Assembly: GCF_023525255.1 (NCBI RefSeq)
Contig: NZ_CP073355.1
Coordinates: 1,426,001-1,490,000, forward strand
Direction of reading: 5' to 3'
Source of the DNA: Thermospira aquatica
GTDB taxonomy: Bacteria > Spirochaetota > Brevinematia > Brevinematales > Thermospiraceae
Length of the DNA: 64,000 nucleotides
Shown piece by piece: positions 1-64,000 of the stretch. The notes under the pieces are model-generated. The model was not told the DNA's origin and made no database searches. It saw nothing but the letters and a program-made list of their open reading frames with translations. The number at the start of each line of letters is the position of its first letter. Within the stretch, counting starts at the first letter, position 1. A program made the translations under genes and the position numbers.

Positions 1-138
<138 letters not shown>

Positions 139-175
139 AGGAATATATGACGGGGGCATAATTGGGGAGGAGAAA

Positions 176-1114
176 ATGTCAACCTATTTTTTCTCGTTAG
201 AAGAACTCCTTAAGCTTATTCGGGAGGGGAAGAGTTTCTTTCTTGTTGAGCCGGTTTATGATAGCCGTCTCAATCCTTTGGTGGGGACGGAGAAGGTTTT
301 GACTGAGAAAGATATCTATAGAATTCAAGATCGTTGCCCGGAGATAAAAAACAAAAAACTCCATGTGAAAGAGGCTTTTCTTCATTATATTGAGGAGAGC
401 AAGCGTATTCAGTGGGCCGCATACGCGGTTTCTTTTGTAAGCACTTATCCGCTTTTTGCCGGGCTCCCTCATCAAAAAAAGGACTTTATCAACAAGTACC
501 TCAAGGCTGTTATCATGGATGAGGACTATCTCGTCTGGAAGCTTTCTCAAATGAAAAACTTTTCTAAAAAACTTTTTGAACAGTCGCTTTTGTTTAGTGC
601 TGTTGGGCTTACTTTGTATCATAGTTATTCTATTTCAGCCCTGCAGGGGATGATCGATGCGAGCTATGTGCACAAATTGATTCAGGGGACGCTTCTTATG
701 GATGTTGGTTTGTTGAAGTACAATCAGCAACTTGTAGAGGCAAAGCGAGCAGGGCTTCCGCCGGAACATGCCCAACTCTTAAGGGATCATGCTCATGATT
801 CAGCTCAGCTCATCCTCTCCGAGAAGAGTCGTCATCAGATAGAGGATAGTGTCATAGAAGCGATTGCCAATCATGAGGAGTATATTGACGGAACAGGCCA
901 ACCAGCAGGCAAAAAAGGAGCAGAACTCAGTGAGATGAGCCGGTTTCTCTCAGTAGTGAATTATTTTACACTTTTGATGACAGGGGAATTAACCCTGGCG
1001 AAGAAAAGCTGTCGGGAATGTTTTATCAAAATGAAAGCGGACAAGAATCATTTTGATCATAGATTTTATGATCTTCTGGAGCCGACGTTTCGCTATCTTT
1101 TGACACTTTCATAA
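176..1114 (+). CDS. Degenerate HD-GYP-like domain protein
   Basis: A protein of about 312 residues. ATG 176 follows GGGGAGG (164-170), so it is preferred over the upstream in-frame start at 11. The C-terminal 180 residues follow the HD-GYP layout: a helix with LLMDVG where the family has LLHDIG, then RDHAHDSAQLIL, then NHEEYIDGTGQP where the family has HHExxDGxGYP. The metal-binding His of the HD pair and the Tyr of GYP are therefore replaced. HD-GYP enzymes hydrolyse cyclic di-GMP; this one probably lacks that activity and may sense or scaffold. The N-terminal 120 residues are unrecognised. The recQ-like gene starts 16 bases downstream. Confidence 0.6.
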   Translation: MSTYFFSLEELLKLIREGKSFFLVEPVYDSRLNPLVGTEKVLTEKDIYRIQDRCPEIKNKKLHVKEAFLHYIEESKRIQWAAYAVSFVSTYPLFAGLPHQKKDFINKYLKAVIMDEDYLVWKLSQMKNFSKKLFEQSLLFSAVGLTLYHSYSISALQGMIDASYVHKLIQGTLLMDVGLLKYNQQLVEAKRAGLPPEHAQLLRDHAHDSAQLILSEKSRHQIEDSVIEAIANHEEYIDGTGQPAGKKGAELSEMSRFLSVVNYFTLLMTGELTLAKKSCRECFIKMKADKNHFDHRFYDLLEPTFRYLLTLS

Positions 1115-1117
1115 GAC

Positions 1118-1123
1118 AAGGAG
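1118..1123 (+). promoter_or_regulatory. Shine-Dalgarno site deciding the recQ start
   Basis: AAGGAG lies 7 bases before an in-frame ATT (1131). No ATG, GTG or TTG occurs in frame between the upstream gene's stop and the Walker A motif except ATG 1227, which would remove conserved N-terminal helicase residues. Confidence 0.5.
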
Positions 1124-1130
1124 TGCTTCT

Positions 1131-2516
1131 ATTAGTCAGAAGGAAGATTATCTTTTCCGAAAACAGATCACTGAGCTGTATCCGTTCCAAGAAAAGGCTT
1201 TAGATTCCTGGAGGAAAAGAAGGGATATGTTGATTACCCTTCCTACGGGAAGGGGTAAGTCTCTCTGTTACCAGCTTCCGTCACTGGAGCAGGATGGTCT
1301 CACACTTGTCATATCGCCATTGATCGCTCTCATGCAGGATCAGGTAATGGGGCTGACAGAAGCGGGGGTGAAAAGTGGTTATCTTTCTTCTCTTCAGGAT
1401 CCGGAAAAGCAGGAAAAAGTTCTCCAGGAAATGGGACAGTATGCGCTTCTCTATGTTACGCCGGAGAGACTGGCCTCGAGGCGTTTTCTTGAGGTTTTGA
1501 AAATGCAGACAGTTGAAGCAGTAGTTATTGATGAGGCGCATTGTGTTTCACTGTGGGGGAGAACTTTTCGCCCCTCTTATCGTAGGTTAAAGGATTTTTT
1601 GCGGCAGTTTCCGGGTGCAAGGAGGGTGGCGCTCAGTGCTACGGTAACGCCTGTGGTAAAAAGAGATATTTATCACTTCCTTGAACTTCGTAATCCTGTA
1701 GAGATTATTGAATCCCCTCTTCGCAATGATCTTACGCTTCATTTGGAAGTGAGGGAAAACCCTTTATCCCTTCTTAGAAGAGTTATCCACACGGGTGGTC
1801 CTGGTATCATCTATACTCAATCTCGCTATGAGTGTGAGAGATTGGCTTTTCTGTTATCTCATGATATTCCCACGGCTTTCTATCATGCAGGGATGTCTCG
1901 TAAGGAAAGGGATGAGAGTCTTCGACAATTTCTTGCCAATGAGGTGCAATGGATGGTGGCGACTTCGGCTTTTGGTATGGGGATTGACAAGTCGGATATT
2001 CGTACGGTTGTTCATCTTGATCCTCCACCTTCTCTCGAGGATTATCTCCAGCAGATCGGCCGTGCGAGTCGGGATGGGAAGGGAGGAAAGGCGTATCTTT
2101 TCCTTTCGTCTCGTATTCTTTTGAGAAAAGAGAAAGAGTATAGACCAAGGGCAGGATTTGTGATAGCTGCCCTTTTGAGGGGAAAGTGGGAATTGTTCTT
2201 GAGGAAAATCTATAGCTATCAACTCTGGCGGGCTATGCTGCGCTGGATTGGTAGTGGACTTTCTTCGAAGGTACTGATGAGGTATTTTGAGGGTAAGTCT
2301 TTGAAACATCGTGGGATGGGTTTGCCTTTTTCTTTTCTCGTAGGTTTTTTGCAGGGGCAAAGGGATGATGGGCTTTTGTTTCCGGGATATGGGGTGAAAC
2401 GGGGTTTTTCCCGGATGGTCTTTGAACGTTGGTTCTGGAGGGGTGTTCGGCAGGGAAACCTTTGTTTTGATGTACGAAATGGGGAATTTTGGGTACGTCG
2501 AGGTGAGCGGCAATGA
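1131..2516 (+). CDS. recQ: RecQ-like ATP-dependent DNA helicase
   Basis: 3'-5' DNA helicase of superfamily 2. Seen in order: a Q-motif-like segment (YPFQEKALDSWRKRRD), Walker A PTGRGKS, DEAHCVSLWG (about 1530-1560), SATVTPVV, and the second RecA-like lobe with VATSAFGMGIDKSDIR and YLQQIGRASRDG. The usual QEIGRAGRDG is slightly altered. The zinc-binding and HRDC regions of long RecQ proteins are not evident; the last 120 residues look diverged. The Q-motif-like segment lies upstream of the first ATG (1227), so translation probably begins at ATT 1131, giving about 461 residues. The stop overlaps the next start by four bases (ATGA). Confidence 0.8.
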   Translation: MSQKEDYLFRKQITELYPFQEKALDSWRKRRDMLITLPTGRGKSLCYQLPSLEQDGLTLVISPLIALMQDQVMGLTEAGVKSGYLSSLQDPEKQEKVLQEMGQYALLYVTPERLASRRFLEVLKMQTVEAVVIDEAHCVSLWGRTFRPSYRRLKDFLRQFPGARRVALSATVTPVVKRDIYHFLELRNPVEIIESPLRNDLTLHLEVRENPLSLLRRVIHTGGPGIIYTQSRYECERLAFLLSHDIPTAFYHAGMSRKERDESLRQFLANEVQWMVATSAFGMGIDKSDIRTVVHLDPPPSLEDYLQQIGRASRDGKGGKAYLFLSSRILLRKEKEYRPRAGFVIAALLRGKWELFLRKIYSYQLWRAMLRWIGSGLSSKVLMRYFEGKSLKHRGMGLPFSFLVGFLQGQRDDGLLFPGYGVKRGFSRMVFERWFWRGVRQGNLCFDVRNGEFWVRRGERQ

Positions 2517-3001
2517 ATGATAGTATCTTTGAAACTCGACTTTCTTTTTGGTTCTGGGCTATTTTCTACGATTTTCTCGCCTTGCTTTTGTTCTGGTTGC
2601 CGAAGGACCTACGAAAAAAGCTGCTTCTCCCTTTAAAGAAGGTTTTTGAAGAGGCGATTATTGGGGCGTATCTTACCGATGGAAATGATATAGGTTTTTT
2701 TGAGAGTTTTATTCTCGGGACGGACAAGACAAAGGATATGGTGGAAGAGGTATACAAGATTTTCTCTGTTCATCAAAAGGCGAATCTCAAAGAAAAACTC
2801 TGTGGTCCTCTTCCTGATGAACGAGTGCATTCGGAAAGTCAGGATATTCTCTGTGGTTTTGTTCAGGATAAAAAGCGGCTTGTTGTAGATATTCTCAGGA
2901 ATCGTAATCAGATCATTCTGTATCTTCACCGGAGGCTTGCTGTGAGAAGGCCGCTTCTTCATGCACTTTTTTGGTTTGGATATCTTTTACTGGGGCGATA
3001 G
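2513..3001 (+). CDS. Small hydrophobic-ended hypothetical protein
   Basis: A 162-residue protein translationally coupled to recQ through an ATGA overlap. Its stop abuts the next start at 3002, so all three genes probably share a transcript. It has a hydrophobic N-terminal segment (FWFWAIFYDFLALLLFWLP), a charged middle and a short hydrophobic C-terminal stretch ending in LLLGR. No domain or catalytic motif is recognised. It may be membrane associated. Function unknown. Confidence 0.6.
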   Translation: MNDSIFETRLSFWFWAIFYDFLALLLFWLPKDLRKKLLLPLKKVFEEAIIGAYLTDGNDIGFFESFILGTDKTKDMVEEVYKIFSVHQKANLKEKLCGPLPDERVHSESQDILCGFVQDKKRLVVDILRNRNQIILYLHRRLAVRRPLLHALFWFGYLLLGR

Positions 3002-4876
3002 ATGAGGAATATAGAACTTCTTGCTCCAGCAAAAGATGTTGTTACAGCAAAGGCGGCTATAGATGCGGGAGCAGATGCTGTGTACATAGGTGGTCCAGCC
3101 TATAGTGCCCGAATGAATGCCCATAATAGCCTTGAGGATATTGCCGAGGTTATTCACTATGCTCATGGCTTTCATGTCAGGGTGTATGTGACTATCAATA
3201 CTCTTCTTTTTGATGATGAGCTTCCTGTGGTAGAAAAACTGATCCATCAGTTGTATGAGATGGGCGTTGATGCTCTTATCGTGCAGGACATGGGAATCCT
3301 TATGCTGGATCTTCCTCCTGTTCCTCTTTTTGCCAGTACCCAGTGTCATATCACTACCCCGGAAAAGGCGCGTTTCCTTGAAGAGGTGGGTTTCAAGAGG
3401 CTGATTCTGGAGAGAAATCTCTCTCTTTCGGAGATACAGGCTATTCGTGAGGCCACTACTGTTGAACTTGAGGCTTTTGTGCATGGGGCTATCTGTATCA
3501 GTTATAGTGGCCAGTGCTATCTGAGTTATGCTTTGGGGGGACGAAGTGGTAACCGGGGACAGTGTGCTCAACCGTGTCGTCTTTCTTATCAACTTTTCGA
3601 TAGATACCATAATCCTCTCGGGAAACCACGCTACTGGCTTTCTCCCAGGGACATGTGTCAGATTGAGAACCTCGAGGCACTTGTTGATGCTGGTGTCACC
3701 TCTTTTAAAATTGAAGGGCGATTAAAAGACGCTGATTATGTTACCAACGTGGTGGCTGCCTACCGTCAAAAACTTGACGAAATTCGTGCCAAACGAGGGT
3801 ATCCTGTAAGGGATACGGTGGAATTTGGTTTTCAACCCGAGCTTGTAAAATCTTTTAATCGGGGATTTACTTCGTACTGGTTGCAGGGAAAGGAAAAAAC
3901 AACGGAGAGTGTGCTTTCCCTCTATACTCAAAAATCAATAGGGGAGTACCTTGGTGAGGTAACTTTTGTGAATAAATCTTTTTTTCTTTTGGATAGACCA
4001 CACAATGTCGTGGCGGGGGATGGAATCTGTTATTTTGATTGGCAGAAAAACCTCCAGGGTGCCCGGGTGAATACTGTAAAGGATGGGAAAATCTTTAGTG
4101 ATGGGGTGGCGTTTATCCGTCGAGGCTATAAAATCTATCGTAATCATGACGAAGCGTTTACCCGTTTCTTGGAGACGCATCCACCGAAAAGGTTTGTGTT
4201 TGTTTCCTTTCTTCTGGAAGAATTGCTTCACGGGGTGGCTCTCACGGTTACTGATGAGTCGGGTTTGTCTGTGAGAGAGGATTTTCCCTGTGAGAAAAAC
4301 TATGCCGAAAATCCTATCCAGGCGACGGAGGTTATTTCCAGACAATTGGGGAAACTTGGCAACACCCCTTATCGATTGAAGGAATTCATTTTCCGTTGGG
4401 AAAAGCCTCTTTTTATCCCTATAGGTGTACTTAACGAATGGCGACGTCAGATGATACATGCCCTTCATCAACAGAGAATCCAGAGTTTTACTCGAGAAGA
4501 GAAACGAAATGTTTTGCCAGAAAGTATCACAACTCCCCTTGCAGACCATGAATGGGATTTTCGTCTTAATGTCCTTAACGAAAAGGCACGGCTGTTTTAT
4601 GAAAAATATGGTTTTCGTGTCAAGGAGTGGGGGGCAGAGAAGGGGAAAGATCTTACCAATTGTCTTGTCATGACGACAAGAACGTGTATTCGTCTGGAAC
4701 TGGGCTTGTGTGAACGTTATACTCATTACGAAGGGCAGGGAAAAGAATGTCTCAAAGGAATACCCGAACCACTTGAGCCTCTGTATCTTGCGACCCGGTA
4801 TACTCTTTTAAGGTTAGAATTTGACTGTCAGATGTGCGAGATGCGTGTTTATCTTGTTTCTCATACCAAACGGTAG
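3002..4876 (+). CDS. rlhA: U32 family protein, RlhA-like 23S rRNA hydroxylation factor
   Basis: A 624-residue U32 'peptidase' family protein. The N-terminal barrel begins IELLAPAKD, with DAVYIGG following, and carries the U32 signature near residues 155-175 (EAFVHGAICISYSGQCYLS), then GNRGQCAQPCR with conserved cysteines. The length and the long C-terminal half match E. coli RlhA (about 650 residues, needed for C2501 hydroxylation in 23S rRNA) better than the shorter tRNA-modifying TrhP. Assignment to RlhA rests on length and layout; another U32 subgroup is possible. The last 16 bases overlap the end of the convergent batD-like gene. Confidence 0.75.
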   Translation: MRNIELLAPAKDVVTAKAAIDAGADAVYIGGPAYSARMNAHNSLEDIAEVIHYAHGFHVRVYVTINTLLFDDELPVVEKLIHQLYEMGVDALIVQDMGILMLDLPPVPLFASTQCHITTPEKARFLEEVGFKRLILERNLSLSEIQAIREATTVELEAFVHGAICISYSGQCYLSYALGGRSGNRGQCAQPCRLSYQLFDRYHNPLGKPRYWLSPRDMCQIENLEALVDAGVTSFKIEGRLKDADYVTNVVAAYRQKLDEIRAKRGYPVRDTVEFGFQPELVKSFNRGFTSYWLQGKEKTTESVLSLYTQKSIGEYLGEVTFVNKSFFLLDRPHNVVAGDGICYFDWQKNLQGARVNTVKDGKIFSDGVAFIRRGYKIYRNHDEAFTRFLETHPPKRFVFVSFLLEELLHGVALTVTDESGLSVREDFPCEKNYAENPIQATEVISRQLGKLGNTPYRLKEFIFRWEKPLFIPIGVLNEWRRQMIHALHQQRIQSFTREEKRNVLPESITTPLADHEWDFRLNVLNEKARLFYEKYGFRVKEWGAEKGKDLTNCLVMTTRTCIRLELGLCERYTHYEGQGKECLKGIPEPLEPLYLATRYTLLRLEFDCQMCEMRVYLVSHTKR

Positions 4877-6486
4877 TGTTTTTTGAGAAGGTTGGTTGCC
4901 TTTTCGTATATTTCGTGTAGCTGAGAACTCTCCACTGAGGGGGCATAAGCGAGGGACTCAAGTTTTTGAAATAAAAATTTGAGAGTTTCTATTTCTTCGT
5001 TACTCCAACTATGTTTTTTTAGTTTCTCGAAGAGTTGTCTTTTGTCAAGGTTGCGGGGCATTCTTTCCCTATCCAGGAGAAAGCTGAAAAGCGTTTTATA
5101 AAAAGTCTGGGCAAACTGGTGGGAATCTTGCTTTTTGAGAAGGGTTTCTGCCTCGGTAAAGTATTCGTCCATCCTGGTGAGAGAGCGAATGTGTCGGGCA
5201 TAACTTTCGTCTTGAGAGAGTTTTGTTTTGTGGCGTGCCCACCATTCAAAAACAAAGGGGAAAACTCCAAGCACAAATACCAATAGCCAGAAAAGAGGCG
5301 ATTGTCCCACATAGCGAATGGTTTTTCCCGTTACAGGAAGATACGTGAATTCTCCAGGGTCAGGGAAGGCAGGCAGAACCTCAAAACTCTGAGGAGGAAG
5401 ATGGAGCTGGCGCTTTTCGCCATGTATGGTTTCATAGGAAATGGTGAGGGATGGTATGGTGTAACTTCCAGAAGATTCTGGGGTTATCTGATAAGAGAGC
5501 GTCTGGACAAACTCTGGTTCTTTTCCCCAGTTGGTGAGAACAAGCTTTGTTTTGGCTGGAGAAACAGTAAGGTTAGAAAGAATTACTCCTCGGAGGAGAT
5601 CTGAAAACATGGTGAGATTTCCTGTTCCACGGAGGGTGATGGTATACGCTATACTTGATCCCTGGGTGATGATAGCAGAAGAGAGAGATGTATGGCCTTC
5701 TAGTTTTCCACGGTAGATGAACGTTGTTTGTTTTCGGATATCAAGCACGATATTTTCTATTGGGAGATTAACCTGTCCTACAGGAGTCACCACAATCATT
5801 TGTGGAGCACCGATGGGGAGAGCACCGGCTTCTACTCCAAAGAGTGCCCACTGATGAATGGGACGATACCAGTAGTTTTGATGTTTTTTTATCTCTGACG
5901 AGAGAAAAGAGGTACCATCGTATAAAACACAGTTGTTTGCTATGAGGGGTCTGATCATTTGTAAGGGGTAGAAAAGAGCCTCTTTGGTATCACTGACCAG
6001 ATAACCTGTGAGAATGATGAGTTCATTCTGGAAGGCAAAGGTTTTATTTGGTTCAAGCTGGTAAAAAAGTCTTGGCAGGATAAAAGTTTCCTGGTTGTTT
6101 GGTCTTGTGGGTTTTGACGCTGTTTGTTTTACGACGCGAAGTACCAACGGATCAGTGTGGTAGGTGTTTTTTTTCTTGTCCGTTATTTCAAAAGAGGGGA
6201 TGGAGAATTTGCCTTCTCTGGAGGGGATGATGGCGTAACTGTACTGAAAAAGGACTGTTTTGGTGGTTTTGCCATTGATAATCTGGAGTGAGGAAAACTG
6301 AGATACCCCTTGATTCTGGAATTGCAGGCCCTCTACCTGAGGAAGGGAGATATTTTCGATGGGTTCACTGTGGGATATGGTAAGAATCGCCACCTCGTCT
6401 CTTCCTATCTCTTCGGGTTCGAGACTAACCTCTAGTCCCCAAAGAGAAAGAGGAAGGAGAAAAAAATACCACCAGTACTTTACCAT
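4861..6486 (-). CDS. batD: BatD-like membrane protein
   Basis: About 541 residues from ATG 6486, preferred because GGGAG lies just upstream in the coding direction. A signal peptide (MVKYWWYFFLLPLSLWG) precedes repeated beta-rich extracytoplasmic segments. A transmembrane helix (SPLFWLLVFVLGVFPFVFEWW) near residue 400 leads to a helical cytoplasmic tail. This is the BatD/oxygen-tolerance layout, common in spirochaetes and Bacteroidetes, where BatD usually sits with MoxR and BatA/B. None of those partners lies nearby. Instead it follows the oxidoreductase genes, separated from the gamma-subunit stop by 20 bases. Confidence 0.7.
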   Translation of the reverse strand: MVKYWWYFFLLPLSLWGLEVSLEPEEIGRDEVAILTISHSEPIENISLPQVEGLQFQNQGVSQFSSLQIINGKTTKTVLFQYSYAIIPSREGKFSIPSFEITDKKKNTYHTDPLVLRVVKQTASKPTRPNNQETFILPRLFYQLEPNKTFAFQNELIILTGYLVSDTKEALFYPLQMIRPLIANNCVLYDGTSFLSSEIKKHQNYWYRPIHQWALFGVEAGALPIGAPQMIVVTPVGQVNLPIENIVLDIRKQTTFIYRGKLEGHTSLSSAIITQGSSIAYTITLRGTGNLTMFSDLLRGVILSNLTVSPAKTKLVLTNWGKEPEFVQTLSYQITPESSGSYTIPSLTISYETIHGEKRQLHLPPQSFEVLPAFPDPGEFTYLPVTGKTIRYVGQSPLFWLLVFVLGVFPFVFEWWARHKTKLSQDESYARHIRSLTRMDEYFTEAETLLKKQDSHQFAQTFYKTLFSFLLDRERMPRNLDKRQLFEKLKKHSWSNEEIETLKFLFQKLESLAYAPSVESSQLHEIYEKATNLLKKHYRLV

Positions 6487-6506
6487 GGAATATCTCCCAC
6501 TTGCTT

Positions 6507-7040
6507 TCAAGACAAAAGAGTATATCCCCTGTCCAACGCTTTAAGGTTTAGGTTGATGACTTTTTCTCCTTTTGTGGCAAACTTGTGTTTCAGGGCGTTT
6601 TCAAGCCATTCTTTTTTGAGCCATGAGGCATGAAGGGCTGCGTATGTTCCAAGAATCAACGTATTAAGCACACGGATGTTGCCCACTTCTTTCAGCGCTA
6701 CTTCTTCAAAGGGGAGGGCAATTACCCTGGCTGCAACGTTTTTTGTCTGAACGCTTTTGTCGACGAGGATAGTGCCACTTGCTTTGACCAGGGGAGAAAA
6801 CTTTTCAAACGCAGGGCCACTCAGGGCAATCAGGGTGTCAGCGCCAGCAATCACAGGAGAGTAAATCTCCCCGTCTGAAATAACCACATGGCAGTTTGCT
6901 GCACCACCGCGCATCTCTGCTCCATACGAGGGGTAATAGGTTACGTTGAGACCAGCTTGCATCGAAGCCTCAGCAAGGAGAAAGCCAGCTGAAAGTATTC
7001 CCTGTCCCCCAAATCCTGATAAAATCACCTGTTCTTTCAT
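6507..7040 (-). CDS. 2-oxoacid:ferredoxin oxidoreductase, gamma subunit
   Basis: A 177-residue protein of the pyruvate/ketoisovalerate oxidoreductase gamma domain, with GFGGQGILSAG near the start and SYGAEMRGG near residue 40, both typical. With the alpha, beta and ferredoxin-like subunits encoded upstream it would oxidatively decarboxylate a 2-oxoacid to acyl-CoA, CO2 and reduced ferredoxin in the cytoplasm. It overlaps the beta gene by four bases. Substrate (branched-chain 2-oxoacid or 2-oxoglutarate) cannot be fixed from sequence. Confidence 0.87.
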   Translation of the reverse strand: MKEQVILSGFGGQGILSAGFLLAEASMQAGLNVTYYPSYGAEMRGGAANCHVVISDGEIYSPVIAGADTLIALSGPAFEKFSPLVKASGTILVDKSVQTKNVAARVIALPFEEVALKEVGNIRVLNTLILGTYAALHASWLKKEWLENALKHKFATKGEKVINLNLKALDRGYTLLS

Positions 7041-7786
7041 ACGTACCTCTCGTCTTTGAATGTTCCAAGGGGGAAGGTCTGTACCATTGTCTCGAGGATA
7101 AAACGATTGGCATCTACAGGACTCATCTCCCAGTTGGTGTTACAGTTGGAGAGTATTTCCACGAAGGTATACCCTTCTCCTTTCATCTGGAGCTCAAAAG
7201 CCTTTTTGATGGCCATTTTGGTCTGAACGACCCCTTTGAAGTCAGCTACTGTTGTTCGAACGGAGTATCGTACGGCAGGAAAGGATGCAATGAGTTCTGC
7301 CATCTTGATGGGAAAACCTGTACTGCTGGGTTCTCTTCCCATAGGAGTTGTTGGTGTCTTTTGTCCTACAAGGGTAGTGGGAGCCATCTGACCCCCTGTC
7401 ATACCATAGTTGGCATTGTTGATGAAAATCACGGTGATATTTTCTCCACGATTGGCGGTGTGGATGGTTTCTCCCATTCCTATCGAGGCGAGATCACCAT
7501 CTCCCTGATAGCTGATGACAAGCCTGTCAGGCCATACCCTTTTGATACCCGTGGCCACAGCAGCGGCTCGCCCATGGGCAGCCTCACTGACGTCAAAATC
7601 CCAGTAATCGTAGGCAAGTACCGCACACCCTACCGGTGCTACCCCTATGGCTTTTTCTCTGAGGTTTAATTCATCAATCGCTTCACAGATCAGACGATGA
7701 ACGACCCCATGCCCACAGCCAGGGCAGTAGTGCATGGGAACATCTTTCATGCTTTTTGGTTTATCAAAAATTATCTTGGTTGCCAT
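7037..7786 (-). CDS. 2-oxoacid:ferredoxin oxidoreductase, beta (TPP) subunit
   Basis: A 249-residue thiamine-diphosphate-binding subunit. The N-terminal CPGCGHG and the TPP motif GDGDLASIGMGE, ending in the paired Asn of FINNANYG, are present. It overlaps the alpha gene by 16 bases and the gamma gene by four, which implies strong translational coupling. Such enzymes make acyl-CoA and reduced ferredoxin. The ferredoxin could supply low-potential electrons to siroheme reductases elsewhere in the cell (inference). Confidence 0.88.
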   Translation of the reverse strand: MATKIIFDKPKSMKDVPMHYCPGCGHGVVHRLICEAIDELNLREKAIGVAPVGCAVLAYDYWDFDVSEAAHGRAAAVATGIKRVWPDRLVISYQGDGDLASIGMGETIHTANRGENITVIFINNANYGMTGGQMAPTTLVGQKTPTTPMGREPSSTGFPIKMAELIASFPAVRYSVRTTVADFKGVVQTKMAIKKAFELQMKGEGYTFVEILSNCNTNWEMSPVDANRFILETMVQTFPLGTFKDERYV

Positions 7787-8841
7787 TGTTGTAATCCTCC
7801 ATTTACCATCTGATGGATCTTGTCCTGGATTTTGATATCGGTAAACATTCTGCCACCGAGTTCTCCGGCAAAATAGAGCGGGGTATTATCGACGGCAAGC
7901 GCCACGTCTTCAACCATCTGTCCGGCACTCATCTCACAGACGAGAATCCCTTTCACCTGGAGGGAGAGAGAACTCAGAATCTGGTAAGGGAAGGGCCAGA
8001 GGGTAATAGGGCGGATAAGTCCCACTTTGATACCTTCTTGTCTGGCAAGGAGTATAGCTGATTTGGCAGTACGACTGGTGCTCCCGTAGGCAACCACGAG
8101 ATACTCGGCATCCTCTGCCATGAAGGTTTCCCAGCGAACCTCTTTCTGACGGATGGTTTCGTAGGTTGTCTGGAGCCACTCGTTATTTAGGGGAACACCC
8201 TCATCATCGAGCCAGAGTGAACGGATAACGTTGGGTTTTCTCCCCCGGGCTCCTGTGAGTGCCCAGGGCTTCTCTGGTATTTTCTCCACGAAATCCCGAA
8301 GCTCTACGGGTTCTACCATCTGTCCCACGATACCGTCAGAGAGAATGAGTGCTGGTACCCGATACGTGTCCGAAAGTTCAAAAGCCAGCATGGTAAAGTC
8401 CATCATCTCCTGCGCTGAAGCGGGAGCAAGAACAATAAGATGGTAATCACCATGTCCGCCTCCCTTGGTTGCCTGAAAGTAGTCTGCCTGAGAGGCTGCA
8501 ATATTTCCTAGTCCTGGACCACCACGCTGAACGTTTGCCAGGACACAGGGAAGTCTGGAGCCTGCGAGGTACGACACACCCTCCTGCATGAGACTATACC
8601 CGGGAGAGGAGGTGGTTGTCATCACCCTGGCACCGGCAGCAGCTGCTCCGTACACCATGTTAATCGAGGCTGTTTCACTCTCGGCCTGAACAAAAACTCC
8701 CCCCACTTCAGGCATCCGCTTCGCAAAATAAGCTGGAACTTCATTTTGAGGGGTGATGGGATATCCAAAATAGTAACGGCAGCCGGCCCGGATAGCCCCT
8801 TCTGCCATAGCTTCGTTTCCTTTCATTAACACTTTATTCAT
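7771..8841 (-). CDS. vorB: 2-oxoacid:ferredoxin oxidoreductase, alpha subunit (VorB type)
   Basis: A 356-residue pyrimidine-binding subunit. It starts with the family-typical KGNEAMAEGAIRAGC, then GYPITPQNEVPAYFA and QAESETASINMVYGAAAAG, then TSSPGYSLMQEG. This pattern fits the 3-methyl-2-oxobutanoate oxidoreductase (VorB) group, though 2-oxoglutarate oxidoreductases are close relatives. The ferredoxin-type delta subunit ends one base upstream and the beta gene overlaps downstream, so the four subunits form one operon. Confidence 0.85.
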   Translation of the reverse strand: MNKVLMKGNEAMAEGAIRAGCRYYFGYPITPQNEVPAYFAKRMPEVGGVFVQAESETASINMVYGAAAAGARVMTTTSSPGYSLMQEGVSYLAGSRLPCVLANVQRGGPGLGNIAASQADYFQATKGGGHGDYHLIVLAPASAQEMMDFTMLAFELSDTYRVPALILSDGIVGQMVEPVELRDFVEKIPEKPWALTGARGRKPNVIRSLWLDDEGVPLNNEWLQTTYETIRQKEVRWETFMAEDAEYLVVAYGSTSRTAKSAILLARQEGIKVGLIRPITLWPFPYQILSSLSLQVKGILVCEMSAGQMVEDVALAVDNTPLYFAGELGGRMFTDIKIQDKIHQMVNGGLQQWQPR

Positions 8842-8842
8842 G

Positions 8843-9067
8843 TTATTGTTCCTCCTCTTGTTCTATGACAATAGCAACATCAGGACATACGGTGGCACAA
8901 CGCCGACATCCTATACAGAGGGAAGAATCAGTGACCGTCACATACAAAAGCCCACGAATATTGAGATTTGTTCCTTTGACAAGGATTTTGACCGGGCATT
9001 CAACGACGCAAAGATCGCACCCTTTACATCGGTCTTTGAGAATGTTTACACGGAATTTTCCCGCCAT
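8843..9067 (-). CDS. 2x[4Fe-4S] ferredoxin-like delta subunit
   Basis: A 74-residue protein with two classical cluster motifs, CKGCDLCVVECP near residues 14-25 and CIGCRRCATVCP near residues 51-62. As first gene of the operon it encodes the electron-transfer subunit of the 2-oxoacid oxidoreductase. The acidic tail (EQEEEQ) is common in such subunits. The start ATG is preceded only by a weak purine stretch (GCGAGG). Confidence 0.88.
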   Translation of the reverse strand: MAGKFRVNILKDRCKGCDLCVVECPVKILVKGTNLNIRGLLYVTVTDSSLCIGCRRCATVCPDVAIVIEQEEEQ

Positions 9068-9125
9068 GTTTGGTACCTCGCTTTCTGGATTTACGCTTTT
9101 TTATTCTGCAAAAATTTTTGTATCT

Positions 9126-9154
9126 ATTATAGTTTTGTGTACGAAAAAAAGCAA
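9126..9154 (-). promoter_or_regulatory. Predicted sigma-70 promoter of the oxidoreductase operon
   Basis: On the minus strand TTGCTT (9149-9154) and TATAAT (9126-9131) are separated by 17 bases, about 60 bases upstream of the ferredoxin start. Confidence 0.5.
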
Positions 9155-9215
9155 ATTTTTGAGTGGTTTTATGAAAGTGAAATCTTTTTTATTCATCGAA
9201 GGAGGTATGCTTATC

Positions 9216-9290
9216 ATGGAAACGTTTGTCCTCGTAGTGCTATGGGGGCTTTCTATTTTTTTCACGTGGAGTGAAAGATTTTTTTTGTAA
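9216..9290 (+). CDS. Candidate 24-residue membrane microprotein
   Basis: AAGGAGG (9199-9205) sits 10 bases before ATG 9216, opening a 24-codon frame, METFVLVVLWGLSIFFTWSE followed by RFFL, with one strongly hydrophobic segment. An upstream ATG (9207) is too close to the ribosome site. Nothing else explains the site in this roughly 460-base gap; the remainder up to bioB is AT-rich and shows no other gene. No homologue is recognised. It would be a single-pass membrane peptide. Confidence 0.35.
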   Translation: METFVLVVLWGLSIFFTWSERFFL

Positions 9291-9526
9291 AAAGTTTTTT
9301 TACGTTAAAAACATTTTTCTAATACGAGAAGAAAAATCATGATATGGAAAAATCTTGTCAGGTTATTAAAAAGAAAGCATCTCTTGAGTTTGTTATCATC
9401 GTAATGGTTTCTTTTGATATAGGAAACTTTTATCTCTTTTTTTGTGATACGAGAGAGAGGAAAATTTTCGTCATCTATTGCCTGCCTAAAAAGTGTTCAA
9501 ATAATTTTTATAATAACGCTTTGTCT

Positions 9527-10507
9527 TTACTCTTGAAATTCATACAGAGCTTCTAAAAATTCTTTATCGTCTTCGGAACGTCTTCCTTTTGTTGTGAGGT
9601 AACCACCTGTAAGAAAACCATTGGCGCCAGCGAGCATGATGAGCCCCTGAAAGTCTTTCATGATGGTTTCTCTTCCTGCGGCAAATTTTATCACCTTGTC
9701 TTTTACAATGAGTCTGAAAAGAGCAAAGGTTTTTACAACTTCCAGGGGAGAGATTTTTTGTTGTCCTTCGAGCTTTGTTCCCTTTATGGGGATAAGAACA
9801 TTGAGGGGGATGATGTCAACATTGAGATTTTTCAAAAGAAAGGCAAGTTTGATTCGATCTTCCATGGTTTCTCCTACTCCGAGAATCCCTCCCGAACAAA
9901 CTCTAACAGGATATTTTTTTAGAATTTTTATGGTTTGTATTCTCTCATTGATAGAGTGAGTCGAGGAAATAAGGGTTGAATATTTTTCGGGATTTACCTG
10001 GAGATTATGGTTATACTCGACAATGCCAGCTCTTACAAGAAGTTCTGCCGTTTCTTCACTCAATACCCCAAGGGAAGCGCAAATCTCCATGTCGGGAAAA
10101 TCTTTTTTTACCTTTTCTATGATGTGGAGGATTGTTTGAAATTCTTCGTTTACTTTTTGGTAGCCATACCCGCTAGTAACGATTCCAAAATGTCGGATAC
10201 CGTTTTGATACGCCTTTTCAGCCTGTTGGAAAATTTCTTTGAAAGACAGTAAAGGATAGGTTGCAATGTCGGTGTGGTGAAAAGAGGACTGGGCACAAAA
10301 ACTACAATTCTCACTACAGAGACCCGATTTTGCGTTGGAAATCGTACAGAGGTGGATTGAAGGCGAGTATTTTTTCTGGACTTTGTATGAGAGACTTACC
10401 AGATCAAGGAGATCTTCTCCTCCGATTTTACTGAGAGCAAGGATTTCTGTCATGGAAAGGTCTTCACCGTCGAGAATTTTGTAAGATCTGAGGATATCTT
10501 GGTTCAC
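9527..10507 (-). CDS. bioB: Biotin synthase
   Basis: A 326-residue radical SAM enzyme converting dethiobiotin to biotin. The SAM cluster motif CSENCSFC lies near residue 65, inside SNAKSGLCSENCSFCAQSS; later segments (CSGGILGVGETMEDR, IPLNVLIPIKGT) are typical of BioB, as is AGRE near the C-terminus for the auxiliary cluster. It starts at GTG 10507 with AAGGAG five bases further upstream. No other biotin gene is adjacent, so it is an isolated transcription unit. Confidence 0.93.
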   Translation of the reverse strand: MNQDILRSYKILDGEDLSMTEILALSKIGGEDLLDLVSLSYKVQKKYSPSIHLCTISNAKSGLCSENCSFCAQSSFHHTDIATYPLLSFKEIFQQAEKAYQNGIRHFGIVTSGYGYQKVNEEFQTILHIIEKVKKDFPDMEICASLGVLSEETAELLVRAGIVEYNHNLQVNPEKYSTLISSTHSINERIQTIKILKKYPVRVCSGGILGVGETMEDRIKLAFLLKNLNVDIIPLNVLIPIKGTKLEGQQKISPLEVVKTFALFRLIVKDKVIKFAAGRETIMKDFQGLIMLAGANGFLTGGYLTTKGRRSEDDKEFLEALYEFQE

Positions 10508-10568
10508 AGGTTTCTCCTTTCAAGATTTTTGAAATTTTAAGAAAAACATATCTTGGTGCACTGTGGAT

Positions 10569-10597
10569 AGTATAAAAGCGTTTTTATTATTTGTCAA
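10569..10597 (-). promoter_or_regulatory. Predicted bioB promoter
   Basis: Minus strand TTGACA (10592-10597), 17-base spacer, TATACT (10569-10574), about 60 bases before the bioB GTG. A near-consensus sigma-70 promoter. No biotin-repressor palindrome was recognised. Confidence 0.65.
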
Positions 10598-10838
10598 CTA
10601 TTTTTTATTTTGGTTTACTTTTAAATTGCAGGAAACAGATTTGGTTACGGAAATGTGTATTTGTGCCTCTTGCACTCTAAGAGAGATTTTTTTTGGTTTC
10701 TCAAAAAGACTTGTCCCAACTTGCAACATTTTACCCCAAAAATCCTCCAATTTGGGTTATCTTAAGCTCCTAACCCCTTGATTTTTATGAATATCGTTTC
10801 TGGAAATTAGTATGTAGTCCCTAAATAATAGTTTCTAC

Positions 10839-10868
10839 TTGACATTACTGCCACTCCTATGCTATACT
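10839..10868 (+). promoter_or_regulatory. Transposase promoter inside the IS
   Basis: TTGACA (10839-10844), 18-base spacer, TATACT (10863-10868). The transcript would begin at or within a base or two of the transposase ATG (10875), so the mRNA may be leaderless. Confidence 0.5.
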
Positions 10869-10874
10869 CTACTC

Positions 10875-12749
10875 ATGTTCGTTAAACCTATATCCATACC
10901 TAACAGAAAGACTGGTAAACGGTATACCTACTACCGCCTCTGTGAGAGTTATCGCCTCGGTAATACTGTAAGACATAGAAATATTCTCAACCTTGGTAAG
11001 CTCGAAGAACTTCCTGATAGATCAGACCATAAAGTTCTTGCTGACAGGATTGAACAGATTGTTTACAAGAGGCCTTCCCTTTTTGTTTCACAGATACCCC
11101 AAAAGATAGAAAACCTTGCTCAGCATTATGCCAGTATTATCATACAGAAGGGGTTACTGGATATACCAAAGGAATCCCTTGTAAGCACAGAGGCAGCAGA
11201 TGAGGGGTCTCATGACTATCAGGAGGTAGATGTAAACAGTCTTGAGCATAATGATGCTCGTGAGGTTGGTGCTGAGTGGTTATGCAGGCAGGCACTTGAG
11301 GAGTTAGGGTTATCGAGATATCTGGGTGAATTGGGGTGGGAGGAGAGATGGATTAAGATGGCGATGATATACATAACTGCCCGTGCGGTATTTCCTGCTT
11401 CTGAGCACAAGACAGAGGAATGGCTGAAGGAAAACAGTGGGTTAAGTGAACTTTATGGGGTAGAGCCTGGGCAAGTAAGGCACCATCTTTACAAAGTGAG
11501 CCGAAAGCTTTATCAAGCCAAAGAGGAGATAGATCGATGGATGGCCAGACGCACTGGGGAGTTATTTACACCGCAAGACAAGATAATACTCTATGATCTA
11601 ACGAATCTCTATTTTGAGGGGAGAAGAGGGATAGTGAGAAGGCGAGGTTTGGTCGGAGCAAAGAGAGGCGTAATGATGCAAAGCTTATGGCATTGGGATT
11701 GGTGACAGACACGATGGGTTTCATCCGATACAGCCATATCTATGAAGGAAACATCAGGGACAGTAAGACTTTGAAGAAGACTATTAAAGACATGGAGGAG
11801 CGATATCCTTCGGAGGGTCACTGTCCTGTGATAGTAATAGATGCAGGGATAGCCACTGAGGAGAATCTCAGGATGTTAGGAGCAAAAGAGGGACTATGTA
11901 TGTGTATCCCTTGCGAAGATGAAAGACAGTCATATAGCTGAGATAGAGGAGAAGGGCAGAAGGCTTACAGACAGGAGAGGCAATGAGATTTTTGCCCAAT
12001 GGGTAGAAGGAAGGATGAACAGGGTTTTGTATATAAAGAGCAAGGGAAGGCGCTCAAAGAGCAGAGCATGGAAGAGGAACTCAAAGAGGTATGAAGAGGG
12101 GCTGGAGTCTATCAAGCGGGGGATAGAGAGGAAGGGAGGGATAAAGAGGATAGAGAAGGTATATGAGAGGCTTGGGAGGTTAAAAGAGAGATACCCCTCG
12201 GTGAACCGTCTGTACGAGGTGAAGATAAAGGAGAAGGATGGGATAGCGACGGAGATTAGTGGAAGAGGGTGGAAGGAGTGAAGGTGCCTGGGGCATACTT
12301 TATCCGCACCACCTCAAGGGGAAGATGAAGAGACGATATGGAAGATATACAACACATTGAGGGAGATAGAGGGAACATTCAGGGTATTGAAGAGTGATCT
12401 GAAGATGAGACCAGTGTTTCATCAAAAAGACATCTATTCAGAGGCACACATCTATGGGAGTATCCTTGCGTATATGGTTGTAAACACCATAAGGCAAAAG
12501 CTCAAGGCGAAGGGGATAAGAGATGATTGGAGTAATATAGTCAGGAGGATGAACACGCAGAAGCTTATTACCAGTGAGATGAAGACGAGGACAGGGAGGA
12601 CGATTTACATAAAGAAATGCAGTAAACCCATCGTTCGTGTAAGGGAGATATATCATGCCCTGAACTATAAGGAATGTCCCTTCTTTCAGAAAAAATCCGT
12701 GTTACCTAAAAGGGAAAATCGAAAAGATGAAAGCCTTGATACATCTTAG
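10875..12749 (+). pseudogene. IS1634-family transposase, broken by several frameshifts
   Basis: The reading shifts frame near 11690 and 11930 and is lost between 12281 and 12357, splitting one transposase of roughly 600 residues into four pieces. The N-terminus (MFVKPISIPNRKTGKRYTYY) and the DDE elements are recognisable: LYDLTNLYFEG for the first Asp, IVIDAGIATEENL for the second, REIEGTFRVLKSDL for the Glu. The element is unlikely to move by itself. Confidence 0.82.
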
Positions 12750-12853
12750 TTTTAGAGCATTAGGTTGCAAGTTGGGTTGTGACATTTTTTCAGAAAATTT
12801 ATCAGATTTCTTATTGTCTTGAGAAATGAAGAGATCCCTGAAACAGAAGAGGA

Positions 12854-14119
12854 TTACAGAATATTCTTGACATTGTCACAAAATATTTCAATGATTTTTT
12901 CAAGATCTTTTGCCTTGTGTTTCATAGAGAGAAAACACCCTTCAAAGCAAGAAGGAGGAAAAAGAATGCCATTTTCTAGAAGTTTTTTATAAATCTTTTG
13001 AAAGGCTTGTATATCCTGTTGTTGAGCATCATGGAAGTTGTCAACCTCTTTTGATGTATAAAAAACAGAAAACATGGTGGAAAACACGCTGAGAGTGTAA
13101 GGAAGTTTTTTTCTTTGCCATTCTTTTTGAAAATCTTTTAATAGCTCTCTCATCGATGTGTAAATGGAGGGATACCTTAAAAGAAAATGAAGAACAGAAA
13201 ACCCAGCTCTCATAGAGAGGGGATTTCCTGAAAGAGTGCCAGCTTGGTACACATTGCCCTCGGGGGCGAGATGTTTCATAATTTCTTCTTTTCCTCCAAA
13301 GCATCCTATGGGCAATCCGCCTCCGATGATTTTCCCTAAAATTGTAAGATCCGGTTGAATTCCAAAAAGCTCCTGTGCTCCTCCCAGGGCTACTCTAAAG
13401 CCTGTAATAACCTCATCAAAAATTAGTAAGGTCTCATACTCTTTGCAGAGTTTCTCAATGGTGAACAAAAAGGTTTCGTGAGGAAGGATTACCCCCATAT
13501 TGGCAGGTATGGGTTCAAGGATTACACAGGCTATTTCTTTTCCATGTTTTTTAAAAATTTCTGTGAGCTTTTCAGTATTATTAAAGGGGAGTGAGAGAGT
13601 TTGGGAAATAACTTCTGTCGGTACTCCTTCACTGGAGGATTCTTTTATTTCGCTGAGTCCAGAACCACTCTTCACAAGGAGACTATCGGAATGGCCATGG
13701 TAGCATCCATCAAATTTTACGATGAATTTTCGTTTAGTAAAACCTCTGGCAACCCTTATGGCACTCATCACAGCTTCTGTTCCAGAATTGACAAAGCGCA
13801 TTTTTTCCATGGAAGGGAAAGCTTGTTGAATGAGTCGCGCTAAACGGGTTTCGTAAAGATGACAGAATCCAAAGCTTGTTCCCTTTTGGAGGGCTTTGTG
13901 AAGTTCCTTTTTCGGGATAGGATGATTATGCCCCAAAATGATAGCTCCCCAGGAAAGGCAGTAATCAGTGTATTTGTTTCCTTCGTAATCATAGAGATAT
14001 TTTCCTTTTGCTTTCTTTGCAAAAAGAGGGGGAAGATTGACCATTTTAAAGCTTCTGACAGGGGAGTTGACCCCACCTACCAGGTAACGTTGGGCTTCTC
14101 TATAAAGATTGGTATTCAT
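12854..14119 (-). CDS. hemL: Glutamate-1-semialdehyde 2,1-aminomutase
   Basis: A 421-residue PLP enzyme converting glutamate-1-semialdehyde to 5-aminolevulinate. GGVNSPVRSF near the N-terminus and GCYHGHSDSLL are HemL hallmarks; the PLP lysine lies in TILGKIIGGGLP. It is the last gene of the long sulfur/siroheme operon and overlaps the hemB-like gene by 20 bases, with GGAGG seven bases ahead of ATG 14119. Being cotranscribed with sulfate-assimilation genes, its main product here is probably siroheme. Confidence 0.95.
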   Translation of the reverse strand: MNTNLYREAQRYLVGGVNSPVRSFKMVNLPPLFAKKAKGKYLYDYEGNKYTDYCLSWGAIILGHNHPIPKKELHKALQKGTSFGFCHLYETRLARLIQQAFPSMEKMRFVNSGTEAVMSAIRVARGFTKRKFIVKFDGCYHGHSDSLLVKSGSGLSEIKESSSEGVPTEVISQTLSLPFNNTEKLTEIFKKHGKEIACVILEPIPANMGVILPHETFLFTIEKLCKEYETLLIFDEVITGFRVALGGAQELFGIQPDLTILGKIIGGGLPIGCFGGKEEIMKHLAPEGNVYQAGTLSGNPLSMRAGFSVLHFLLRYPSIYTSMRELLKDFQKEWQRKKLPYTLSVFSTMFSVFYTSKEVDNFHDAQQQDIQAFQKIYKKLLENGILFPPSCFEGCFLSMKHKAKDLEKIIEIFCDNVKNIL

Positions 14120-15053
14120 CGAGTTCCTCCAGTATCCAGGGTGTAAAGTAAGTCACGATTTTTGAAGCTCCTGCCCGTTTTATGGAAAGAAGCACTTCGT
14201 ACACTATTTCTTCTTTGGCGAGATGATTTTCCACGAGAAAGTTGATAGCAGCGTATTCTCCAGAGACGTTATAAGCGTAAATAGGGACTGTAAAACGTTC
14301 TTTTGCTCGATGGATAATATCAAGATAACTGAGAGCAGGTTTAATCATGATCATCGTAGCCCCTTCATCAATGTCTGCCTCAATCTCTTCCATGGCTTCT
14401 TCTACATTTGCGTAGTTCAATTGGTAGGTTTTTCTATCACCATATTTGGGGGTTGATTTTGCTATTTCCCTAAAAGGACCATAAAAGTTTGAGGCATATT
14501 TGGCACTATAAGAAAGGATAGGAATGTGGACAAAACCATGTTCGTTAAGGGTTTTTCGGATGTAGTAGACTCTTCCATCCATCATGTCTGAGGGCGCTAC
14601 AACATCTGCACCGGCTTTTGCATGAGAGAGGGCTATTTTTGCCAGGATTTCACATGTTGCATCGTTTTCACCAATGTGACAGTGACCATCTTCCGTGTAA
14701 GAGCAAAGACAGACATCAGTGATAATCTCAATGTTTTGGAGAGATTGTTTTATTTCTCGGATGGCAGTCTGAATAATCCCCTCTTCATCATAGGCCTGTT
14801 CTATACCTTTTTTATCTGGTACCCCAAAGAGAAGGATAGAACGAAGCCCTTTTTCTTGGAGTTTTTTGATATACTCGATCGTGTAGTCAATACTCATGCG
14901 GGAGATATTTTTCAGAGAAACAATAGCCTCTTTTCGTTTTCTACCGGAAACGATGAAAAGGGGAAGAATAAAATCTTCTCGTGAGAGAAAGGTTTCCTGA
15001 AATTTAAGGCGGGTTGCAGGGTCTTTTCTTCGGTCGCGAAAACGTTTAAACAT
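14100..15053 (-). CDS. hemB: Porphobilinogen synthase
   Basis: About 317 residues from ATG 15053, chosen because AAGGAGG lies seven bases upstream; an upstream in-frame start lacks such a site. It condenses two 5-aminolevulinates to porphobilinogen. Both active-site lysine contexts are visible (SYSAKYASNFYGPFR and MIMIKPALSYLD). The cysteines in CLCSYTEDGHC match the zinc-binding type rather than the magnesium-only type. Confidence 0.95.
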   Translation of the reverse strand: MFKRFRDRRKDPATRLKFQETFLSREDFILPLFIVSGRKRKEAIVSLKNISRMSIDYTIEYIKKLQEKGLRSILLFGVPDKKGIEQAYDEEGIIQTAIREIKQSLQNIEIITDVCLCSYTEDGHCHIGENDATCEILAKIALSHAKAGADVVAPSDMMDGRVYYIRKTLNEHGFVHIPILSYSAKYASNFYGPFREIAKSTPKYGDRKTYQLNYANVEEAMEEIEADIDEGATMIMIKPALSYLDIIHRAKERFTVPIYAYNVSGEYAAINFLVENHLAKEEIVYEVLLSIKRAGASKIVTYFTPWILEELDEYQSL

Positions 15054-15081
15054 ACGTTGTTCCTCCTTGGGGGAGATGTTT

Positions 15082-17031
15082 CTAGAGAGATTTTTCAAGA
15101 ATTATGGTTCTTTTTTCCTCTCCTAATTCGGCAAGTTTTTTGAAGGTGGTATTTCCTCCTACATAAATTATAAAGTGAGGAGGAATTTTTTCATAGATTT
15201 TTAAAAAGGCATCCACACAACTTCCCGAAGCAAAATAGATGCCGTTAAAACAACGAAGGTCGAGTTTTTTTTGAGCCAAGGGGATGGTTTTATAAAGAGG
15301 AAGAGGGGTGACGTTGGGAAGTTTGGTGATAGAATTGTTGCTTAAAAGGGAGCAGGGATAGAGGATTTTGGATGAAGATTCTTTTATCTTGAGGAGTTCG
15401 GCAAGAGAAAAAGAATCAAATGTGGGAGGGAGAAAAACATCTTGGTAACCAAGTGTCAGTAATCGTTCTCTGGTTCTTGGGCCAATGGCGTAGATCCTAT
15501 GTTTTGTTATACCAAAAAGAGTTGTCCATCTCTCTGCGGCAAATTCAGAAGTAAAGACCAACACATCGTAAAGATGAGGAACAATTTCGTTTGAAGGATC
15601 CATTTTTTCTCTCTGGATGAGAGGATAATGGAGAATTTTGCCGGGTATATTGGAAAGGGTTTCAAAGGGATGGAGCCCTGTATAGAGGATTTGTTCCTGA
15701 GGTACAACGTGTTTGGCGACGTTTCCGGCAATAATAATTAAGGGAGAGGTAAAGTTGTTAGAGGGGAGTTTTTCGATGGTGCTTGTTGCAATCTTTTGTT
15801 GGGGGAGAGATGCATCTTGAACGAAAAGAACGGGACAGGTTTCTGGGAAGATGTGACGAAGGTGAGAGGTAATTTCTTTTTTTGAGGTTGAACCCATGTA
15901 AAAGATATAACTACTTATTGTTTTCTTGTGTTCTTTTCCCTTTAAATGGCCACTTTCTATAATGATTCTGCTCCCATACTTTCTATTGGTGAGAGAGAGT
16001 GTAGCGTCTGCAGCAGCAGCGATCGCTGAGGTAATTCCATTGATAACCTCCACCGAAACAAAACGCTGGAGAAGATAATCTATTTCTTCTTGAGCTCTAC
16101 CGAATAGAAGAGGATCTCCACCATGTAAGCGAACGACTCTTTTCCCCTCGAGAGCATACTGGTAAAGTTGTTTGTTGATTTCATTTTGTTCGTAAAAATG
16201 CTTCCTATTTCTTTTCCCTACATAGATAAGTTTTTTGGCGCTGTGAGCAAAAGAAAGAACTTCTGGGTTTATAAGATCGTCGTATAAAACCACATCAGCG
16301 TAACTCAGGCATTCTTTTGCTTTGAGGGTGAGAAGAGAAGGATCTCCTGGTCCACCTCCGACAATATACACTTTACCGTAGAATCTTCTTTCGTCGATAG
16401 AAAAAAAGAGCTTTCTTAATTCTGGTCTATCGCTTCTTGCGGTTACGGCAAGTTTTCCCTGTAAAGGGTGAGTTTCAAAGGGAAGGATTTCTGCGATTTT
16501 GTCTTCAATATGGAGTCTTTCAAGGGCACATAAGGCGACAACTATGGCGTCTACTTTCCCTTGATCAACAAGGGCAATTCGCTCTTCGATGGTTCCACGT
16601 ATGGGGACAACCTTCAGATCTTTTCGTAAGCCGAGAATTTGAGCCTTTCGTGCTGGAGAGGAAACACCAATTTTTGCACGAGGGGGGAGGTCAAGGAGTT
16701 TGCGGTTATTGCGACTCACGAGAGCATCTTCTTGAGATTTGCCTTTCGTGAGAGCTATGAGTGAAATGTTATAAGGAAGAGGAAAGGGCAGATCTTTAGC
16801 GGAGTGGATAGCCACATCTGCCTTGTTAAGAAGGATGGCCTCGTCAAGTTCTTTTGTGAAAAAATCTTGGGGGAGATCTTTTCGCATGAGGGATATTTTT
16901 TTATGTTTATCTCCGTAAGACAGGATTGGAATAAGTTGGTATTCAAGCTTTTCGGGAAGCTCACTGAAAACTTCTTCCACCTGTTTGAGAGAGAGGGGGG
17001 AATTCCTCGCAATAACCTTTATTGTTTCCAC
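15082..17031 (-). CDS. Fusion: truncated HemC - uroporphyrinogen-III methyltransferase - HemD
   Basis: A 649-residue tripartite protein. Residues 1-216 resemble domains 1-2 of hydroxymethylbilane synthase (IARNSPLSLKQ, AIHSAKDLPF, RGTIEERI). Residues 218-455 are an SUMT/CobA domain (VYIVGGGPGDPSLLTLKA, RLHGGDPLLFGR, ITSAIAAAAD). The remainder is HemD-like. The third HemC domain, carrying the cysteine that anchors the dipyrromethane cofactor, is absent: the sequence passes from LRKLFFSIDERRF directly into SUMT. Together the parts would take porphobilinogen to precorrin-2 for siroheme. The start is GTG with AAGGAGG upstream, and its first 71 bases overlap hemA. Confidence 0.88.
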   Translation of the reverse strand: METIKVIARNSPLSLKQVEEVFSELPEKLEYQLIPILSYGDKHKKISLMRKDLPQDFFTKELDEAILLNKADVAIHSAKDLPFPLPYNISLIALTKGKSQEDALVSRNNRKLLDLPPRAKIGVSSPARKAQILGLRKDLKVVPIRGTIEERIALVDQGKVDAIVVALCALERLHIEDKIAEILPFETHPLQGKLAVTARSDRPELRKLFFSIDERRFYGKVYIVGGGPGDPSLLTLKAKECLSYADVVLYDDLINPEVLSFAHSAKKLIYVGKRNRKHFYEQNEINKQLYQYALEGKRVVRLHGGDPLLFGRAQEEIDYLLQRFVSVEVINGITSAIAAAADATLSLTNRKYGSRIIIESGHLKGKEHKKTISSYIFYMGSTSKKEITSHLRHIFPETCPVLFVQDASLPQQKIATSTIEKLPSNNFTSPLIIIAGNVAKHVVPQEQILYTGLHPFETLSNIPGKILHYPLIQREKMDPSNEIVPHLYDVLVFTSEFAAERWTTLFGITKHRIYAIGPRTRERLLTLGYQDVFLPPTFDSFSLAELLKIKESSSKILYPCSLLSNNSITKLPNVTPLPLYKTIPLAQKKLDLRCFNGIYFASGSCVDAFLKIYEKIPPHFIIYVGGNTTFKKLAELGEEKRTIILEKSL

Positions 17032-17941
17032 AGCTGCCTCCTTTTTCTTCCTTTATTTTTGTAAGAGAGAAATAGAACTTTTCAGTTTCTTCTGAAATTA
17101 TCCGAAGTGCCTTTTCTTTTTCTTCTTGTCGAGTTTGTAAGGATTGAGTGACCATTTTTTCACTATCGTGAACGTCGAAGTAGAGGATGTTTTTCCTCGT
17201 CTTTATTTCTTTTTCTACATCAGGGGGGACGGCGAGATCAATGATAAGAAGCTCTTTGTTTTCAGGCATATCGCTTGTTTTTATAATAGGATGAGGAGCA
17301 CTCGTGGTAGTGAGTAAAACATCGGTTTGTCGTAACACATTTTTGAGAGAGTTAAGAGAAAATACTTGAGCATTGTATTTGAGCGCTAATTCTTTAGCTT
17401 TCTCATAGGTTCGATTACCAAGGTAGATTTGTTTCACTTCATGTTTATGGAAATATTTTAACAAGTCTTCGTTAATTCTATTAACTCCAATAATCGTGAC
17501 ACGGAGATTTTGAAGATTTTTAAAATAATATTTTACTATTGTGAATGCTGCAAGGGCATGGGAGAGGGCACCCTTACTGATATTCGTTTTTTGTCTTACC
17601 TTTTTTCCAACATGAAAGGCCTGTTGAAAAAGGATATGAAGGATTTTTGATACGGTCTTGTTGTGAATGGCTTGTTGGTAGGCTTGTTTTAGCTGGTGAA
17701 AGATGTAATTCTCTCCGACAAGAGGAGACTCTACTCCAGACGCCAATCCGAAAAGATGTTGAATAAGAGAAAAAAGAGTGTCTTTTGGAGGGTGGGCTCC
17801 AGGTTCATCGTAGTAAAGTTCTACTCTATCACATGTCTTGAGCAGAATGTGATAGTGGGGGAGTGCTCGGAGAAGAGAATAGTAAAAGTTTTCTCTTTCC
17901 TCGATGGGAAAATGATAATCCATTCCCTTAAAACCCAGCAT
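16961..17941 (-). CDS. hemA: Glutamyl-tRNA reductase, short form
   Basis: A 326-residue enzyme reducing glutamyl-tRNA to glutamate-1-semialdehyde. The catalytic cysteine lies in LLKTCDRVELY (Cys37), followed by ASGVESPLVGE and the NADPH-binding part with VTIIGVNRINEDLL. The family is usually about 420 residues; the C-terminal dimerisation domain is largely missing, and the protein ends in a Gly/Ser/Asn-rich tail read from the overlap with the HemC fusion. It begins 14 bases inside the met8-like gene. Confidence 0.87.
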   Translation of the reverse strand: MLGFKGMDYHFPIEERENFYYSLLRALPHYHILLKTCDRVELYYDEPGAHPPKDTLFSLIQHLFGLASGVESPLVGENYIFHQLKQAYQQAIHNKTVSKILHILFQQAFHVGKKVRQKTNISKGALSHALAAFTIVKYYFKNLQNLRVTIIGVNRINEDLLKYFHKHEVKQIYLGNRTYEKAKELALKYNAQVFSLNSLKNVLRQTDVLLTTTSAPHPIIKTSDMPENKELLIIDLAVPPDVEKEIKTRKNILYFDVHDSEKMVTQSLQTRQEEKEKALRIISEETEKFYFSLTKIKEEKGGSCGNNKGYCEEFPPLSQTGGRSFQ

Positions 17942-18380
17942 TTTCCAAAAACTCCTTTATAGTATTTCTAAGAAAAACGCTTTGTTTTGCGCTTGTTCCG
18001 TTTGTTGTTACGGCTATACTTACATTCTTTTTTTTATAGATAGCAGGGGAGATAAAATCGCAGAATTCGGGGGAGTCGCACACGTTGACAAGGATAGAGA
18101 GTTTTTTTGCGTCTGCGGCAATTTGTTGGTTAAGAGTGTTGTCATTAGTACATGCATAGACAAGAAAAAATTTTTTAAGATAACATTTTTTATACGCTCT
18201 CTTAAGAAAGACACAATCGGAAAAATGGGTTTGGATTTCAGGGATAAATTCTAAAGCCAAAAAGGTAATATTTCTCGTATAAAGAGAAAGTATATTTGCC
18301 TTTTGAAAGGCTACCTTTCCTCCTCCTATAATGAGTATTTTTTTCCCTTCTATGTTTATGGCTATGGGTAAGAATGTCAT
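17928..18380 (-). CDS. Met8/CysG-N-like precorrin-2 dehydrogenase
   Basis: A 150-residue protein with an N-terminal NAD-binding motif (KILIIGGGKVAFQKAN) and NVCDSPEFCDFISPAIY, both characteristic of the siroheme-synthase dehydrogenase domain. It oxidises precorrin-2 to sirohydrochlorin and may also insert iron, as yeast Met8p does; no separate sirohydrochlorin ferrochelatase gene is visible in the operon. AAGGAGG precedes ATG 18380. Confidence 0.88.
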   Translation of the reverse strand: MTFLPIAINIEGKKILIIGGGKVAFQKANILSLYTRNITFLALEFIPEIQTHFSDCVFLKRAYKKCYLKKFFLVYACTNDNTLNQQIAADAKKLSILVNVCDSPEFCDFISPAIYKKKNVSIAVTTNGTSAKQSVFLRNTIKEFLENAGF

Positions 18381-18401
18381 ACGAATTCCTCCTTGAAAGA
18401 A

Positions 18402-20213
18402 TTAAAGGTAGTATTCTAAGGTTATTACCTCTTTATCAGCAAGTGTATTGATAATACCCTTTAGAATCTCTTCGTCGCCAATTTTTTCTGGATAACACAG
18501 GGTGTAAAAATCACTTTCAGGTAGGGGTGCTATTCCAATTCCAATCGTCAATATCTCATAGGGGGTGTTCAAAAGTTTGAGAATTTCCCATTCATGTTTC
18601 TCTATGTATGAGAGGTAGCTAATGAAAATAAGCCCGGCATCTGTAAGAATATGTGCAAGTTCTCCTAATCGTCTTATCTCCTCGTACCTTTGGTTTGTTT
18701 CAACAAAACTTAAATCCTGGTCAAGGCCGATGGCTATGGAATTTAAAGAAAGAAAGTACACATTTTTGGAAAGTTCAAAGAGCTTCTTTTCGAGAAGCTT
18801 GGCGATATGTTGGATTTTTTTGCTATTTTGTCCGGTAAGTAACACAAATTTCCCCTGGTGTTGGTTTCTTTTTTCTCTTTTCTCTTTTGATATGTATCCT
18901 TTCTCCCAAAGCTTTTCCCTTTTGGCGATTTCTTCTTCAAGAGAAACAAACTTATCTTCCAATGGTTCGAGGATAATACCGCATCCAGAAATATGGTATT
19001 CGTTAATTATTACAAACCTTGCTGTTTTTTTGAAGTCTTTTCCTGCATCAAATACCACGGGTTTGGTATTTTCGATAACGCAGACACCAATATCGTATCG
19101 TTCCAATTTATCCTTGTTCGTAATATTTTGGGGATCGGTAGAATCAATTACTTTCTGGATATTGGTGATTCTTAAAACCACATTTTGAGTTCCGATTTTT
19201 GCTTGATAGGGTTTATTTACGAGAAGAGGAGCGTTTTCTATCCAGAACACATGGGCAAGAAACCGTTTGGAAACGTAGGGTTCTTTTTCCCCTTCTTTGC
19301 TAAGTAACTCTCCTGGGGAGACGTAGTAAAAATTGTCACTAATGGTGAGTCCAATGCTTTGACCAGCGTACGCTCTCTCGAGAGAATGGGGGAATATTTC
19401 AATGGTTTCAATGTGACTTTTCTTTCCTGATGGGGAAAATACTACTCTGTCTCCTACGTGTATTTCTCCATAATCTATTGTTCCGGCAATAATTCGTCGT
19501 TCATCTTGCCCTTCGGTAAATTTATAGACATCCTGTACAAAGAGGCGAAAATCTTTTTTCGGACTTTCATCTTCAAGTTTCCATTGTTCTATTTCTTCGA
19601 GGAGTGTTCTTCCGGAAAACCAGCGAAGATTCTCCGATCGGTGAACAATGTTTTCGCCGTTTCTCGCGCTGATAGGTATGAAACTCACCTCTGTTATTCC
19701 AACGGAAGAGAGGAACCCTGTGTACTCTTCTTGAAGAGATCGAAAGATTTTTTCTTCGTAATTTACAAGATCCATTTTATTGACGGCAACACATACATTT
19801 GCTATACCTAAGATAGAGAGTAAATAACCGTGTCTTTTAGTGTTTTCTCGGATTCCTTCTTTGGCATCAATGACTATGATAGAAGCATCGGCTCGGGAAG
19901 CTCCTGTTATCATATTTTTTACAAATTCAAAGTGCCCTGGAGCGTCAATGATCAGGTAGTCTCTTTTGTCAGTTTTAAAAAAGCACCGAGCAGCATCAAT
20001 GGTAATTCCTTGAGCCTGTTCTTCTTTAAGGGCGTCAAGTAAAAAAGCATATTCAAAAACTTTTGCATTCTTTTCACAATATGCTTTTATAGCTTCAAGT
20101 TTGCCCTCGGGTAAAGAATTGGTATCTGCAAGGAGTCGTCCGATCAATGTGCTTTTCCCGTGATCTACATGTCCAATGCTCACTATGGTAACTTGTTCTC
20201 TTCTTTTAGTCAT
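18402..20213 (-). CDS. cysN: Sulfate adenylyltransferase GTPase subunit with degenerate APS-kinase domain
   Basis: About 603 residues from ATG 20213, chosen because GGGAGG lies eight bases upstream. Residues 1-430 are Cys[22 protein letters not shown] and NKMD, with an EF-Tu-like second part. With CysD it makes APS from sulfate and ATP, using GTP hydrolysis. Residues 445-603 follow the APS-kinase (CysC) fold ([31 protein letters not shown]), but the P-loop is ruined ([11 protein letters not shown] instead of GxxxxGKS/T), so kinase activity is unlikely. An APS reductase downstream would make the kinase dispensable. Confidence 0.9.
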
Positions 20214-20248
20214 ATACTTTGCCTCCCTTCTTCTCAGGTTTCCGAGCA

Positions 20249-21136
20249 TTACATATAGCCTTCTTTTCGCAGCGTTTCAAGGGTTCCTCCATCTTCTTTA
20301 TCCTGTTCTCTTCCCGCTCTTTCGGCAATTTTTGCAAATTTTCCTTCCTTTAACTCTTGAATAATCTCCTGCACGTTCTTTGCCGATGAGTCCACAGGTT
20401 GTGTACATGGGTAACAGCCGAGAGACCTGTATCGTTTTCCGTTGCCCCTATCAAAGTACAATGGGACAATTTCGATGTTTTCTCGGGCAATGTATTCCCA
20501 GATGTCTAGCTCGGTCCAGTCAAGAAGGGGATGAATTCTTATGTGCGTTTTTGGAGGAAAGCTGGTGTTAAAATAATTCCAGATTTCTGGCGGTTGTTCG
20601 GCAATACTCCACTCACTCTCTTCACCCCGCGGAGAAAAGTATCGTTCTTTGGCTCTACTTCCCTCTTCGTCTGCTCGGATTCCTACGATAACACCTTTGA
20701 AGGGTTCTTTGTTTCCCCATACTTCAAATTGACCTGTTTGATGGTTGAGTTTGTATCTTGGCCATTCGCCTGAAAGGGTATACTTGAGGGCATCGCTTTT
20801 GAGATATTTACAGCAGGTAATTCTATCGACATTTCCATCGGGAAAAGTGAGCTTTTTCTCAAGGATTTCTTTGTTTTCTCCGTAGATGAGATCAAGACCA
20901 AGTTTGAGAGCAAGCTTGTTTCGGTATTCAATCATTTCTGGAATTTTATAATGGGTATCGATATGGAGAAGGGGAAAAGGAATATGACCAAAAAAAGCTT
21001 TTTGGGCCAGGGTAAGGAGGACGGTACTGTCTTTTCCGATTGACCAAAGCATCACGAGATTTTTACTTTTAAATTCTCGATAAGCCTCACGAAGAATGAA
21101 AATGCTCTGTGCCTCGAGTTTTGACAATCTATCCAT
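20249..21136 (-). CDS. cysD: Sulfate adenylyltransferase subunit 2
   Basis: A 295-residue ATP-pyrophosphatase (adenylyl-transfer) subunit of the CysDN ATP sulfurylase. [19 protein letters not shown] carries the PP-loop, and [12 protein letters not shown] and [11 protein letters not shown] are typical. It lies ahead of cysN with a 35-base gap and follows cysK by nine bases; AAGGAGG precedes ATG 21136. Confidence 0.95.
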
Positions 21137-21145
21137 ACTTCCTCC

Positions 21146-22078
21146 TTACACATTATAATATTGGCTAATACTAAAGTATCTTTCACCGGTATCAGGAAGG
21201 ACAGTAACTACTCTTTTCCCTTTTCCCAATCTTTTGGCTACTTGGAGTGCTCCAAAAACGTTGGCTCCTGCCGAAATGCCTGCAAAGATTCCTTCCTCTT
21301 TGGAAAGTCTCAACGAGCTTTTGTACGCATCGTTATCGGAAACTGTTATAATTTCGTCAAGGATTTTTGTATTAAGGATAGAAGGGATAAAACCCGCTCC
21401 TATGCCTGGAATTTTATGAGGTCCTGGTTTTTGACCAGAGAGTACTGCAGAAGAAAAAGGTTCGATGCCAATAACTTTTATCTGAGAGTTCACTTGTTTA
21501 AGAACTTCGCCGACTCCCGTAATGGTCCCTCCTGTTCCAATTCCGGCCACAAAGGCATCCAGATCTCCCCCTGTTGCCTCAAGAATTTCTTGAGCTGTGG
21601 TTTTTCTGTGAATTTCAGGGTTTGCAGGATTATCAAACTGTCGTAGTATCAAAGCATTTTTGATTTTTTTCTGAAGTTCCAGAGCTTTTCTTATGGACCC
21701 TTCCATTCCTTCATACGCAGGAGTGAGAACCACTTCAGCTCCAAAAGACTTGAGGATGTAGATTCTTTCTAGACTCATCGAGTCTGGCATGACGAGAATA
21801 CATTTGTATCCTTTGATAGCAGAGACCATTGCTATCCCTACGCCAGTATTACCGGAAGTTGGCTCAATAATAGTAGCACCTGGCTGGAGAAGGCCTTTTT
21901 TTTCGGCATCTTCAATCATTGAAAAGGCAATTCTATCTTTGATGCTTCCACCCGGGTTGAAAGATTCTACTTTGACGAGTATTTCGGCCATGTTTTCTTC
22001 CACCAGTTTTTTAAGCTTTACCAAAGGGGTGTTGCCAATAAGTTCTAGAATACTCTCATAAATTCTCTGTTTAAACAT
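21146..22078 (-). CDS. cysK: Cysteine synthase (O-acetylserine sulfhydrylase)
   Basis: A 310-residue PLP enzyme making cysteine from O-acetylserine and sulfide. The PLP lysine lies in NPGGSIKDR, the phosphate loop is GTGGTITG and PTSGNTG is present. It provides the classical exit of sulfide from this pathway alongside the thiocarboxylate route. No serine acetyltransferase is encoded in the window. AAGGAGG precedes its ATG. Confidence 0.95.
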   Translation of the reverse strand: MFKQRIYESILELIGNTPLVKLKKLVEENMAEILVKVESFNPGGSIKDRIAFSMIEDAEKKGLLQPGATIIEPTSGNTGVGIAMVSAIKGYKCILVMPDSMSLERIYILKSFGAEVVLTPAYEGMEGSIRKALELQKKIKNALILRQFDNPANPEIHRKTTAQEILEATGGDLDAFVAGIGTGGTITGVGEVLKQVNSQIKVIGIEPFSSAVLSGQKPGPHKIPGIGAGFIPSILNTKILDEIITVSDNDAYKSSLRLSKEEGIFAGISAGANVFGALQVAKRLGKGKRVVTVLPDTGERYFSISQYYNV

Positions 22079-22085
22079 ACGTTTT

Positions 22086-23057
22086 TTATCCTCCTTTTGA
22101 GATTATGTGGATGAGAAAGTGAATGGTATACGTGAGCCCTCCGGTGACCAAGGGAACCAGAAACCATGAAAAGAGTATTTTTTGCACGAGGGCTTTTTTG
22201 CTCGTTGTGATTACTCCATCCTTGATAGCACTTATGGCGAGGATAGAAGAGGTGGTAAACTGGACATAAGGGGTAGGTAATCCCAACCATGAGGCAGCGA
22301 TGACAAAAGTTGAGGTCACAAAGGAAACTATTATCGCAGAAATTTGTCCAAGAGGTATGATATCTTTTGACACGGTTTTGAGTAACCCTGAACCTAAAAG
22401 AAGTCCTCCCAGTCCAAACAGAGGAGAGAAGACGAGGATGAGTCCAACGGGATTTTGAGCACCAGGAAGGAGTAGCAGAGGGGCAACGACATTGGCCACA
22501 TTATTTGTTCCAATAGCAAAAGCACCGTAAGAGTTGGCGGCCAGAATGAAAACATTCATAATGGTGTTATTTGCAAAAATTTTTTCATGTAATCGGAAAT
22601 TTGTCTCTTTTGGGGGGTAAAAAATTTTCATTAAAAAAAAGGTAAAGAAAAAAGCGCCGAGAGAAAAAATGAGAGCGATACCAAAGATTTCAATAATTTT
22701 CCATATATTTACCTTGTGATAAAATAAACCTGCTCCGGCAAAAGCCCCTACGATAACAAAACTTGTGGACTGAGGGAGTTTGAAAAGGTTTGTGATAAAT
22801 AAAGAGAAAGAGGTAGCAAGAATAATGATCAAACCAGAAAGTGGTTCTAATTGTAAGGTGAGTTTAGTATTGAGGGTTTCGACAACCCTTTTCCCTAGCA
22901 AGAGAGCTCCCAGCATAACACAGAATGTGTAGGTGATAACAGCTTTCTTGTGTTTCACAAGATCACATCCATATGATGGGGCAAAAGAGACGGAAAATCC
23001 ACTCGCGCCCATATTTATAGCAAGAAAGATTGAAATTACTATTGTCATTATTACCAT
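22086..23057 (-). CDS. cysP: PiT-family permease, probable sulfate importer
   Basis: A 323-residue, strongly hydrophobic protein with about ten membrane segments. The two PiT signature regions are visible: the N-terminal NMGASGFSVSFAP and the internal GTNNVANVVAP. PiT proteins carry phosphate, but a branch including Bacillus CysP carries sulfate. Position between cysK and the APS-reductase region supports sulfate. AAGGAG lies about 12 bases before ATG 23057, and an internal ATG (23048) is an alternative start. Confidence 0.8.
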   Translation of the reverse strand: MVIMTIVISIFLAINMGASGFSVSFAPSYGCDLVKHKKAVITYTFCVMLGALLLGKRVVETLNTKLTLQLEPLSGLIIILATSFSLFITNLFKLPQSTSFVIVGAFAGAGLFYHKVNIWKIIEIFGIALIFSLGAFFFTFFLMKIFYPPKETNFRLHEKIFANNTIMNVFILAANSYGAFAIGTNNVANVVAPLLLLPGAQNPVGLILVFSPLFGLGGLLLGSGLLKTVSKDIIPLGQISAIIVSFVTSTFVIAASWLGLPTPYVQFTTSSILAISAIKDGVITTSKKALVQKILFSWFLVPLVTGGLTYTIHFLIHIISKGG

Positions 23058-23082
23058 CGATAGCCACTTCTCCTTCTATAAA

Positions 23083-23565
23083 TTATAGATACATCTTTTC
23101 AAGAAGTTTTATACTACACTCTGTCTTAAAAATCTTATCTTTTATATTAAAAATACTTTCTTTTGGTAAACAATCCTCAAAGATATTTACAAGAAAATCT
23201 GCTTCAACAAGAATCTGAAAATCAAGCCCATCAATTTTCTCGTATGTATGATGATGGCCTATAATATAGCATACCCTATCTATTGTTTTTTCAGCTATAA
23301 ATAATTCTTTTAGGATTTTTTTCGCTATCTTTGGGCCTTCTCTCTCTTGATATTTTCCAGCATTTGAATGGTACTTTCTTTCTGCCTCTTTTATACCTAT
23401 GTCATGAAGAAGTCCAGAAAAATGAACCACTTCTTTTTGACTAAAGTCTTGTAGTTCATTTTCAGCTATGAGGTATGCAAAAGAATAAACTTTTAAGGCA
23501 TGGTTTATCCTTTTAACATCATTCCCAAAGTATGCTATCATTTTCTCCATAACTTTGATTTCCAT
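23083..23565 (-). CDS. HD-domain phosphohydrolase-like protein
   Basis: A 160-residue protein with the metal-binding HD pattern: HALKVYSFA near residue 22, HFSGLLHDIG near residue 48 and IIGHHHTYEK near residue 100. Such small HD proteins often hydrolyse nucleotides. Within a sulfate operon it could act on adenosine 3',5'-bisphosphate or another nucleotide by-product, but that is only inference. It lies 14 bases after cysH and 25 bases before cysP. Confidence 0.75.
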   Translation of the reverse strand: MEIKVMEKMIAYFGNDVKRINHALKVYSFAYLIAENELQDFSQKEVVHFSGLLHDIGIKEAERKYHSNAGKYQEREGPKIAKKILKELFIAEKTIDRVCYIIGHHHTYEKIDGLDFQILVEADFLVNIFEDCLPKESIFNIKDKIFKTECSIKLLEKMYL

Positions 23566-23579
23566 ATTATTTTATCCTC

Positions 23580-24293
23580 CTACCTTCTATGTAAGCCACA
23601 TTCTTTATGTTCAGGGTTTTCCCACCACCATCTTCCACTCCGTATATCTTCTCCTTCTTTTATGGCTCTTGTACACGGCATACATCCGATACTCGGATAC
23701 CCTTGGTCATGGAGTTTATTGTAGGGGATTTTGTGTTCCTTAATAAACTGCCATACCTTTTCTGTTGTCCAATTATAAAGAGGATTAAGTTTATATAATC
23801 CATTTACTTCATCCCACTCAATGGGCTGGATATTCTCTCTGGTGAGAGATTGTTCTCTACGAAGACCACATATCCAGCATTTTACTCCTCGTAACGCTCG
23901 CCTTAATGGTTCAACTTTTCTGACATGGCAACAAAGTTTTCTATTTTCAATGCTGTTATAAAAGAGATTGATTCCTTTTTCATTGACCATCTTTTCCACC
24001 TGCCGATAATCAGGGAAATATATTTCGTATTTAAAATCATAGCGGTTTTCTGTTTTTTCTATTGTAAAGTAGACTTCTTGAAACATTCGTCCCGTGTCAA
24101 TGGTAAATATTCGAACATTTTTATCTATTGACATAATCATATGAGTGATAACCTGATCTTCTACTCCAATACTCGAAGCAAAGGCTATTCTTGTTTTCCC
24201 GAAGGTTTGGATTCCCCATCGCAAAATATCAAAGGCATCCAGATTTTGAAGATGGGCGTTCCACTTTTCTATGTTTTTTTTCTTTTTCCACAT
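23580..24293 (-). CDS. cysH: Adenylyl-sulfate (APS) reductase, 4Fe-4S type
   Basis: A 237-residue enzyme reducing APS to sulfite. The cluster cysteines are present as the CC pair at 121-122 (KLCCHVRKVEPLRRAL) and the CxxC at 204-207 (SIGCMPCTRA). The C-terminal catalytic Cys232 lies in KECGLH. The CC/CxxC set and WWWENPEHK mark the APS-specific, not PAPS-specific, class. This agrees with the inactive-looking APS-kinase domain on CysN. AAGGAG precedes ATG 24293. Confidence 0.93.
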   Translation of the reverse strand: MWKKKKNIEKWNAHLQNLDAFDILRWGIQTFGKTRIAFASSIGVEDQVITHMIMSIDKNVRIFTIDTGRMFQEVYFTIEKTENRYDFKYEIYFPDYRQVEKMVNEKGINLFYNSIENRKLCCHVRKVEPLRRALRGVKCWICGLRREQSLTRENIQPIEWDEVNGLYKLNPLYNWTTEKVWQFIKEHKIPYNKLHDQGYPSIGCMPCTRAIKEGEDIRSGRWWWENPEHKECGLHRR

Positions 24294-24309
24294 TCAACTT
24301 CTCCTTGAG

Positions 24310-26682
24310 TTATTTTTTTCGGATAAGGACAGAATAGTACTGCCCTTCTCGTTTTTCTACAGAAACAATTTCATGACCTTCTTCTTTTACAGAACCAGGG
24401 ACGTTTTGAATAGGCTCTCCTTCGTCAAGATATATTTCCAAAATTTCTCCTGCTTTCATAAGGGAGAGTTCAAGTTTGGTTTTCACAAAGTTCATGGGGC
24501 AGGCAACTCCTCGGAGATCTTTTATTCGTTTTCTTTCTTTCTTTTCCTCTTTTGTTTCTGTTAGTATTTTCTCTTGCATTTGGGAGGAAGATATTTTGTT
24601 CTTGGATTCAATATGAAACTGGAAATTACTATCCATGGCATCATAAAGCTTTTTTACTTTTTCGGATAACTCAATGATTTCATTTTTTAACTGGATTACC
24701 TCGCTTTTATCTTCCGTTAAAATGATGTTAAGAAAATTTTTAAATTTTTCGTCAATGTAGCCGCTTTCTATGAAGTGGGTAATAAAGGCTTTTACTATAT
24801 CTTTGAAATTTTCAGCCTCTACTCCTCGGGTAATCAAAAGCATTCTGCTTGAATAGTAGGCCAATTCTTTTATGAAAAGGACAAGCTCTTCTTTATTTTC
24901 TGTTGTCTCAACTTTTTCTCTAAATTCTCTTATTTTTTCCAGATCTTTTTCTATGAAGTCAAAGAATCCGGCAGAGCATTCTCCGGTAGATCGTTCTACC
25001 AGGCTGAAGAGAGTATCACTTCCCCAATCGAAGTAGTAGTTTTTATCTTCTCTGAAGGAGGGGACAGTGTAGCGGTGAAGGAGATTTTTTATAGTTTCTT
25101 TATTGTTCTCAAAAAAGTGTGTAAAATTTTCGTGGTTGTCAAGATTTCTTGAATATATTTCCAATAAGGAAGCCAGAAAATGGGGAAGATCTCTTGCACT
25201 TATTTCTCCTACTTTTTGGGCAAAATAAAGTCCTTCGGGAGTATTTCTATGGCCTGCGAGCACATAATAGGCAGGGTAAAGCTTGTCATCCTTTCTTGCT
25301 GCAAAACCATAAAAACCTATATCGCCAAGCCAATGTTGTCCGCATGCATTTGGACATCCTGAGATTCTGATAATGGGAAATTGAGTGTCCTTAATCTTCT
25401 CTTTAAAATTTTCTAATCTTGAAAGGACTTCTTTTGCTAGTTCTCTAGATAAGCAGAGCCCAAGTTTACATGTATCTGCTCCAGCACATACTGTGGTGTG
25501 GGTGGTAAAATAAGGTATCGTGGAAAAATTCTCTTTATAGAAGAGGTAAAATTGAGGGAGGGCATCTTGAGGTATATTTCTTACTAAAATATCCTGCATG
25601 GTGGTAAGTCTGATTACATTTTCCCCATAGTTTGACAGAAAATTCGCTGTTTTCTCGAAAAGATCCGAATCAATGTCTCCTAACAGAAGCGGATATTTGA
25701 TGGCATAAAGATCCTTCTGTTTTTGAGGGAAAACAAACCTCTCTTTCCATTTTTCAAAGTCCTTTTTTTCTTGTGGTTGCAATGATTTTGATTGTATAGG
25801 GATATTTTCTGCTTTGTTTTCAATCTCCACTGGCTTTATGATGAAATTGTCGTCTTTTTTTACTTCTTCATAATAAGAATCAAAAAGAGTTTTAAATTTT
25901 TCGCCACCAATTTCCTCCCATAAAAATCTTAAACGCGCCTTGTGTCTGTTTTTTCTATTTCCATGATGGAAAAAGAGTCTTTTGATAGCTTCTGCCACAT
26001 AGCCAACTTCTTCAGCCAAGATAAAATCGAGAAATTTTTTTGCAGGAGCCGATTTTGCACCCATTCCACCAGCGGTATATACCTCAAATCCCTTAGCGCC
26101 TTCTTTTTGTTTTGCGATGAAACCAACATCGGCAATTTTTGCATAGCCGTTGTCTGCTTCATATGAAGAAAAATTTATCTTAAATTTTCTCGGAAGGTTC
26201 CAACTGTTATCATGTCGGATCATTATCTCGGTTAAGCTTATAGCATACGGAGTCACATCAAAAACTTCTTTTTCATTTATGCCAGAATCAGCGGGAGCCA
26301 CAATGTTTCTCACCGTGTTGCCACCACCCCCTCTTGTAGAAAGCCCTGCAGCATAAAGTTCTCTGAGAATTTCTGGAACTTTTGAAATATCTTCTATGGA
26401 GTGGATCTGGATTTCTTGTCGCGTGGTAATATGAACTCTTCCACTTCCATATTTTTTAGCTACTTTTGCGATTATTTTCATCTGGGATGGTGTGATCAAA
26501 CCTGCAGGACAACGAACACGTATCATGTAGGTGTCACTTATTCTTTGTTCGTATATCCCGAAGGCAACTCTTTTAGCGCGGAACTTCACGGGATCAATTT
26601 CTTCTCTTGTCTTTTTTTGTATAAAAGTTTCAAGCTCCTCAATCTCAGTAACAAGCTTTTCTGGAATGCGATAACCAACCAT
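24310..26682 (-). CDS. Siroheme sulfite reductase fused to a TusA-like domain
   Basis: A 790-residue protein. The nitrite/sulfite reductase core has tandem ferredoxin-like and catalytic halves, with RGGGGNTVRN near residue 116 and siroheme/4Fe-4S ligands Cys399, Cys405, Cys443 and Cys447 (CAGADTC, SGCPNAC). Residues 500-700 are mainly helical and unassigned. Residues 720-790 are a TusA domain (DLRGVACPMNFVKTKLELS, Cys728). It should reduce sulfite to sulfide, and the TusA tail may accept or pass on the sulfur. The electron donor is probably ferredoxin, since no flavin domain is present. AAGGAGG precedes ATG 26682. Confidence 0.9.
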   Translation of the reverse strand: MVGYRIPEKLVTEIEELETFIQKKTREEIDPVKFRAKRVAFGIYEQRISDTYMIRVRCPAGLITPSQMKIIAKVAKKYGSGRVHITTRQEIQIHSIEDISKVPEILRELYAAGLSTRGGGGNTVRNIVAPADSGINEKEVFDVTPYAISLTEIMIRHDNSWNLPRKFKINFSSYEADNGYAKIADVGFIAKQKEGAKGFEVYTAGGMGAKSAPAKKFLDFILAEEVGYVAEAIKRLFFHHGNRKNRHKARLRFLWEEIGGEKFKTLFDSYYEEVKKDDNFIIKPVEIENKAENIPIQSKSLQPQEKKDFEKWKERFVFPQKQKDLYAIKYPLLLGDIDSDLFEKTANFLSNYGENVIRLTTMQDILVRNIPQDALPQFYLFYKENFSTIPYFTTHTTVCAGADTCKLGLCLSRELAKEVLSRLENFKEKIKDTQFPIIRISGCPNACGQHWLGDIGFYGFAARKDDKLYPAYYVLAGHRNTPEGLYFAQKVGEISARDLPHFLASLLEIYSRNLDNHENFTHFFENNKETIKNLLHRYTVPSFREDKNYYFDWGSDTLFSLVERSTGECSAGFFDFIEKDLEKIREFREKVETTENKEELVLFIKELAYYSSRMLLITRGVEAENFKDIVKAFITHFIESGYIDEKFKNFLNIILTEDKSEVIQLKNEIIELSEKVKKLYDAMDSNFQFHIESKNKISSSQMQEKILTETKEEKKERKRIKDLRGVACPMNFVKTKLELSLMKAGEILEIYLDEGEPIQNVPGSVKEEGHEIVSVEKREGQYYSVLIRKK

Positions 26683-26696
26683 ACCGTTCTCCTCCT

Positions 26697-27914
26697 TTAG
26701 ATAAGTTTATACTTTTCCTCTTTTGGAGTTTCCTCTTCTAGCCGGAAAATCTTAAAAATGGGTTTTCTCGTGGAAAGAGAGACGATCGCGTACAATAAAC
26801 TTTTATCATACGCAAGTTTTCTATCTTCTTCTGACATTCTTGCTGGTGTAGAAGGGTGACTATGATATACCCCTATGATTTTTAAACCCATATTTCTTAC
26901 CTTTTTGTGAACATCAAATTGTTCTTTTGGATCAAAAGAAAAATGTTCAGAACTTTTATCGATATTTGTCATTTCAAAAACTTCTGTTATAGTATTTTCT
27001 TTTCCGGCCATATAGCCGCAAGCCTCCAGTGGGAGATCTCTTCTTGCATGTTGTATGATTTTATTATAAACGTCTTTACTCAAAAATAAGATATTTTCCT
27101 TGTTCTTGCTCTTGAAAAACCAGTAACCAAATAGGGAGAATACTATAGTATAGTGGAGGATAAACTGTAACCATTCTGGTTTTGAGTACCAGCCGAGGAG
27201 GATATTGAGAGGTAGGCCAAATAGTCCCTGCTTATGGTCAAGAATTGTACTGGAAAGGTCAAAAACCTTTATCAAAAGGGGATGGTGTTTATCAATGAGA
27301 TGAAGAGTTTTTAAAGAGGCAAGCATTTCGTGAACTCCATAGCCTGCCAGATAACCTGCTTGAATGATGAGGTAAACGAGTGTTATGGCCAATATTGTTT
27401 CAATTTTTACTTTCATGATTGAGAAATAGACGGCAACAGAGAGAAAGAGCGCCAGAAGGATCCCGATAAAGATAGATAACCAGTGATACTGACCGGCAAA
27501 AGAAAATAACACAATTTCCACTCCCTCTCTTGCCACAAGGAAAAAGGAGACAAGGAAAATTCCTCCAGGTGAAAGGTGTAAGGAAGCCTTATTCTCCACA
27601 TACTTTTTTATCTCGCTTCCATGGTTAATCATCCACCGGATGAATGAGATGATCAGACTTACGGCAACGAGGCTCGCGAGGCTTTCCCAGAACTTTCCGA
27701 ATTCATCAATTCTCTTAACTTGCAGATTTATAATAAATAGGAAGAACCCGAGAAACAGTGAGAAAAGAATACTGGAAACAAACCCATAGATTACTTCGCG
27801 AGTTAAGTGTTTATTGTTGGTTTTTTCCAAAAATCTAAAAATTAAAATCAGTATCAAAAAGGCTTCCAAGCCTTCTCGGAAAGAAACTATAATTCCTGAA
27901 AATAAATTTTGCAT
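26697..27914 (-). CDS. FTR1-type iron permease fused to a JAMM (Mov34/MPN) protease domain
   Basis: A 405-residue protein from ATG 27914 (AAGGAGG upstream). The N-terminal two-thirds is a seven-helix FTR1 permease with both iron-binding motifs, REGLEA (13-18) and REGVEI (129-134). The last 125 residues form a cytoplasmic JAMM metalloprotease: Glu297, then His351, His353, Ser361 and Asp364 in the exact HxH-x7-S-x2-D pattern. JAMM proteases such as Mec and HcyD process C-termini of sulfur-carrier proteins. With a ThiS-like carrier ending in GGGK in the same operon, trimming that tail is a likely role. Linking it to an iron permease is unusual. Confidence 0.87.
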   Translation of the reverse strand: MQNLFSGIIVSFREGLEAFLILILIFRFLEKTNNKHLTREVIYGFVSSILFSLFLGFFLFIINLQVKRIDEFGKFWESLASLVAVSLIISFIRWMINHGSEIKKYVENKASLHLSPGGIFLVSFFLVAREGVEIVLFSFAGQYHWLSIFIGILLALFLSVAVYFSIMKVKIETILAITLVYLIIQAGYLAGYGVHEMLASLKTLHLIDKHHPLLIKVFDLSSTILDHKQGLFGLPLNILLGWYSKPEWLQFILHYTIVFSLFGYWFFKSKNKENILFLSKDVYNKIIQHARRDLPLEACGYMAGKENTITEVFEMTNIDKSSEHFSFDPKEQFDVHKKVRNMGLKIIGVYHSHPSTPARMSEEDRKLAYDKSLLYAIVSLSTRKPIFKIFRLEEETPKEEKYKLI

Positions 27915-27953
27915 GGTATTCCTCCTTTGCATTTGCTCTCTTTTCCAATATCT

Positions 27954-28577
27954 TTAACAACTACAAGCATCTTTTTCCCTCACAATGTGATACCCTTCTC
28001 TGAATAAGAAGAGGGAGACCAATAACGCTAAAAACGGATCCAGTTGCCATATCCCCCACAGATAATTAGTCCCTAATCCAATCAAGATAATTGCTGACAG
28101 GAATATACAGGCGAGGGTTTCTTTTGAGTCTCCTATTAAACTTTTGCTTTGAAGCAACTTCCCTGTTTTATATTTCTGGTAATATAAAATTGGCATGATA
28201 AGAAGGGAAAGAATAAGTATGGTAAGACCTCCTGCTGTTGGCTGGGGGATTTCTTTAAAAACTAATTTTTTTATCACATCAACCAGAACATAAGCTCCAA
28301 AGATAAAGAATGTCCAGCCAACAAGGGTTATAGCCTGTTTTTCTTTTTTTTCATTTTCTTCAGCACTCATGTTGTGTGACCCATAGAATCTCCATAATAT
28401 GACAAATCCCGATAATGATTCAGCAAAGCTATCAAGCCCAAAACTTACTAAAGCCACACTTTTTGCAATATTTCCAAAAAGAATCGACAAAACACCTTCA
28501 AGAAGATTGTAGATTACCGTAAACAGAGCAAGCCCAAAAGCCTTTCTCTTTAACTTTTGAAGAGAATCAATTGACAC
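27954..28577 (-). CDS. Cation-efflux (CDF-like) membrane protein
   Basis: A 207-residue protein with about six membrane helices, starting at GTG 28577 behind AAGGAGG. The second helix carries ALVSFGLDSFAESLSG and a later helix SKSLIGDSKETLACIFLSA, matching the metal-site helices of cation diffusion facilitators. The C-terminal cytoplasmic domain is missing and replaced by a short tail ending in DACSC. Metal unknown; iron, zinc or manganese are possible. It lies between tusA and the FTR1-JAMM gene, so a metal-homeostasis role for the iron-rich reductases is plausible. Confidence 0.72.
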   Translation of the reverse strand: MSIDSLQKLKRKAFGLALFTVIYNLLEGVLSILFGNIAKSVALVSFGLDSFAESLSGFVILWRFYGSHNMSAEENEKKEKQAITLVGWTFFIFGAYVLVDVIKKLVFKEIPQPTAGGLTILILSLLIMPILYYQKYKTGKLLQSKSLIGDSKETLACIFLSAIILIGLGTNYLWGIWQLDPFLALLVSLFLFREGYHIVREKDACSC

Positions 28578-28588
28578 TGGTATCCTCC

Positions 28589-28810
28589 TTATTTTTCGAT
28601 GGTGACTTTAAAGATACCCTGTCCCATATCTTCGATGGAAATAACCCTGTACCCCTGCTCTTCACACGAGCGAGGGACGTTGTCCAAAGGTTCGCCTTGA
28701 GTAAGGAGAACCTCAAGTCTATCACCCTTCTCTAGTTTTGAAAGGGCAAGTTTTGTTTTTACAAATGTCATGGGACAATGTTCCTTTGTTATATCGAGTA
28801 CAGTGTTCAT
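28589..28810 (-). CDS. TusA-family sulfur-relay protein
   Basis: A 73-residue stand-alone TusA-like protein with the sulfur-carrying cysteine in EHCPMTFVKTKLALSKL (Cys12). It closely resembles the C-terminal domain of the sulfite reductase in the same operon, sharing CPM, FVKTKL, GEP and NVP. TusA proteins carry persulfide sulfur. It follows the DsrE-like gene by 14 bases, as TusA and DsrE genes often pair. GGGAGG precedes ATG 28810. Confidence 0.87.
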   Translation of the reverse strand: MNTVLDITKEHCPMTFVKTKLALSKLEKGDRLEVLLTQGEPLDNVPRSCEEQGYRVISIEDMGQGIFKVTIEK

Positions 28811-28824
28811 GTTTTCCTCCCATT

Positions 28825-29307
28825 TTAGCTTATAAATAAAATTTCTCCACCCTTTGCAATTTCCAGAAACTTAGCCACACCAAGTACTTCTTTTATCTGT
28901 GGTATAAAATCAGCCAACTTTATTCCGAGTATTATCATCGACATTTCGCAGGCATAAAAATTTACCCCAAGTTCTATAGAAGCATTTATTAATTCTTCAA
29001 GGGTGGCAACGTTTCTATTCTTCATCAAGTAGGTCATCAGTTTTGGGGAAACCCCTCCAAAGTTGAGCCTGCTTAAGGGTAAATTTTTTCTTCCCCCCAT
29101 TAGAAAATTAAACATTTTTGCAAGAATTCCTTTACCAATTGGACTTCTCACTTTTTTTTTCTTTATTATATTAAAACCCCAAAATGTAAAAAATAGGTTC
29201 ACTTCATACCCTACAGCGGCGGCTCCACTGGCTATCGTAAATATCGCGATAGCTTTATCGAAATCCCCACTAAAGCAAACTATAGAAATCTTCTTTTGAT
29301 TTTCCAT
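28825..29307 (-). CDS. DsrE/DsrF-like sulfur-relay protein
   Basis: A 160-residue protein of the DsrE2-like group: an N-terminal beta-alpha unit with FTIASGAAAVGYEVNLFFTFWG and a later cysteine in NFYACEMSM. The family passes persulfide sulfur and usually partners with TusA, whose gene is next. Between ThiF-like and TusA genes it probably supplies or accepts sulfur for the carrier protein. AAGGAG precedes ATG 29307. Confidence 0.8.
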   Translation of the reverse strand: MENQKKISIVCFSGDFDKAIAIFTIASGAAAVGYEVNLFFTFWGFNIIKKKKVRSPIGKGILAKMFNFLMGGRKNLPLSRLNFGGVSPKLMTYLMKNRNVATLEELINASIELGVNFYACEMSMIILGIKLADFIPQIKEVLGVAKFLEIAKGGEILFIS

Positions 29308-29310
29308 ATC

Positions 29311-30129
29311 TTACTCCTTTTTGGCGATATCACAAACCACATCTGCTTCATCAAAAAGTTCGGTGATGGTGGGCTTTTCCCCACAGAGGCGACATTTTTT
29401 TTGTTTCGAGAGTTTAATCTTTCGAAAGAGAAATGTCTTAGCATCAAAGGTAAGAAGTGTATTGGTAAGCAGCTCACCGAAACCTATGATGAATTTGAGA
29501 GCCTCTGTAGCTTGAATGGTTCCCAGGATACCTGCAACACTTCCAAGAATTCCTGCTTGAGAGCAGGTAGGGACAGCATTTGGAGGGGGAGGGGCATCAA
29601 AAATACAGCGGTAACATGCGGATTCTCCCGGAAGAATGGTCATCGTTTGCCCAAGAAATCTCAGTATTCCTCCGTGAGAAAGGGGTTTTTTTTCGAAGTA
29701 ACAGGCATCATTAATCAGAAATTTTGACCTGAAGTTGTCTGTCCCATCAATAACAAAATCGTACTTTCTTATTATTTCTCGAATGTTTTCAGAGGTCAAG
29801 AGGACATTGTAGGTTTCTACTTCTACAGTAGGATTTAAAGCGAGAATTTTTTCTTTTGCTGATAACGTTTTAGGTTTTCCTATATCGGGAGTAAAATGAA
29901 TGATCTGCCTTTGAAGGTTTGTAAGATCAACTTTATCAAAATCCACGATGCCAAGTCTCCCCACTCCTGCCGCGGCAAGGTAAAGAAGAATAGGTGAACC
30001 TAAACCTCCGGCTCCGATGACAAGGATGCTCGCTTCTCGTATTTTTTGTTGTCCTTCTATCCCTACTTCTTGCAAAAGGATATTTCTACTGTATCGTTCG
30101 AGAAAACTCTCGTCAAAATTTATATTCAT
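29311..30129 (-). CDS. MoeB/ThiF-like carrier-activating enzyme
   Basis: A 272-residue E1-like adenylyltransferase. The nucleotide-binding loop is VIGAGGLGSP (residues 37-46), followed by VDLTNLQRQIIH and DGTDNFRSK. Zinc cysteines occur as CYRC and CRLC, and a further cysteine lies in PTCSQAG. Such enzymes adenylate the C-terminal glycine of ThiS/MoaD-type carriers so that it can be sulfurated to a thiocarboxylate. There is no rhodanese domain. It overlaps the metY-like gene by four bases. Confidence 0.88.
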   Translation of the reverse strand: MNINFDESFLERYSRNILLQEVGIEGQQKIREASILVIGAGGLGSPILLYLAAAGVGRLGIVDFDKVDLTNLQRQIIHFTPDIGKPKTLSAKEKILALNPTVEVETYNVLLTSENIREIIRKYDFVIDGTDNFRSKFLINDACYFEKKPLSHGGILRFLGQTMTILPGESACYRCIFDAPPPPNAVPTCSQAGILGSVAGILGTIQATEALKFIIGFGELLTNTLLTFDAKTFLFRKIKLSKQKKCRLCGEKPTITELFDEADVVCDIAKKE

Positions 30130-31355
30130 ATAACCTCCAATGCCTGGATTATGTCTTCATAGATATCTTCTACATCTTCGATTCCTACGGCTATACGCAC
30201 CATCTCTTCACTTACCCCGAGTTCTTTTCTTTTTTGGGGAGGGTATTCACAGAAAATAGTAGAGGCTGGATGGATGATAAGGGTTTTATTATCATGAAGG
30301 TTGGTGGCTTTTCGTATAAGTTTGAGATTGTCTATAAACGTGAAACATGCTTCTTTACTTGGGAGCTCGAGTGTGAAAAGAGAACCATACCATCCTTTGA
30401 GATATTTTTTCGCATTTTTAAAGTAGCGACTATCCTCCAACCCAGGGTAGTTTACATTTTTGATTTTTGGGTGACCAATGAGTCTTTGGGCTAAAATCAA
30501 TGCGTTCGAGCAGCTTTTTTCAACCCTCAGAGGAAGTGTCTCCATTCCCAAAAGCTGGAGGTAAGCGTTGTGAGGAGAAAGGCAAACCCCTGTGTTACGA
30601 TGAACTTCACGTTTCAACCTTACCAGGAGAGCATTTTTGCCGTATTTTTGGGCTTCATCCGAGAGAAACCTATTGTAAGAGTAGTCGTAATTTCCGTAGT
30701 CGAGAATAGCCCCTCCGATGGTAGTAGCGCCGCCTGAAATATACTTGGTAGTAGAAATAACCTCAATGTTGATACCCCATTCTCTGGAAGAAAAGAGGTA
30801 AAAGGTGGCCAGGGTATTATCCAGAAGGGTAAGAAGACGATATCGTGAAGCAATATTAACGATACTCTCGATATCAAAAATAGCGAGTTGAGGGTTGGTA
30901 ATGGTTTCGAGATAGATTGCCACCGTATTTTCATCAATTGCTTTTTCGATTTGCTCTGGGTTATGAAAGTCAATATATTTTACGCTAAGTCCAAATCTTT
31001 TAAGGGTTTTTTCAAAAAGAGAGTAGGTGTTTCCAAAAAGATAGGGTGAAGAAAGAATGTTTGCTTCTTTACCACTTATGGAAAGAAGGACAGCAGTAAT
31101 GGCCGCCATTCCTGAAGAGGTGGACACTACTCCATACGCGTCGGATACTGTGGCAAGTCTTCTCTCAAATTCGGATACCGTAGGATTGGAAATCCGGGAA
31201 TACGAATGAGCAAGTGTTCTACCGAGAAAGGCATTTTCTATATCTTTGGCAGAGTTGAATTCAAAGGCCACACTGTCATAAATAGGAAATTTCAAGCTTC
31301 CATGAGGATCAGGGTTAGGAAAATCCCCGTGAATAATCTTTGTAGAAATTCTCAT
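30126..31355 (-). CDS. Cys/Met-metabolism PLP enzyme, MetY-like
   Basis: A 409-residue PLP enzyme of the O-acetylhomoserine sulfhydrylase / cystathionine-gamma-synthase family. The PLP lysine is Lys204 in STTKYISGGAT, with SYSRISNPTV and ETITNPQL typical. In this operon it directly follows the carrier gene and overlaps the activating-enzyme gene, so it probably uses carrier thiocarboxylate or sulfide to make homocysteine from an activated homoserine. Cystathionine-type activity cannot be excluded from sequence alone. Confidence 0.85.
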   Translation of the reverse strand: MRISTKIIHGDFPNPDPHGSLKFPIYDSVAFEFNSAKDIENAFLGRTLAHSYSRISNPTVSEFERRLATVSDAYGVVSTSSGMAAITAVLLSISGKEANILSSPYLFGNTYSLFEKTLKRFGLSVKYIDFHNPEQIEKAIDENTVAIYLETITNPQLAIFDIESIVNIASRYRLLTLLDNTLATFYLFSSREWGINIEVISTTKYISGGATTIGGAILDYGNYDYSYNRFLSDEAQKYGKNALLVRLKREVHRNTGVCLSPHNAYLQLLGMETLPLRVEKSCSNALILAQRLIGHPKIKNVNYPGLEDSRYFKNAKKYLKGWYGSLFTLELPSKEACFTFIDNLKLIRKATNLHDNKTLIIHPASTIFCEYPPQKRKELGVSEEMVRIAVGIEDVEDIYEDIIQALEVI

Positions 31356-31565
31356 TTACTTTCCTCCACCAATGAAATATAAAAATTCCACTTCGTCTCC
31401 TTCTTTCAAAGAAGTAGTGGAATAGTTGACTTTGTCAACGAATTGTCCATTGAGTTGCACACTTACTACGTCAGGATTTTTTACTTTTTCAATTTCAAGT
31501 AATTCAGTAATGTTGAGGCTTTTGTTAGCGTATTCTTTTTTTTCTCCATTGATCACAAGATGCAT
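31356..31565 (-). CDS. ThiS/MoaD-like sulfur carrier with C-terminal GGGK
   Basis: A 69-residue beta-grasp carrier. It starts at ATG 31565, six bases after AAGGAGG. An upstream in-frame start would put the promoter and operator inside the gene. The protein ends EFLYFIGGGK: a glycine tail followed by a single lysine, so the di-glycine is not terminal. Carriers with such extensions need proteolytic trimming before adenylation. A JAMM protease, an activating enzyme and a MetY-like enzyme are encoded downstream. It is the first gene of the main sulfur operon. Confidence 0.87.
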   Translation of the reverse strand: MHLVINGEKKEYANKSLNITELLEIEKVKNPDVVSVQLNGQFVDKVNYSTTSLKEGDEVEFLYFIGGGK

Positions 31566-31581
31566 AGTATACCTCCTTAAT

Positions 31582-31612
31582 ATTCTATAATTTCTATAGA
31601 TTTTATAGGAAT
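31582..31612 (-). promoter_or_regulatory. Operator-like palindrome of the sulfur operon
   Basis: An inverted repeat ATTTCTATA-N5-TATAGGAAT (31590-31612), preceded by an extra half-site ATTCTATA (31582-31589), placed just downstream of the predicted transcription start. The same arrangement recurs at 35390-35420. The position suggests a repressor. The half-site is reminiscent of Rrf2/CymR-type cysteine-regulator sites, but that link is inference; no regulator gene is in the window. Confidence 0.6.
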
Positions 31613-31623
31613 TATATATGTTT

Positions 31624-31652
31624 ATTATAAGCGAACTTTTTTCTTTTGTCAA
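31624..31652 (-). promoter_or_regulatory. Promoter of the main sulfur/siroheme operon
   Basis: Minus strand TTGACA (31647-31652), 17-base spacer, TATAAT (31624-31629): a perfect sigma-70 consensus. It would drive the carrier gene and probably the co-directional block down to hemL at 12854, because gaps between genes are 0-41 bases and no terminator was seen. Confidence 0.8.
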
Positions 31653-31680
31653 GGGAGCTTGGGGATTTTTAAAAAATTTT

Positions 31681-34362
31681 TCAAAGCTTTACCCAAACAT
31701 ACTCATCAACTTTCACCTCATAAACCTTTAACTTACCAATACCTTCATTTGAACATTCTCCCGTTTTCATATCAAAAGAGTAAAGATGGATGGGGCAGGT
31801 TATTTTCCCATTTCCTATTATTGCCTCTTCTATGGGTCCTTTTTCATGGGGACATATTGCTGAGGTTACAAAAATGTCTCCACTTCTATCTTTAAAGACA
31901 ACAATTTTTTCATCATTGATGGTAAAGGTGAGTCTATCAGGAGTTTTTAGTTTTCTTGTTTCGATTAATTGAACGTAATTACTTCCTTCTTTTCTTTCCC
32001 TGATTTCTGGAATTTCTTCTGGTTGCGTTTCTTGCCATGGATCTTTATAATTAGCAAGTGTCTCTTTGATACTTTTTTGTAATTCTTTTCTTATCGAAAC
32101 GTTTTCGATTACATCCTCTTTTATTTTTTCAAGGCCGATTCTTTCCACAAAGTAGCTCGTTCTTTCAAGGTAATTTGCATTTTTTCTATAATATTCAATG
32201 AATGCATCACAAAAATCAAAAACCTCTTCTTCCGTCTTAACAGTTGTAATTTTCTTACCTACAAATACTTTTGCTCCCCCATTACCTCCGACGTAAATAT
32301 CCCAGCCACCTTCTATAGCAACTATGCCAATATCTTTTATGGTTGCTTCAGCACAGTTTCTCGGGCAGCCACTTACTCCCATTTTGAGTTTTGCTGGATT
32401 CATTAAACCAGAGTATCTTTCGGCAATCTTTTTACCGAGTGAAATCGAATCGTTAAGCCCATATCTACAGAAATCACTTCCTACACAAGTTTTACATGCT
32501 CTAAAAGTCTTTGTAAATGCATGACCACAAGGCATATTCAGTTCATCCCAGACTTTTTTTAAATCTTTTTTCTTAATTGTGTATAATCCAATTCTATCCG
32601 ATCCTGTAATTTTTATAATAGCATTATACTTTTCTGCCACTTGAGCAATCCTTTTTAATTCTTCTGGCTTTATGACTCCTCCAAAGACAGCGGGAATTAC
32701 ACTGTATGTTCCCTCTTTTTGTATATTTCCATAATATCTATCATTTGGATGTCTTGCATCATTCTCTATTTCATAGTCACCCTTCCAGATATAGTTTAAC
32801 AAGAAATCAAGTCCCATCTGGGTCTTCGCATCATTTTTGGAACCTTCGATAGAATTTAAAACTTTACTTACCGATTTCAAATTGTTTTTTACAATATACT
32901 CTGTAAGCTCTTCTCTTGTCATAGGAATTCCCGGCACAAAGTATTTTTCAGCTGGATCTTCTCTTAACTCTCCAACTACGGAAACAAGAAGAGCTTTAAT
33001 CTTATTCTTACAATTTCCACAACCCGTTCCAGCACGTGTAGCATTCATTACTTTATAAAGAGTATCATTTCCATTCCTTATAGCTTCTCTAATTTTACCC
33101 GCAGATACACCATTACAATCACATATTTGGAGACTTTCTGGCCAACTTTCAGCCTCCATTATCATCTCTGAAGCCCTACTACCTGGGAATAGTATATCTG
33201 CTCTATTTGTCGGAAGTGGCATTTTTGTACTATAATATATAGAAATAGCATCAATATTTAAATCATCACCTACAAAGTTAGCACCGATAAGTTTATTCTC
33301 CCGTATAATCAGTTTCTTAAAGATTAAATTATGCTCATCAACATAATAAACAACTTCATCGCCATTTTCTTCAGAAAATTTTCCCATACTTATAACCGGA
33401 ATATCAGATTTTAACCTGGTTGGTGGCAATGGCGAAGGATGATATTTTAAATTATCATCTCGAGTAGCAAGATAACTTGCTAAAAGTCTTGCATGTTCAT
33501 AAACCTGAGAAACAAGGCCAAAAGTCTTCCCTGCAAACTCTATACATTCTCCTATCGCAAAGATGTCTGGATCATTGGTTCTTAAATGTTCATCTACTAA
33601 AATACCCTTGTTATAGTTGAGGTTGCATTTTTTCGCAAGATCAAGATTGGGTTTTATTCCGCAGCTAAAGAGTACAAGATCAACTTTAAACCTCTGTCCG
33701 TCCTTAAAAATTGCCTCTTCAATTCCGGCAGTAGACCCTAAAAATTCCACTACATAATTGGAAGTTACAAACTTGATTCCTTTTTGTTCTAATTTTTTCT
33801 GTAAAAATATGCCAGCTTGTTCATAGAGTTGCATTTCCATTATGGTTGGAGTAAGATGCGAGATGATAACATTTTTTCCAAGCTGTCTTATAACAAGAGC
33901 TAGCTCTAAACCAAGAAGCCCCCCTCCTACAACCATAACGAAAGATTTTCCTTTAAGCATCTCTTTTAATTTATATACATCATCAAGTGTTCGCATCGCA
34001 AAAATCCCGGGCAAATCAAGTCCTTTCACAGGTGGAATAAAGGGGTATGAGCCTGTGGCCAGGACAAGTATATCGTATGGAATATTTTCCCCATACGATG
34101 TGGTGACAACTTTTTTCTTTCTATCAATATCAACTACCTCAGTATTGAGTAAAAGATTGATGTTTCTTTCCTCATACCATTCGAGAGAATTTAAGAAAAA
34201 ATTATCGGGGACTTCATCTTTTAAAAGATAAATAAGTTTTGTTCTATCGTAGGTTGGTTCTTTTTCTTTGCTTATCACAGTAATTTTGAATTTTTTAATA
34301 TCCAATTCCTCACAAAGCTTTGCAGAAGCCATACCTCCGCCAATAATTACAACCCTTTCCAT
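31681..34362 (-). CDS. nirB: NirB-like siroheme reductase with BFD and Rieske domains
   Basis: An 893-residue protein. FAD/NAD(P)-binding oxidoreductase at 1-400 (VVIIGGGMASAK, VGGGLLGLELA); BFD-like [2Fe-2S] domain with Cys414, Cys416, Cys448 and Cys451; siroheme/4Fe-4S core with Cys626, Cys632, Cys666 and Cys670; C-terminal Rieske domain with Cys837, His839, Cys856 and His859. It corresponds to NirB plus NirD in one chain, with Rieske ligands intact. The usual reaction is NAD(P)H reduction of nitrite to ammonia. In this sulfur-controlled context sulfite is an alternative substrate. Its start is preceded by AGGAGG. Confidence 0.88.
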   Translation of the reverse strand: MERVVIIGGGMASAKLCEELDIKKFKITVISKEKEPTYDRTKLIYLLKDEVPDNFFLNSLEWYEERNINLLLNTEVVDIDRKKKVVTTSYGENIPYDILVLATGSYPFIPPVKGLDLPGIFAMRTLDDVYKLKEMLKGKSFVMVVGGGLLGLELALVIRQLGKNVIISHLTPTIMEMQLYEQAGIFLQKKLEQKGIKFVTSNYVVEFLGSTAGIEEAIFKDGQRFKVDLVLFSCGIKPNLDLAKKCNLNYNKGILVDEHLRTNDPDIFAIGECIEFAGKTFGLVSQVYEHARLLASYLATRDDNLKYHPSPLPPTRLKSDIPVISMGKFSEENGDEVVYYVDEHNLIFKKLIIRENKLIGANFVGDDLNIDAISIYYSTKMPLPTNRADILFPGSRASEMIMEAESWPESLQICDCNGVSAGKIREAIRNGNDTLYKVMNATRAGTGCGNCKNKIKALLVSVVGELREDPAEKYFVPGIPMTREELTEYIVKNNLKSVSKVLNSIEGSKNDAKTQMGLDFLLNYIWKGDYEIENDARHPNDRYYGNIQKEGTYSVIPAVFGGVIKPEELKRIAQVAEKYNAIIKITGSDRIGLYTIKKKDLKKVWDELNMPCGHAFTKTFRACKTCVGSDFCRYGLNDSISLGKKIAERYSGLMNPAKLKMGVSGCPRNCAEATIKDIGIVAIEGGWDIYVGGNGGAKVFVGKKITTVKTEEEVFDFCDAFIEYYRKNANYLERTSYFVERIGLEKIKEDVIENVSIRKELQKSIKETLANYKDPWQETQPEEIPEIRERKEGSNYVQLIETRKLKTPDRLTFTINDEKIVVFKDRSGDIFVTSAICPHEKGPIEEAIIGNGKITCPIHLYSFDMKTGECSNEGIGKLKVYEVKVDEYVWVKL

Positions 34363-34372
34363 AAACTTCCTC

Positions 34373-35128
34373 CTAGTTTTTTCTCAGTGAGATTAAATAA
34401 TAAGAAAAAGCCAAAATAACGCCAGCGATAGTATTACCAATGGTTACCCAGAGGAGATTGTAGAAAAATCCTCCCCAGCTCAAACTCTTTTGAAAAACAC
34501 CCATGCCCAACAGACTCATGTTTGCGATTGAATGTTCAAAACCAGAACCTATAAATCCAAAGAGGCACCAAAAGATCAAAAAGATTTTTGCACTATCTTC
34601 TTTTGTTCTCCCACTCATCCATATTGCAAGACAAACAAGTAAATTACACAAAAAACCCCTTATTAAAAGGGGTAGAATTGGCAAACTCCCTTTGGCAAGA
34701 GAAACCTTTTCAAGGAGTAGATCAAAGCTATTGAGAGAACCTGAAACATAAACAAGATAGGCAATAAAGAGACTCCCTATGAGATTGCCAATATAAGAAA
34801 CTATCCACACAAGGATAAGGTCTAAAAATTTTACATTTCTATTCACAACCCCAAAAGTCATAATCATTGTATTGCCAGTATAAAGTTCAGAACCTGCAAA
34901 TATTACGAGGGTGAGGGCAATTCCAAAAGAAATACCCATTATAAATTTTAAAAAAGGACTATTCTCCAAAAAAAGTTGTCCGCCGATTGAAAGAATGAGA
35001 ACTATACCAAATCCTACATATAAACCGGCAAGCATAGAGGAGATAAGATACCCTAAAAAATTTTTCTTTAATAGCTCTACCTTCTTTTTTGAAAGATCTG
35101 AAAAGAAATTTACATTTTCAAAGTACAT
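34373..35128 (-). CDS. FNT-family anion channel (NirC/FocA-like)
   Basis: A 251-residue membrane protein with six helices. FNT features are visible: the first-helix region YLISSMLAGLYVGFG, ELYTGNTM near residue 87, and paired pore segments including WMSGRTKEDSAKI. FNT channels pass nitrite, formate or hydrosulfide. The nirB-like gene starts ten bases downstream, suggesting nitrite; control by a sulfur-operon operator would also fit a hydrosulfide channel. GGGGGAG precedes ATG 35128. Confidence 0.85.
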   Translation of the reverse strand: MYFENVNFFSDLSKKKVELLKKNFLGYLISSMLAGLYVGFGIVLILSIGGQLFLENSPFLKFIMGISFGIALTLVIFAGSELYTGNTMIMTFGVVNRNVKFLDLILVWIVSYIGNLIGSLFIAYLVYVSGSLNSFDLLLEKVSLAKGSLPILPLLIRGFLCNLLVCLAIWMSGRTKEDSAKIFLIFWCLFGFIGSGFEHSIANMSLLGMGVFQKSLSWGGFFYNLLWVTIGNTIAGVILAFSYYLISLRKN

Positions 35129-35141
35129 AAACGCTCCCCCT

Positions 35142-35369
35142 TTATTTTTTTGGCTTTCTTGTCCAAAACAGAGAGTGGAAACTGTAGGAAGAATGAAAGT
35201 TGACCTTTTTCGGCAAGGTACTCGAAAAGTTTATGTTGTCCGCAAATTGTTCATTGAGTTGGATGCTCCCAACTTTAGTATTTCTTATTTTTTCGATTTC
35301 TAAAAACTTAGGAATACTAAAATTCTCAAAAGAGTACTCTTTTTTTTCTCTATTGGCTTTAAGATCCAT
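35142..35369 (-). pseudogene. Decayed duplicate of the ThiS-like carrier gene
   Basis: A 75-residue frame with GGAGGG ahead of its ATG. Residues 1-55 align with the carrier at 31356-31565 (EKKEY, LEIEK, VQLNG/IQLNE, FVDKVNYST/FADNINFSS). After that the match breaks, and the glycine tail is replaced by unrelated Ser/His/Lys-rich sequence. Without a terminal diglycine it cannot carry sulfur. It heads the second transcription unit of the region, in the same position relative to its promoter as the intact copy. Confidence 0.7.
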
Positions 35370-35389
35370 TCTCCCTCCTATCTTTTTAT

Positions 35390-35420
35390 ATTCTATAATT
35401 CCTATAGAATTTATAGAAAT
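35390..35420 (-). promoter_or_regulatory. Second copy of the operator-like palindrome
   Basis: ATTCCTATA-N5-TATAGAAAT (35398-35420) with the extra half-site ATTCTATA (35390-35397). Order, spacing and distance to the promoter equal those at 31582-31612, so both units are probably controlled by the same regulator. Confidence 0.6.
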
Positions 35421-35431
35421 ACTATGATTTT

Positions 35432-35460
35432 ATTATAGAAGAATTTTTTTCTTTTGTCAA
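35432..35460 (-). promoter_or_regulatory. Promoter of the decayed carrier - FNT - nirB unit
   Basis: Minus strand TTGACA (35455-35460), 17-base spacer, TATAAT (35432-35437), identical in boxes and spacing to the main sulfur promoter. The spacers are also similar (AAAGAAAAAA start). Confidence 0.8.
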
Positions 35461-35875
35461 GAAACATAAACAGATTTTCCCAAAAAAATTTTTCTGCACT
35501 GCACAATAAAAACAGAAAATATCCCTCTTATTTGAAAACCGAAAGTACAAGGGGAGAAATTTTTTATTTTTGTGAGACTTTTCTTTATTTGGAGTGTTCA
35601 TAATGCTTGTTTGAGTAGAAGCTTTTTTGCTTTTTTGGAAGGCTGAAAAGTTTTCTCTGGCACGTAGTAATTTTTTGGCTTAGAGGGCTCCTTTCAGACC
35701 TCGTTAACCCAATTCCTGTTGGCGAGCCTGTCGAGCCACGGTTGGCGAGCTTGTCGAGCCACGGTTGGCGAGCTTGTCGAGCCATGAACTGGATTATTTT
35801 ATACACAGATTTGGAGTACTTTTTTATTTTGCAATAGCGTTCCCTTTTCGAGTACTTTTATTATGAAGCAATTCG
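35460..35875. repeat. Internally deleted IS relative (MITE-like), copy 1
   Basis: About 416 bp nearly identical to 51211-51601. Read on the minus strand it starts with the double terminal repeat of the integrase-type IS at 59618-62281, keeps that IS's ribosome site and first six transposase codons, then jumps to the last part of the transposase (QKITTCQRKLFSLPKK), and ends in unrelated AT-rich sequence. It is thus a non-coding internal-deletion derivative. It fills most of the 575-base gap between the sulfur block and the outer-membrane gene. Confidence 0.75.
35718..35786. repeat. Three tandem 23-bp repeats
   Basis: Three units of 23 bp based on GTTGGCGAGCTTGTCGAGCC lie inside the MITE-like element. 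The sister copy at 51469-51514 has two units. Confidence 0.85.
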
Positions 35876-35880
35876 TTTGC

Positions 35881-35909
35881 TTGTTTTTTTTTTGGTTTTT
35901 CTCTATAAT
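35881..35909 (+). promoter_or_regulatory. Predicted promoter of the outer-membrane protein - ftsW pair
   Basis: TTGTTT (35881-35886), 17-base spacer, TATAAT (35904-35909), about 35 bases before ATG 35945. The -35 box begins five bases after the MITE-like element ends. Confidence 0.6.
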
Positions 35910-35944
35910 AGGTTGAGAGAAAAACATGGTAGAGGGGGATATCT

Positions 35945-36826
35945 ATGAAACTCTTCATACTTTGGTTAGTACCGCTTTGGATTTTTGCTGCTGAAGTGAA
36001 AAATCAGATTCAATGGCTCAATGCTGTGTATTTTCCCGGATTTGAAACGAAAGTGGTTATTTCCCACGAGCAAAAGGTTCCTTTCCTTCAAGGAGAGGGG
36101 GTTTTAACAAAAGATAACTCTTTTACCTGGAAGTTGTTTGGAGAGCTCTCTCCCGTTTCGGTGAATGGTGGGATGGAAATGCGTATCTCGCCTTTGGCTG
36201 TCCTTGTGTTTACGGCTGGAGGAAAGATTGGTACAGGGTGGAAGCTTTTAGACTTTGTGGGGCTTGCGCTTAATCCTGTGACCAATACCAATCATACCCA
36301 GACTCCGACTTCGTTTGGTGGAGCTGTCATAGAAGGGTGGGTGAGTGGCGCGTTTCAGTTTGATACGGGTGCTGTGATCCCGGGAGACTGGAGTCATGTG
36401 CTTCTCTATACAGGACATACGTTAAACTATCGGATGCTTACGAGTGCCGATGATGATACTCCCTGGCTCTACGAGGCTGATAGTGGAAGAAATTACAACG
36501 GTTGGAGGTATCTCTCGACGACGGTGATTGCCTATCAGATGCCTCTGTGGCTGAAGAATATTGGGGTTTTGGTCTCGACAACCTCTCGGATCACCAAGCG
36601 GGATGTTTCTCCGATGGCTGATAAGGGATGGGCTTCTGATTTTACTGAGTGGGTCTTTGGACCACTGGGGTATATTGAATGGGGAAATCATGGGATAACC
36701 CTTCTCTTTCAGTGGCATAGTGATCCTCAGTTCGAGAGTAAAGAGGGCCACTTTACCCAGTGGAAGTACGAACAAACACTTATCAAGCCGTATCGGGTGG
36801 CGCTGAGTTATAGCTACTCTTTTTAG
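35945..36826 (+). CDS. Probable outer-membrane beta-barrel protein
   Basis: A 293-residue protein with a signal peptide (MKLFILWLVPLWIFA, cleavage probably after AAE or nearby). The mature part is rich in Trp, Tyr and alternating hydrophobic residues, and ends SYSYSF with a terminal Phe, the classical outer-membrane insertion signal. No specific family is recognised; a small spirochaetal-type barrel or porin is possible. GAGGGGG lies before ATG 35945. The ftsW gene starts nine bases after its stop, so the two are probably cotranscribed. Confidence 0.6.
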   Translation: MKLFILWLVPLWIFAAEVKNQIQWLNAVYFPGFETKVVISHEQKVPFLQGEGVLTKDNSFTWKLFGELSPVSVNGGMEMRISPLAVLVFTAGGKIGTGWKLLDFVGLALNPVTNTNHTQTPTSFGGAVIEGWVSGAFQFDTGAVIPGDWSHVLLYTGHTLNYRMLTSADDDTPWLYEADSGRNYNGWRYLSTTVIAYQMPLWLKNIGVLVSTTSRITKRDVSPMADKGWASDFTEWVFGPLGYIEWGNHGITLLFQWHSDPQFESKEGHFTQWKYEQTLIKPYRVALSYSYSF

Positions 36827-36835
36827 GGGAAAGCG

Positions 36836-37978
36836 TTGCTTTCGAAAATAGATCGTGCGCTTTTGTATGCTGTTCTTTTCTTGATGGTTCTGGGGATACT
36901 CTTTGTTTTTAGTGCGAGTTCGTATTTTTCTTTGCGCTATACGGGTAGTATCTATACTTATGCGATGAAGCAGATGGTGTTTGTGCTTTTGGGCTTTGGT
37001 GTCATGGTGTTTATGGCGCAGTATGAGTATACGAAACTTCGACGATGGATAAAACCGCTTGTGTTTGTGATATTTTTGTTGCTTCTTTTGGTCTTTGTGC
37101 CGGGACTGGGGAGTGTGAGAGGAGGGGCACGGCGATGGATCCATCTTGGTTTTTTTGATGTGAACCCAGCTGAGTTTGCGAAGCTTGTCGTTGTTATCTA
37201 TCTCTCGTATATCTTCACAAAAAAACAACAAAAACTGAAAGACTTTACTTTTGGATTTCTTCCTCCTCTTTTGATTGTGACGGCGATATTTTTTATTATT
37301 TTGATGCAGTCGGGGTTTTCTATTGCGACGTTGTTGTTAATGGTGGGCATGGTCATGTTTTTTGTTGGTGGGGCGTCACTGAAGCATCTTTTGAGTGTGT
37401 TTTTACTCAGTCTGCCTGTGCTCGTGACCTTTGTTGTCCAGGTAACCTATCGTAAGGCAAGGATTCTCTCGTTTTTGAACCCTTGGAGTGATCCCTACGG
37501 GAAGGGGTATCATCTTATTCAGTCGTATCGAGCGTTTGCTGACGCTGGTTGGTTTGGCAAGGGGCTAGGGAATTCTACCCAAAAGATCGGGGCTCTTCCA
37601 ACGCCTCATACGGATTTTATCTATGCGGTTATCACGGAGGAGATGGGACTTGTTGTGGCTCTTCTTTTGTTGGGGGTGTATCTTTTTATTTTTCTCCGGG
37701 CTTTTTTGATAGCCAAACGGGTTCAAGATCCTTTTGGGCAGCTGCTCGCGTATGGGATTGCTTCTCTCTTTGGTTTTCATGTTTTTCTCAATATTGGTGT
37801 GACAACGGGATTAATGCCTACGACGGGGGTGAGTTTGCCTTTTATTAGCTATGGGGGGTCTTCTCTTTTGATGTTTTCGTTAGCGATGGGGATTCTGTTA
37901 AACCTGAGTGCTCATGGGGAGGAGGTAAAGGGGGCTGTGCGAGAGATCCGCGAGGATTTTCAAGAGACTTTTGGGTAG
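36836..37978 (+). CDS. ftsW: SEDS-family peptidoglycan polymerase FtsW/RodA
   Basis: A 380-residue membrane protein with about ten helices. SEDS signatures are present: GGARRWIHLGFFDVNPAEFAK (near residue 97), the loop GLGNSTQKIGALPTPHTDFIYAVITEEMG, and TTGLMPTTGVSLPFISYGGSS. It polymerises glycan strands at the septum (FtsW) or sidewall (RodA); the two are hard to separate by eye, FtsW being preferred from the motif wording. The start is TTG 36836, with AGGGGA upstream. Confidence 0.87.
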   Translation: MLSKIDRALLYAVLFLMVLGILFVFSASSYFSLRYTGSIYTYAMKQMVFVLLGFGVMVFMAQYEYTKLRRWIKPLVFVIFLLLLLVFVPGLGSVRGGARRWIHLGFFDVNPAEFAKLVVVIYLSYIFTKKQQKLKDFTFGFLPPLLIVTAIFFIILMQSGFSIATLLLMVGMVMFFVGGASLKHLLSVFLLSLPVLVTFVVQVTYRKARILSFLNPWSDPYGKGYHLIQSYRAFADAGWFGKGLGNSTQKIGALPTPHTDFIYAVITEEMGLVVALLLLGVYLFIFLRAFLIAKRVQDPFGQLLAYGIASLFGFHVFLNIGVTTGLMPTTGVSLPFISYGGSSLLMFSLAMGILLNLSAHGEEVKGAVREIREDFQETFG

Positions 37979-38076
37979 GTTGTTGGGATATAGCTGTGAA
38001 GAAAACGGCTTGAGAGGTTGGGATTTTTTCGGATTCTGAAAGAGATGATCAGGAGAGGTGTGGGAGATTTGGGTGT

Positions 38077-38157
38077 TTTTTTATTTATAGAACTGTTTTA
38101 AATTTAGAAATTTTTGAGAATTTTTTATTTATATATCTGTTATAGAATTAGAAATTT
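38077..38157. repeat. Pair of 37-bp direct repeats upstream of the type III RM operon
   Basis: Two AT-rich units (38077-38113 and 38121-38157) agree at 32 of 37 positions and are 44 bp apart, about four helical turns. They end seven bases before the predicted -35 box. A regulator-binding role is plausible. The rest of the 250-base gap after ftsW shows no gene. Confidence 0.6.
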
Positions 38158-38164
38158 GGCTTTT

Positions 38165-38193
38165 TTGCAAAAAGCGAAAAATTTTCTTATACT
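38165..38193 (+). promoter_or_regulatory. Predicted promoter of the type III RM operon
   Basis: TTGCAA (38165-38170), 17-base spacer, TATACT (38188-38193), followed within 40 bases by the mod start. Confidence 0.6.
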
Positions 38194-38228
38194 AAAAGTG
38201 TAATAAAATGAGAGGGGTAGAAAAATCT

Positions 38229-40154
38229 ATGGATAACACCAAAAACCTCTTAAACCATGTAAAAGACCTTCTTCAAAAAGATGAGCGGCTCGTTGTCAAT
38301 GGAGAGCTGATGAAAAACAAAATCATTGAATTGGCGCTCAAGCTTGATAAGGATTTTATTGAGCTTCTTCTCTCCGATCCCCGGACAAAGGAGATGTTCT
38401 TTCTTTCTGTAGGAGAGGTTATGATCTTCGATAAGGATAAATTTATTCGCTTTATCGCGAACAAGCAGTTTTTACCAGATTCGTATACAGCTTTTAAAAA
38501 CAAGATCGGTTTAATTGATGAAAAGGGAGAATTCATAAGCGAAAAAAAGGATGTCGTTCTCTCTTGGCCCTATAAAGACTGTGTGTTAGAAGGAGGCATG
38601 ACCAAAGAAGACCAAAAGCGCGATGAGATATTCTGGAATGAAACCTTAGCTCCGGATGAAATTAGTCGCTTGCTTGAACCAAAAGTTTTTACCAATGCGA
38701 AAAGAATAGATAAAGATGGTGAGCATAAATTTGACGGTTTTGGAACTGATGAAAAGGGAGATATTAAAGACAATCTTCTTATTAAAGGCAACAATCTTTT
38801 GATTCTTCATTCTCTCAAAAAACGTTTTGCTGGAAAGGTAAAGCTGATTTACATTGACCCGCCGTATAATCCCGATTCTGCAGCTAATACATTTTCTTAT
38901 AATAATAGATTTAATCATTCTACTTGGTTAACTTTCATGAAAAATCGTATAGAGGTAGCTAAAACACTTTTAACTTTAGATGGTTTTTTTTGTATAGCAA
39001 TAGACCACAATGAACTTTTTTATTTAGGGGTTCTTTGTGATGAAATTTTTGGTAGAGAAAATAGAATTGGAATAATCGCAGTTGAAACTAACCCAGGGGG
39101 TAGAAGCGATTCTCTGTTTTTTGCTACATCACATGAGAATTTTTTTGTTTATGCGCGAGATATCACAAAAGCTAAGATCAATAATCTTAAAATGGATGAA
39201 CAAGAGCTGAAACAATACAAATACGAAGATGAAATTTCAAGGTATAAGTTAGTTCCGTTGCGTCGTACTGGAAGTAATTCTACTCCTGACAAAAGACCCA
39301 ATTTATACTTTCCGATTTTTTATGATCCGAAAAATAAACAAATTTCTTTAGAAAAAAAAAGTGGATATATAGAAATATTACCAATTGGAGCTGATTCTAT
39401 AAAAAGAGTATGGCGGTGGTCAAAAGAAAAGATTTTGTCTAACCTGAATGATATAGAAGTTAAGGAGTCAAAAAGTGGCTATATGGTTTTTGTTAAAGAC
39501 AGATTAAGACTTGAGAAGAAACCTAAAACGTTGTGGCATGGCTCAAGATACGATGCTTCCTCGTATGGTACTAAGTTATTGCAGAAATTTAAACTAAAAG
39601 GAGAATTTAGTTATCCTAAACCTTTATATTTAATAAAAGATATAATTCAGATTCTTTCAGATAAAGAAAGTATTGTTTTGGATTTTACGGCTGGGTCAGG
39701 GACGACTGCTCATGCATTGCTTGAATTAAATAAAGAAGATGGCGGAAATCGTAGATTTATTTTATGTGAACAGATGGATTACGTGGAAACCATTACAAAG
39801 GAGAGAATTAAAAAACTCATAAAAGATCGTGAAAATGATTTTGTCTATCTGGAACTCATGAAATGGAATGAACATTTTGTAGAGAAAATCCAGCAAGCCA
39901 CAACAAAAGAGGAGTTGGCAAAACTCTGGGAAACAATGAAGGAAAAGGCGTTTTTGAGCTCCAAGGTAGATAGCAAAGAAGTGGACAAGAACGCAAAAGA
40001 TTTTGAGGATCTCTCTCTCGAGGATCAGAAGAGGTTGCTCCTTGAGGCTCTGGACAAGAATCATCTCTATGTGAACTATAGCGAGATTGATGATGAGGCG
40101 TATGGGGTGAGTGAAGAGGATAAAAAATTAAATAGGGGGTTTTATGAAGAATAG
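38229..40154 (+). CDS. mod: Type III restriction-modification methyltransferase (Mod)
   Basis: About 641 residues from ATG 38229, with GAGAGGGG 11 bases upstream (an ATG at 38208 lacks a ribosome site). The catalytic motif DPPYN lies near residue 217 and the SAM-binding motif FTAGSGTTAHALLEL near residue 488, an order typical of beta-class N6-adenine methyltransferases of type III systems. The central region, with many Asn/Lys/Ser, should hold the target-recognition domain; base composition there is more AT-rich than in neighbouring genes, as is common for exchanged recognition domains. It overlaps the next gene by 11 bases. Confidence 0.92.
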   Translation: MDNTKNLLNHVKDLLQKDERLVVNGELMKNKIIELALKLDKDFIELLLSDPRTKEMFFLSVGEVMIFDKDKFIRFIANKQFLPDSYTAFKNKIGLIDEKGEFISEKKDVVLSWPYKDCVLEGGMTKEDQKRDEIFWNETLAPDEISRLLEPKVFTNAKRIDKDGEHKFDGFGTDEKGDIKDNLLIKGNNLLILHSLKKRFAGKVKLIYIDPPYNPDSAANTFSYNNRFNHSTWLTFMKNRIEVAKTLLTLDGFFCIAIDHNELFYLGVLCDEIFGRENRIGIIAVETNPGGRSDSLFFATSHENFFVYARDITKAKINNLKMDEQELKQYKYEDEISRYKLVPLRRTGSNSTPDKRPNLYFPIFYDPKNKQISLEKKSGYIEILPIGADSIKRVWRWSKEKILSNLNDIEVKESKSGYMVFVKDRLRLEKKPKTLWHGSRYDASSYGTKLLQKFKLKGEFSYPKPLYLIKDIIQILSDKESIVLDFTAGSGTTAHALLELNKEDGGNRRFILCEQMDYVETITKERIKKLIKDRENDFVYLELMKWNEHFVEKIQQATTKEELAKLWETMKEKAFLSSKVDSKEVDKNAKDFEDLSLEDQKRLLLEALDKNHLYVNYSEIDDEAYGVSEEDKKLNRGFYEE

Positions 40155-41703
40155 GGATTTAACTTTTTCTGATTGGTTAAAAGAGGATTTTGAGAAATTA
40201 GGAGAAAAAGAATGGGTTCCGGTATTTTGGAACTTTGGGTCACTCGAAAGTGGGGAAAGAGTAATGTATTCTTCTGCCATAATAGTGAAAAATAAAGTTA
40301 AGGAGGCGTTGAAAAAAGTAGAGCCGGATTTGTATGTTTATGAGGAAAAACCAGACTTTGTAGAGTATAGGAATAAGAAAGGAAAACGTGTATTGAAATA
40401 TCGCCGTTTCCATGAAGAGGGGATAGAACCGTTAGTATATTGGAGAATATTTAAAGGGAAAAAAAGAAGAAAGACTTTCATCTATCTTGAGGAAGATAAA
40501 GGTAAAAAAGAAAAAGTTTTCCTTTTTATTGATGAGAGAACAGGTAAAGAAGATGAGGTTATTTATATTGAAAAAGATAAAGTGTTAATAAAACTAAAGT
40601 ATCTGAAAGAGTACCTCGCAATTAAACAAGCCTATTTAGCACTGTATTTTGAATTGGTACGTTTATCGGAACATACGTTAGAGGAGTTAGGAAAAGAAGA
40701 GATTCGTGGAAAGATAACAAGAGATAGCAATTATATTTACTCTTTCTCTCTTGTTGAAGATTCCATAAATGGATTTTCTTCCCTAGGTCGTTTGAGGGGG
40801 AAAAAGATAATTGCCCCACCGAAAGATTTTCATTCTGTTTTTGAAAAAGGGTCTCAGAAATTTGAAGAATTTATAATTGAAGTAGGCAAAGAGGGAAAGG
40901 AAATTTGGCAGAGTTGTGAGTTCTCTTTGGAATCTGAGTTTGCAGAGCTGTTTGTTTTTTTTAGGAGAGAGGTACTTAAAAAATATTATGATAAACATAG
41001 CTCTTTTACTGTAGAAGATGGGAAAGTTGAACATAAAGGCTTTTGGCATTTACCAGTAATGAATAATCATAGAGAGTATGTGGTCGTAAGGTTTAAGTTT
41101 TTGCATGGATTACCTTATGAGGAACAAGTTCATTGGAGAAATTTTAATGTCACACCTAAAGGGGTTAGCGATATTGACCTATGGCGTTATTTGAATGGAG
41201 TGTATTTGGAGCCTGAGCATCCAGAGTTCCTTTTTAAAAAGAGGTTTTTTTCTTTTCAGGCAGTGTGGCGGGAAAAATTTGGATGGGATTTGTTTCTCCC
41301 TTTGCCCGAAGGGGATAGCTATCATATGAAAACCCTTCATGTTCCATTTACTTCCGACCAGAAAGAATTTGATGAACAAATACTTTCTCTACACAAAATA
41401 TTGATTGAGTCTTTAAATGATAAAGAATTGGCAAAAGGTGTTTCTATAGAGAAGCAGAATCCCGGGAGTATAGACAAATTGGAGGCTTTTTTAAAGCATC
41501 ATAATTTCCCTGATTTAAGCATAATCGAATTTCTAAAAAAATTACAGGCTCTTCGATCAGCAGCAGTTGCCCATAGGAAAGGCAAGAAATATGAGGAGAT
41601 AAAAGAGTACTTTGGTATAGGGACAAAAAGTTTTTTCTCTGTTTTTGAGGATATCTTAAATAGATGTATAGAAATTCTAACAAAATTGAATTATGTTTTT
41701 TGA
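40144..41703 (+). CDS. Unknown protein inside the type III RM operon, HEPN-like motif at the end
   Basis: A 519-residue, Lys/Glu-rich cytoplasmic protein with no recognised overall family. The N-terminal part contains two beta-strand-like charged stretches (KGKRVLKYRRF, RRKTFIYLEE). The C-terminus, QALRSAAVAHRKGKKYEEI, has Arg471-x5-His477 in a helical setting, resembling the R-x4-6-H signature of HEPN ribonucleases. Its start overlaps mod, and res begins nine bases after its stop, so it belongs to the operon. It might be an added abortive-infection effector or a regulator. Function not established. Confidence 0.6.
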   Translation: MKNRDLTFSDWLKEDFEKLGEKEWVPVFWNFGSLESGERVMYSSAIIVKNKVKEALKKVEPDLYVYEEKPDFVEYRNKKGKRVLKYRRFHEEGIEPLVYWRIFKGKKRRKTFIYLEEDKGKKEKVFLFIDERTGKEDEVIYIEKDKVLIKLKYLKEYLAIKQAYLALYFELVRLSEHTLEELGKEEIRGKITRDSNYIYSFSLVEDSINGFSSLGRLRGKKIIAPPKDFHSVFEKGSQKFEEFIIEVGKEGKEIWQSCEFSLESEFAELFVFFRREVLKKYYDKHSSFTVEDGKVEHKGFWHLPVMNNHREYVVVRFKFLHGLPYEEQVHWRNFNVTPKGVSDIDLWRYLNGVYLEPEHPEFLFKKRFFSFQAVWREKFGWDLFLPLPEGDSYHMKTLHVPFTSDQKEFDEQILSLHKILIESLNDKELAKGVSIEKQNPGSIDKLEAFLKHHNFPDLSIIEFLKKLQALRSAAVAHRKGKKYEEIKEYFGIGTKSFFSVFEDILNRCIEILTKLNYVF

Positions 41704-41712
41704 GAGGAAATT

Positions 41713-44337
41713 ATGCTTTACAAAACATTTGATTCGCTCAAAGAAGCCCATGGCGAAGACTATTTTACCTCTCGCGTAGAAGAAGATGTCTATCAAAACC
41801 TCAACCCAAAGTTTCAACTACGGGAATATCAAAAAGAAGCTTTTGGGCGGTTTGACTTTTATTTTACTGAGTACAGGGGAAGAAAATTTCCGACGCAACT
41901 CCTCTTCCATATGGCAACGGGAAGTGGCAAGACCCTTATCATGGCAGGGGCTATCCTTTATCTTTATAAACAAGGGTATCGTAACTTTATCTTCTTCGTC
42001 AATAGCAAAAACATCATCGAAAAGACAAAAGACAACTTCCTTAATCCTCTCTCCGACAAATATCTCTTTGCTCCCAAGATCAAGTTTGGGGAGAAGGATG
42101 TTTTCATCCGAGAGGTTGAAAATTTTGAAGCAGCCCATCCGGAGGATATAAATATTCTTTTTACCACTATTCAAGGATTGCATCAACGATTAAAAGAACC
42201 AAAAGAGAATCAACTCACAGCGGAAGAATTTGAAGAGAGAGAGATTGTTCTCATCTCCGATGAGGCTCATCATCTCCAGGTGATGACAAAGACAAAAGAA
42301 GAACAAAACATTGAAGAGAATTGGGAAGCTACAGTAATGAAAAAAATTTTTACAAAAAATTCCACAAATCTTCTCCTCGAGTTTACCGCAACCATTGATT
42401 TAACGAATGAAAATATTCAAAAAAAATATGAAGACAAGCTCATCTTTCAGTATGACTTAAAACAATTTCGGCAAGACAAGTACTCAAAAGAGATAGAAGT
42501 CTTAGAGGCAGATCTCGGACCTATGGAGAGAGCCCTCCAAGCGGTTATCCTCAGTCAGTACCGGAGAAAGATTGCCGAAAAGAACAAGGTCTACCTCAAG
42601 CCAGTGATTCTGTTTAAGTCTAAAACTATCAAAGAGTCAGCAGATGACTATACTAAATTTCTTACGAAGATACAAAACCTCTCTCTAGATGATATCGAGG
42701 GGATACAGTCCCGGGCAAAAGGAACGATTCTCGAGAAGGTTTTTGACTATTTACAAAAAGAGGGTATAACCTTTGCAAATTTCATAAAAGAATTACAAGA
42801 AGATTTTTCTCCCGAGAAGGTTATGCTTCTCAACTCAGAGAACATCGATGAAGAAAAACAGCTCAAGCTGAATTCTCTCGAGAGTGTACATAACGAGATA
42901 AGAGCTATTTTTGCCGTGAATATGCTCAACGAGGGATGGGATGTTCTGAATCTTTTTGATATTGTGCGATTGTATGATACACGAGATGGTAAGTGGGTAG
43001 GTGGAAAGTACAAACCCGGTAATACTACGATTGGTGAGGCGCAGCTCATTGGGCGAGGGGCAAGATACTTCCCCTTTCAGATAAAAGAAACTGATGATAA
43101 GTTCAAGAGAAAATTTGATAATGACATTGAAAATGAAATGCGCATCGTAGAAATTTTGCACTATCATAGTGCTTACAATCCACGATACATTGATGAGATA
43201 AAGAATACTCTTACAGAGATGGGAATTATTCCGGAGAAGTATGTAGAGGTTGACTTATTTGTCAAAGATTCCTTTAAAAAGACGGATCTCTGGCAAGTGG
43301 GAGTTATTTTCCTTAACGAAAGGGAGGAGAATAAACATACCGATGTTTATAGTCTCGACAGTGCAAAAATTGAAAAGAATTACACCTATACTCTCCGGAC
43401 GGGTGAGATGAAAGAAGAGATTCTGTTAGATGAAGAAAAATTCCAGCTTTCTAGTGATAGATTTCTGACTATAAAGAGAATAAAACTCCCTCAGCTGGGA
43501 AAGAATGTGGTCAGAACGGCCCTTGATAAACTTGAGTTTTATCGGTTTGATGCTCTTAAAAAGTATTTTCCTCACATCAAATCGATAGAGGAGTTTATCA
43601 CTTCAGAGGACTATCTCGGTGGTGTTCAGGTTGAGATTATGGGACCAGAAAATAGAGTTGCGCATCTCTCGCAGAGAGAAAAATTAGAGATAGCTCTTTC
43701 TGTTGCTAAAAGTATAGCAGAAAGAACAAAAACAAGCACCTCAGCATTTAAGGGTACTTGCTCTTTCAAAGCAAAACTTCTTAAAGAAATCTTCCAAAAT
43801 AAAAAGATCAAGATAGCTACAGATGAGTTAGAACGAGAGAAGTTACAAAATATCAACCTTGCTGAAAAAGACTGGTATGCCCAGAACGACTTCTACGGTA
43901 CGGATGAGGAGCAGAAGTTTATTCTTTTCATCGAAAGTTGGATAGAGAGGCTCAAACAAAAATACACTGAGGTAGTTCTCTTCCGGAATGAAAAATTCTT
44001 TCAGATTTATGATTTTGAAGAAGGAAGAGCGTTTGAACCTGATTTTCTTATGCTCCTTAAAGGAAAAGATGGTGTTATAACGATGTATCAGGTCTTTATT
44101 GAGGCAAAAGGTGACCAGTTCAAAGATAGTCAAGGACGATTCGAAAATTCTAAAGAAGGATGGAAACAAGATTTTCTTCTCTCACTGGAAAATGAGGCAA
44201 AGGTAGAAAAAGAGCTTTTTCCCCAAAACGGAGATTTCCGGATCATTGGGCTACCTTTCTACAACGAGGGACTCAAAAAAGAGTTTGAAAAAGCCTTCGA
44301 GGAGAAAATGTTGGATGAGGGTGGGGAAGTTTCCTAA
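41713..44337 (+). CDS. res: Type III restriction enzyme (Res)
   Basis: An 874-residue helicase-nuclease. Walker A MATGSGKT lies near residue 68, DEAHHLQ near residue 187, and a second helicase lobe carries NEGWDVLNLFDIVRL and the GEAQLIGRGARYF arginine motif. Near residue 775 a PD-(D/E)xK nuclease is visible (FEPDFLMLL then VFIEAKGDQ). With Mod it would translocate or slide between inverted target sites and cut unmodified DNA. All key motifs look intact, so the system is probably functional. Confidence 0.92.
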   Translation: MLYKTFDSLKEAHGEDYFTSRVEEDVYQNLNPKFQLREYQKEAFGRFDFYFTEYRGRKFPTQLLFHMATGSGKTLIMAGAILYLYKQGYRNFIFFVNSKNIIEKTKDNFLNPLSDKYLFAPKIKFGEKDVFIREVENFEAAHPEDINILFTTIQGLHQRLKEPKENQLTAEEFEEREIVLISDEAHHLQVMTKTKEEQNIEENWEATVMKKIFTKNSTNLLLEFTATIDLTNENIQKKYEDKLIFQYDLKQFRQDKYSKEIEVLEADLGPMERALQAVILSQYRRKIAEKNKVYLKPVILFKSKTIKESADDYTKFLTKIQNLSLDDIEGIQSRAKGTILEKVFDYLQKEGITFANFIKELQEDFSPEKVMLLNSENIDEEKQLKLNSLESVHNEIRAIFAVNMLNEGWDVLNLFDIVRLYDTRDGKWVGGKYKPGNTTIGEAQLIGRGARYFPFQIKETDDKFKRKFDNDIENEMRIVEILHYHSAYNPRYIDEIKNTLTEMGIIPEKYVEVDLFVKDSFKKTDLWQVGVIFLNEREENKHTDVYSLDSAKIEKNYTYTLRTGEMKEEILLDEEKFQLSSDRFLTIKRIKLPQLGKNVVRTALDKLEFYRFDALKKYFPHIKSIEEFITSEDYLGGVQVEIMGPENRVAHLSQREKLEIALSVAKSIAERTKTSTSAFKGTCSFKAKLLKEIFQNKKIKIATDELEREKLQNINLAEKDWYAQNDFYGTDEEQKFILFIESWIERLKQKYTEVVLFRNEKFFQIYDFEEGRAFEPDFLMLLKGKDGVITMYQVFIEAKGDQFKDSQGRFENSKEGWKQDFLLSLENEAKVEKELFPQNGDFRIIGLPFYNEGLKKEFEKAFEEKMLDEGGEVS

Positions 44338-44400
44338 CTGAGGACACACCCTCATCTCAGAAGCCCTCAAGGTGTTTCTTGTCCTTCGTGATCCAGCTCG

Positions 44401-45348
44401 TTAGTGTGTTGACCTCTTTTTGGCGACCACAAGGATGTTCTCCCCAAGTCCGAGTTTGTCCATGACAAAAAAGAACGGGAAATGGATCAATTGGAGTATT
44501 CGTAAAACAGACCTGATGAAGGTAAAGAGTCGAGTCTCTGTATAAGGAGCCTCTTCATCTTTGGGCTCACTGAGGAGACGTTTTTTGAGTTTTTCTTTTA
44601 CTTTCGTTAGATTGGCTATTGCTACCCCAAAATTATGTATAGGGTTGCCGTCCTCTTTGGTACTTTCTGTTTTCAGTTCTACGATCTCAAATTCTCTCAG
44701 CATATACTGGATAGAGTTTTTGTTAAAAAAGTTGAGATGAAATGGTGGACAAATAGTGGGGTAGTGATTTTTGAAGATTTTATACCCGAATGAATCGATA
44801 TGAGGGGTGACAATAATGAGAATTCCTTCCTCTTTGAGGAATTTTATGGCTTCATCGATAAGATTTTTGGGATCTGTGACATGTTCAATAAGATGGCTCA
44901 TAATAATAACATCAAAACTTCCGTATAAGGAAGGAGGCGGAAATGCCGCAGAATACAAATGTTCGAGACCATAGAATTCTTTTGCACATTGCAGGGCTTT
45001 TGGAGATATGTCTGTACCTGTTACCTCATATCGAAATTGTTTGAGCCCATAGAGGATATAGCCAGTAGAACACCCAACCTCTAACACATGTTGTGCGTTT
45101 TTTGCATGGCGGACAATCAATCGATGGAATCGTTCTCCTATTTTTCTGCCTTATTTGGCGGTTATTTTTGGTGATCTGTCAATATGTTCATATGCTATAG
45201 CCAACTCTTTTTTTGTTGGGCGGGGTATGGCAAAGACAAGGCTACATTCTGAACATTGCTCAAGGGTGAACTTTTTCTCTTTTAGAAAGACATGAGAAAC
45301 TTCGCGAAGTGTGTGGAATGTTGAAGACCCACATATGGGACAATTCAT
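44401..45348 (-). pseudogene. Zinc-ribbon class I SAM methyltransferase interrupted by an in-frame TAA
   Basis: From ATG 45348 (GGAGGAG upstream) the frame encodes a CxxC zinc ribbon (MNCPICGSSTF, QCSECSLVF). After ARTIFICIALLY short 65 residues it reaches TAA at 45151-45153, then continues in the same frame through GRKIGERFHR into a complete class I methyltransferase domain (HVLEVGCSTGYILYG, SHLIEHVTDP). Frame and domain order match intact zinc-ribbon methyltransferases of about 315 residues, so the stop is probably a nonsense mutation. A sequencing error or restart at TTG 45120 are alternatives. Substrate unknown; relatives often act in cell-surface sugar pathways. Confidence 0.7.
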
Positions 45349-45582
45349 AGCATCTCCTCCATCATCTTTATCGCTCACTTTGTTAGCTGCTCTCTTTTCC
45401 GCATCGGTTTTATCTTTTTACGGAGATTATCCACCTGCTGGGTCTTTGAGAGAGCCATTGGTTTATATTTTTTATAGACTTTTAGTATACCATAGATCCC
45501 TACATTTATCAATTAAATTGAATTTTCACCCAACTTTTCATTGATAAGAAACATGATGTTTGAATACGTTCGCCCTTTCTTT

Positions 45583-47808
45583 TCACTTGTTTAGCTCTTC
45601 GTATAATACTGTAAGAAATCTTTTAACCTCTTCCTGACTTTGCAGGTAGGAGTTTGCGTTAACACTCCCACCGATAGAAATGGATAAACCTCTATTTTGC
45701 AGAGCTATGTAGGCGTCTTCATCGGTCGTGTCATCTCCGATATAAATGGGGAATCTGTTTTCTCCCATGTTTTCTATTATCCATGAGACAGCATTTCCCT
45801 TGTTCCATATATTGAGGGGTCTTATTTCGAATACTTTTTTGCCTGTGATAAATCTAAAGTTCTCCTTGTATTCTCTGGCAATTCGATCAAATGTGCTAAA
45901 AACCTCTCCCACTTCATTGGGGGCAACATTCCTAAAGTGCAGGCTTGCGGTGATTCCTTTATCTTCTACCCACACACCTTGTATATGGGCCAATGCTTTT
46001 GTGAGCTTGTCTAACAATTCCTCGAGGAGATCCCTGTTTTCCATTGAATTTTGATTTATTATGATTTTGTTCCCATCCCATATCTCTGCCCCATGATTAC
46101 CGGCGTAGATGATATCTTCGATACCGATTTTCTCCTTTACATCTTTTAGCGCTCTCCCGCTTATCACAGCCACGGGAATATGCTCTTTTAATTTTATTAT
46201 CAAAGAACGCATATCATCTGAAATCACAGCCTGATCTGGTGTCTCGGCGATAGGCGTTAATGTGCCATCATAATCAAGAAACAGAAAAATATTCTTGTGA
46301 AACCTCTTCTGTATTTCATCTAGGTTATCAAAAAGATAATAGCATTTTTCATTTTTGATAGCCGCTATGGCTGCTATTTCTTTCATTATGCTCACTACCC
46401 ACTTATGAATGTTATTTTCGCGAACCTGTCTTCTGAGGATAGACATCCTCGCCATTTTTTCTTTATCTGGCATCTTTAGAGCAATCTTTATGCTCTCGGC
46501 GAATTGTTCGATATCGTAAGGGTTTACTAAAATAGAGTCTTCGAGTTCCTCGGATGCGCCAGTAAATTCGCTCAATATAAGCACCCCTTTTTCATCGGTT
46601 TTGGAGGCAACATATTCTTTTGCTACGAGATTCATACCATCGTAAATGGAGCTGATGATAGCGAAGTCTGCCATTTTGTAATAGGCGGCAAGCTCTTTTT
46701 GTTCAATTTTGGTGTCGATATAGATAATGGGTTTCCAGGTGCCTATTGAGTATTTTTTATTTATCTTGGCAACGAGTTCTTCTACGGCTCTTTTATAACT
46801 GAGATAGGGTTCTCGCATTCTCGTTGGCACGGCAATCTGGATAAAGATAAATTTTTGCCTGAACTTCTCGTATTTTTCAAAAAAGAGATCGATGGCCTGA
46901 AGACGTTTGATGAGTGCCTTGGTGTACTCGAGTCTATCCACCCCTATGCCTATGGCTTCGGTGGTGATGCCGAAGTACTTTTTGATCTTTCTTATCGCTA
47001 TGTCGGTTTTTCGAGAGGCTGCTATGGCGTTAAACTTGTCGAAGTCTATGCTGATCGGAAAAGCTCTCAGGCGGGTAATGTGGCCTTGGTATGTGATGAT
47101 ACCTTGCTTGTGGTCAACTTCAGCATCCTCAATACTTTGGGTGACACAATCCATGAAGTTTTTGACGAAAAAAGGAATCTGAAATCCTATCAGATCGTTT
47201 CCAAGAAGACCTTTGATAATCTCTTTTGCCTGGGGAGATATCCGAAAAACAGTCCAGTTAGGCCAGGGAATGTGCCAGAAGTGCGCTATGGTAAGCTTGG
47301 GGTTTTCTTTTCGGAGTATTTCGGGGAGAAGACAGAGGTGGTAGTCATGAATCCATACTACCGAGTTTTCATCAGCTTCTTCAAGGATTGCCTTGGCAAA
47401 GTATCCGTTTACTTTTTTGTAGTCTGCCCAGAACTGTTTTCTGTAGTATACTCGTTCGGGAGTAATATGGCAGAGTGGCCAGAGTACCTGGTTTGAATAT
47501 CCGTGGTAATAATTTTCAACCTCTGATGGAGAAAGCCAGACTCTTTTTAGCTTGTAAGAGGGGTTTTCTGGTGGAACTGGTATGCGGTTTTTGTTATCAA
47601 CAACATCTTTATCTCCGCTCCCACTCCCCCATGCCACCCATGTTCCCCCGGTAATTTTCAAAACATCATCCATCGCTGAGGTGAGGCCACCGGCTGGTTT
47701 TTCAATCTTGATACTTGACCCGATCTTTTTATGGATATAAGGCTCTCTGTTAGAGACTACGATGAGATTCTTATTGGGAAAAATTTCTTCTATTAAGATC
47801 TTCAGCAT
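45583..47808 (-). CDS. otsBA: Trehalose-6-phosphate synthase/phosphatase fusion
   Basis: A 741-residue bifunctional protein. Residues 1-475 are a GT20 synthase: VVSNREPY, GGLTSAMDD, WIHDYHLCLLP and GVDRLEYTK. Residues 490-741 are a HAD phosphatase: FLFLDYDGTLTP, SGRALKDV, and GDDTTDEDAY. Together they make trehalose from UDP-glucose and glucose-6-phosphate. It is the third gene of a trehalose operon, four bases after the treT-like gene. A full-length fusion of this kind is common in eukaryotes and found in some bacteria. Confidence 0.92.
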   Translation of the reverse strand: MLKILIEEIFPNKNLIVVSNREPYIHKKIGSSIKIEKPAGGLTSAMDDVLKITGGTWVAWGSGSGDKDVVDNKNRIPVPPENPSYKLKRVWLSPSEVENYYHGYSNQVLWPLCHITPERVYYRKQFWADYKKVNGYFAKAILEEADENSVVWIHDYHLCLLPEILRKENPKLTIAHFWHIPWPNWTVFRISPQAKEIIKGLLGNDLIGFQIPFFVKNFMDCVTQSIEDAEVDHKQGIITYQGHITRLRAFPISIDFDKFNAIAASRKTDIAIRKIKKYFGITTEAIGIGVDRLEYTKALIKRLQAIDLFFEKYEKFRQKFIFIQIAVPTRMREPYLSYKRAVEELVAKINKKYSIGTWKPIIYIDTKIEQKELAAYYKMADFAIISSIYDGMNLVAKEYVASKTDEKGVLILSEFTGASEELEDSILVNPYDIEQFAESIKIALKMPDKEKMARMSILRRQVRENNIHKWVVSIMKEIAAIAAIKNEKCYYLFDNLDEIQKRFHKNIFLFLDYDGTLTPIAETPDQAVISDDMRSLIIKLKEHIPVAVISGRALKDVKEKIGIEDIIYAGNHGAEIWDGNKIIINQNSMENRDLLEELLDKLTKALAHIQGVWVEDKGITASLHFRNVAPNEVGEVFSTFDRIAREYKENFRFITGKKVFEIRPLNIWNKGNAVSWIIENMGENRFPIYIGDDTTDEDAYIALQNRGLSISIGGSVNANSYLQSQEEVKRFLTVLYEELNK

Positions 47809-47812
47809 ATTT

Positions 47813-49024
47813 TTACACCTCTAGAATATTTTTCCCTTTATTTTCCATGGCATACCATACGGAAAGATAATCTCTTATTTGTCTTGTGATAAGAAAATTA
47901 TTTCTCACATATTCCTTGCCTTTCTCACCCATCTGCTTCGCCATATGAGGATCGTTGAGGAATTGCCGTATCCGGAAAGCAGCGCCTTCAACCGAATGGA
48001 CGAGGAATCCTGTCACACCATGGATGATCTGCAGAGGAATCCCCCCTGCGGCTCCTCCTATGACCGGTTTTCCCTTCCACATTGCTTCAGATACCGTTAA
48101 TCCGAATCCCTCCTTAAGGGATTTCTGGAGTACGACTGTTGCAGACCGCTGCAGGGCATTGATGTCCTTGTCACTAAAGGGTGGGAGGAGAAGAATGTGG
48201 ATATCGGGATCGTTGGAGGCATAATCTTGAACTTCTTTGAGTACGATTTCTCCTTCGGGATCGTCTGTGGCAGGGCTTCCGGCAAGGACAAGTATACAGT
48301 CGTTGTATTTTTTTACCATTCTGTACGCTTTTATCACACCGATTGGGTCTTTAAATCTATCAAAACGGGAAACCTGCAGGATCATCGGTCTATCTATGGG
48401 GATCTGGAATTTATGAAGTGTCTCTTTTATCTCTTCGTCTGTGAGCTCTCGGTTCTTTTCGCTAATTGGGTCGATAGATGGGGGTATGATGAATTCATCT
48501 ATTCCCGCTGCTCGTGCGAATTTTCCAACCGAGAAAATGGCGGCCTCATACTTTTGGGTGTAAGGGAGGATGTGGTTCCATACTTCTTCGATGGGATTTG
48601 ATAAATCTATATGGCATCTCCAGATCCATTTCCCTGATTTTTTAAATTCAATAAGGGGAATAGGTTGGGGATCGTGTATCAAGATCGCATCCGCCTCGAG
48701 ATCAAGTTTTTCGGCGTTTCTTTTGTTGACCTCATAGTGATACTCCCACATATCCTCGGTCATATTTTCAACATTTCCCTGAAGAGAATTGTGGATTTTT
48801 TTGGTTATTTCAAAAAACCTTTCGTCACCTTCTATGACTTCCCATCGGGCATTGATGCTCAGTTCTTTAATTATAGGAATCATTCTGTGGAGTATCTCTG
48901 CTACACCTCCTCCAGCCCGGGTCGAATTAATGTGGAGAAAGGATTTGTTATAAAGTTTTTCACCAAGTTTATGAAGAAGAACGAGATCACCTTTGGGGGA
49001 TATGCCAGCGTATTGATCAATCAT
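47813..49024 (-). CDS. treT: Trehalose synthase, TreT-like glycosyltransferase
   Basis: A 403-residue GT4 glycosyltransferase. HINSTRAGGGVAEILHRMIP near the N-terminus, IHDPQPIPLI, and QKSLKEGFGLTVSEAMWKGKPVIGG match trehalose glycosyltransferring synthases, which join NDP-glucose to glucose reversibly. Encoded beside an OtsAB fusion, it gives the cell a second route to or from trehalose. It overlaps the preceding gene by four bases. Confidence 0.87.
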   Translation of the reverse strand: MIDQYAGISPKGDLVLLHKLGEKLYNKSFLHINSTRAGGGVAEILHRMIPIIKELSINARWEVIEGDERFFEITKKIHNSLQGNVENMTEDMWEYHYEVNKRNAEKLDLEADAILIHDPQPIPLIEFKKSGKWIWRCHIDLSNPIEEVWNHILPYTQKYEAAIFSVGKFARAAGIDEFIIPPSIDPISEKNRELTDEEIKETLHKFQIPIDRPMILQVSRFDRFKDPIGVIKAYRMVKKYNDCILVLAGSPATDDPEGEIVLKEVQDYASNDPDIHILLLPPFSDKDINALQRSATVVLQKSLKEGFGLTVSEAMWKGKPVIGGAAGGIPLQIIHGVTGFLVHSVEGAAFRIRQFLNDPHMAKQMGEKGKEYVRNNFLITRQIRDYLSVWYAMENKGKNILEV

Positions 49025-49686
49025 GGTTCTATAGCCTCCATTTCTTTCCTGAGGTCTTTTTCAACAGCCTCAATAATACGTTCTCTTATGCCTTCTATGC
49101 TGTGCATGAACGGGTCAATGGACCGTATGTTTTCAGCTAACTCTTTTTTATTGAGTGAGTCCTCAAGCCATCGTGAGAAGTCATCCACTCCTAGTCTGAC
49201 GCGAGCTTCGTAGAAATGGTAATAGATAGCCGCGACATCAATATACTTGATAGCTATTAAGAACTCGGCAAGGTTTTTCGCTCTTAGGCCTACGGGAAAT
49301 ATAAGGGTTATAGTTTCCTTGAAGTAGAATTCAGCGCCTGCTACTACTTCTCTCGGTTCAGGAAAGTTTTCAAGATAAACGTCTATGACATGCAGTAGCT
49401 CCTGTCTGAGCTCATCTATATTTTTAAAGGCATAGGGGTCGATGTTGGAGAGATGCTCAGAGAGAATTCTTTCTTCAAGGCTTTCTCCTGCCCAATGGGC
49501 AAAGTCATTGGTGTATTCAAGGATATGTCCTCGTAAAAAATATTGGTGGGTATGATGAAAGATGGACTCATTACTTACTGTCGCTATAGCATCTCTGAGT
49601 TCTCGGAGATTTTTGGCTTTTTTGCCTGTTGATTTGGATATGCTGACACATTGCCTGAATTCGAAAGGTTCCTTTGCTTGTGCCAT
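49021..49686 (-). CDS. DUF5752-like protein with internal duplication
   Basis: A 221-residue soluble protein, first gene of the trehalose operon. Two halves (about 25-105 and 135-215) share the pattern: helix with FHHTHQYFL / IYYHFYEAR, then NDFAHWAGESLEERILSEHLSNIDPY / DDFSRWLEDSLNKKELAENIRSIDPF, then IDELRQELLHVI / IEGIRERIIEAV. It is probably a repeated helical unit. The DUF5752 name is recalled from similar operons. Function unknown, but coupling to treT suggests a role in trehalose metabolism or its regulation. GGAGG precedes ATG 49686. Confidence 0.65.
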   Translation of the reverse strand: MAQAKEPFEFRQCVSISKSTGKKAKNLRELRDAIATVSNESIFHHTHQYFLRGHILEYTNDFAHWAGESLEERILSEHLSNIDPYAFKNIDELRQELLHVIDVYLENFPEPREVVAGAEFYFKETITLIFPVGLRAKNLAEFLIAIKYIDVAAIYYHFYEARVRLGVDDFSRWLEDSLNKKELAENIRSIDPFMHSIEGIRERIIEAVEKDLRKEMEAIEP

Positions 49687-49798
49687 TTTTCCTCCACTTT
49701 TTGTTTTTATAATTTTAGAGGAGTACGATGTTGCTTTGTTTATGTTTTTACTTACCTGTTTTCTTTCTTTATTTTCAGAGCATTTGGTTTGATGCTTT

Positions 49799-49830
49799 CC
49801 TGGGTGAGAGAAATAGCGTATTTACCCAGG
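49799..49830 (-). promoter_or_regulatory. Hairpin in the leader of the trehalose operon
   Basis: CCTGGGT (49799-49805) pairs with ACCCAGG (49824-49830) around an 18-base loop. It begins about 15-20 bases into a predicted 160-base 5' leader. It lacks a U-tract, so it is not a simple terminator; an mRNA-stability or regulatory role is possible. Confidence 0.4.
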
Positions 49831-49850
49831 GAATGGGAGAATGTGTAATT

Positions 49851-49879
49851 ATTATAACACAGAAACGCTGATATTGCAA
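49851..49879 (-). promoter_or_regulatory. Predicted promoter of the trehalose operon
   Basis: Minus strand TTGCAA (49874-49879), 17-base spacer, TATAAT (49851-49856). The ISNCY-type element starts 20 bases upstream of the -35 box and leaves the promoter intact. Confidence 0.65.
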
Positions 49880-49898
49880 GGTATCTATTCAGGTATTC

Positions 49899-51211
49899 TG
49901 TCAAATAAATTAAAATGTCACCTTTTTATTGAAATAGAAATGTCACTTTTTTATGCCGAAACTCTACGACCATAATCATCTATTTCAAAAAAGTTCAATT
50001 CGATATTTTTCTTAAAAATATGTATACTTCCATCAAGCCAGGTTTTTAAGATAACATTGTCCCCGGGTTTTATGGCTATAGGTTGTTTCTTTTCAATCTG
50101 GTATATTCTTTTAGAAAATTTTATTGTATAATCTCTATAGACTTTGCACTCGGCCGTATAACAAACATAGTTCCTTAAGTCCTGATCAGGCATTAATGCA
50201 ATATGAAAATCTTCATCCGACAGAGGTTTTTTACTAAATTTTCGGTTATTCTTTTCCCAGTAATATTCTTTCAAAAAACGATTGGCACTGTCAATATCCT
50301 TTATGTTTTTTAGTTTCATTTCTGCTATTAACCTGTCCTGATGGATCCCATTCCATCTCTCTAGTCCTTTTGCCTGGGGACTATGGGCATATATCATTTC
50401 TATCCCCAGCCTATGGCAGACCTCTCCAAACTTTGTTAGAGGCAATTTCCCTGCAAGCTGTTCTTCTATGGTCGCTTCCCGTTTTGTATAGAACAGGCTT
50501 TTATAATCACAATAGATCGAATAAGGAATACCGTATTTCATTATCCAGTCAAACAAACATTGCAGCGCTACTTGTGTCGTTTCTCCTGTGTCGAAAAGAC
50601 CGTAAGATGTGCCTGTAGCATCATCCACCATATTCATCAGACAGACTTCTTTGCCTGTCCCAAACCAGTCGTGAATGCTGCCGTCCATTTGAATCATTTC
50701 TCCAAAATGCTCTTTTCTCGGCCTTCTGGTACGGTGTTTCGCAGTTTTTCTTATTTTCTTCCACAATCCTGTTTCCATCATCCATAAACGAAGCGTTGAT
50801 GCTCCTATTTTTATATGATGTTCCTCATAAAGCTTTTCAGCTATAAATGTCGGCTTAAAACCTTTATAATTATTCCGTACTATCTGCATAATTTTCTCTT
50901 TGATATCACTGCTAATTCTGTGATTCCCCGGTTTGCCTATTAATTTGTGATTGAGAGCTTCATCACCCTTTGATAAATATTCTTTAAAAATTCGAATAAG
51001 TTGCCTTCTGCAAATCCCCAGTATTATTGCAGCATCTTTCTGCTTGATTTTCTTGTTCTTTACCATCTCCAGTATTTTTGCCCTCTTCTGTGCTTTAAGT
51101 GTCATCGTTATCACCTCTCTCATCTGCAACCTCTCGTTTTTTTAGTTGCAGTATTTTAAAAGGTGACATTTCTATTTGCACAAAGGGTGACATTTTAAAT
51201 TGTTTTCGACA
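49899..51211 (-). mobile_element. ISNCY-type insertion sequence, apparently intact
   Basis: A 1.31-kb element. Left end TGTCAAATAAATTAAAATGT and right end (reverse complement) TGTCGAAAACAATTTAAAAT form imperfect inverted repeats. Each end holds two copies of an ATGTCACC-like motif (for example 49915-49922 and 49939-49946), likely transposase-binding sites. No target duplication was found. Its right end abuts MITE-like copy 2 to within a base. Confidence 0.75.
49951..51105 (-). CDS. ISNCY-family transposase
   Basis: About 384 residues from ATG 51105 (GAGGTGAT upstream). An N-terminal helix-turn-helix (KQKDAAIILGICRRQLIRIFKEY) precedes an integrase-like DDE core: QMDGSIHDWFG (Asp), MVDDATGTSYG (Asp), KGLERWNGIHQDRL (Glu). 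A C-terminal beta-rich domain follows. The frame is intact, so the element could be active. Confidence 0.88.
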   Translation of the reverse strand: MTLKAQKRAKILEMVKNKKIKQKDAAIILGICRRQLIRIFKEYLSKGDEALNHKLIGKPGNHRISSDIKEKIMQIVRNNYKGFKPTFIAEKLYEEHHIKIGASTLRLWMMETGLWKKIRKTAKHRTRRPRKEHFGEMIQMDGSIHDWFGTGKEVCLMNMVDDATGTSYGLFDTGETTQVALQCLFDWIMKYGIPYSIYCDYKSLFYTKREATIEEQLAGKLPLTKFGEVCHRLGIEMIYAHSPQAKGLERWNGIHQDRLIAEMKLKNIKDIDSANRFLKEYYWEKNNRKFSKKPLSDEDFHIALMPDQDLRNYVCYTAECKVYRDYTIKFSKRIYQIEKKQPIAIKPGDNVILKTWLDGSIHIFKKNIELNFFEIDDYGRRVSA

Positions 51212-51601
51212 GAAACATAAACAGATTTTCCCCAAAAAATTTTTCTGCACTGCACAATAAAAACAGAAAATATCCCTCTTATTTGAAAACCGAAAGTACA
51301 AGGGGAGAAATTTTTTATTTTTGTGAGACTTTTCTTTATTTGGAGTGTTCATAATGCTTGTTTGAGTAGAAGCTTTTTTGCTTTTTTGGAAGGCTGAAAA
51401 GTTTTCTCTGGCACGTAGTAATTTTTTGGCTTAGAGGTCTCCTTTCAAACATCGCTACCCCAATTCCGGTTGGCGAGCTTGTCGAGCCACGGTTGGCGAG
51501 CTTGTCGAGCCATGAACTGGATTATTTTACACAAATTTAAAGTACTTTTTTATTTTGAAGCAACGTTCCCTTTTCGAGTACTTTTATTATGAAGCAATTC
51601 G
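51211..51601. repeat. Internally deleted IS relative (MITE-like), copy 2
   Basis: Near-identical to 35460-35875 but with two instead of three tandem units. The left border coincides with the ISNCY end. The right border (GCAATTCG, ending 51601) lies five bases before the -35 box of the tRNA-Gly promoter. Contains two terminal-repeat units of the GTACTTTTATTATGAAGC type. Non-coding. Confidence 0.75.
51469..51514. repeat. Two tandem 23-bp repeats
   Basis: Two units based on GTTGGCGAGCTTGTCGAGCC, the counterpart of the three-unit array at 35718-35786. Confidence 0.85.
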
Positions 51602-51606
51602 CCTAC

Positions 51607-51636
51607 TTGACAAGTGATTCCTTTTTCCCTTACAAT
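51607..51636 (+). promoter_or_regulatory. Promoter of tRNA-Gly
   Basis: TTGACA (51607-51612), 18-base spacer, TACAAT (51631-51636), with a start expected four or so bases before the tRNA. An overlapping TATAAT at 51636-51641 is too far from the -35 box. Confidence 0.65.
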
Positions 51637-51646
51637 ATAATCCCTT

Positions 51647-51719
51647 GCGGGAATAGCTCAGTTGGTAGAGCGCTACCTTGCCAAGGTAGATGTCGCGGGT
51701 TCGAGTCCCGTTTCCCGCT
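51647..51719 (+). tRNA. tRNA-Gly (GCC)
   Basis: A complete cloverleaf: acceptor GCGGGAA pairs with TTCCCGC; D-arm GCTCAGTTGGTAGAGC; anticodon arm CTACC-TTGCCAA-GGTAG with anticodon GCC (51680-51682); T-arm CGGGTTCGAGTCCCG; discriminator T73, as usual for glycine. CCA is not encoded. Confidence 0.97.
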
Positions 51720-51724
51720 CATGC

Positions 51725-51750
51725 GGGGCTGGTAACAGCCCCTTTTTCTT
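51725..51750 (+). terminator. Intrinsic terminator after tRNA-Gly
   Basis: Perfect 7-bp stem GGGGCTG/CAGCCCC with a GTAA loop (51725-51742) followed by TTTTTCTT. It separates the tRNA from the pseudouridine synthase gene, whose ribosome site follows directly; some read-through probably feeds that gene. Confidence 0.85.
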
Positions 51751-51761
51751 TTGGAGAGGGT

Positions 51762-52448
51762 ATGGAGATTTCCGATATACTTATCTACCAGGATAATGAT
51801 ATCATCGTCGTAGAAAAACCAGTCAATATGCCCACACAGCCGGATAAAACCGGGGATGAAGCACTTTCAACTTTTCTTGAGAGAAACCTTGTCCCTGGCA
51901 AAGAGGTGTATGTCGGGGTTGTCCATCGTCTGGATAGGCCGGTAGGAGGAGTCATGGTGTTTGCCCGTAGCCGGCTGGCTGCGGAAAAACTCTCCACTCA
52001 GATGAAAACACGAGAATGTGAGAAATATTATCTCGCGGTGGTGTATGGGAAAGTAAATCCTCCCACCGGCACACTTGTGGATTATCTCTGGAAAGACGGT
52101 CATAGAAATGTCTCCCAGGTTGTCGCGGCGCATCATCCGGATGCGAAAAAGGCTTCTCTTGCCTACAGGGTAGTGGGTTTCCATGAGGAAAAAGCTCTTT
52201 CGCTGGTTGAAATCGAACTTCATACGGGGCGTCATCATCAGATTCGTGTTCAGTGGCAATCACGAGGGCATCCTGTCTATGGGGATCAAAAGTATGGACG
52301 GGGATTTACCCGGGGGGGACAACAACTTGCCCTCTGGTCATACCGGTTGGGCTTTACCCATCCGAAAACGGGGGAGTACCTGATCTTTCAAAAAAAACCA
52401 CCAGCCCGTTATCCCTGGATTCTTTTTCCGTCCTGGTATAAAGACTAA
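51762..52448 (+). CDS. RluA-family pseudouridine synthase
   Basis: About 228 residues from ATG 51762, which follows GGAG; the longer frame would run back through the tRNA. The catalytic Asp lies in VHRLDRPVGGVMVF, and HTGRHHQIRVQW and HPVYGDQKYG are typical. It isomerises uridine in rRNA or tRNA. The compact size, without an S4 domain, fits RluA/RluC-like enzymes; the exact target site is unknown. It converges with the GH13 gene, overlapping by four bases. Confidence 0.85.
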   Translation: MEISDILIYQDNDIIVVEKPVNMPTQPDKTGDEALSTFLERNLVPGKEVYVGVVHRLDRPVGGVMVFARSRLAAEKLSTQMKTRECEKYYLAVVYGKVNPPTGTLVDYLWKDGHRNVSQVVAAHHPDAKKASLAYRVVGFHEEKALSLVEIELHTGRHHQIRVQWQSRGHPVYGDQKYGRGFTRGGQQLALWSYRLGFTHPKTGEYLIFQKKPPARYPWILFPSWYKD

Positions 52449-54304
52449 GGGATGAGTTTTATTTTTACAAGATCGTGTCCCCACGGTGGGAGAACAGTTC
52501 TCCATACATGCCCCTGAAGCATGTATCTTTCACCACTCCAGAGGGATTCGAGAGGGGAATTTTCTTCTACGCCGAGAGGGGTGAGATCTATTACAATTTC
52601 TCTTGTTTCCTCTGCATTGGAGAGAACCCCTATCCATGCCTCATCCATGGTAAAGCGTGCCATCACCACGACGTTTTCATCTACAGGGAAAAAGCGGAGA
52701 CTCCCCTCCTGGAGAGCAAGAGTGGATTTTTTCCATTTGGCAAGCTTCTGGTACCATGAGCGGGCCTCTTTATCCCAGCGAGATTCGTCCCACTGCATGG
52801 GATATCGGCATCCCTCAATAGCCGAGGTATCTCCATCGAGCAAGATCTCATCCCCATAGTAGATGGAAAATGTTCCGGGTAAGAGAAATGCTATGGAAAG
52901 CATGCCCCGATACCATGATTTGTTAAAGAGGTTTTTCTGATTGTGGAAACGAACAATATCATGGGAATCAAGAAGGTTAAACTGGGTATGCATAAGAGGA
53001 TTGGGAAGGCGAGAATAGTGCTGGATGATCTGAGAAGCAATAGCCCTGGCGTTTCCACGTTTTCTTTCAAAAGTGGGGGGGAGCTTGGGTTTCAGGAAAT
53101 GATCCGTTTCCCCCGCAAAGAAACGAAGTGGTCTAAGCGAGGCAAAGTAATTCATTGCTCCGTCCCATTCGTTTCCCAGGTGATAAGAAATGTTATCCTC
53201 CCAGTGTTCTCCGATGAGGTAAATATCCCTGCGTACGGACTTGAGTGCCTGGCGTATCTCCTGAAAAACCTCATGTCCCATCTGATCCTCATCGTGTCGG
53301 GCGGTTTGGTTGCCCACATCAAAACGCCATCCATCAATGAAATAGGGAGGCTTGAGATACATCTGCAACACAGAGTCAGTGAGACGATACATTTTATCGC
53401 GGAGTTTTTGAGAGCAATAGTTGAGCTGGGGAAGAATGGGGATATTGTACCATGAGACGTAGTTTCCCTGTTTGTCAAAATAGTAGTATTCGCGTTCTTC
53501 AGATGTGGGATCTGCCTGGGCGCGCTGAAACCAGTGGTGGTTTTTCCCTGTGTGGTTGATGGAAATGTCAAGCATCAGTTTCATGTCAGCTTCATGAAGC
53601 GCCTCCGACAAACGGATGAGGGCAGTATTTCCTCCAAGTTTTTCATCTACGCGAGTATAGTCAGAACAATCGTACCGGTGAGTGCTTGGAGCCTCAAAAA
53701 TAGGATTGAGGTACAGGGCAGTTACTCCCAGATCTTTTAAGTAGGGGATCTTTTGCCTGATGCCGTCGAGATCTCCCATGTAGAAGTCAAGACATCCCGC
53801 CTCGTTGTAAGGAAGAGGTTTTGCTTCCCAGGGCATCTCTCTCGCTTGAAAGCCGTTGTAGGTGTATGGTTTAAGAGAAGTATGTCCACTTCGGGCGAAT
53901 CTATCGGGAAAGATATGATAGAACGTTCCCCGAGACACCCAATCAGGAATATCATCTTGGGCCAAGAGAACAAAGTCATGATCCTCTGTGGGAGGATAGT
54001 CGTAGATCCCGCTTCTTGTGTAGTACCAGATCTCATCTCTCGTGATGAGCACGAAGCGGTACTGTTTGTAGGGTTCATTGATACGAAGAGCTCCCTGGTA
54101 GTACTCAAAGTGCTTTGTTTGTTGAACGGGTTTCATCTCTAGCCAGTGACCATCGCCGTTTACAAGTGTCCAGAGTAAAACCTTCTGAACGGGGTGGTTT
54201 TTGCCAAGCCTTATACGGATAAAGACCGTGTCTCCTATGTGGGGGGTAATTGAGGAAACATAGTCTCGTGTAACATCGGAAAAAATGAGTTCTTTCCAAT
54301 CCAT
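52445..54304 (-). CDS. GH13 alpha-glycosidase (neopullulanase/cyclomaltodextrinase type)
   Basis: A 619-residue enzyme with an N-terminal beta-sandwich (about 1-120), a catalytic barrel and a C-terminal beta domain. Catalytic residues are in DGWRFDVGN (nucleophile Asp), LIGEHWED (acid Glu) and LLDSHD (Asp); DISINHTG and YYGDE also fit. No signal peptide is seen, so it should act on intracellular maltodextrins, in the MalZ or cyclomaltodextrinase manner. AAGGAG precedes ATG 54304. Confidence 0.87.
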   Translation of the reverse strand: MDWKELIFSDVTRDYVSSITPHIGDTVFIRIRLGKNHPVQKVLLWTLVNGDGHWLEMKPVQQTKHFEYYQGALRINEPYKQYRFVLITRDEIWYYTRSGIYDYPPTEDHDFVLLAQDDIPDWVSRGTFYHIFPDRFARSGHTSLKPYTYNGFQAREMPWEAKPLPYNEAGCLDFYMGDLDGIRQKIPYLKDLGVTALYLNPIFEAPSTHRYDCSDYTRVDEKLGGNTALIRLSEALHEADMKLMLDISINHTGKNHHWFQRAQADPTSEEREYYYFDKQGNYVSWYNIPILPQLNYCSQKLRDKMYRLTDSVLQMYLKPPYFIDGWRFDVGNQTARHDEDQMGHEVFQEIRQALKSVRRDIYLIGEHWEDNISYHLGNEWDGAMNYFASLRPLRFFAGETDHFLKPKLPPTFERKRGNARAIASQIIQHYSRLPNPLMHTQFNLLDSHDIVRFHNQKNLFNKSWYRGMLSIAFLLPGTFSIYYGDEILLDGDTSAIEGCRYPMQWDESRWDKEARSWYQKLAKWKKSTLALQEGSLRFFPVDENVVVMARFTMDEAWIGVLSNAEETREIVIDLTPLGVEENSPLESLWSGERYMLQGHVWRTVLPPWGHDLVKIKLIP

Positions 54305-54327
54305 AGATACTCCTTTTACTTCCTCAT

Positions 54328-54356
54328 ATCATAGAGAGAAAAAAAGAAAAAAGCAA
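54328..54356 (-). promoter_or_regulatory. Predicted promoter of the GH13 gene
   Basis: Minus strand TTGCTT (54351-54356), 17-base spacer, TATGAT (54328-54333), 24 bases before the start codon. The remainder of the 270-base gap to the MEMO1-like gene shows no gene. Confidence 0.5.
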
Positions 54357-54576
54357 TTCTCGCTGGCAAGGTTTTCACATCCTACAAAACAGTTTGAAAG
54401 AGACAAGTTTCGTGTATCAAATGCGTCCGTGCTTTCCTTTTTCGTTTTCACCATGATTGAGGGAAAAATCTCAGGGTTTAGTGTTTTAGTAGACAGCAAA
54501 AAAATCTTAGCCCGCGAATGAAAGTGTACCCTGGCTTTTTATGACAAAAGTACTTTTATCCCGGGGAATTGGTTAT

Positions 54577-55425
54577 TTACCATATCACACCGCTCATGTA
54601 GCCTACCACCTGATGGTTGTCTCCCGATACCATGCCAGAGTGGCGGTAGATGAGATCTTTGGATTGGGTTTTCCCAAGCGTTCGGGCAAGTTCCATGATA
54701 ACGAGGAGGGGAAAAATCCCGCAAGCCTCTACTAATCCTGCCAGAGCGTCTTTCATCAGAGAGGCGCTATCCATCTTGACAAAGTGCCTTATGAGACGTT
54801 TATCCATTTCCATGGCTTCTTTGTCAGAATGATAATGGGAAAGATCAGTGGAAACCACATACAAAATTCGTTCGCTTCTTTTCTGATGAACGTGGGCAAG
54901 AACGCGCGCAACGTCCTTTATCGCTTGAGCGGAGAGCGAACCAAAAAGAATAGGCACAATGTGAAACTCGCCTTCAATGACCTCTTTTAAAAAGGGGAGC
55001 TGGGTTTCAAGACAGTGTTCTCGTTCATGGGCTGCTGAAAGGTACGAAAAAAGATGAGGATCCTCCTCGATCAGGGAAGCGTTGTAGTTTTGCTCAATAT
55101 CAATCTCTCCGAGTGGGGTTTGAAAAGAAACAGCAGGAGAGAGGGCTCCTCCTTCGAAATTGACATAGTGGCTGGGCCCCAGAAGCACGACCACGTCCCA
55201 ATTGGTATGTTCGATGAGTTTATAGCCGTACGCTGCCACCTGACCTGAGTAAACATACCCCGCATGAGGTGATACAATAGCGAAGGGAAGTCCAATGCGA
55301 AATTGGAGATCCTGGATGAGTTGTTCATTGACGTTAGCGAGAAACTCGTTTACCATTGTCTTCAGATGGATCTTGTCCCCCGGGTAAAAGAGATGAGCTA
55401 CGGCAGGTTTTCTAACCTCTCTCAT
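54577..55425 (-). CDS. MEMO1 family protein (AmmeMemoRadiSam component B)
   Basis: A 282-residue protein of the MEMO1/dioxygenase-like fold: VSPHAGYVYSGQVAAYGYK near residue 50, LLGPSHYVNFEG, and STDLSHYH near residue 195, where the histidines sit that bind metal in relatives. Its molecular function is unclear in bacteria. It is often encoded beside AMMECR1 and a radical SAM protein; neither partner is here. AAGGAGGG precedes its ATG, and it begins two bases after the desulfurase-like gene ends. Confidence 0.85.
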   Translation of the reverse strand: MREVRKPAVAHLFYPGDKIHLKTMVNEFLANVNEQLIQDLQFRIGLPFAIVSPHAGYVYSGQVAAYGYKLIEHTNWDVVVLLGPSHYVNFEGGALSPAVSFQTPLGEIDIEQNYNASLIEEDPHLFSYLSAAHEREHCLETQLPFLKEVIEGEFHIVPILFGSLSAQAIKDVARVLAHVHQKRSERILYVVSTDLSHYHSDKEAMEMDKRLIRHFVKMDSASLMKDALAGLVEACGIFPLLVIMELARTLGKTQSKDLIYRHSGMVSGDNHQVVGYMSGVIW

Positions 55426-55426
55426 A

Positions 55427-56560
55427 TCATCCCTCCTTTCTAAGGATCGTATCGATAGCGCGAAGGGTTTCGGTAAGGTGTAGTACGTCCTCTTCTGTGT
55501 GAAAAAGAGAAAAACTCACTCGTAACGTGCCACCAGGAAAAGTACCAAGTTTTTTGTGGGCGAGGGGAGCACACTGCAGGCCAGCTCTCGAAGCAATATC
55601 GTATTCACTGTCGAGAATGGTCGCCAGGTCCTGAGGACTGGCAAGAGGATGGGTAAGACTTATCACTCCTACACCTTGCTCTGGTCTATACCAGGTAAAA
55701 TCTGTTTTCTCGATTTCCCGCGCAAAGATTTCAACAAGCCTCTGATCATGGGAGAAGCTATCCTGGTGGGATACCCATCGGATACCCGCAAGAAGGCCTG
55801 CTATGCCAGGGAGATTGGGAGTTCCTGCCTCAAGTCGAAAAGGCATTTCTCGTGGTTGGAGGGGTTCTTCCGAGAGATACCCTGTTCCTCCCACACGCCA
55901 TGGTTCAAGCTCTATCCCTTCTCCAAGCACCAGAAATCCTACTCCCATAGGTCCATAGAGGTGTTTATGACCTGTTCCTGCAATCATATCAATGGTTCCA
56001 AGTTTGGTGTGGAGGAGGCCTGCACTCTGGGAGACGTCTACAAGGACAAGAGCGCGACTGTTTTGTTTGATAGCCTGACTGATAGCCTCAACAGGGAGAA
56101 TCATCCCCGTGACATTTGAGACGTGGTTGAGACATACGAGCGTTGTTCTCTCATCGAGATCAGCAAGAAAATCTTCAGGTGTATAATTTTTACCTTGTGG
56201 GCAAACAATTTTCACGTCGATGATACCTTTTTTTTCGAGTTCAAAGAGAACTCTTAAAACAGCATTGTGTTCGTATACTGTGGCAAGGACACGGTCACCG
56301 GGTTTCACCCATCCTCTGATGGCCATGTTGATCGCATCGGTTGCGTTGAGGGTAAAAATGACATTTTCCTGACGAGAACAACCAAAGAGACGGCCAATTT
56401 CTGTACGGGCGGTCTCAACGAGGGATTCAGCCTCTCGTGCAAGGCGGTGTCCTCCTCGACCAGGGTTGGCCGCATATCTTGTAAGACATTCCTGGACTTT
56501 CTCGATAACCTCGGGGGGTTTGGGGAAAGTGGTGGCTGCATTGTCAAAATAGGTATTCAT
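55427..56560 (-). CDS. Class V aminotransferase, cysteine-desulfurase-like
   Basis: About 377 residues from ATG 56560 (AAGGA upstream). FDNAATTFPKPPEV, NATDAINMAIRGW, the PLP lysine in GTGHKHLYGPMG, and RAGLQCAPLAHKKLGTFPGGTLRVSFS with the likely catalytic cysteine. The pattern matches the SufS-related group usually named 'cysteine desulfurase family protein'. It could mobilise sulfur from cysteine for clusters or thiolation, but no SufU/IscU partner is adjacent. Substrate may differ. Confidence 0.83.
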   Translation of the reverse strand: MNTYFDNAATTFPKPPEVIEKVQECLTRYAANPGRGGHRLAREAESLVETARTEIGRLFGCSRQENVIFTLNATDAINMAIRGWVKPGDRVLATVYEHNAVLRVLFELEKKGIIDVKIVCPQGKNYTPEDFLADLDERTTLVCLNHVSNVTGMILPVEAISQAIKQNSRALVLVDVSQSAGLLHTKLGTIDMIAGTGHKHLYGPMGVGFLVLGEGIELEPWRVGGTGYLSEEPLQPREMPFRLEAGTPNLPGIAGLLAGIRWVSHQDSFSHDQRLVEIFAREIEKTDFTWYRPEQGVGVISLTHPLASPQDLATILDSEYDIASRAGLQCAPLAHKKLGTFPGGTLRVSFSLFHTEEDVLHLTETLRAIDTILRKEG

Positions 56561-56576
56561 CGTTTTTCCTTTGCTA

Positions 56577-57197
56577 TTACAATACAGAGAAATCTTCTGT
56601 TTTGTCAATCTTTTGAGAGAGAAAGAAGTGATTTTCTTTTATTTCCCAGATCTGTATGGAAGAAGGTTGCTCTGGGCGGAGTGTGCATACACATCCCTTG
56701 TAGGAAGGAACAATTCTTCCCATCTCAAGCGGGAAAAAATACCATGACCCCTCGGGCGAGAGGAGTTTTCCGTTTTCATCGATCACGGAAAAAGAGGAGA
56801 GTTTTTTTCGGATACCGATGCCTATAGCTTTGAGGTAAGATTCTTTGGCGGTCCAGATTTCGTAAAATCTCTCCGCCCAGTTTATGGATGCCCAGGCCTG
56901 TTCAATGGGGTGAAAATAACGTTTAGCGAGTGCACTATACTCTCTCGGACGGCAAAACTCCACATCAACGCCGATATCTTCCTCGGCGATACCGAACAAA
57001 ACTATCCTGCCACTATGAGCAAGGTTAAAGTGAATATGAGGATGAGAGGCAAGGAAAGGTTTTCCGTATGTATCTACTGCCCATACAACATTTTCTTGTG
57101 TCTTTGCCTTGAGAAGCATTTCAGCCCAGTTTCTCGCATAATGGGAGAGATGGGGGCGTTTTTGTTCTTCGGGGAGAAGAAGAATGGCTATATCCAT
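56577..57197 (-). CDS. 4'-Phosphopantetheinyl transferase (Sfp type)
   Basis: About 206 residues from ATG 57197, chosen because only this part matches the family; the frame extends further upstream through ksgA. The magnesium and CoA motifs GVDVEF (near residue 105) and WTAKESYLKAIG (near 145) are intact. It transfers phosphopantetheine to acyl- or peptidyl-carrier proteins. It overlaps the end of ksgA by 10 bases, so translation is coupled. Confidence 0.83.
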   Translation of the reverse strand: MDIAILLLPEEQKRPHLSHYARNWAEMLLKAKTQENVVWAVDTYGKPFLASHPHIHFNLAHSGRIVLFGIAEEDIGVDVEFCRPREYSALAKRYFHPIEQAWASINWAERFYEIWTAKESYLKAIGIGIRKKLSSFSVIDENGKLLSPEGSWYFFPLEMGRIVPSYKGCVCTLRPEQPSSIQIWEIKENHFFLSQKIDKTEDFSVL

Positions 57198-58033
57198 GGC
57201 TTCTCTCCTACCATAAGGAACAGTTTCTGCCACTTCTCTGTCGGAATTTCTTCGGGACGGCTGGTTTGAGCAATTTCGAGCGTATGAAAAGCCTCCAGAA
57301 GATTTTTTTCCTCTCTTGTGCGTTTGAGATTGTTGAGGATGGTTTTTCTCTTCGAACCAAATGCCTCCAGCAAGAAGGATCGAAATGCTTGCTGGAGTTT
57401 TTCGTAGTGTTGTGGGGAGGTATCCATCACAGGATTTTTTTTGGAAATGTGGATAACAACAGAATCTACCGAGGGGATGGGGAAAAAACAACCCTTTGGC
57501 ACCGTAAAGATCTGTTTCACCTCAAGAAAGCTCTGGATGAGAATCGTAAACACCCCATAGTTTTTTTCTCTCTCTGTGGCAATCATCCGCTCATAAAACT
57601 CTTTTTGTACCATGACAATTCCTTCTTCAAAGCAGGGGATGTCAATGAAACGTCGGAGAGCTTCCCCGGAGATACTGTAGGGTAGATTGGAGAGGAAAAA
57701 AAGCCTTTTCTCTCCCAGGCCCTGGACATCAAAAGTAAGAAAATCCCCTTCGAGAAAATGGATCCCCGGGTCCTGGATGAGCGATTGGACAAGACGAAAG
57801 ATACCATGGTCTATCTCCAGAGCATACACCTTTCGTGGTGGAAGAAGAACAGTAAGAGATCCCAGACCACACCCTACCTCAAAGATTGGAATATCATGAG
57901 GCACCATGTTGACAATACGGGAAGCGATACTTTTATCGATGAGATAGTTTTGTCCTCGAGACCTAACAAGCCATAAACCGTTTTCCTCGAGTACCCGCTG
58001 AATTTCACTATATCGGTGAGGATTCCAGCTCAT
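57188..58033 (-). CDS. rsmA: 16S rRNA dimethyladenosine transferase
   Basis: A 281-residue KsgA/RsmA enzyme that dimethylates two adjacent adenosines near the 3' end of 16S rRNA. Visible: the N-terminal GQNYLID, SAM-binding [14 protein letters not shown], and the catalytic NLPY in [16 protein letters not shown]. It overlaps the end of lpxD by four bases and precedes the phosphopantetheinyl transferase. Confidence 0.92.
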
Positions 58034-59040
58034 TCCCGTTCGATACCTAAACGCTTTTCGATTTCTCCAACCCGTTTTACCAGTTCAGGGAGACGAAGTT
58101 GAGCGGCAAGGATACGCTTCTGTTCCATAAAGTCTCTGGCAGGCGTACCGAAAAGAATCTTGCCCGAGGGGACTTCTTTATCTTCAACGCCGCTTTGGGC
58201 CATCACCACTACCCGATCATGGATCTTAACATGATCAGCTACTCCTACCTGACCAGCCAGGATACACCCCTCACCAAGAGATGAGCTTCCCGCAATTCCT
58301 ACTTGAGCCACGATGATGGAGTGGGCGCCGATATGGACATTGTGGGCTATCTGAACAAGGTTATCAATCTTGACATCATCTTCAATAACGGTTTCTCCAA
58401 GGGCAGCTCTGTCTACAGTAACACATGCCCCAATCTCTACGTCATTTCCGATACGGATCCTTCCGATCTGGGGGATCTTGACATTTTTTCCATCATGAAC
58501 CACGTATCCAAAGCCATCGCCACCAATGACCGTGTTGTGGTGGATGATGACCCTGTCACCAAGAGTGGTGAGATCATCGATCTTTACACCACTTTTGATG
58601 ACACAGTTGTTGCCGATGCGAGAACCCTTGCCAATAAAAACATGGGGATAGATGATAGTGTTTTCACCGATTTCCACATCTTCCATGATACAGGCAAAAG
58701 GCAGGATTGTGACATTTTTCCCCAGCTTTGCTGTGGGATGGACATACGCCTGAGGGGAGATCCCTGTTTCGTATGGCTTGTAGGGGGAGAACCATTCCAC
58801 AACGAGAGAGAAGGTGTATTTTGGTTCTTTTGCGACAAGAAAAGGTTTGCGAAGCGTTACCCCTTCTGGAACAATGAAGGCGTCGATTACTGAGTTTTCT
58901 GCATCGGCGACCATCCGCTTGTTTTCAATGAATCCAATGGTTCCGGCAACAGGATGATCCAGTCCTGAGACACCATTTATCTCAATATCCTCTCCCTCAT
59001 AGGAGAGCTTTAGACGATTGGCAATTTCTGACAATCTCAT
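58030..59040 (-). CDS. lpxD: UDP-3-O-acylglucosamine N-acyltransferase
   Basis: About 336 residues from ATG 59040, with AAGGAGGGG four bases upstream; a start 39 bases earlier lacks this. An N-terminal uridine-binding-like domain (ISGLDHPV as [10 protein letters not shown]) precedes about ten left-handed beta-helix hexapeptide turns with [17 protein letters not shown] and [15 protein letters not shown], where the catalytic His lies. It adds the amide-linked acyl chain in lipid A synthesis, showing an outer membrane with lipid A. No other lpx gene is nearby. Confidence 0.92.
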
Positions 59041-59053
59041 TTTCCCCTCCTTA

Positions 59054-59560
59054 TTACTCTCTTTGATCATGTTGGGCAATTTCGACCATCGTTCGAGCCC
59101 ATTGGCGGGCTATTTCTTCTTGTTCGTTTTTGTTTCGATGCCACAGGGGTTCAATAAAACCCTTCATCCCGAGAAGAGACGATCCTATGAGTTGTTTCCG
59201 GAATCGTTTTTCAATCGAGCCTGCTCCCCCTGCATGGCAATAAAAACACGCTACTTTTTTCCCTGTGAGGTTAGTTGTGTTAAAAAAAGTATTAAAAGCC
59301 GGTGCCCATGTTCCTGCCCATACAGGTGTTCCAAGAAAAATCAGGTCGTACTCAGCCACATTGTGTTTCAGGGGGGCAAGCTCTGGTTCTTCTTTCATGA
59401 GAGCCGCTCTCCCATTCCACACGTATTTCATAAATCCTTTGTGGTGCTTTTCTTGTACTATGGTGAGAATTTCCAGATCTGCACCAACAGCATCGGCAAT
59501 AGCTTTGCCTATGAAGGCTGTATTACCATCGTATGAGTACAATACTACAAGCGTGCGCAT
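59054..59560 (-). CDS. Flavodoxin-like protein
   Basis: A 168-residue flavodoxin. The FMN-phosphate loop is at the start ([15 protein letters not shown]), with [17 protein letters not shown] near residue 76 and a glycine-rich [15 protein letters not shown] segment near 107. It probably serves as an electron carrier or small NAD(P)H:quinone-type reductase. It is the first gene of the block, with lpxD starting 13 bases after it; flavodoxins of this subtype are often called 'flavodoxin family protein'. Confidence 0.83.
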
Positions 59561-59583
59561 ACCAGCTCCTTTTTTATATATTC

Positions 59584-59612
59584 ATCTTATGGAGAGGAAA
59601 GGAAAAAGTCAA
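59584..59612 (-). promoter_or_regulatory. Predicted promoter of the flavodoxin-lpxD-ksgA block
   Basis: Minus strand TTGACT (59607-59612), 17-base spacer, TAAGAT (59584-59589). The target duplication of the integrase-type IS (59613-59617) abuts the -35 box. Confidence 0.55.
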
Positions 59613-59648
59613 ATGTTCGAATTGCTTCATAATAAAAGTACTCGAAAA

Positions 59649-60914
59649 GCATTGTGTCAAGAAAATTGTGTCTAGTCATAGGATAACCTCGCTGTGAATA
59701 TTTTCTTTGGTGTATGAGTGTTGCTCACGATAGAGTTGAAAGTAATACTCCCAATTTTTTAACTTTCTTTTTAAGAACTTCTCATTTTGGTATCTTAATA
59801 ACAGGTAAAGATATTTCTCAGCTGAAGCCTCGCTTTGACACATTTCCATTGTTTTTAATCTCCTTTTAAGTTCTTTAAAGAGTCTTTCCAGGGCATTGTT
59901 TGTATACACCATGCTTCGTATTCCTTCAGGTAATTCCATGTAAGTGAATATATTCTCTCTTATTGTCAAGAGGTTATTCATTAAGTTGGGATAGATATTT
60001 TTCCATTTTTGTATAAATTTCATAAACAATTGTTCTGCCTCCTGTTTGTCTTTGGCATGAAATACCTCTTTTATTTCAGTGGCAATGATATTTCTGTGTT
60101 GAACTCTCACTTTAGCCAGTATGTTTCTCATGACATGGACTACACAGGGCTGATACTTTGCGTGGGATATATCTCTGATGACGTTTTCATACCACTTAAG
60201 CCATCAGAGACAATAAAATGAATCTGTTTGACACCTCTTTCTCTTATATCTCAGCAAAATTTCCCGCCAGTTATAAGCACTTTCCATGCCTCCTGGCAGG
60301 TAGTATCCTAAAATCTCCCGTCTTCCCTCAGGTGTAATGCCTATAGCTACATATATTGATTCATTTTCTACCCTATCTCTTGATAGGAAACACCATAGCA
60401 TCCAGAAATACCACGGCATATTCTTCTGAGAGGGCGACTACGCCACTTCTGAATCTCTTCTATGCCTACCTGGCTTATCCTTGAGATGTTAGCATAAGAA
60501 ATCTTTATTTCATAAAGCTCTTTTAAAACTTCTGCTATCTTCCTTGTTGACATTCCTGATATCAACATAGCCCTGATTAATGCATCTAAGTCTTCTGTGA
60601 TGCGTTTGCGATAGGGAAGAAGGGCACTTTTAAATCCATTATCCCTTGTTCTTGGAACACGTATGGCTGTAAGCTCGCCAAAAGCTGTCTTTAAATCCCT
60701 TTCGTAAAAGCCATTGCCTTTTGTGGGTGGATTGTTTTCCAGGTAAATCTCTCTTTCCTCTTTTAACATACTCTCTAATACTTCCTTGACAATTGGTTTG
60801 AATAGCTCTAAAATATTCTTCGTCTCAATCATATCTGGCCTCCTGTGATAGTTTTATTTATATTATCACAGGAGGTTATCTTTTTCCTACCAGACACAAT
60901 TAAGTATACACTGC
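59649..60914 (-). mobile_element. IS256-type element nested in the left end of the integrase-type IS
   Basis: 1,266 bp, flanked by the 8-bp target duplication CTCGAAAA (59641-59648, 60915-60922). Ends GCATTGTGTCAAGAAAATTG and, reverse complemented, GCAGTGTATACTTAATTGTG are imperfect inverted repeats. Removing it restores the double terminal repeat seen in the MITE-like copies, so it arrived after the host IS. Confidence 0.85.
59676..60832 (-). pseudogene. IS256-family transposase with at least two frameshifts
   Basis: N-terminal part (from 60832) has RDLKTAFGELTAIRVPRTRDNGF and the SGMSTRKIAEVLKELY helix; it loses frame near 60420. The middle has YVAIGITPEGRREILGYYLPG and, on the same frame, IHFIVSDGLSGMK with a catalytic Asp; one base is missing near 60183. 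The last part resumes with VHVMRNILAKV and YTNNALERLFKELKRRLK, holding the catalytic Glu. Not functional unless reprogrammed frameshifts occur. Confidence 0.82.
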
Positions 60915-61010
60915 CTCGAAAAGGGAACGTTGCTTCAAAATAAAAAAGTACTTTAAATTTGTGTAAAATAATCCAGTTCAAAGAACTGGAGGTACAAGGT
61001 GGAGTTAGCG

Positions 61011-62220
61011 ATGTTTGAAAGGAGACCTATTTACAGGGAAACGGCGAAAGAGTATCAAAAAGCCAGCAAAAAGGAAAAAATGGAGATACTGGATTATTTT
61101 GTGAGGATAACAGGCCTAAAAATCGAAACTATGCCGCCAGGCTCTTGAGAGCAACACGGAAAAAAAGGCAAGAAAAATTACCTTAAAGCCGACATAGCCA
61201 AGAAGGGCAAAAGACCTGGCAGAAAGAAAAAATTCGGCGAAGAGGAACTAAAACTTCTAAAAAAGGTCTGGGAAATTGAAAACTACATGTGTGGCAAACG
61301 TTTAAAGCCAATTTTAAATGAAGTTTTAGATAATCTCTTAGCAAACGGACATCTCCACGGTTCTCCACAGGCTATAGAACACTTGCGCCATATAAGTGCC
61401 TCAAGTATTGACCGACTTTTGAAACATGAGCGTAAAAGCTTGAGATAAAAGGACGAAAAGGTACAAAGCCTGGAAGCGCTATTAAAGCAACAAATAGCTA
61501 TACGCACGTGGGCAGAGTGGGATGAAAATTGCCCTGGTTTTATGGAGATTGATCTGGTTGCCCATGAGGGAGGAAATAGCCGGGAGATTTTGCTCAAACA
61601 TTAAATATGGTGGATGTTTGGAGCGGTTGGACAGAACTTGTGGCAATCAAAACAAAGCTTCAAAATGGGTAAGAGAAGCCATAGAAAAAGTCCAAAGACT
61701 TCCTTTTGATTTACGGGGAATTGATTCTGATACGGTGCTGAATATTAATCATCCTCTGCGTGATTGGTGTGAGAAGAACCAGATAAAATTTACAAGGGGG
61801 AGAAGCTCCCGTTCCAATGATAACTGCTACGTTGAGCAGAAAAACTATTCCATAGTCCGCCAGAATGTTGGATACTTCCGCTACGATACCGAGGAAGAAG
61901 TCTACTACTTGAACCAACTCTATGCCTATCTTCGACTGTATACCAACTTTTTTCAACCGGTTATGAAAATGACAGAGAAAAAGAGAATCGGAAGCAAGGT
62001 GCAAAAGAAGCATGATGATATTAAAACTCCCTACCAGCGGCTTTTAGAAAGCTCTTATGTAAGTGAGGCACAAAAGGAACGCCTAACAAGGCTTTATAAG
62101 GCTCTCGATTTGTTTCACCTAAGACAAAAAATTACGGCTTGCCAGAGAAAACTTTTCAGCCTTCAAAAGAAAAAGAATGTAAAAAACAAAAATTTGGAGG
62201 AAACTGTATGGAATTTTTGA
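61011..62220 (+). pseudogene. Integrase-core (rve) transposase with several frameshifts
   Basis: From ATG 61011 (GGAG upstream): MFERRPIYRETAKEYQKASK with a helix-turn-helix-like start, then frame breaks near 61130, 61200, 61448 and 61600. The pieces still show ME-IDLVAHEGG (Asp), MVDVWSGWTELVAI (Asp) and DNCYVEQKNYSIVRQNVGY (Glu), a DDE integrase core of the IS481/ISNCY-like kind. The last piece (61522-62220) is the longest. The two MITE-like elements keep its first codons and last codons only. Confidence 0.72.
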
Positions 62221-62503
62221 GTACTTTTTTTTATGAGGCAATGATTCGAATTTCGAGTACTTTTTTATTTGACGCAACGGGATGTTTGTGATTTCAGGAT
62301 GTGTTTTGTTAGAAATACAAAAAATCTCTCTTTTTTTAAAAAATATCTGGTTTTTCGAAAAATTGAAAAACTTTTATATGGAGATGGAGAACTTTCTGAT
62401 GAATGGAGTTCTGGAAAGTAGGAGAAAAGGATTTTCTCATTTTTGGCCTGTTGTGATAAGGAGCAACAAAGTAGGGAAAACAATGGAGTTTTTTATGGAA
62501 ATG

Positions 62504-62532
62504 TTGCATTTTTCTGCTGGCTTCTCTACCAT
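62504..62532 (+). promoter_or_regulatory. Weak predicted phoH promoter, leaderless transcript
   Basis: TTGCAT (62504-62509), 17-base spacer, TACCAT (62527-62532). Transcription would begin at or next to the phoH ATG (62538), which lacks a ribosome site. The rest of the 250-base gap after the IS shows no gene. Confidence 0.35.
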
Positions 62533-62537
62533 AAAGC

Positions 62538-63857
62538 ATGGCAAAAAAGAAAAAAACCTTTATCCTTGATACCAACGTTGTTCTTTACGATCCTATGGCG
62601 ATCTTCTCTTTTCAGGAGCATGATGTTGTGATTCCTATTACTCTCCTTGAAGAGGTAGATAACTTCAAAAAGGGAAATGAGATTATTCATTTCAATGCAC
62701 GCCAGTTTAGCCGGGAGCTGGACACGATTTTCAAAGACGTATCTCTCGGGAAACCTGCAAAACTTCCTGGTGGGGGGACACTCCGGATCGAAACCCGTGT
62801 CTATCCTCCTGAATCTTTGAGAGAGGTTTTCTGGGAGGATAAACCGGATCATCGGATTTTGGCGTGTGCTTATTTTATGGCTCGAGAGCTCTCTTCTCCT
62901 GTTATTATTGTTTCCAAGGATATCAATCTTCGTATGAAGGCAAGGGCTATGGGGATCCTTGCTGAGGACTATGAGACAGGCAAGGTGAAAAACATCGAAG
63001 AGCTGTATACCGGGAAAAGAACTATTGAAAATGTGGATGAGACACTCCTCTACACCCTTCAAAAAGAGAAAAATCTTCCCCCTGATTTTTTCGTACTAGA
63101 TCCGCCTCCACTTCCGAACGAGTTTTTTGTTTTTAGAAATCATCAAAAAAGTATTCTTGCCACGTATTCTCCGTTTTTACCAGGATGGAAACTTATTGAA
63201 AAGCATGCATGCTATGGCATATCTCCGAGAAACGCAGAACAGGCTTTTGCCCTTCATGCCCTGACGGATCCCAATATTCAGCTTGTGACGCTTGCAGGCA
63301 AGGCAGGGACAGGCAAAACCCTCATGGCTCTGGCCGGAGCCCTCGCATGTGCGGGAGCATACAGACAAGTCCTTCTTGCACGGCCTATTATCCCCCTCTC
63401 CAATCGAGATATGGGGTATCTTCCTGGTTCCGTGGAGGAGAAACTTGATCCCTACATGCAACCGCTGTATGATAATCTTGCTGTTATTCAGCATCAGTTT
63501 GATGAGGAGAGTAAAGAAGCCGTCGAGCTTGAGGCGATGCTTGATGATGAAAGGCTTAAGATTACTCCTCTAGCCTATATTCGGGGGAGAAGTCTTCCCA
63601 GGATTTACTTTATTGTAGATGAGGCCCAAAATCTTACTCCTCATGAGGTGAAAACGATCATCACCCGTGCCGGTGAGGGAACCAAGATCGTCTTTACCGG
63701 AGATCCTTACCAGATAGATACTCCCTATCTTGATTCGAGGAGTAATGGGCTTTCTTTCCTTATTGATAGGATGAAGGGGGTTTCTCTCTATGCCCATGTT
63801 ACCCTCGAGAAAGGGGAACGTTCCCTTCTTGCCGAGGTGGCTTCCAATCTTTTGTAA
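62538..63857 (+). CDS. phoH: PIN-PhoH family ATPase
   Basis: A 439-residue protein. The N-terminal PIN domain has FILDTNVVLYDP and IIVSKDINLRMKA with acidic metal ligands (about residues 1-140). The C-terminal PhoH helicase-like ATPase has Walker A AGKAGTGKTLMAL near residue 256, DMGYLPGSVEEKLDPYMQP, and IVDEAQNLTPHEVKTIITRAGEGTK. PIN-PhoH proteins are ATP-dependent ribonuclease/helicases in RNA metabolism. An in-frame TAA just before rules out an earlier start. Confidence 0.9.
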   Translation: MAKKKKTFILDTNVVLYDPMAIFSFQEHDVVIPITLLEEVDNFKKGNEIIHFNARQFSRELDTIFKDVSLGKPAKLPGGGTLRIETRVYPPESLREVFWEDKPDHRILACAYFMARELSSPVIIVSKDINLRMKARAMGILAEDYETGKVKNIEELYTGKRTIENVDETLLYTLQKEKNLPPDFFVLDPPPLPNEFFVFRNHQKSILATYSPFLPGWKLIEKHACYGISPRNAEQAFALHALTDPNIQLVTLAGKAGTGKTLMALAGALACAGAYRQVLLARPIIPLSNRDMGYLPGSVEEKLDPYMQPLYDNLAVIQHQFDEESKEAVELEAMLDDERLKITPLAYIRGRSLPRIYFIVDEAQNLTPHEVKTIITRAGEGTKIVFTGDPYQIDTPYLDSRSNGLSFLIDRMKGVSLYAHVTLEKGERSLLAEVASNLL

Positions 63858-63870
63858 GGGGAAAAAGAAA

Positions 63871-63899
63871 AAACATCTCCGGGGTTAGGGTGTTTTTTT
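63871..63899 (+). terminator. Probable terminator between phoH and the converging gene
   Basis: AAACATCT (63871-63878) can pair with GGGTGTTT (63888-63895, with G-U pairs), followed by a T-run to 63899. An upstream A-run gives some terminator character on the other strand too. Confidence 0.45.
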
Positions 63900-64000
63900 G
63901 AGTTTTTGAAGAAGATCTTCCATATCTTTTGGGAGTGGTACTGAAAACTCCATAAGTTTTCCTGTTGCAGGATGTGAGAAAGCAAGAAATTTTGCACAGA
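63885..64000 (-). CDS. C-terminal end of an RluA/RluD-type pseudouridine synthase (partial)
   Basis: Thirty-seven residues in the frame that stops at TAA (63885-63887): CAKFLAFSHPATGKLMEFSV followed by PLPKDMEDLLQKLKK. This matches the end of RluA-family enzymes, where the last strand reads like 'L.FxHPxTGExxxFxAPLPxDM'. The gene continues past the right edge. It converges with phoH. Confidence 0.7.
   Translation of the reverse strand, partial: CAKFLAFSHPATGKLMEFSVPLPKDMEDLLQKLKKTP

Follow-up and report, generated by a model that had tools for sequence, protein, structure and literature searches.

Hydroxymethylbilane (HMB) synthase, HemC, is taught to need a cofactor fixed to a cysteine of its third domain. 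The cofactor is described in the same way in the available excerpts of four papers (PMC7242693, PMC3945110, PMC3949521, PMC7907807). The DNA analyzed here, a stretch of 64,000 nucleotides from Thermospira aquatica (the window), encodes a HemC fused to SUMT and HemD, and the original prediction stated that its HemC part lacks this domain. How, then, would the primer of tetrapyrrole synthesis be held? Three answers had been offered: a different way of holding the cofactor, an anchor from another domain, or a second HemC. The first has survived, and we extend it: the cofactor may be held, but not covalently, or may not be needed. With a probability of about 70%, the HemC part is predicted to be a working HMB synthase, whose primer does without the domain-3 thioether and is either non-covalently bound or absent.

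Anatomy of the fusion and the search for a missing domain

The gene and its parts are the following.

15082..17031, minus strand: hemC (domains 1 and 2)-SUMT-hemD fusion, GTG start, 649 aa; AF2 model with mean pLDDT 89.3 and pTM 0.74
16384..17031, minus strand: HemC part, residues 1-216, domains 1 and 2 only (PF01379 at 4-206; pLDDT 91-98 per block)
16375..16404, minus strand: HemC/SUMT junction, residues 210-219, where domain 3 would be expected to start (from alignments)
16792..16794, minus strand: codon of Asp80, the equivalent of catalytic Asp84 of E. coli (alignment to E. coli HemC)
16651..16653, minus strand: codon of Ala127, at the place of E. coli Arg131, a cofactor- and chain-binding arginine (excerpts of PMC3945110 and PMC7907807) lost in the window (alignment)
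16528..16530, minus strand: codon of Cys168, the sole cysteine of the HemC part, at the place of E. coli Ala172 (alignment)
15712..16377, minus strand: SUMT (uroporphyrinogen-III C-methyltransferase) part, residues 219-440 (TIGR01469, 216.3 bits, cut-off 185)
15085..15693, minus strand: HemD (uroporphyrinogen-III synthase) part, about residues 447-649 (PF02602, 67.1 bits, cut-off 27.5)

As predicted, the HemC part lacks domain 3. In the window protein, the PF01379 match covers profile positions 1-206 of 207 (164 bits) and ends at residue 206, PF00590 begins at residue 220 and extends to 422, PF02602 occupies 464-637, and PF03900, the profile of HemC domain 3, gives no match at E<=1. Domain 2 thus passes into SUMT within a few residues (...LFFSIDERR-FYG-KVYIVGGG), as had been noted from the sequence. 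Only residues 207-219, 423-463 and 638-649 (13, 41 and 12 residues) are free of Pfam domains, and domain 3 of E. coli HemC comprises residues 222-313 (PMC3945110, excerpt), so that a domain 3, with its roughly 90 aa, would not fit anywhere in the chain. An undetected cysteine-bearing domain, which had been named as a possible refutation, was thus not found in this protein. The HemC part stops near E. coli residue 220, and the cofactor cysteine, Cys242, has no counterpart. A frameshift or pseudogene was also considered and rejected, because the frame is open across all three domains and the same junction is found in L032, L033, L034 and L043. Structure prediction, suggested earlier for the HemC residues, was made for the whole fusion, and its HemC blocks were modelled well.

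Domains 1 and 2 are shared with canonical HMB synthase, or porphobilinogen deaminase (PBGD; E. coli HemC; PDB 1pda, 4htg, 7aaj). By alignment, window Lys79 and Asp80 correspond to E. coli Lys83 and Asp84, and five of the six cleft arginines (11, 131, 132, 149, 155 and 176) are retained together with Gln198. The exception is Arg131, which is Ala in the window motif SSPARKA, with Arg132 kept. Unlike E. coli HemC, the window protein has neither domain 3 nor its cofactor cysteine and Arg232.

The primer could be anchored from elsewhere in the genome. The window genome is one contig of 2,515,453 bases and 99.8% complete. PF01379 has a single match in it, the fusion gene itself, and PF03900 has no match even at E<=10, whereas the same search was positive in 11 of 14 control genomes. 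Both a second hemC and a detached domain 3 were thus rejected for this genome, and the suggestion that a second HemC exists found no support. PF03900 was also found in none of the 55 genomes holding domain-3-less HemC loci (43 genomes reached by locus, from 53 loci, and 12 Spirochaetota genomes, one of which is that of the odd locus L041 and one probably that of L066). It was found in 33 of 36 control genomes, taken from loci not classed as domain-3-less, one of the three negatives being the genome (G146) of another odd locus, L051; since the search missed these three, a detached domain 3 that has diverged too far from PF03900 could be missed as well.

A widespread class of HemC without domain 3

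The original prediction treated the missing domain as a feature of one fusion, and its scale was overlooked. Ten domain-3-less HemC parts were used as queries in a pattern scan of genome contigs, which gave at least 80 loci (L052-L131). Domain 3 was called with an HMM made from 29 canonical Spirochaetota sequences, and further HMMs were used for the other parts. L001, L031, L066, L034 and L039 (copies, sequences with masked letters or a near-copy), the partial L092 and L105, and the weak match L051 were dropped, leaving 124 sequences. L066 looks the same as L033, from the window's order (G009), in length, scores and tail of its HemC fusion. Among the matches listed, 63 of the 124 sequences were called as lacking domain 3 and 61 were not. 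L041 was called domain-3-less but has a domain-3-like stretch without the cysteine, and its removal left 62: the window, nine other Spirochaetota and 52 loci. These 52, again among the matches listed, are labelled Bacteroidota (15), Omnitrophota (14), Kiritimatiellota (6), Chlamydiota (4), Lentisphaerota (4), and Margulisiibacteriota, Pseudomonadota, Verrucomicrobiota and Planctomycetota (one each), with five lacking a phylum; single labels may be wrong because many source genomes are MAGs. In architecture, the class comprises HemC alone, HemC-HemD, HemA-HemC and HemC-SUMT-HemD, and the free-standing members have frames of 216-247 aa with no fused domain.

Domain-3-less HemC is the rule in Chlamydiota. 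PF01379 is found in 126 of 151 genomes of this phylum and PF03900 in two, with HemC frames of 302 and 332 aa; in the other 124 HemC-bearing genomes sampled, no HemC but the domain-3-less form was seen. Among the best 30 Chlamydiota HemC loci, the domain-3 HMM left 28 without domain 3, and the other two are the 302- and 332-aa frames. Ferrochelatase is found in 131 of the 151 genomes and in 120 of the 126 with HemC (lists compared by hand). The same searches in Bacteroidota gave PF01379 in 244 and PF03900 in 237 of 296 genomes; thus few Bacteroidota have the domain-3-less form, and PF03900 detects domain 3 with good sensitivity.

Judging from sequence trees, domain-3-less HemC is one monophyletic class. 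In a quick tree of 125 rows, a single branch (SH-aLRT 91) separated all 62 domain-3-less sequences from the rest. A more careful tree was made with Chlamydiota and Bacteroidota added and with six class-marked columns (60, 101, 131, 151, 154 and 172) removed; L041, L049, rows at least 62% identical to a kept row and rows less than 80% filled were left out, and 101 rows remained. The 51 domain-3-less rows, including the window HemC, again formed one side (support 99/93, and 98% of 200 bootstrap trees), and the two canonical Chlamydiota sequences, which have domain 3, lay outside. Convergence of relaxed columns was rejected as the cause of the clade, as it persists with the six columns removed. 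Midpoint rooting puts the class inside canonical diversity; because the trees are unrooted, they do not separate loss of domain 3 from never having had it.

The fold was examined with L089, a cysteine-free member of 228 aa. Its model (pLDDT 95.5, pTM 0.90) gave PBGD chains for all of the top 32 Foldseek matches (1pda, E 9.3e-24), and VIA-align superposed it on 4htg (Z 26.6, 222 aligned, 1.9 A) and on 1pda (Z 25.1, 213 aligned, 1.7 A, ending at residue 224). The predicted fold of L089 therefore matches domains 1 and 2 of PBGD. The class appears to have the fold and active site of known HemC but to lack a part that is regarded as defining.

Annotators already know of short HemC, since NCBIfam has a short model of 241 positions named hydroxymethylbilane synthase (NF002202/PRK01066), which we take to be the chlamydial HemC model. 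It aligns to residues 3-214 of the window protein with 170.1 bits, below its cut-off of 251 but slightly above the 167.1 bits of TIGR00212. Unlike Chlamydiota HemC of this type, which was seen free-standing or fused to HemD, the window HemC is fused to both SUMT and HemD. HMM libraries currently label such proteins plain HMB synthase, and no paper on domain-3-less HemC was found in a literature search that covered mainly papers free of subscription. The class also matters for how Chlamydiota, Omnitrophota and other groups obtain heme and siroheme.

Several relatives stand apart from the class. Spirochaetota HemC-HemD fusions L042, L046, L047 and L048 share with the window protein the joining of HemC and HemD on one chain, but at least the beginning of domain 3, with a GGC or AGC motif, is retained in them, and the trees place them outside the clade. 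L041 (5320-7188, G028) is a HemC-HemD fusion whose domain-3-like stretch has the cofactor cysteine replaced (LGIGLDAAFA, compared with LGGGCQVPIG elsewhere); PF03900 was not found in its genome, and this is possibly a second, independent loss of the anchor. L051 (5445-6383, G146) encodes a 313-aa HemC-like protein (PF01379, 46 bits) without the HSxKD motif, perhaps a relative with another function. In genomes of family f14 (e.g., G119:C1:871392-871592), frames of about 1038 aa match only positions 107-171 of PF01379 with about 25 bits, and several of these genomes show no other HemC match.

The active site and the primer

Residues were compared, in E. coli numbering, between 90 domain-3-less sequences (L041 excluded) and 94 canonical ones. 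R11, Q19, D46, H80, K83, D84, R132, R149, R176 and Q198 are invariant in the 90, and R155 and S81 are each found in 89; the scan patterns include K83, D84, R149 and R155 and so inflate the invariance of these four for L052-L131, though not for the 28 Chlamydiota and nine Spirochaetota sequences, which were found by Pfam profile. Other positions are released. R131 is kept in 57 of 90 (94/94 in canonical sequences), N151 in 25 (94/94) and R101 in six (89/94). Typical of the class are D60 for Gly60 (84/90 vs. 1/94), A173 for Gly173 (84/90 vs. 7/94), D67 (83/90 vs. 8/94) and E22 (79/90). Table 2 of PMC7907807 lists S96, K98, D99, R150, A189, R195, Q217 and G218 as the contacts of ring C2/S2 in the human enzyme, and gives human R149 (E. 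coli R131) as contacting the acetate of ring C1/S1 only. The positions matching the C2/S2 contacts stay conserved in domain-3-less sequences and R131 is loose; thus the site of coupling is retained, and a single contact of the ring closest to the anchor is free to be lost. According to an excerpt of PMC3945110, R131L abolishes cofactor binding and activity in E. coli, which counts against activity of the window protein, where this arginine is lost. The substitution of SSPARKA for SSLRRQA, which had been read as pointing the same way as the missing domain, is really present in the window protein, but it is secondary to the domain loss, since 57 of the 90 retain Arg131.

Since the catalytic Asp and the residues that hold the chain are intact, and since the gene is retained in genomes that use tetrapyrroles, the class should deaminate and couple porphobilinogen (PBG). 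The window fusion would then run three steps toward siroheme: PBG to hydroxymethylbilane, to uroporphyrinogen III, to precorrin-2. Deamination and coupling would take place at Asp80 in an ordinary cleft. The primer would be held only by the salt bridges of the cleft and would be either a dipyrromethane derived from hydroxymethylbilane or simply the first PBG; HemD and SUMT would then take over the product. Because free-standing and cysteine-free members exist, a thioether anchor is not a trait of the class as a whole. A Cys242Ser enzyme is reportedly active. For the ordinary apo-enzyme, preuroporphyrinogen is a faster primer than PBG (PMC3949521, excerpt).

Of the two forms of this non-thioether reading, the one without any dipyrromethane cofactor is put forward tentatively, at rather less than even odds. 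The first PBG would prime, four rings would fill the C1, C2, S1 and S2 sites, the cleft would set the length, and the bilane would dissociate without a hexapyrrole being cut. It might leave directly as hydroxymethylbilane, or first as aminomethylbilane, to be deaminated later at the same Asp; aminomethylbilane has in the past been discussed as an intermediate. If this is true, a textbook constant of tetrapyrrole synthesis is optional, and the cofactor is absent in nearly all HemC-bearing Chlamydiota sampled. Nature thus offers two designs of one active site, by which the role of the cofactor becomes testable as primed versus unprimed chain growth.

A covalent anchor may instead have been relocated, with dipyrromethane on Cys168 in the cleft wall of the window lineage. 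Cys168 is indeed the only cysteine of the HemC part, as the original prediction said, but its place is less singular than was thought: Cys occupies the column (E. coli 172) in 31 of the 90 domain-3-less and 4 of the 94 canonical sequences. Arg131 is gone in 23 of these 31, and E. coli A172 is in contact with the chain as it grows, at stages P4M-P6M of a simulation (PMC3945110, excerpt). On the other hand, 59 of the 90 have no Cys there, including 28 Chlamydiota sequences with A or S and L032 and L033, from the window's own order, with Ile; moreover, the HemC parts of L082, L083, L086 and L089 are free of Cys, as is the whole 228-aa frame of L089. As most members lack this Cys, a relocated anchor cannot be the mechanism of the class, and for the window lineage we regard it as improbable, Cys168 being a possible local anchor. 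A conserved replacement cysteine was sought and rejected, because no column reaches half of the 90, the best being 172 (31), 75 (24) and 218 (15).

An anchor supplied from the fused SUMT or HemD, or from a separate protein in trans, is very unlikely. The fusion does place both domains on the same chain as the cleft, and both contain cysteines, but the free-standing members of 216-247 aa, one of them Cys-free, exist without a fused domain. As for a partner in trans, none of the 55 genomes has PF03900, the neighbours of the standalone L071 all belong to known families (PAPS reductase, PiT, Prok-JAB, hemA, SUMT-hemD, hemB, hemL and ThiS-PALP), and inspection by eye of the ten listed standalone loci, with Pfam run on nine genes of L071 and one of L089, showed no recurrent orphan or partner protein. 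That the HemC part is an inactive relic or scaffold while another, unrecognised enzyme makes hydroxymethylbilane can hardly be credited: parts reported as needed in E. coli are missing (domain 3, which carries Cys242 and Arg232, and also Arg131 in the case of the window; PMC3945110, excerpt), but a relic would not be kept with catalytic residues strictly conserved across many phyla, HemC and siroheme reductases in the same seven of 18 genomes of the window's class, and ferrochelatase in nearly all HemC-bearing Chlamydiota.

The siroheme neighbourhood

The fusion gene lies in a run of minus-strand genes, with the following neighbours.

12854..14119, minus strand: hemL, glutamate-1-semialdehyde aminomutase (TIGR00713, 556 bits, cut-off 527)
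14100..15098, minus strand: hemB, porphobilinogen synthase (PF00490, NF006762)
16961..17941, minus strand: hemA, glutamyl-tRNA reductase, short form, 326 aa (TIGR01035, 221 bits, cut-off 209.55)
17928..18380, minus strand: Met8/CysG-N-like precorrin-2 dehydrogenase, 150 aa (PF13241; TIGR01470, 100.5 bits, cut-off 62.3)
18402..20249, minus strand: cysN(C)-like sulfate adenylyltransferase GTPase with a partial APS-kinase domain (domain search)
20249..21136, minus strand: cysD-like, PAPS_reduct fold (PF01507; named by size and neighbours)
21146-22078, minus strand: cysK-like (by eye)
23580..24293, minus strand: cysH-like PAPS/APS reductase (PF01507)
24310..26682, minus strand: sulfite/nitrite-reductase-type protein with C-terminal TusA, a siroheme user (PF01077, PF03460, PF01206)
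26697-27932, minus strand: FTR1 iron permease fused to Prok-JAB (domain search)
31681..34362, minus strand: NirB-like nitrite reductase with a Rieske domain, a siroheme user (PF07992, PF01077, PF04324, PF00355)

The run begins with the nirB-like gene, a Cys/Met-metabolism enzyme, ThiF, the FTR1 and TusA fusions and the cysH-like gene, and continues through a PiT-type permease, the cysK-, cysD- and cysNC-like genes, met8, hemA and the fusion to hemB and hemL. By gene content, the locus is one of siroheme synthesis beside two likely siroheme users. Among the 18 genomes of the window's class (G000-G017), PF01379 is found in G000, G003, G009, G011, G013, G014 and G016, and PF01077, the siroheme reductase, is found in exactly the same seven and in none of the other eleven, two of which (G001 and G002) belong to the same genus. 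A similar cluster is found in Omnitrophota L071, L072, L074 and L076 (with Pfam for L071), where a free-standing HemC is followed by SUMT-HemD; thus the window fusion joins genes that are neighbours elsewhere.

The window HemA has no C-terminal dimerisation domain (PF00745 is absent among its Pfam rows), nor does the 343-aa HemA of L071, and by domain content the window HemA is a second pathway enzyme in minimal form. The Met8-like protein has only its NAD-binding domain above the Pfam cut-off; CbiX has no match in the window genome, and no siroheme ferrochelatase was assigned. Unusual fusions occur in both clusters, FTR1 with Prok-JAB and the sulfite-reductase-type protein with TusA in the window and ThiS-PALP in L071, suggesting a sulfur-carrier route to cysteine. 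At 10839-12749 of the window, beside hemL and bioB, transposase-like frames were recognized by eye, broken into several ORFs, and they may be the edge of an acquired island.

Follow-up and report, generated by a model that had tools for sequence, protein, structure and literature searches.

An FTR1-family permease fused to a predicted HcyD-type JAMM protease in a putative nitrite and sulfate assimilation cluster of Thermospira aquatica

The fusion gene and its operon

The window, a 64,000-nucleotide stretch of Thermospira aquatica DNA, contains on its minus strand a gene (26697–27914) whose one uninterrupted frame encodes a 405-aa protein, an FTR1 permease followed by a JAMM domain. The ribosome-binding site of the gene is strong (AAAGGAGGAATACCATG), and the downstream gene begins 14 nt past its end. 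In Pfam searches, PF03239 (FTR1) covers residues 5–257 (E 9.6e-23) and PF14464 (Prok-JAB) covers residues 280–380 (E 1.3e-23). Both FTR1 motifs are exact, REGLE at residue 13 and REGVE at residue 129, as is the JAMM motif, HSH(x7)S(x2)D at residues 351–364 with Glu297 upstream; the JAMM catalytic set (E297, H351, H353, S361 and D364) is complete. The original prediction, that both FTR1 motifs and an HxH-x7-S-x2-D motif with an upstream Glu occur in one frame, is confirmed, and the domain matches and motifs are far beyond chance. The junction, which had been suspected near residues 265–285, is located at residues 272–275, and the frame is uninterrupted there. The gene is divided as follows:

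26697–27914, minus strand: FTR1–JAMM fusion protein, 405 aa; single ORF, sole copy of either domain in the complete genome (one FTR1 and one JAMM, both in this protein)
27099–27914, minus strand: FTR1 permease part, residues 1–272 (Pfam, hydropathy, AF2 helices); stand-alone relatives end at about residues 270–282
27090–27098, minus strand: junction, residues 273–275 (GAA AAT ATC); FTR1 relatives end about here and JAMM relatives begin with a Met at residue 275
26697–27092, minus strand: JAMM part, predicted HcyD type, residues 275–405 (Pfam, PDB 2kks, alignment)

The gene lies in a run of sixteen genes on the minus strand, from 35128 down to 18402, with good ribosome sites and nearly all gaps shorter than 40 nt. 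The order is FNT, NirB–Rieske, ThiS-like, MetY, ThiF, DsrE2, TusA, CDF and FTR1–JAMM, followed by sulfite reductase–TusA, CysH, an HD protein, a PiT-type permease, CysK/M, CysD and CysN–CysC; past a 460-nt gap come HemA, a HemC–SUMT–HemD fusion, HemB and HemL. The neighbours were assigned as follows:

31681–35128, minus strand: NirB–Rieske nitrite reductase and FNT nitrite/formate channel (Pfam, NCBIfam)
31356–31562, minus strand: ThiS/HcyS-like carrier ending in FIGGGK (Pfam ThiS); the start at about 31562 is inferred from the ribosome-binding site AAGGAGG and lies inside a longer TTG ORF, 31356–31652
30126–31355, minus strand: MetY-like O-acetylhomoserine sulfhydrylase (Pfam, NCBIfam)
29311–30129, minus strand: ThiF/E1-like adenylyltransferase, no rhodanese domain (Pfam, NCBIfam)
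28825–29307, minus strand: DsrE2-like sulfur carrier (Pfam, NCBIfam)
28589–28810, minus strand: TusA (Pfam)
27954–28577, minus strand: short CDF-type cation transporter (Pfam), inserted together with FTR1 relative to the operon of related genomes
24310–26682, minus strand: siroheme/4Fe-4S sulfite reductase fused to TusA (Pfam, NCBIfam)
23580–24293, minus strand: PAPS/APS reductase (CysH)
18402–23057, minus strand: PiT-type permease, CysK/M, CysD and CysN–CysC (synteny)
12854–17941, minus strand: HemA, HemC–SUMT–HemD fusion, HemB and HemL (siroheme/tetrapyrrole supply)

By its gene content, the run is assigned to the assimilation of nitrite and sulfate, with siroheme supplied through the Hem genes; genes for siroheme synthesis and for siroheme/4Fe-4S reductases surround the fusion gene. 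The operon type has been described (Iyer et al. 2006, table 1, row 4e; PMC1779556), and the ThiS-like carrier, E1-like protein, MetY, sulfite reductase and SirA/TusA of that row are all found here. The operon also matches in type the protein-thiocarboxylate methionine pathway of Wolinella, which is credited to Krishnamoorthy and Begley (2011) in PMC5764234 and PMC6271081. A plasmid search with the operon DNA gave no match.

Several other proteins are encoded in the window. In the protein encoded at 31681–34362 (minus strand), the NirB large subunit ends in a Rieske (NirD-like) domain at its C-terminus; the gene at 15082–17031 (minus strand) unites HemC, uroporphyrinogen methyltransferase and HemD in 649 aa, beside HemA, HemB and HemL. 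At 22086–23565 (minus strand), the sulfate operon also encodes a permease of the PiT family, which perhaps imports sulfate, and a small protein with an HD domain. A comparison with 67 loci at E 1e-3 gave no relative of the 207-aa CDF protein (27954–28577, minus strand). A type III restriction–modification system occupies 38208–44337 on the plus strand (Mod 38208–40154, Res 41713–44337), and between Mod and Res, at 40144–41703, lies a gene for a 519-aa protein with no Pfam match.

The permease and protease domains

The FTR1 part has seven predicted transmembrane helices (hydropathy, AF2 helices), with REGLE in predicted helix 1 and REGVE in predicted helix 4. Its PF03239 score, 81.3 bits, passes the curated cut-off of 25.3, and its NCBIfam scores fail the cut-offs of the EfeU equivalog (103 of 255 bits) and the Ftr1 subfamily (82.3 of 303.8 bits). 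On sequence grounds it is classed as a divergent member of the FTR1 family and not EfeU proper; a sequence search found no solved relative of this part. With FTR1/EfeU permeases (PF03239) it shares the seven helices and the two REGxE motifs; unlike them, it carries a C-terminal JAMM domain and scores below the NCBIfam EfeU cut-off, and EfeO and EfeB genes are absent among its operon neighbours. Iron is taken as the putative cargo from the motifs and family membership. The N-terminus of the FTR1 part is uncharged and its tail positively charged, which by the positive-inside rule suggests an N-out/C-in topology with the JAMM domain in the cytoplasm. This predicted topology agrees with the earlier suggestion that the protease is anchored at the membrane, setting it on the cytoplasmic side.

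Relatives of the FTR1 part occur in informative neighbourhoods. One (locus L045) is encoded directly 5′ of a multicopper oxidase gene, an arrangement that resembles the yeast Fet3/Ftr1 pair. In a Clostridiales locus (L024, 561–5458), the FTR1 relative is followed by MetY, homoserine O-succinyltransferase, CysK and two Rrf2 regulators, and in L094 it adjoins CysK/M. The Clostridiales locus is read as tying the subfamily to the synthesis of sulfur amino acids independently of the window.

The JAMM part has every catalytic residue in common with 14 stand-alone relatives, and its end branch in the tree (0.47, median 0.41) is not unusually long. The part matches PDB 2kks, an NMR structure from Desulfitobacterium, by sequence (phmmer, E 4e-29) and by model (Foldseek, TMt 0.83, 40% identity); the JAMM fold is confirmed by a Foldseek probability of 1.00 to both 2kks and 5ld9. 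The model also matches P. furiosus JAMM1, solved with SAMP2, and the NCBIfam haloarchaeal desampylase family is matched at E 1.2e-21, under the family cut-off. For the protein as a whole, confidence in the model is moderate (mean pLDDT 84, pTM 0.69), with the JAMM blocks mostly at 82–96.

The names HcyS, HcyF and HcyD, and a carrier trimming step, belong to the Wolinella methionine pathway; Mec is the CysO-cysteine peptidase of Mycobacterium, which frees cysteine from its carrier. HcyD/QbsD-type proteases, including structure 2kks, share with the fusion the JAMM motif, the operon partners and a carrier extending past Gly-Gly; the stand-alone members seen are small and have no membrane helices, whereas here the domain is fused to a permease. 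Mec is likewise of the JAMM class and works together with a ThiS-like carrier, but the present operon has MetY and the carriers are tailed, fitting trimming better than cysteine release. The carrier of this operon ends in FIGGGK, and carriers extend past MGGG with variable residues in 13 of the 14 JAMM-bearing loci, the one in L099 ending at GGG. Carriers with such tails are what a trimming protease would be expected to act on, and the carrier at 31356–31562 is the probable substrate of the JAMM domain. The assignment to the HcyD kind rather than Mec is supported, with carrier cleavage predicted. A tie of the protease to a sulfur carrier had been proposed at the outset and accords with the operon, which holds the GGGK carrier, the E1-like protein, MetY and sulfite reductase–TusA.

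Origin and rarity of the fusion

Three genomes of the same taxonomic order (L085–L087) have the gene order ThiS, MetY, ThiF, DsrE2, TusA, JAMM, sulfite reductase–TusA, CysH, CysD and CysNC, and other spirochaetes have close variants of it. In the three, JAMM is a separate gene in the operon slot held here by the fusion; the window follows this arrangement with two insertions, the CDF gene and FTR1, which separate JAMM from TusA. A stand-alone FTR1 from the same phylum (genome G182, locus L002) is 60% identical to the FTR1 part over 270 columns. It ends right after YWFRKNK, and the fusion reads YWFFKSKNK-EN-ILFLSKD. The start Met of stand-alone JAMM proteins aligns exactly to Ile275 of the fusion (codon ATC), leaving no linker, and AAGGA stands four bases upstream of that codon, the old JAMM start position. 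The trees place the FTR1 part with the G182 protein (support 98/92). For the JAMM part, the shortest path leads to the genomes of the same taxonomic order, a placement that lacks strong support; the combined FTR1 and JAMM alignment was built with a reduced set of FTR1 rows. Two genomes of the same genus are without FTR1, JAMM and the ThiF of this operon, giving only distant ThiF/MoeB-type matches. The genes are joined without a linker, which is most simply explained by loss of the FTR1 stop and the JAMM start; the event was most likely a recent one between operon neighbours.

Searches with the full protein covered 393 genomes from the same phylum and, in four further phyla, 398, 345, 380 and 371 genomes. 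They also took in the genomes behind 13 loci of a first scan, and 49 loci with FTR1 relatives were scanned. No other FTR1–JAMM fusion was found in these approximately 1,970 genomes of five phyla, a sample in which matches weaker than the E-value limits would escape; the two matches never fell in one frame. The architecture is also absent from the literature searched, where FTR1 and JAMM are mentioned together only in a yeast review. The fusion is real and, as far as searched, undescribed; the original prediction likewise named no described protein of this architecture. Two kinds of candidate were rejected. Outside JAMM, the long frames of L125–L133 resemble none of the proteins of the window, and what precedes JAMM in them looks like open frame ahead of the true start, not like a domain. 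The 442-aa frame with FTR1 in L042 contains masked bases and no JAMM motif.

Predicted role of the fusion protein

The preferred reading, which we hold to be fairly probable, is that of a bifunctional inner-membrane protein, a recent fusion of operon neighbours in which a working HcyD-type protease is tethered to a working permease. The FTR1 domain would import iron, a plausible use being in the siroheme and 4Fe-4S enzymes of the surrounding genes, and the JAMM domain would hang on the cytoplasmic side of the inner membrane as the zinc protease of the operon. There it would remove the residue or residues after the Gly-Gly of the ThiS-like carrier; ThiF would then adenylate the trimmed carrier, which would bring sulfide from sulfite reductase to MetY. 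Transport, enzymatic activity, membrane side and cleavage are predicted from sequence and models, and the tether would only co-express and localise the protease. As the genome has a single JAMM copy, the fusion, or a product of its gene, should trim the carrier if the pathway works. Should the full-length protein be the working form, carrier maturation would occur at the inner membrane.

A neutral read-through ranks next after this tethered working protease, although it is unlikely. The adjacent genes would have lost their stop and start, and JAMM would still be freed by proteolysis or started separately from TTG278 behind AAGGA, the tether having no role. The zero-length linker, with the junction falling at the end of stand-alone FTR1 and the start of JAMM, is what such an event would leave, as is the AAGGA remnant, and the fusion is confined to one genome among those searched; the possible start at the internal TTG (residue 278) was counted against the preferred reading, as were the NCBIfam scores below cut-off, the lack of a solved FTR1 relative in the sequence search and the moderate confidence of the model. 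However, the stretch from FTR1 to the catalytic Glu has neither ATG nor GTG in frame; of the common start codons, TTG278 alone is usable, and it is 12–13 nt from AAGGA. A sequencing or assembly error joining two genes is far less credible. It would take one substitution, in codon 272 or 273, to split off FTR1, and the fusion is unique within the searches. JAMM, however, would require a second change, as its start position reads ATC in place of ATG, and the need for two independent base changes makes an error unlikely. The contig is a single 2,515,453-base sequence, 99.8% complete, and the frame around the fusion is open over 418 codons; an assembly join is very unlikely because both flanks are operon genes in the order of the relatives.

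It is doubtful, too, that the JAMM domain acts in a desampylase-like or Mec-like way, taking the carrier off proteins or releasing cysteine instead of trimming a tail. The haloarchaeal desampylase match, below its cut-off, and the structural likeness to P. furiosus JAMM1 point in that direction, but the carriers of such operons bear extra C-terminal residues needing removal. Slightly less probable still is a selected coupling, in which iron passage or binding at FTR1 alters JAMM activity and carrier maturation is gated by iron flux at the membrane; such gating would link sulfur assimilation to iron import within one protein. The iron-demanding siroheme reductases and siroheme genes share the cluster with the fusion, and the FTR1 subfamily is found near sulfur amino acid genes in L024 and L094. 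Against this, the fusion is not conserved, the operon elsewhere runs with a free JAMM, and there is no sign of communication between the two domains. Selected coupling is not required, given a fusion in one genome, a free JAMM elsewhere and the linkerless look of a read-through, and iron–sulfur coupling through the fusion, as put forward in the original prediction, is a possible but unsupported speculation. As no relative has the fusion, selection for it cannot be inferred.

The domain pairing, found in no paper and no other searched genome, belongs to an operon with products that require iron as well as sulfide. JAMM and sulfite reductase occur in one frame in four further loci, so JAMM has been fused to an operon neighbour more than once, and the operon type offers a natural test of whether fusion of JAMM to a neighbour (FTR1 or sulfite reductase) channels sulfur carriers. 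As in the window, JAMM is in frame with a neighbouring gene of its own operon; in contrast, the partner is soluble, JAMM is N-terminal and several genomes are involved. The fusion of L092 (7938–10640) has 915 aa and includes TusA, and those of L097 (8387–9787), L123 and L124 have an asrC/dsr-like sulfite reductase as partner.
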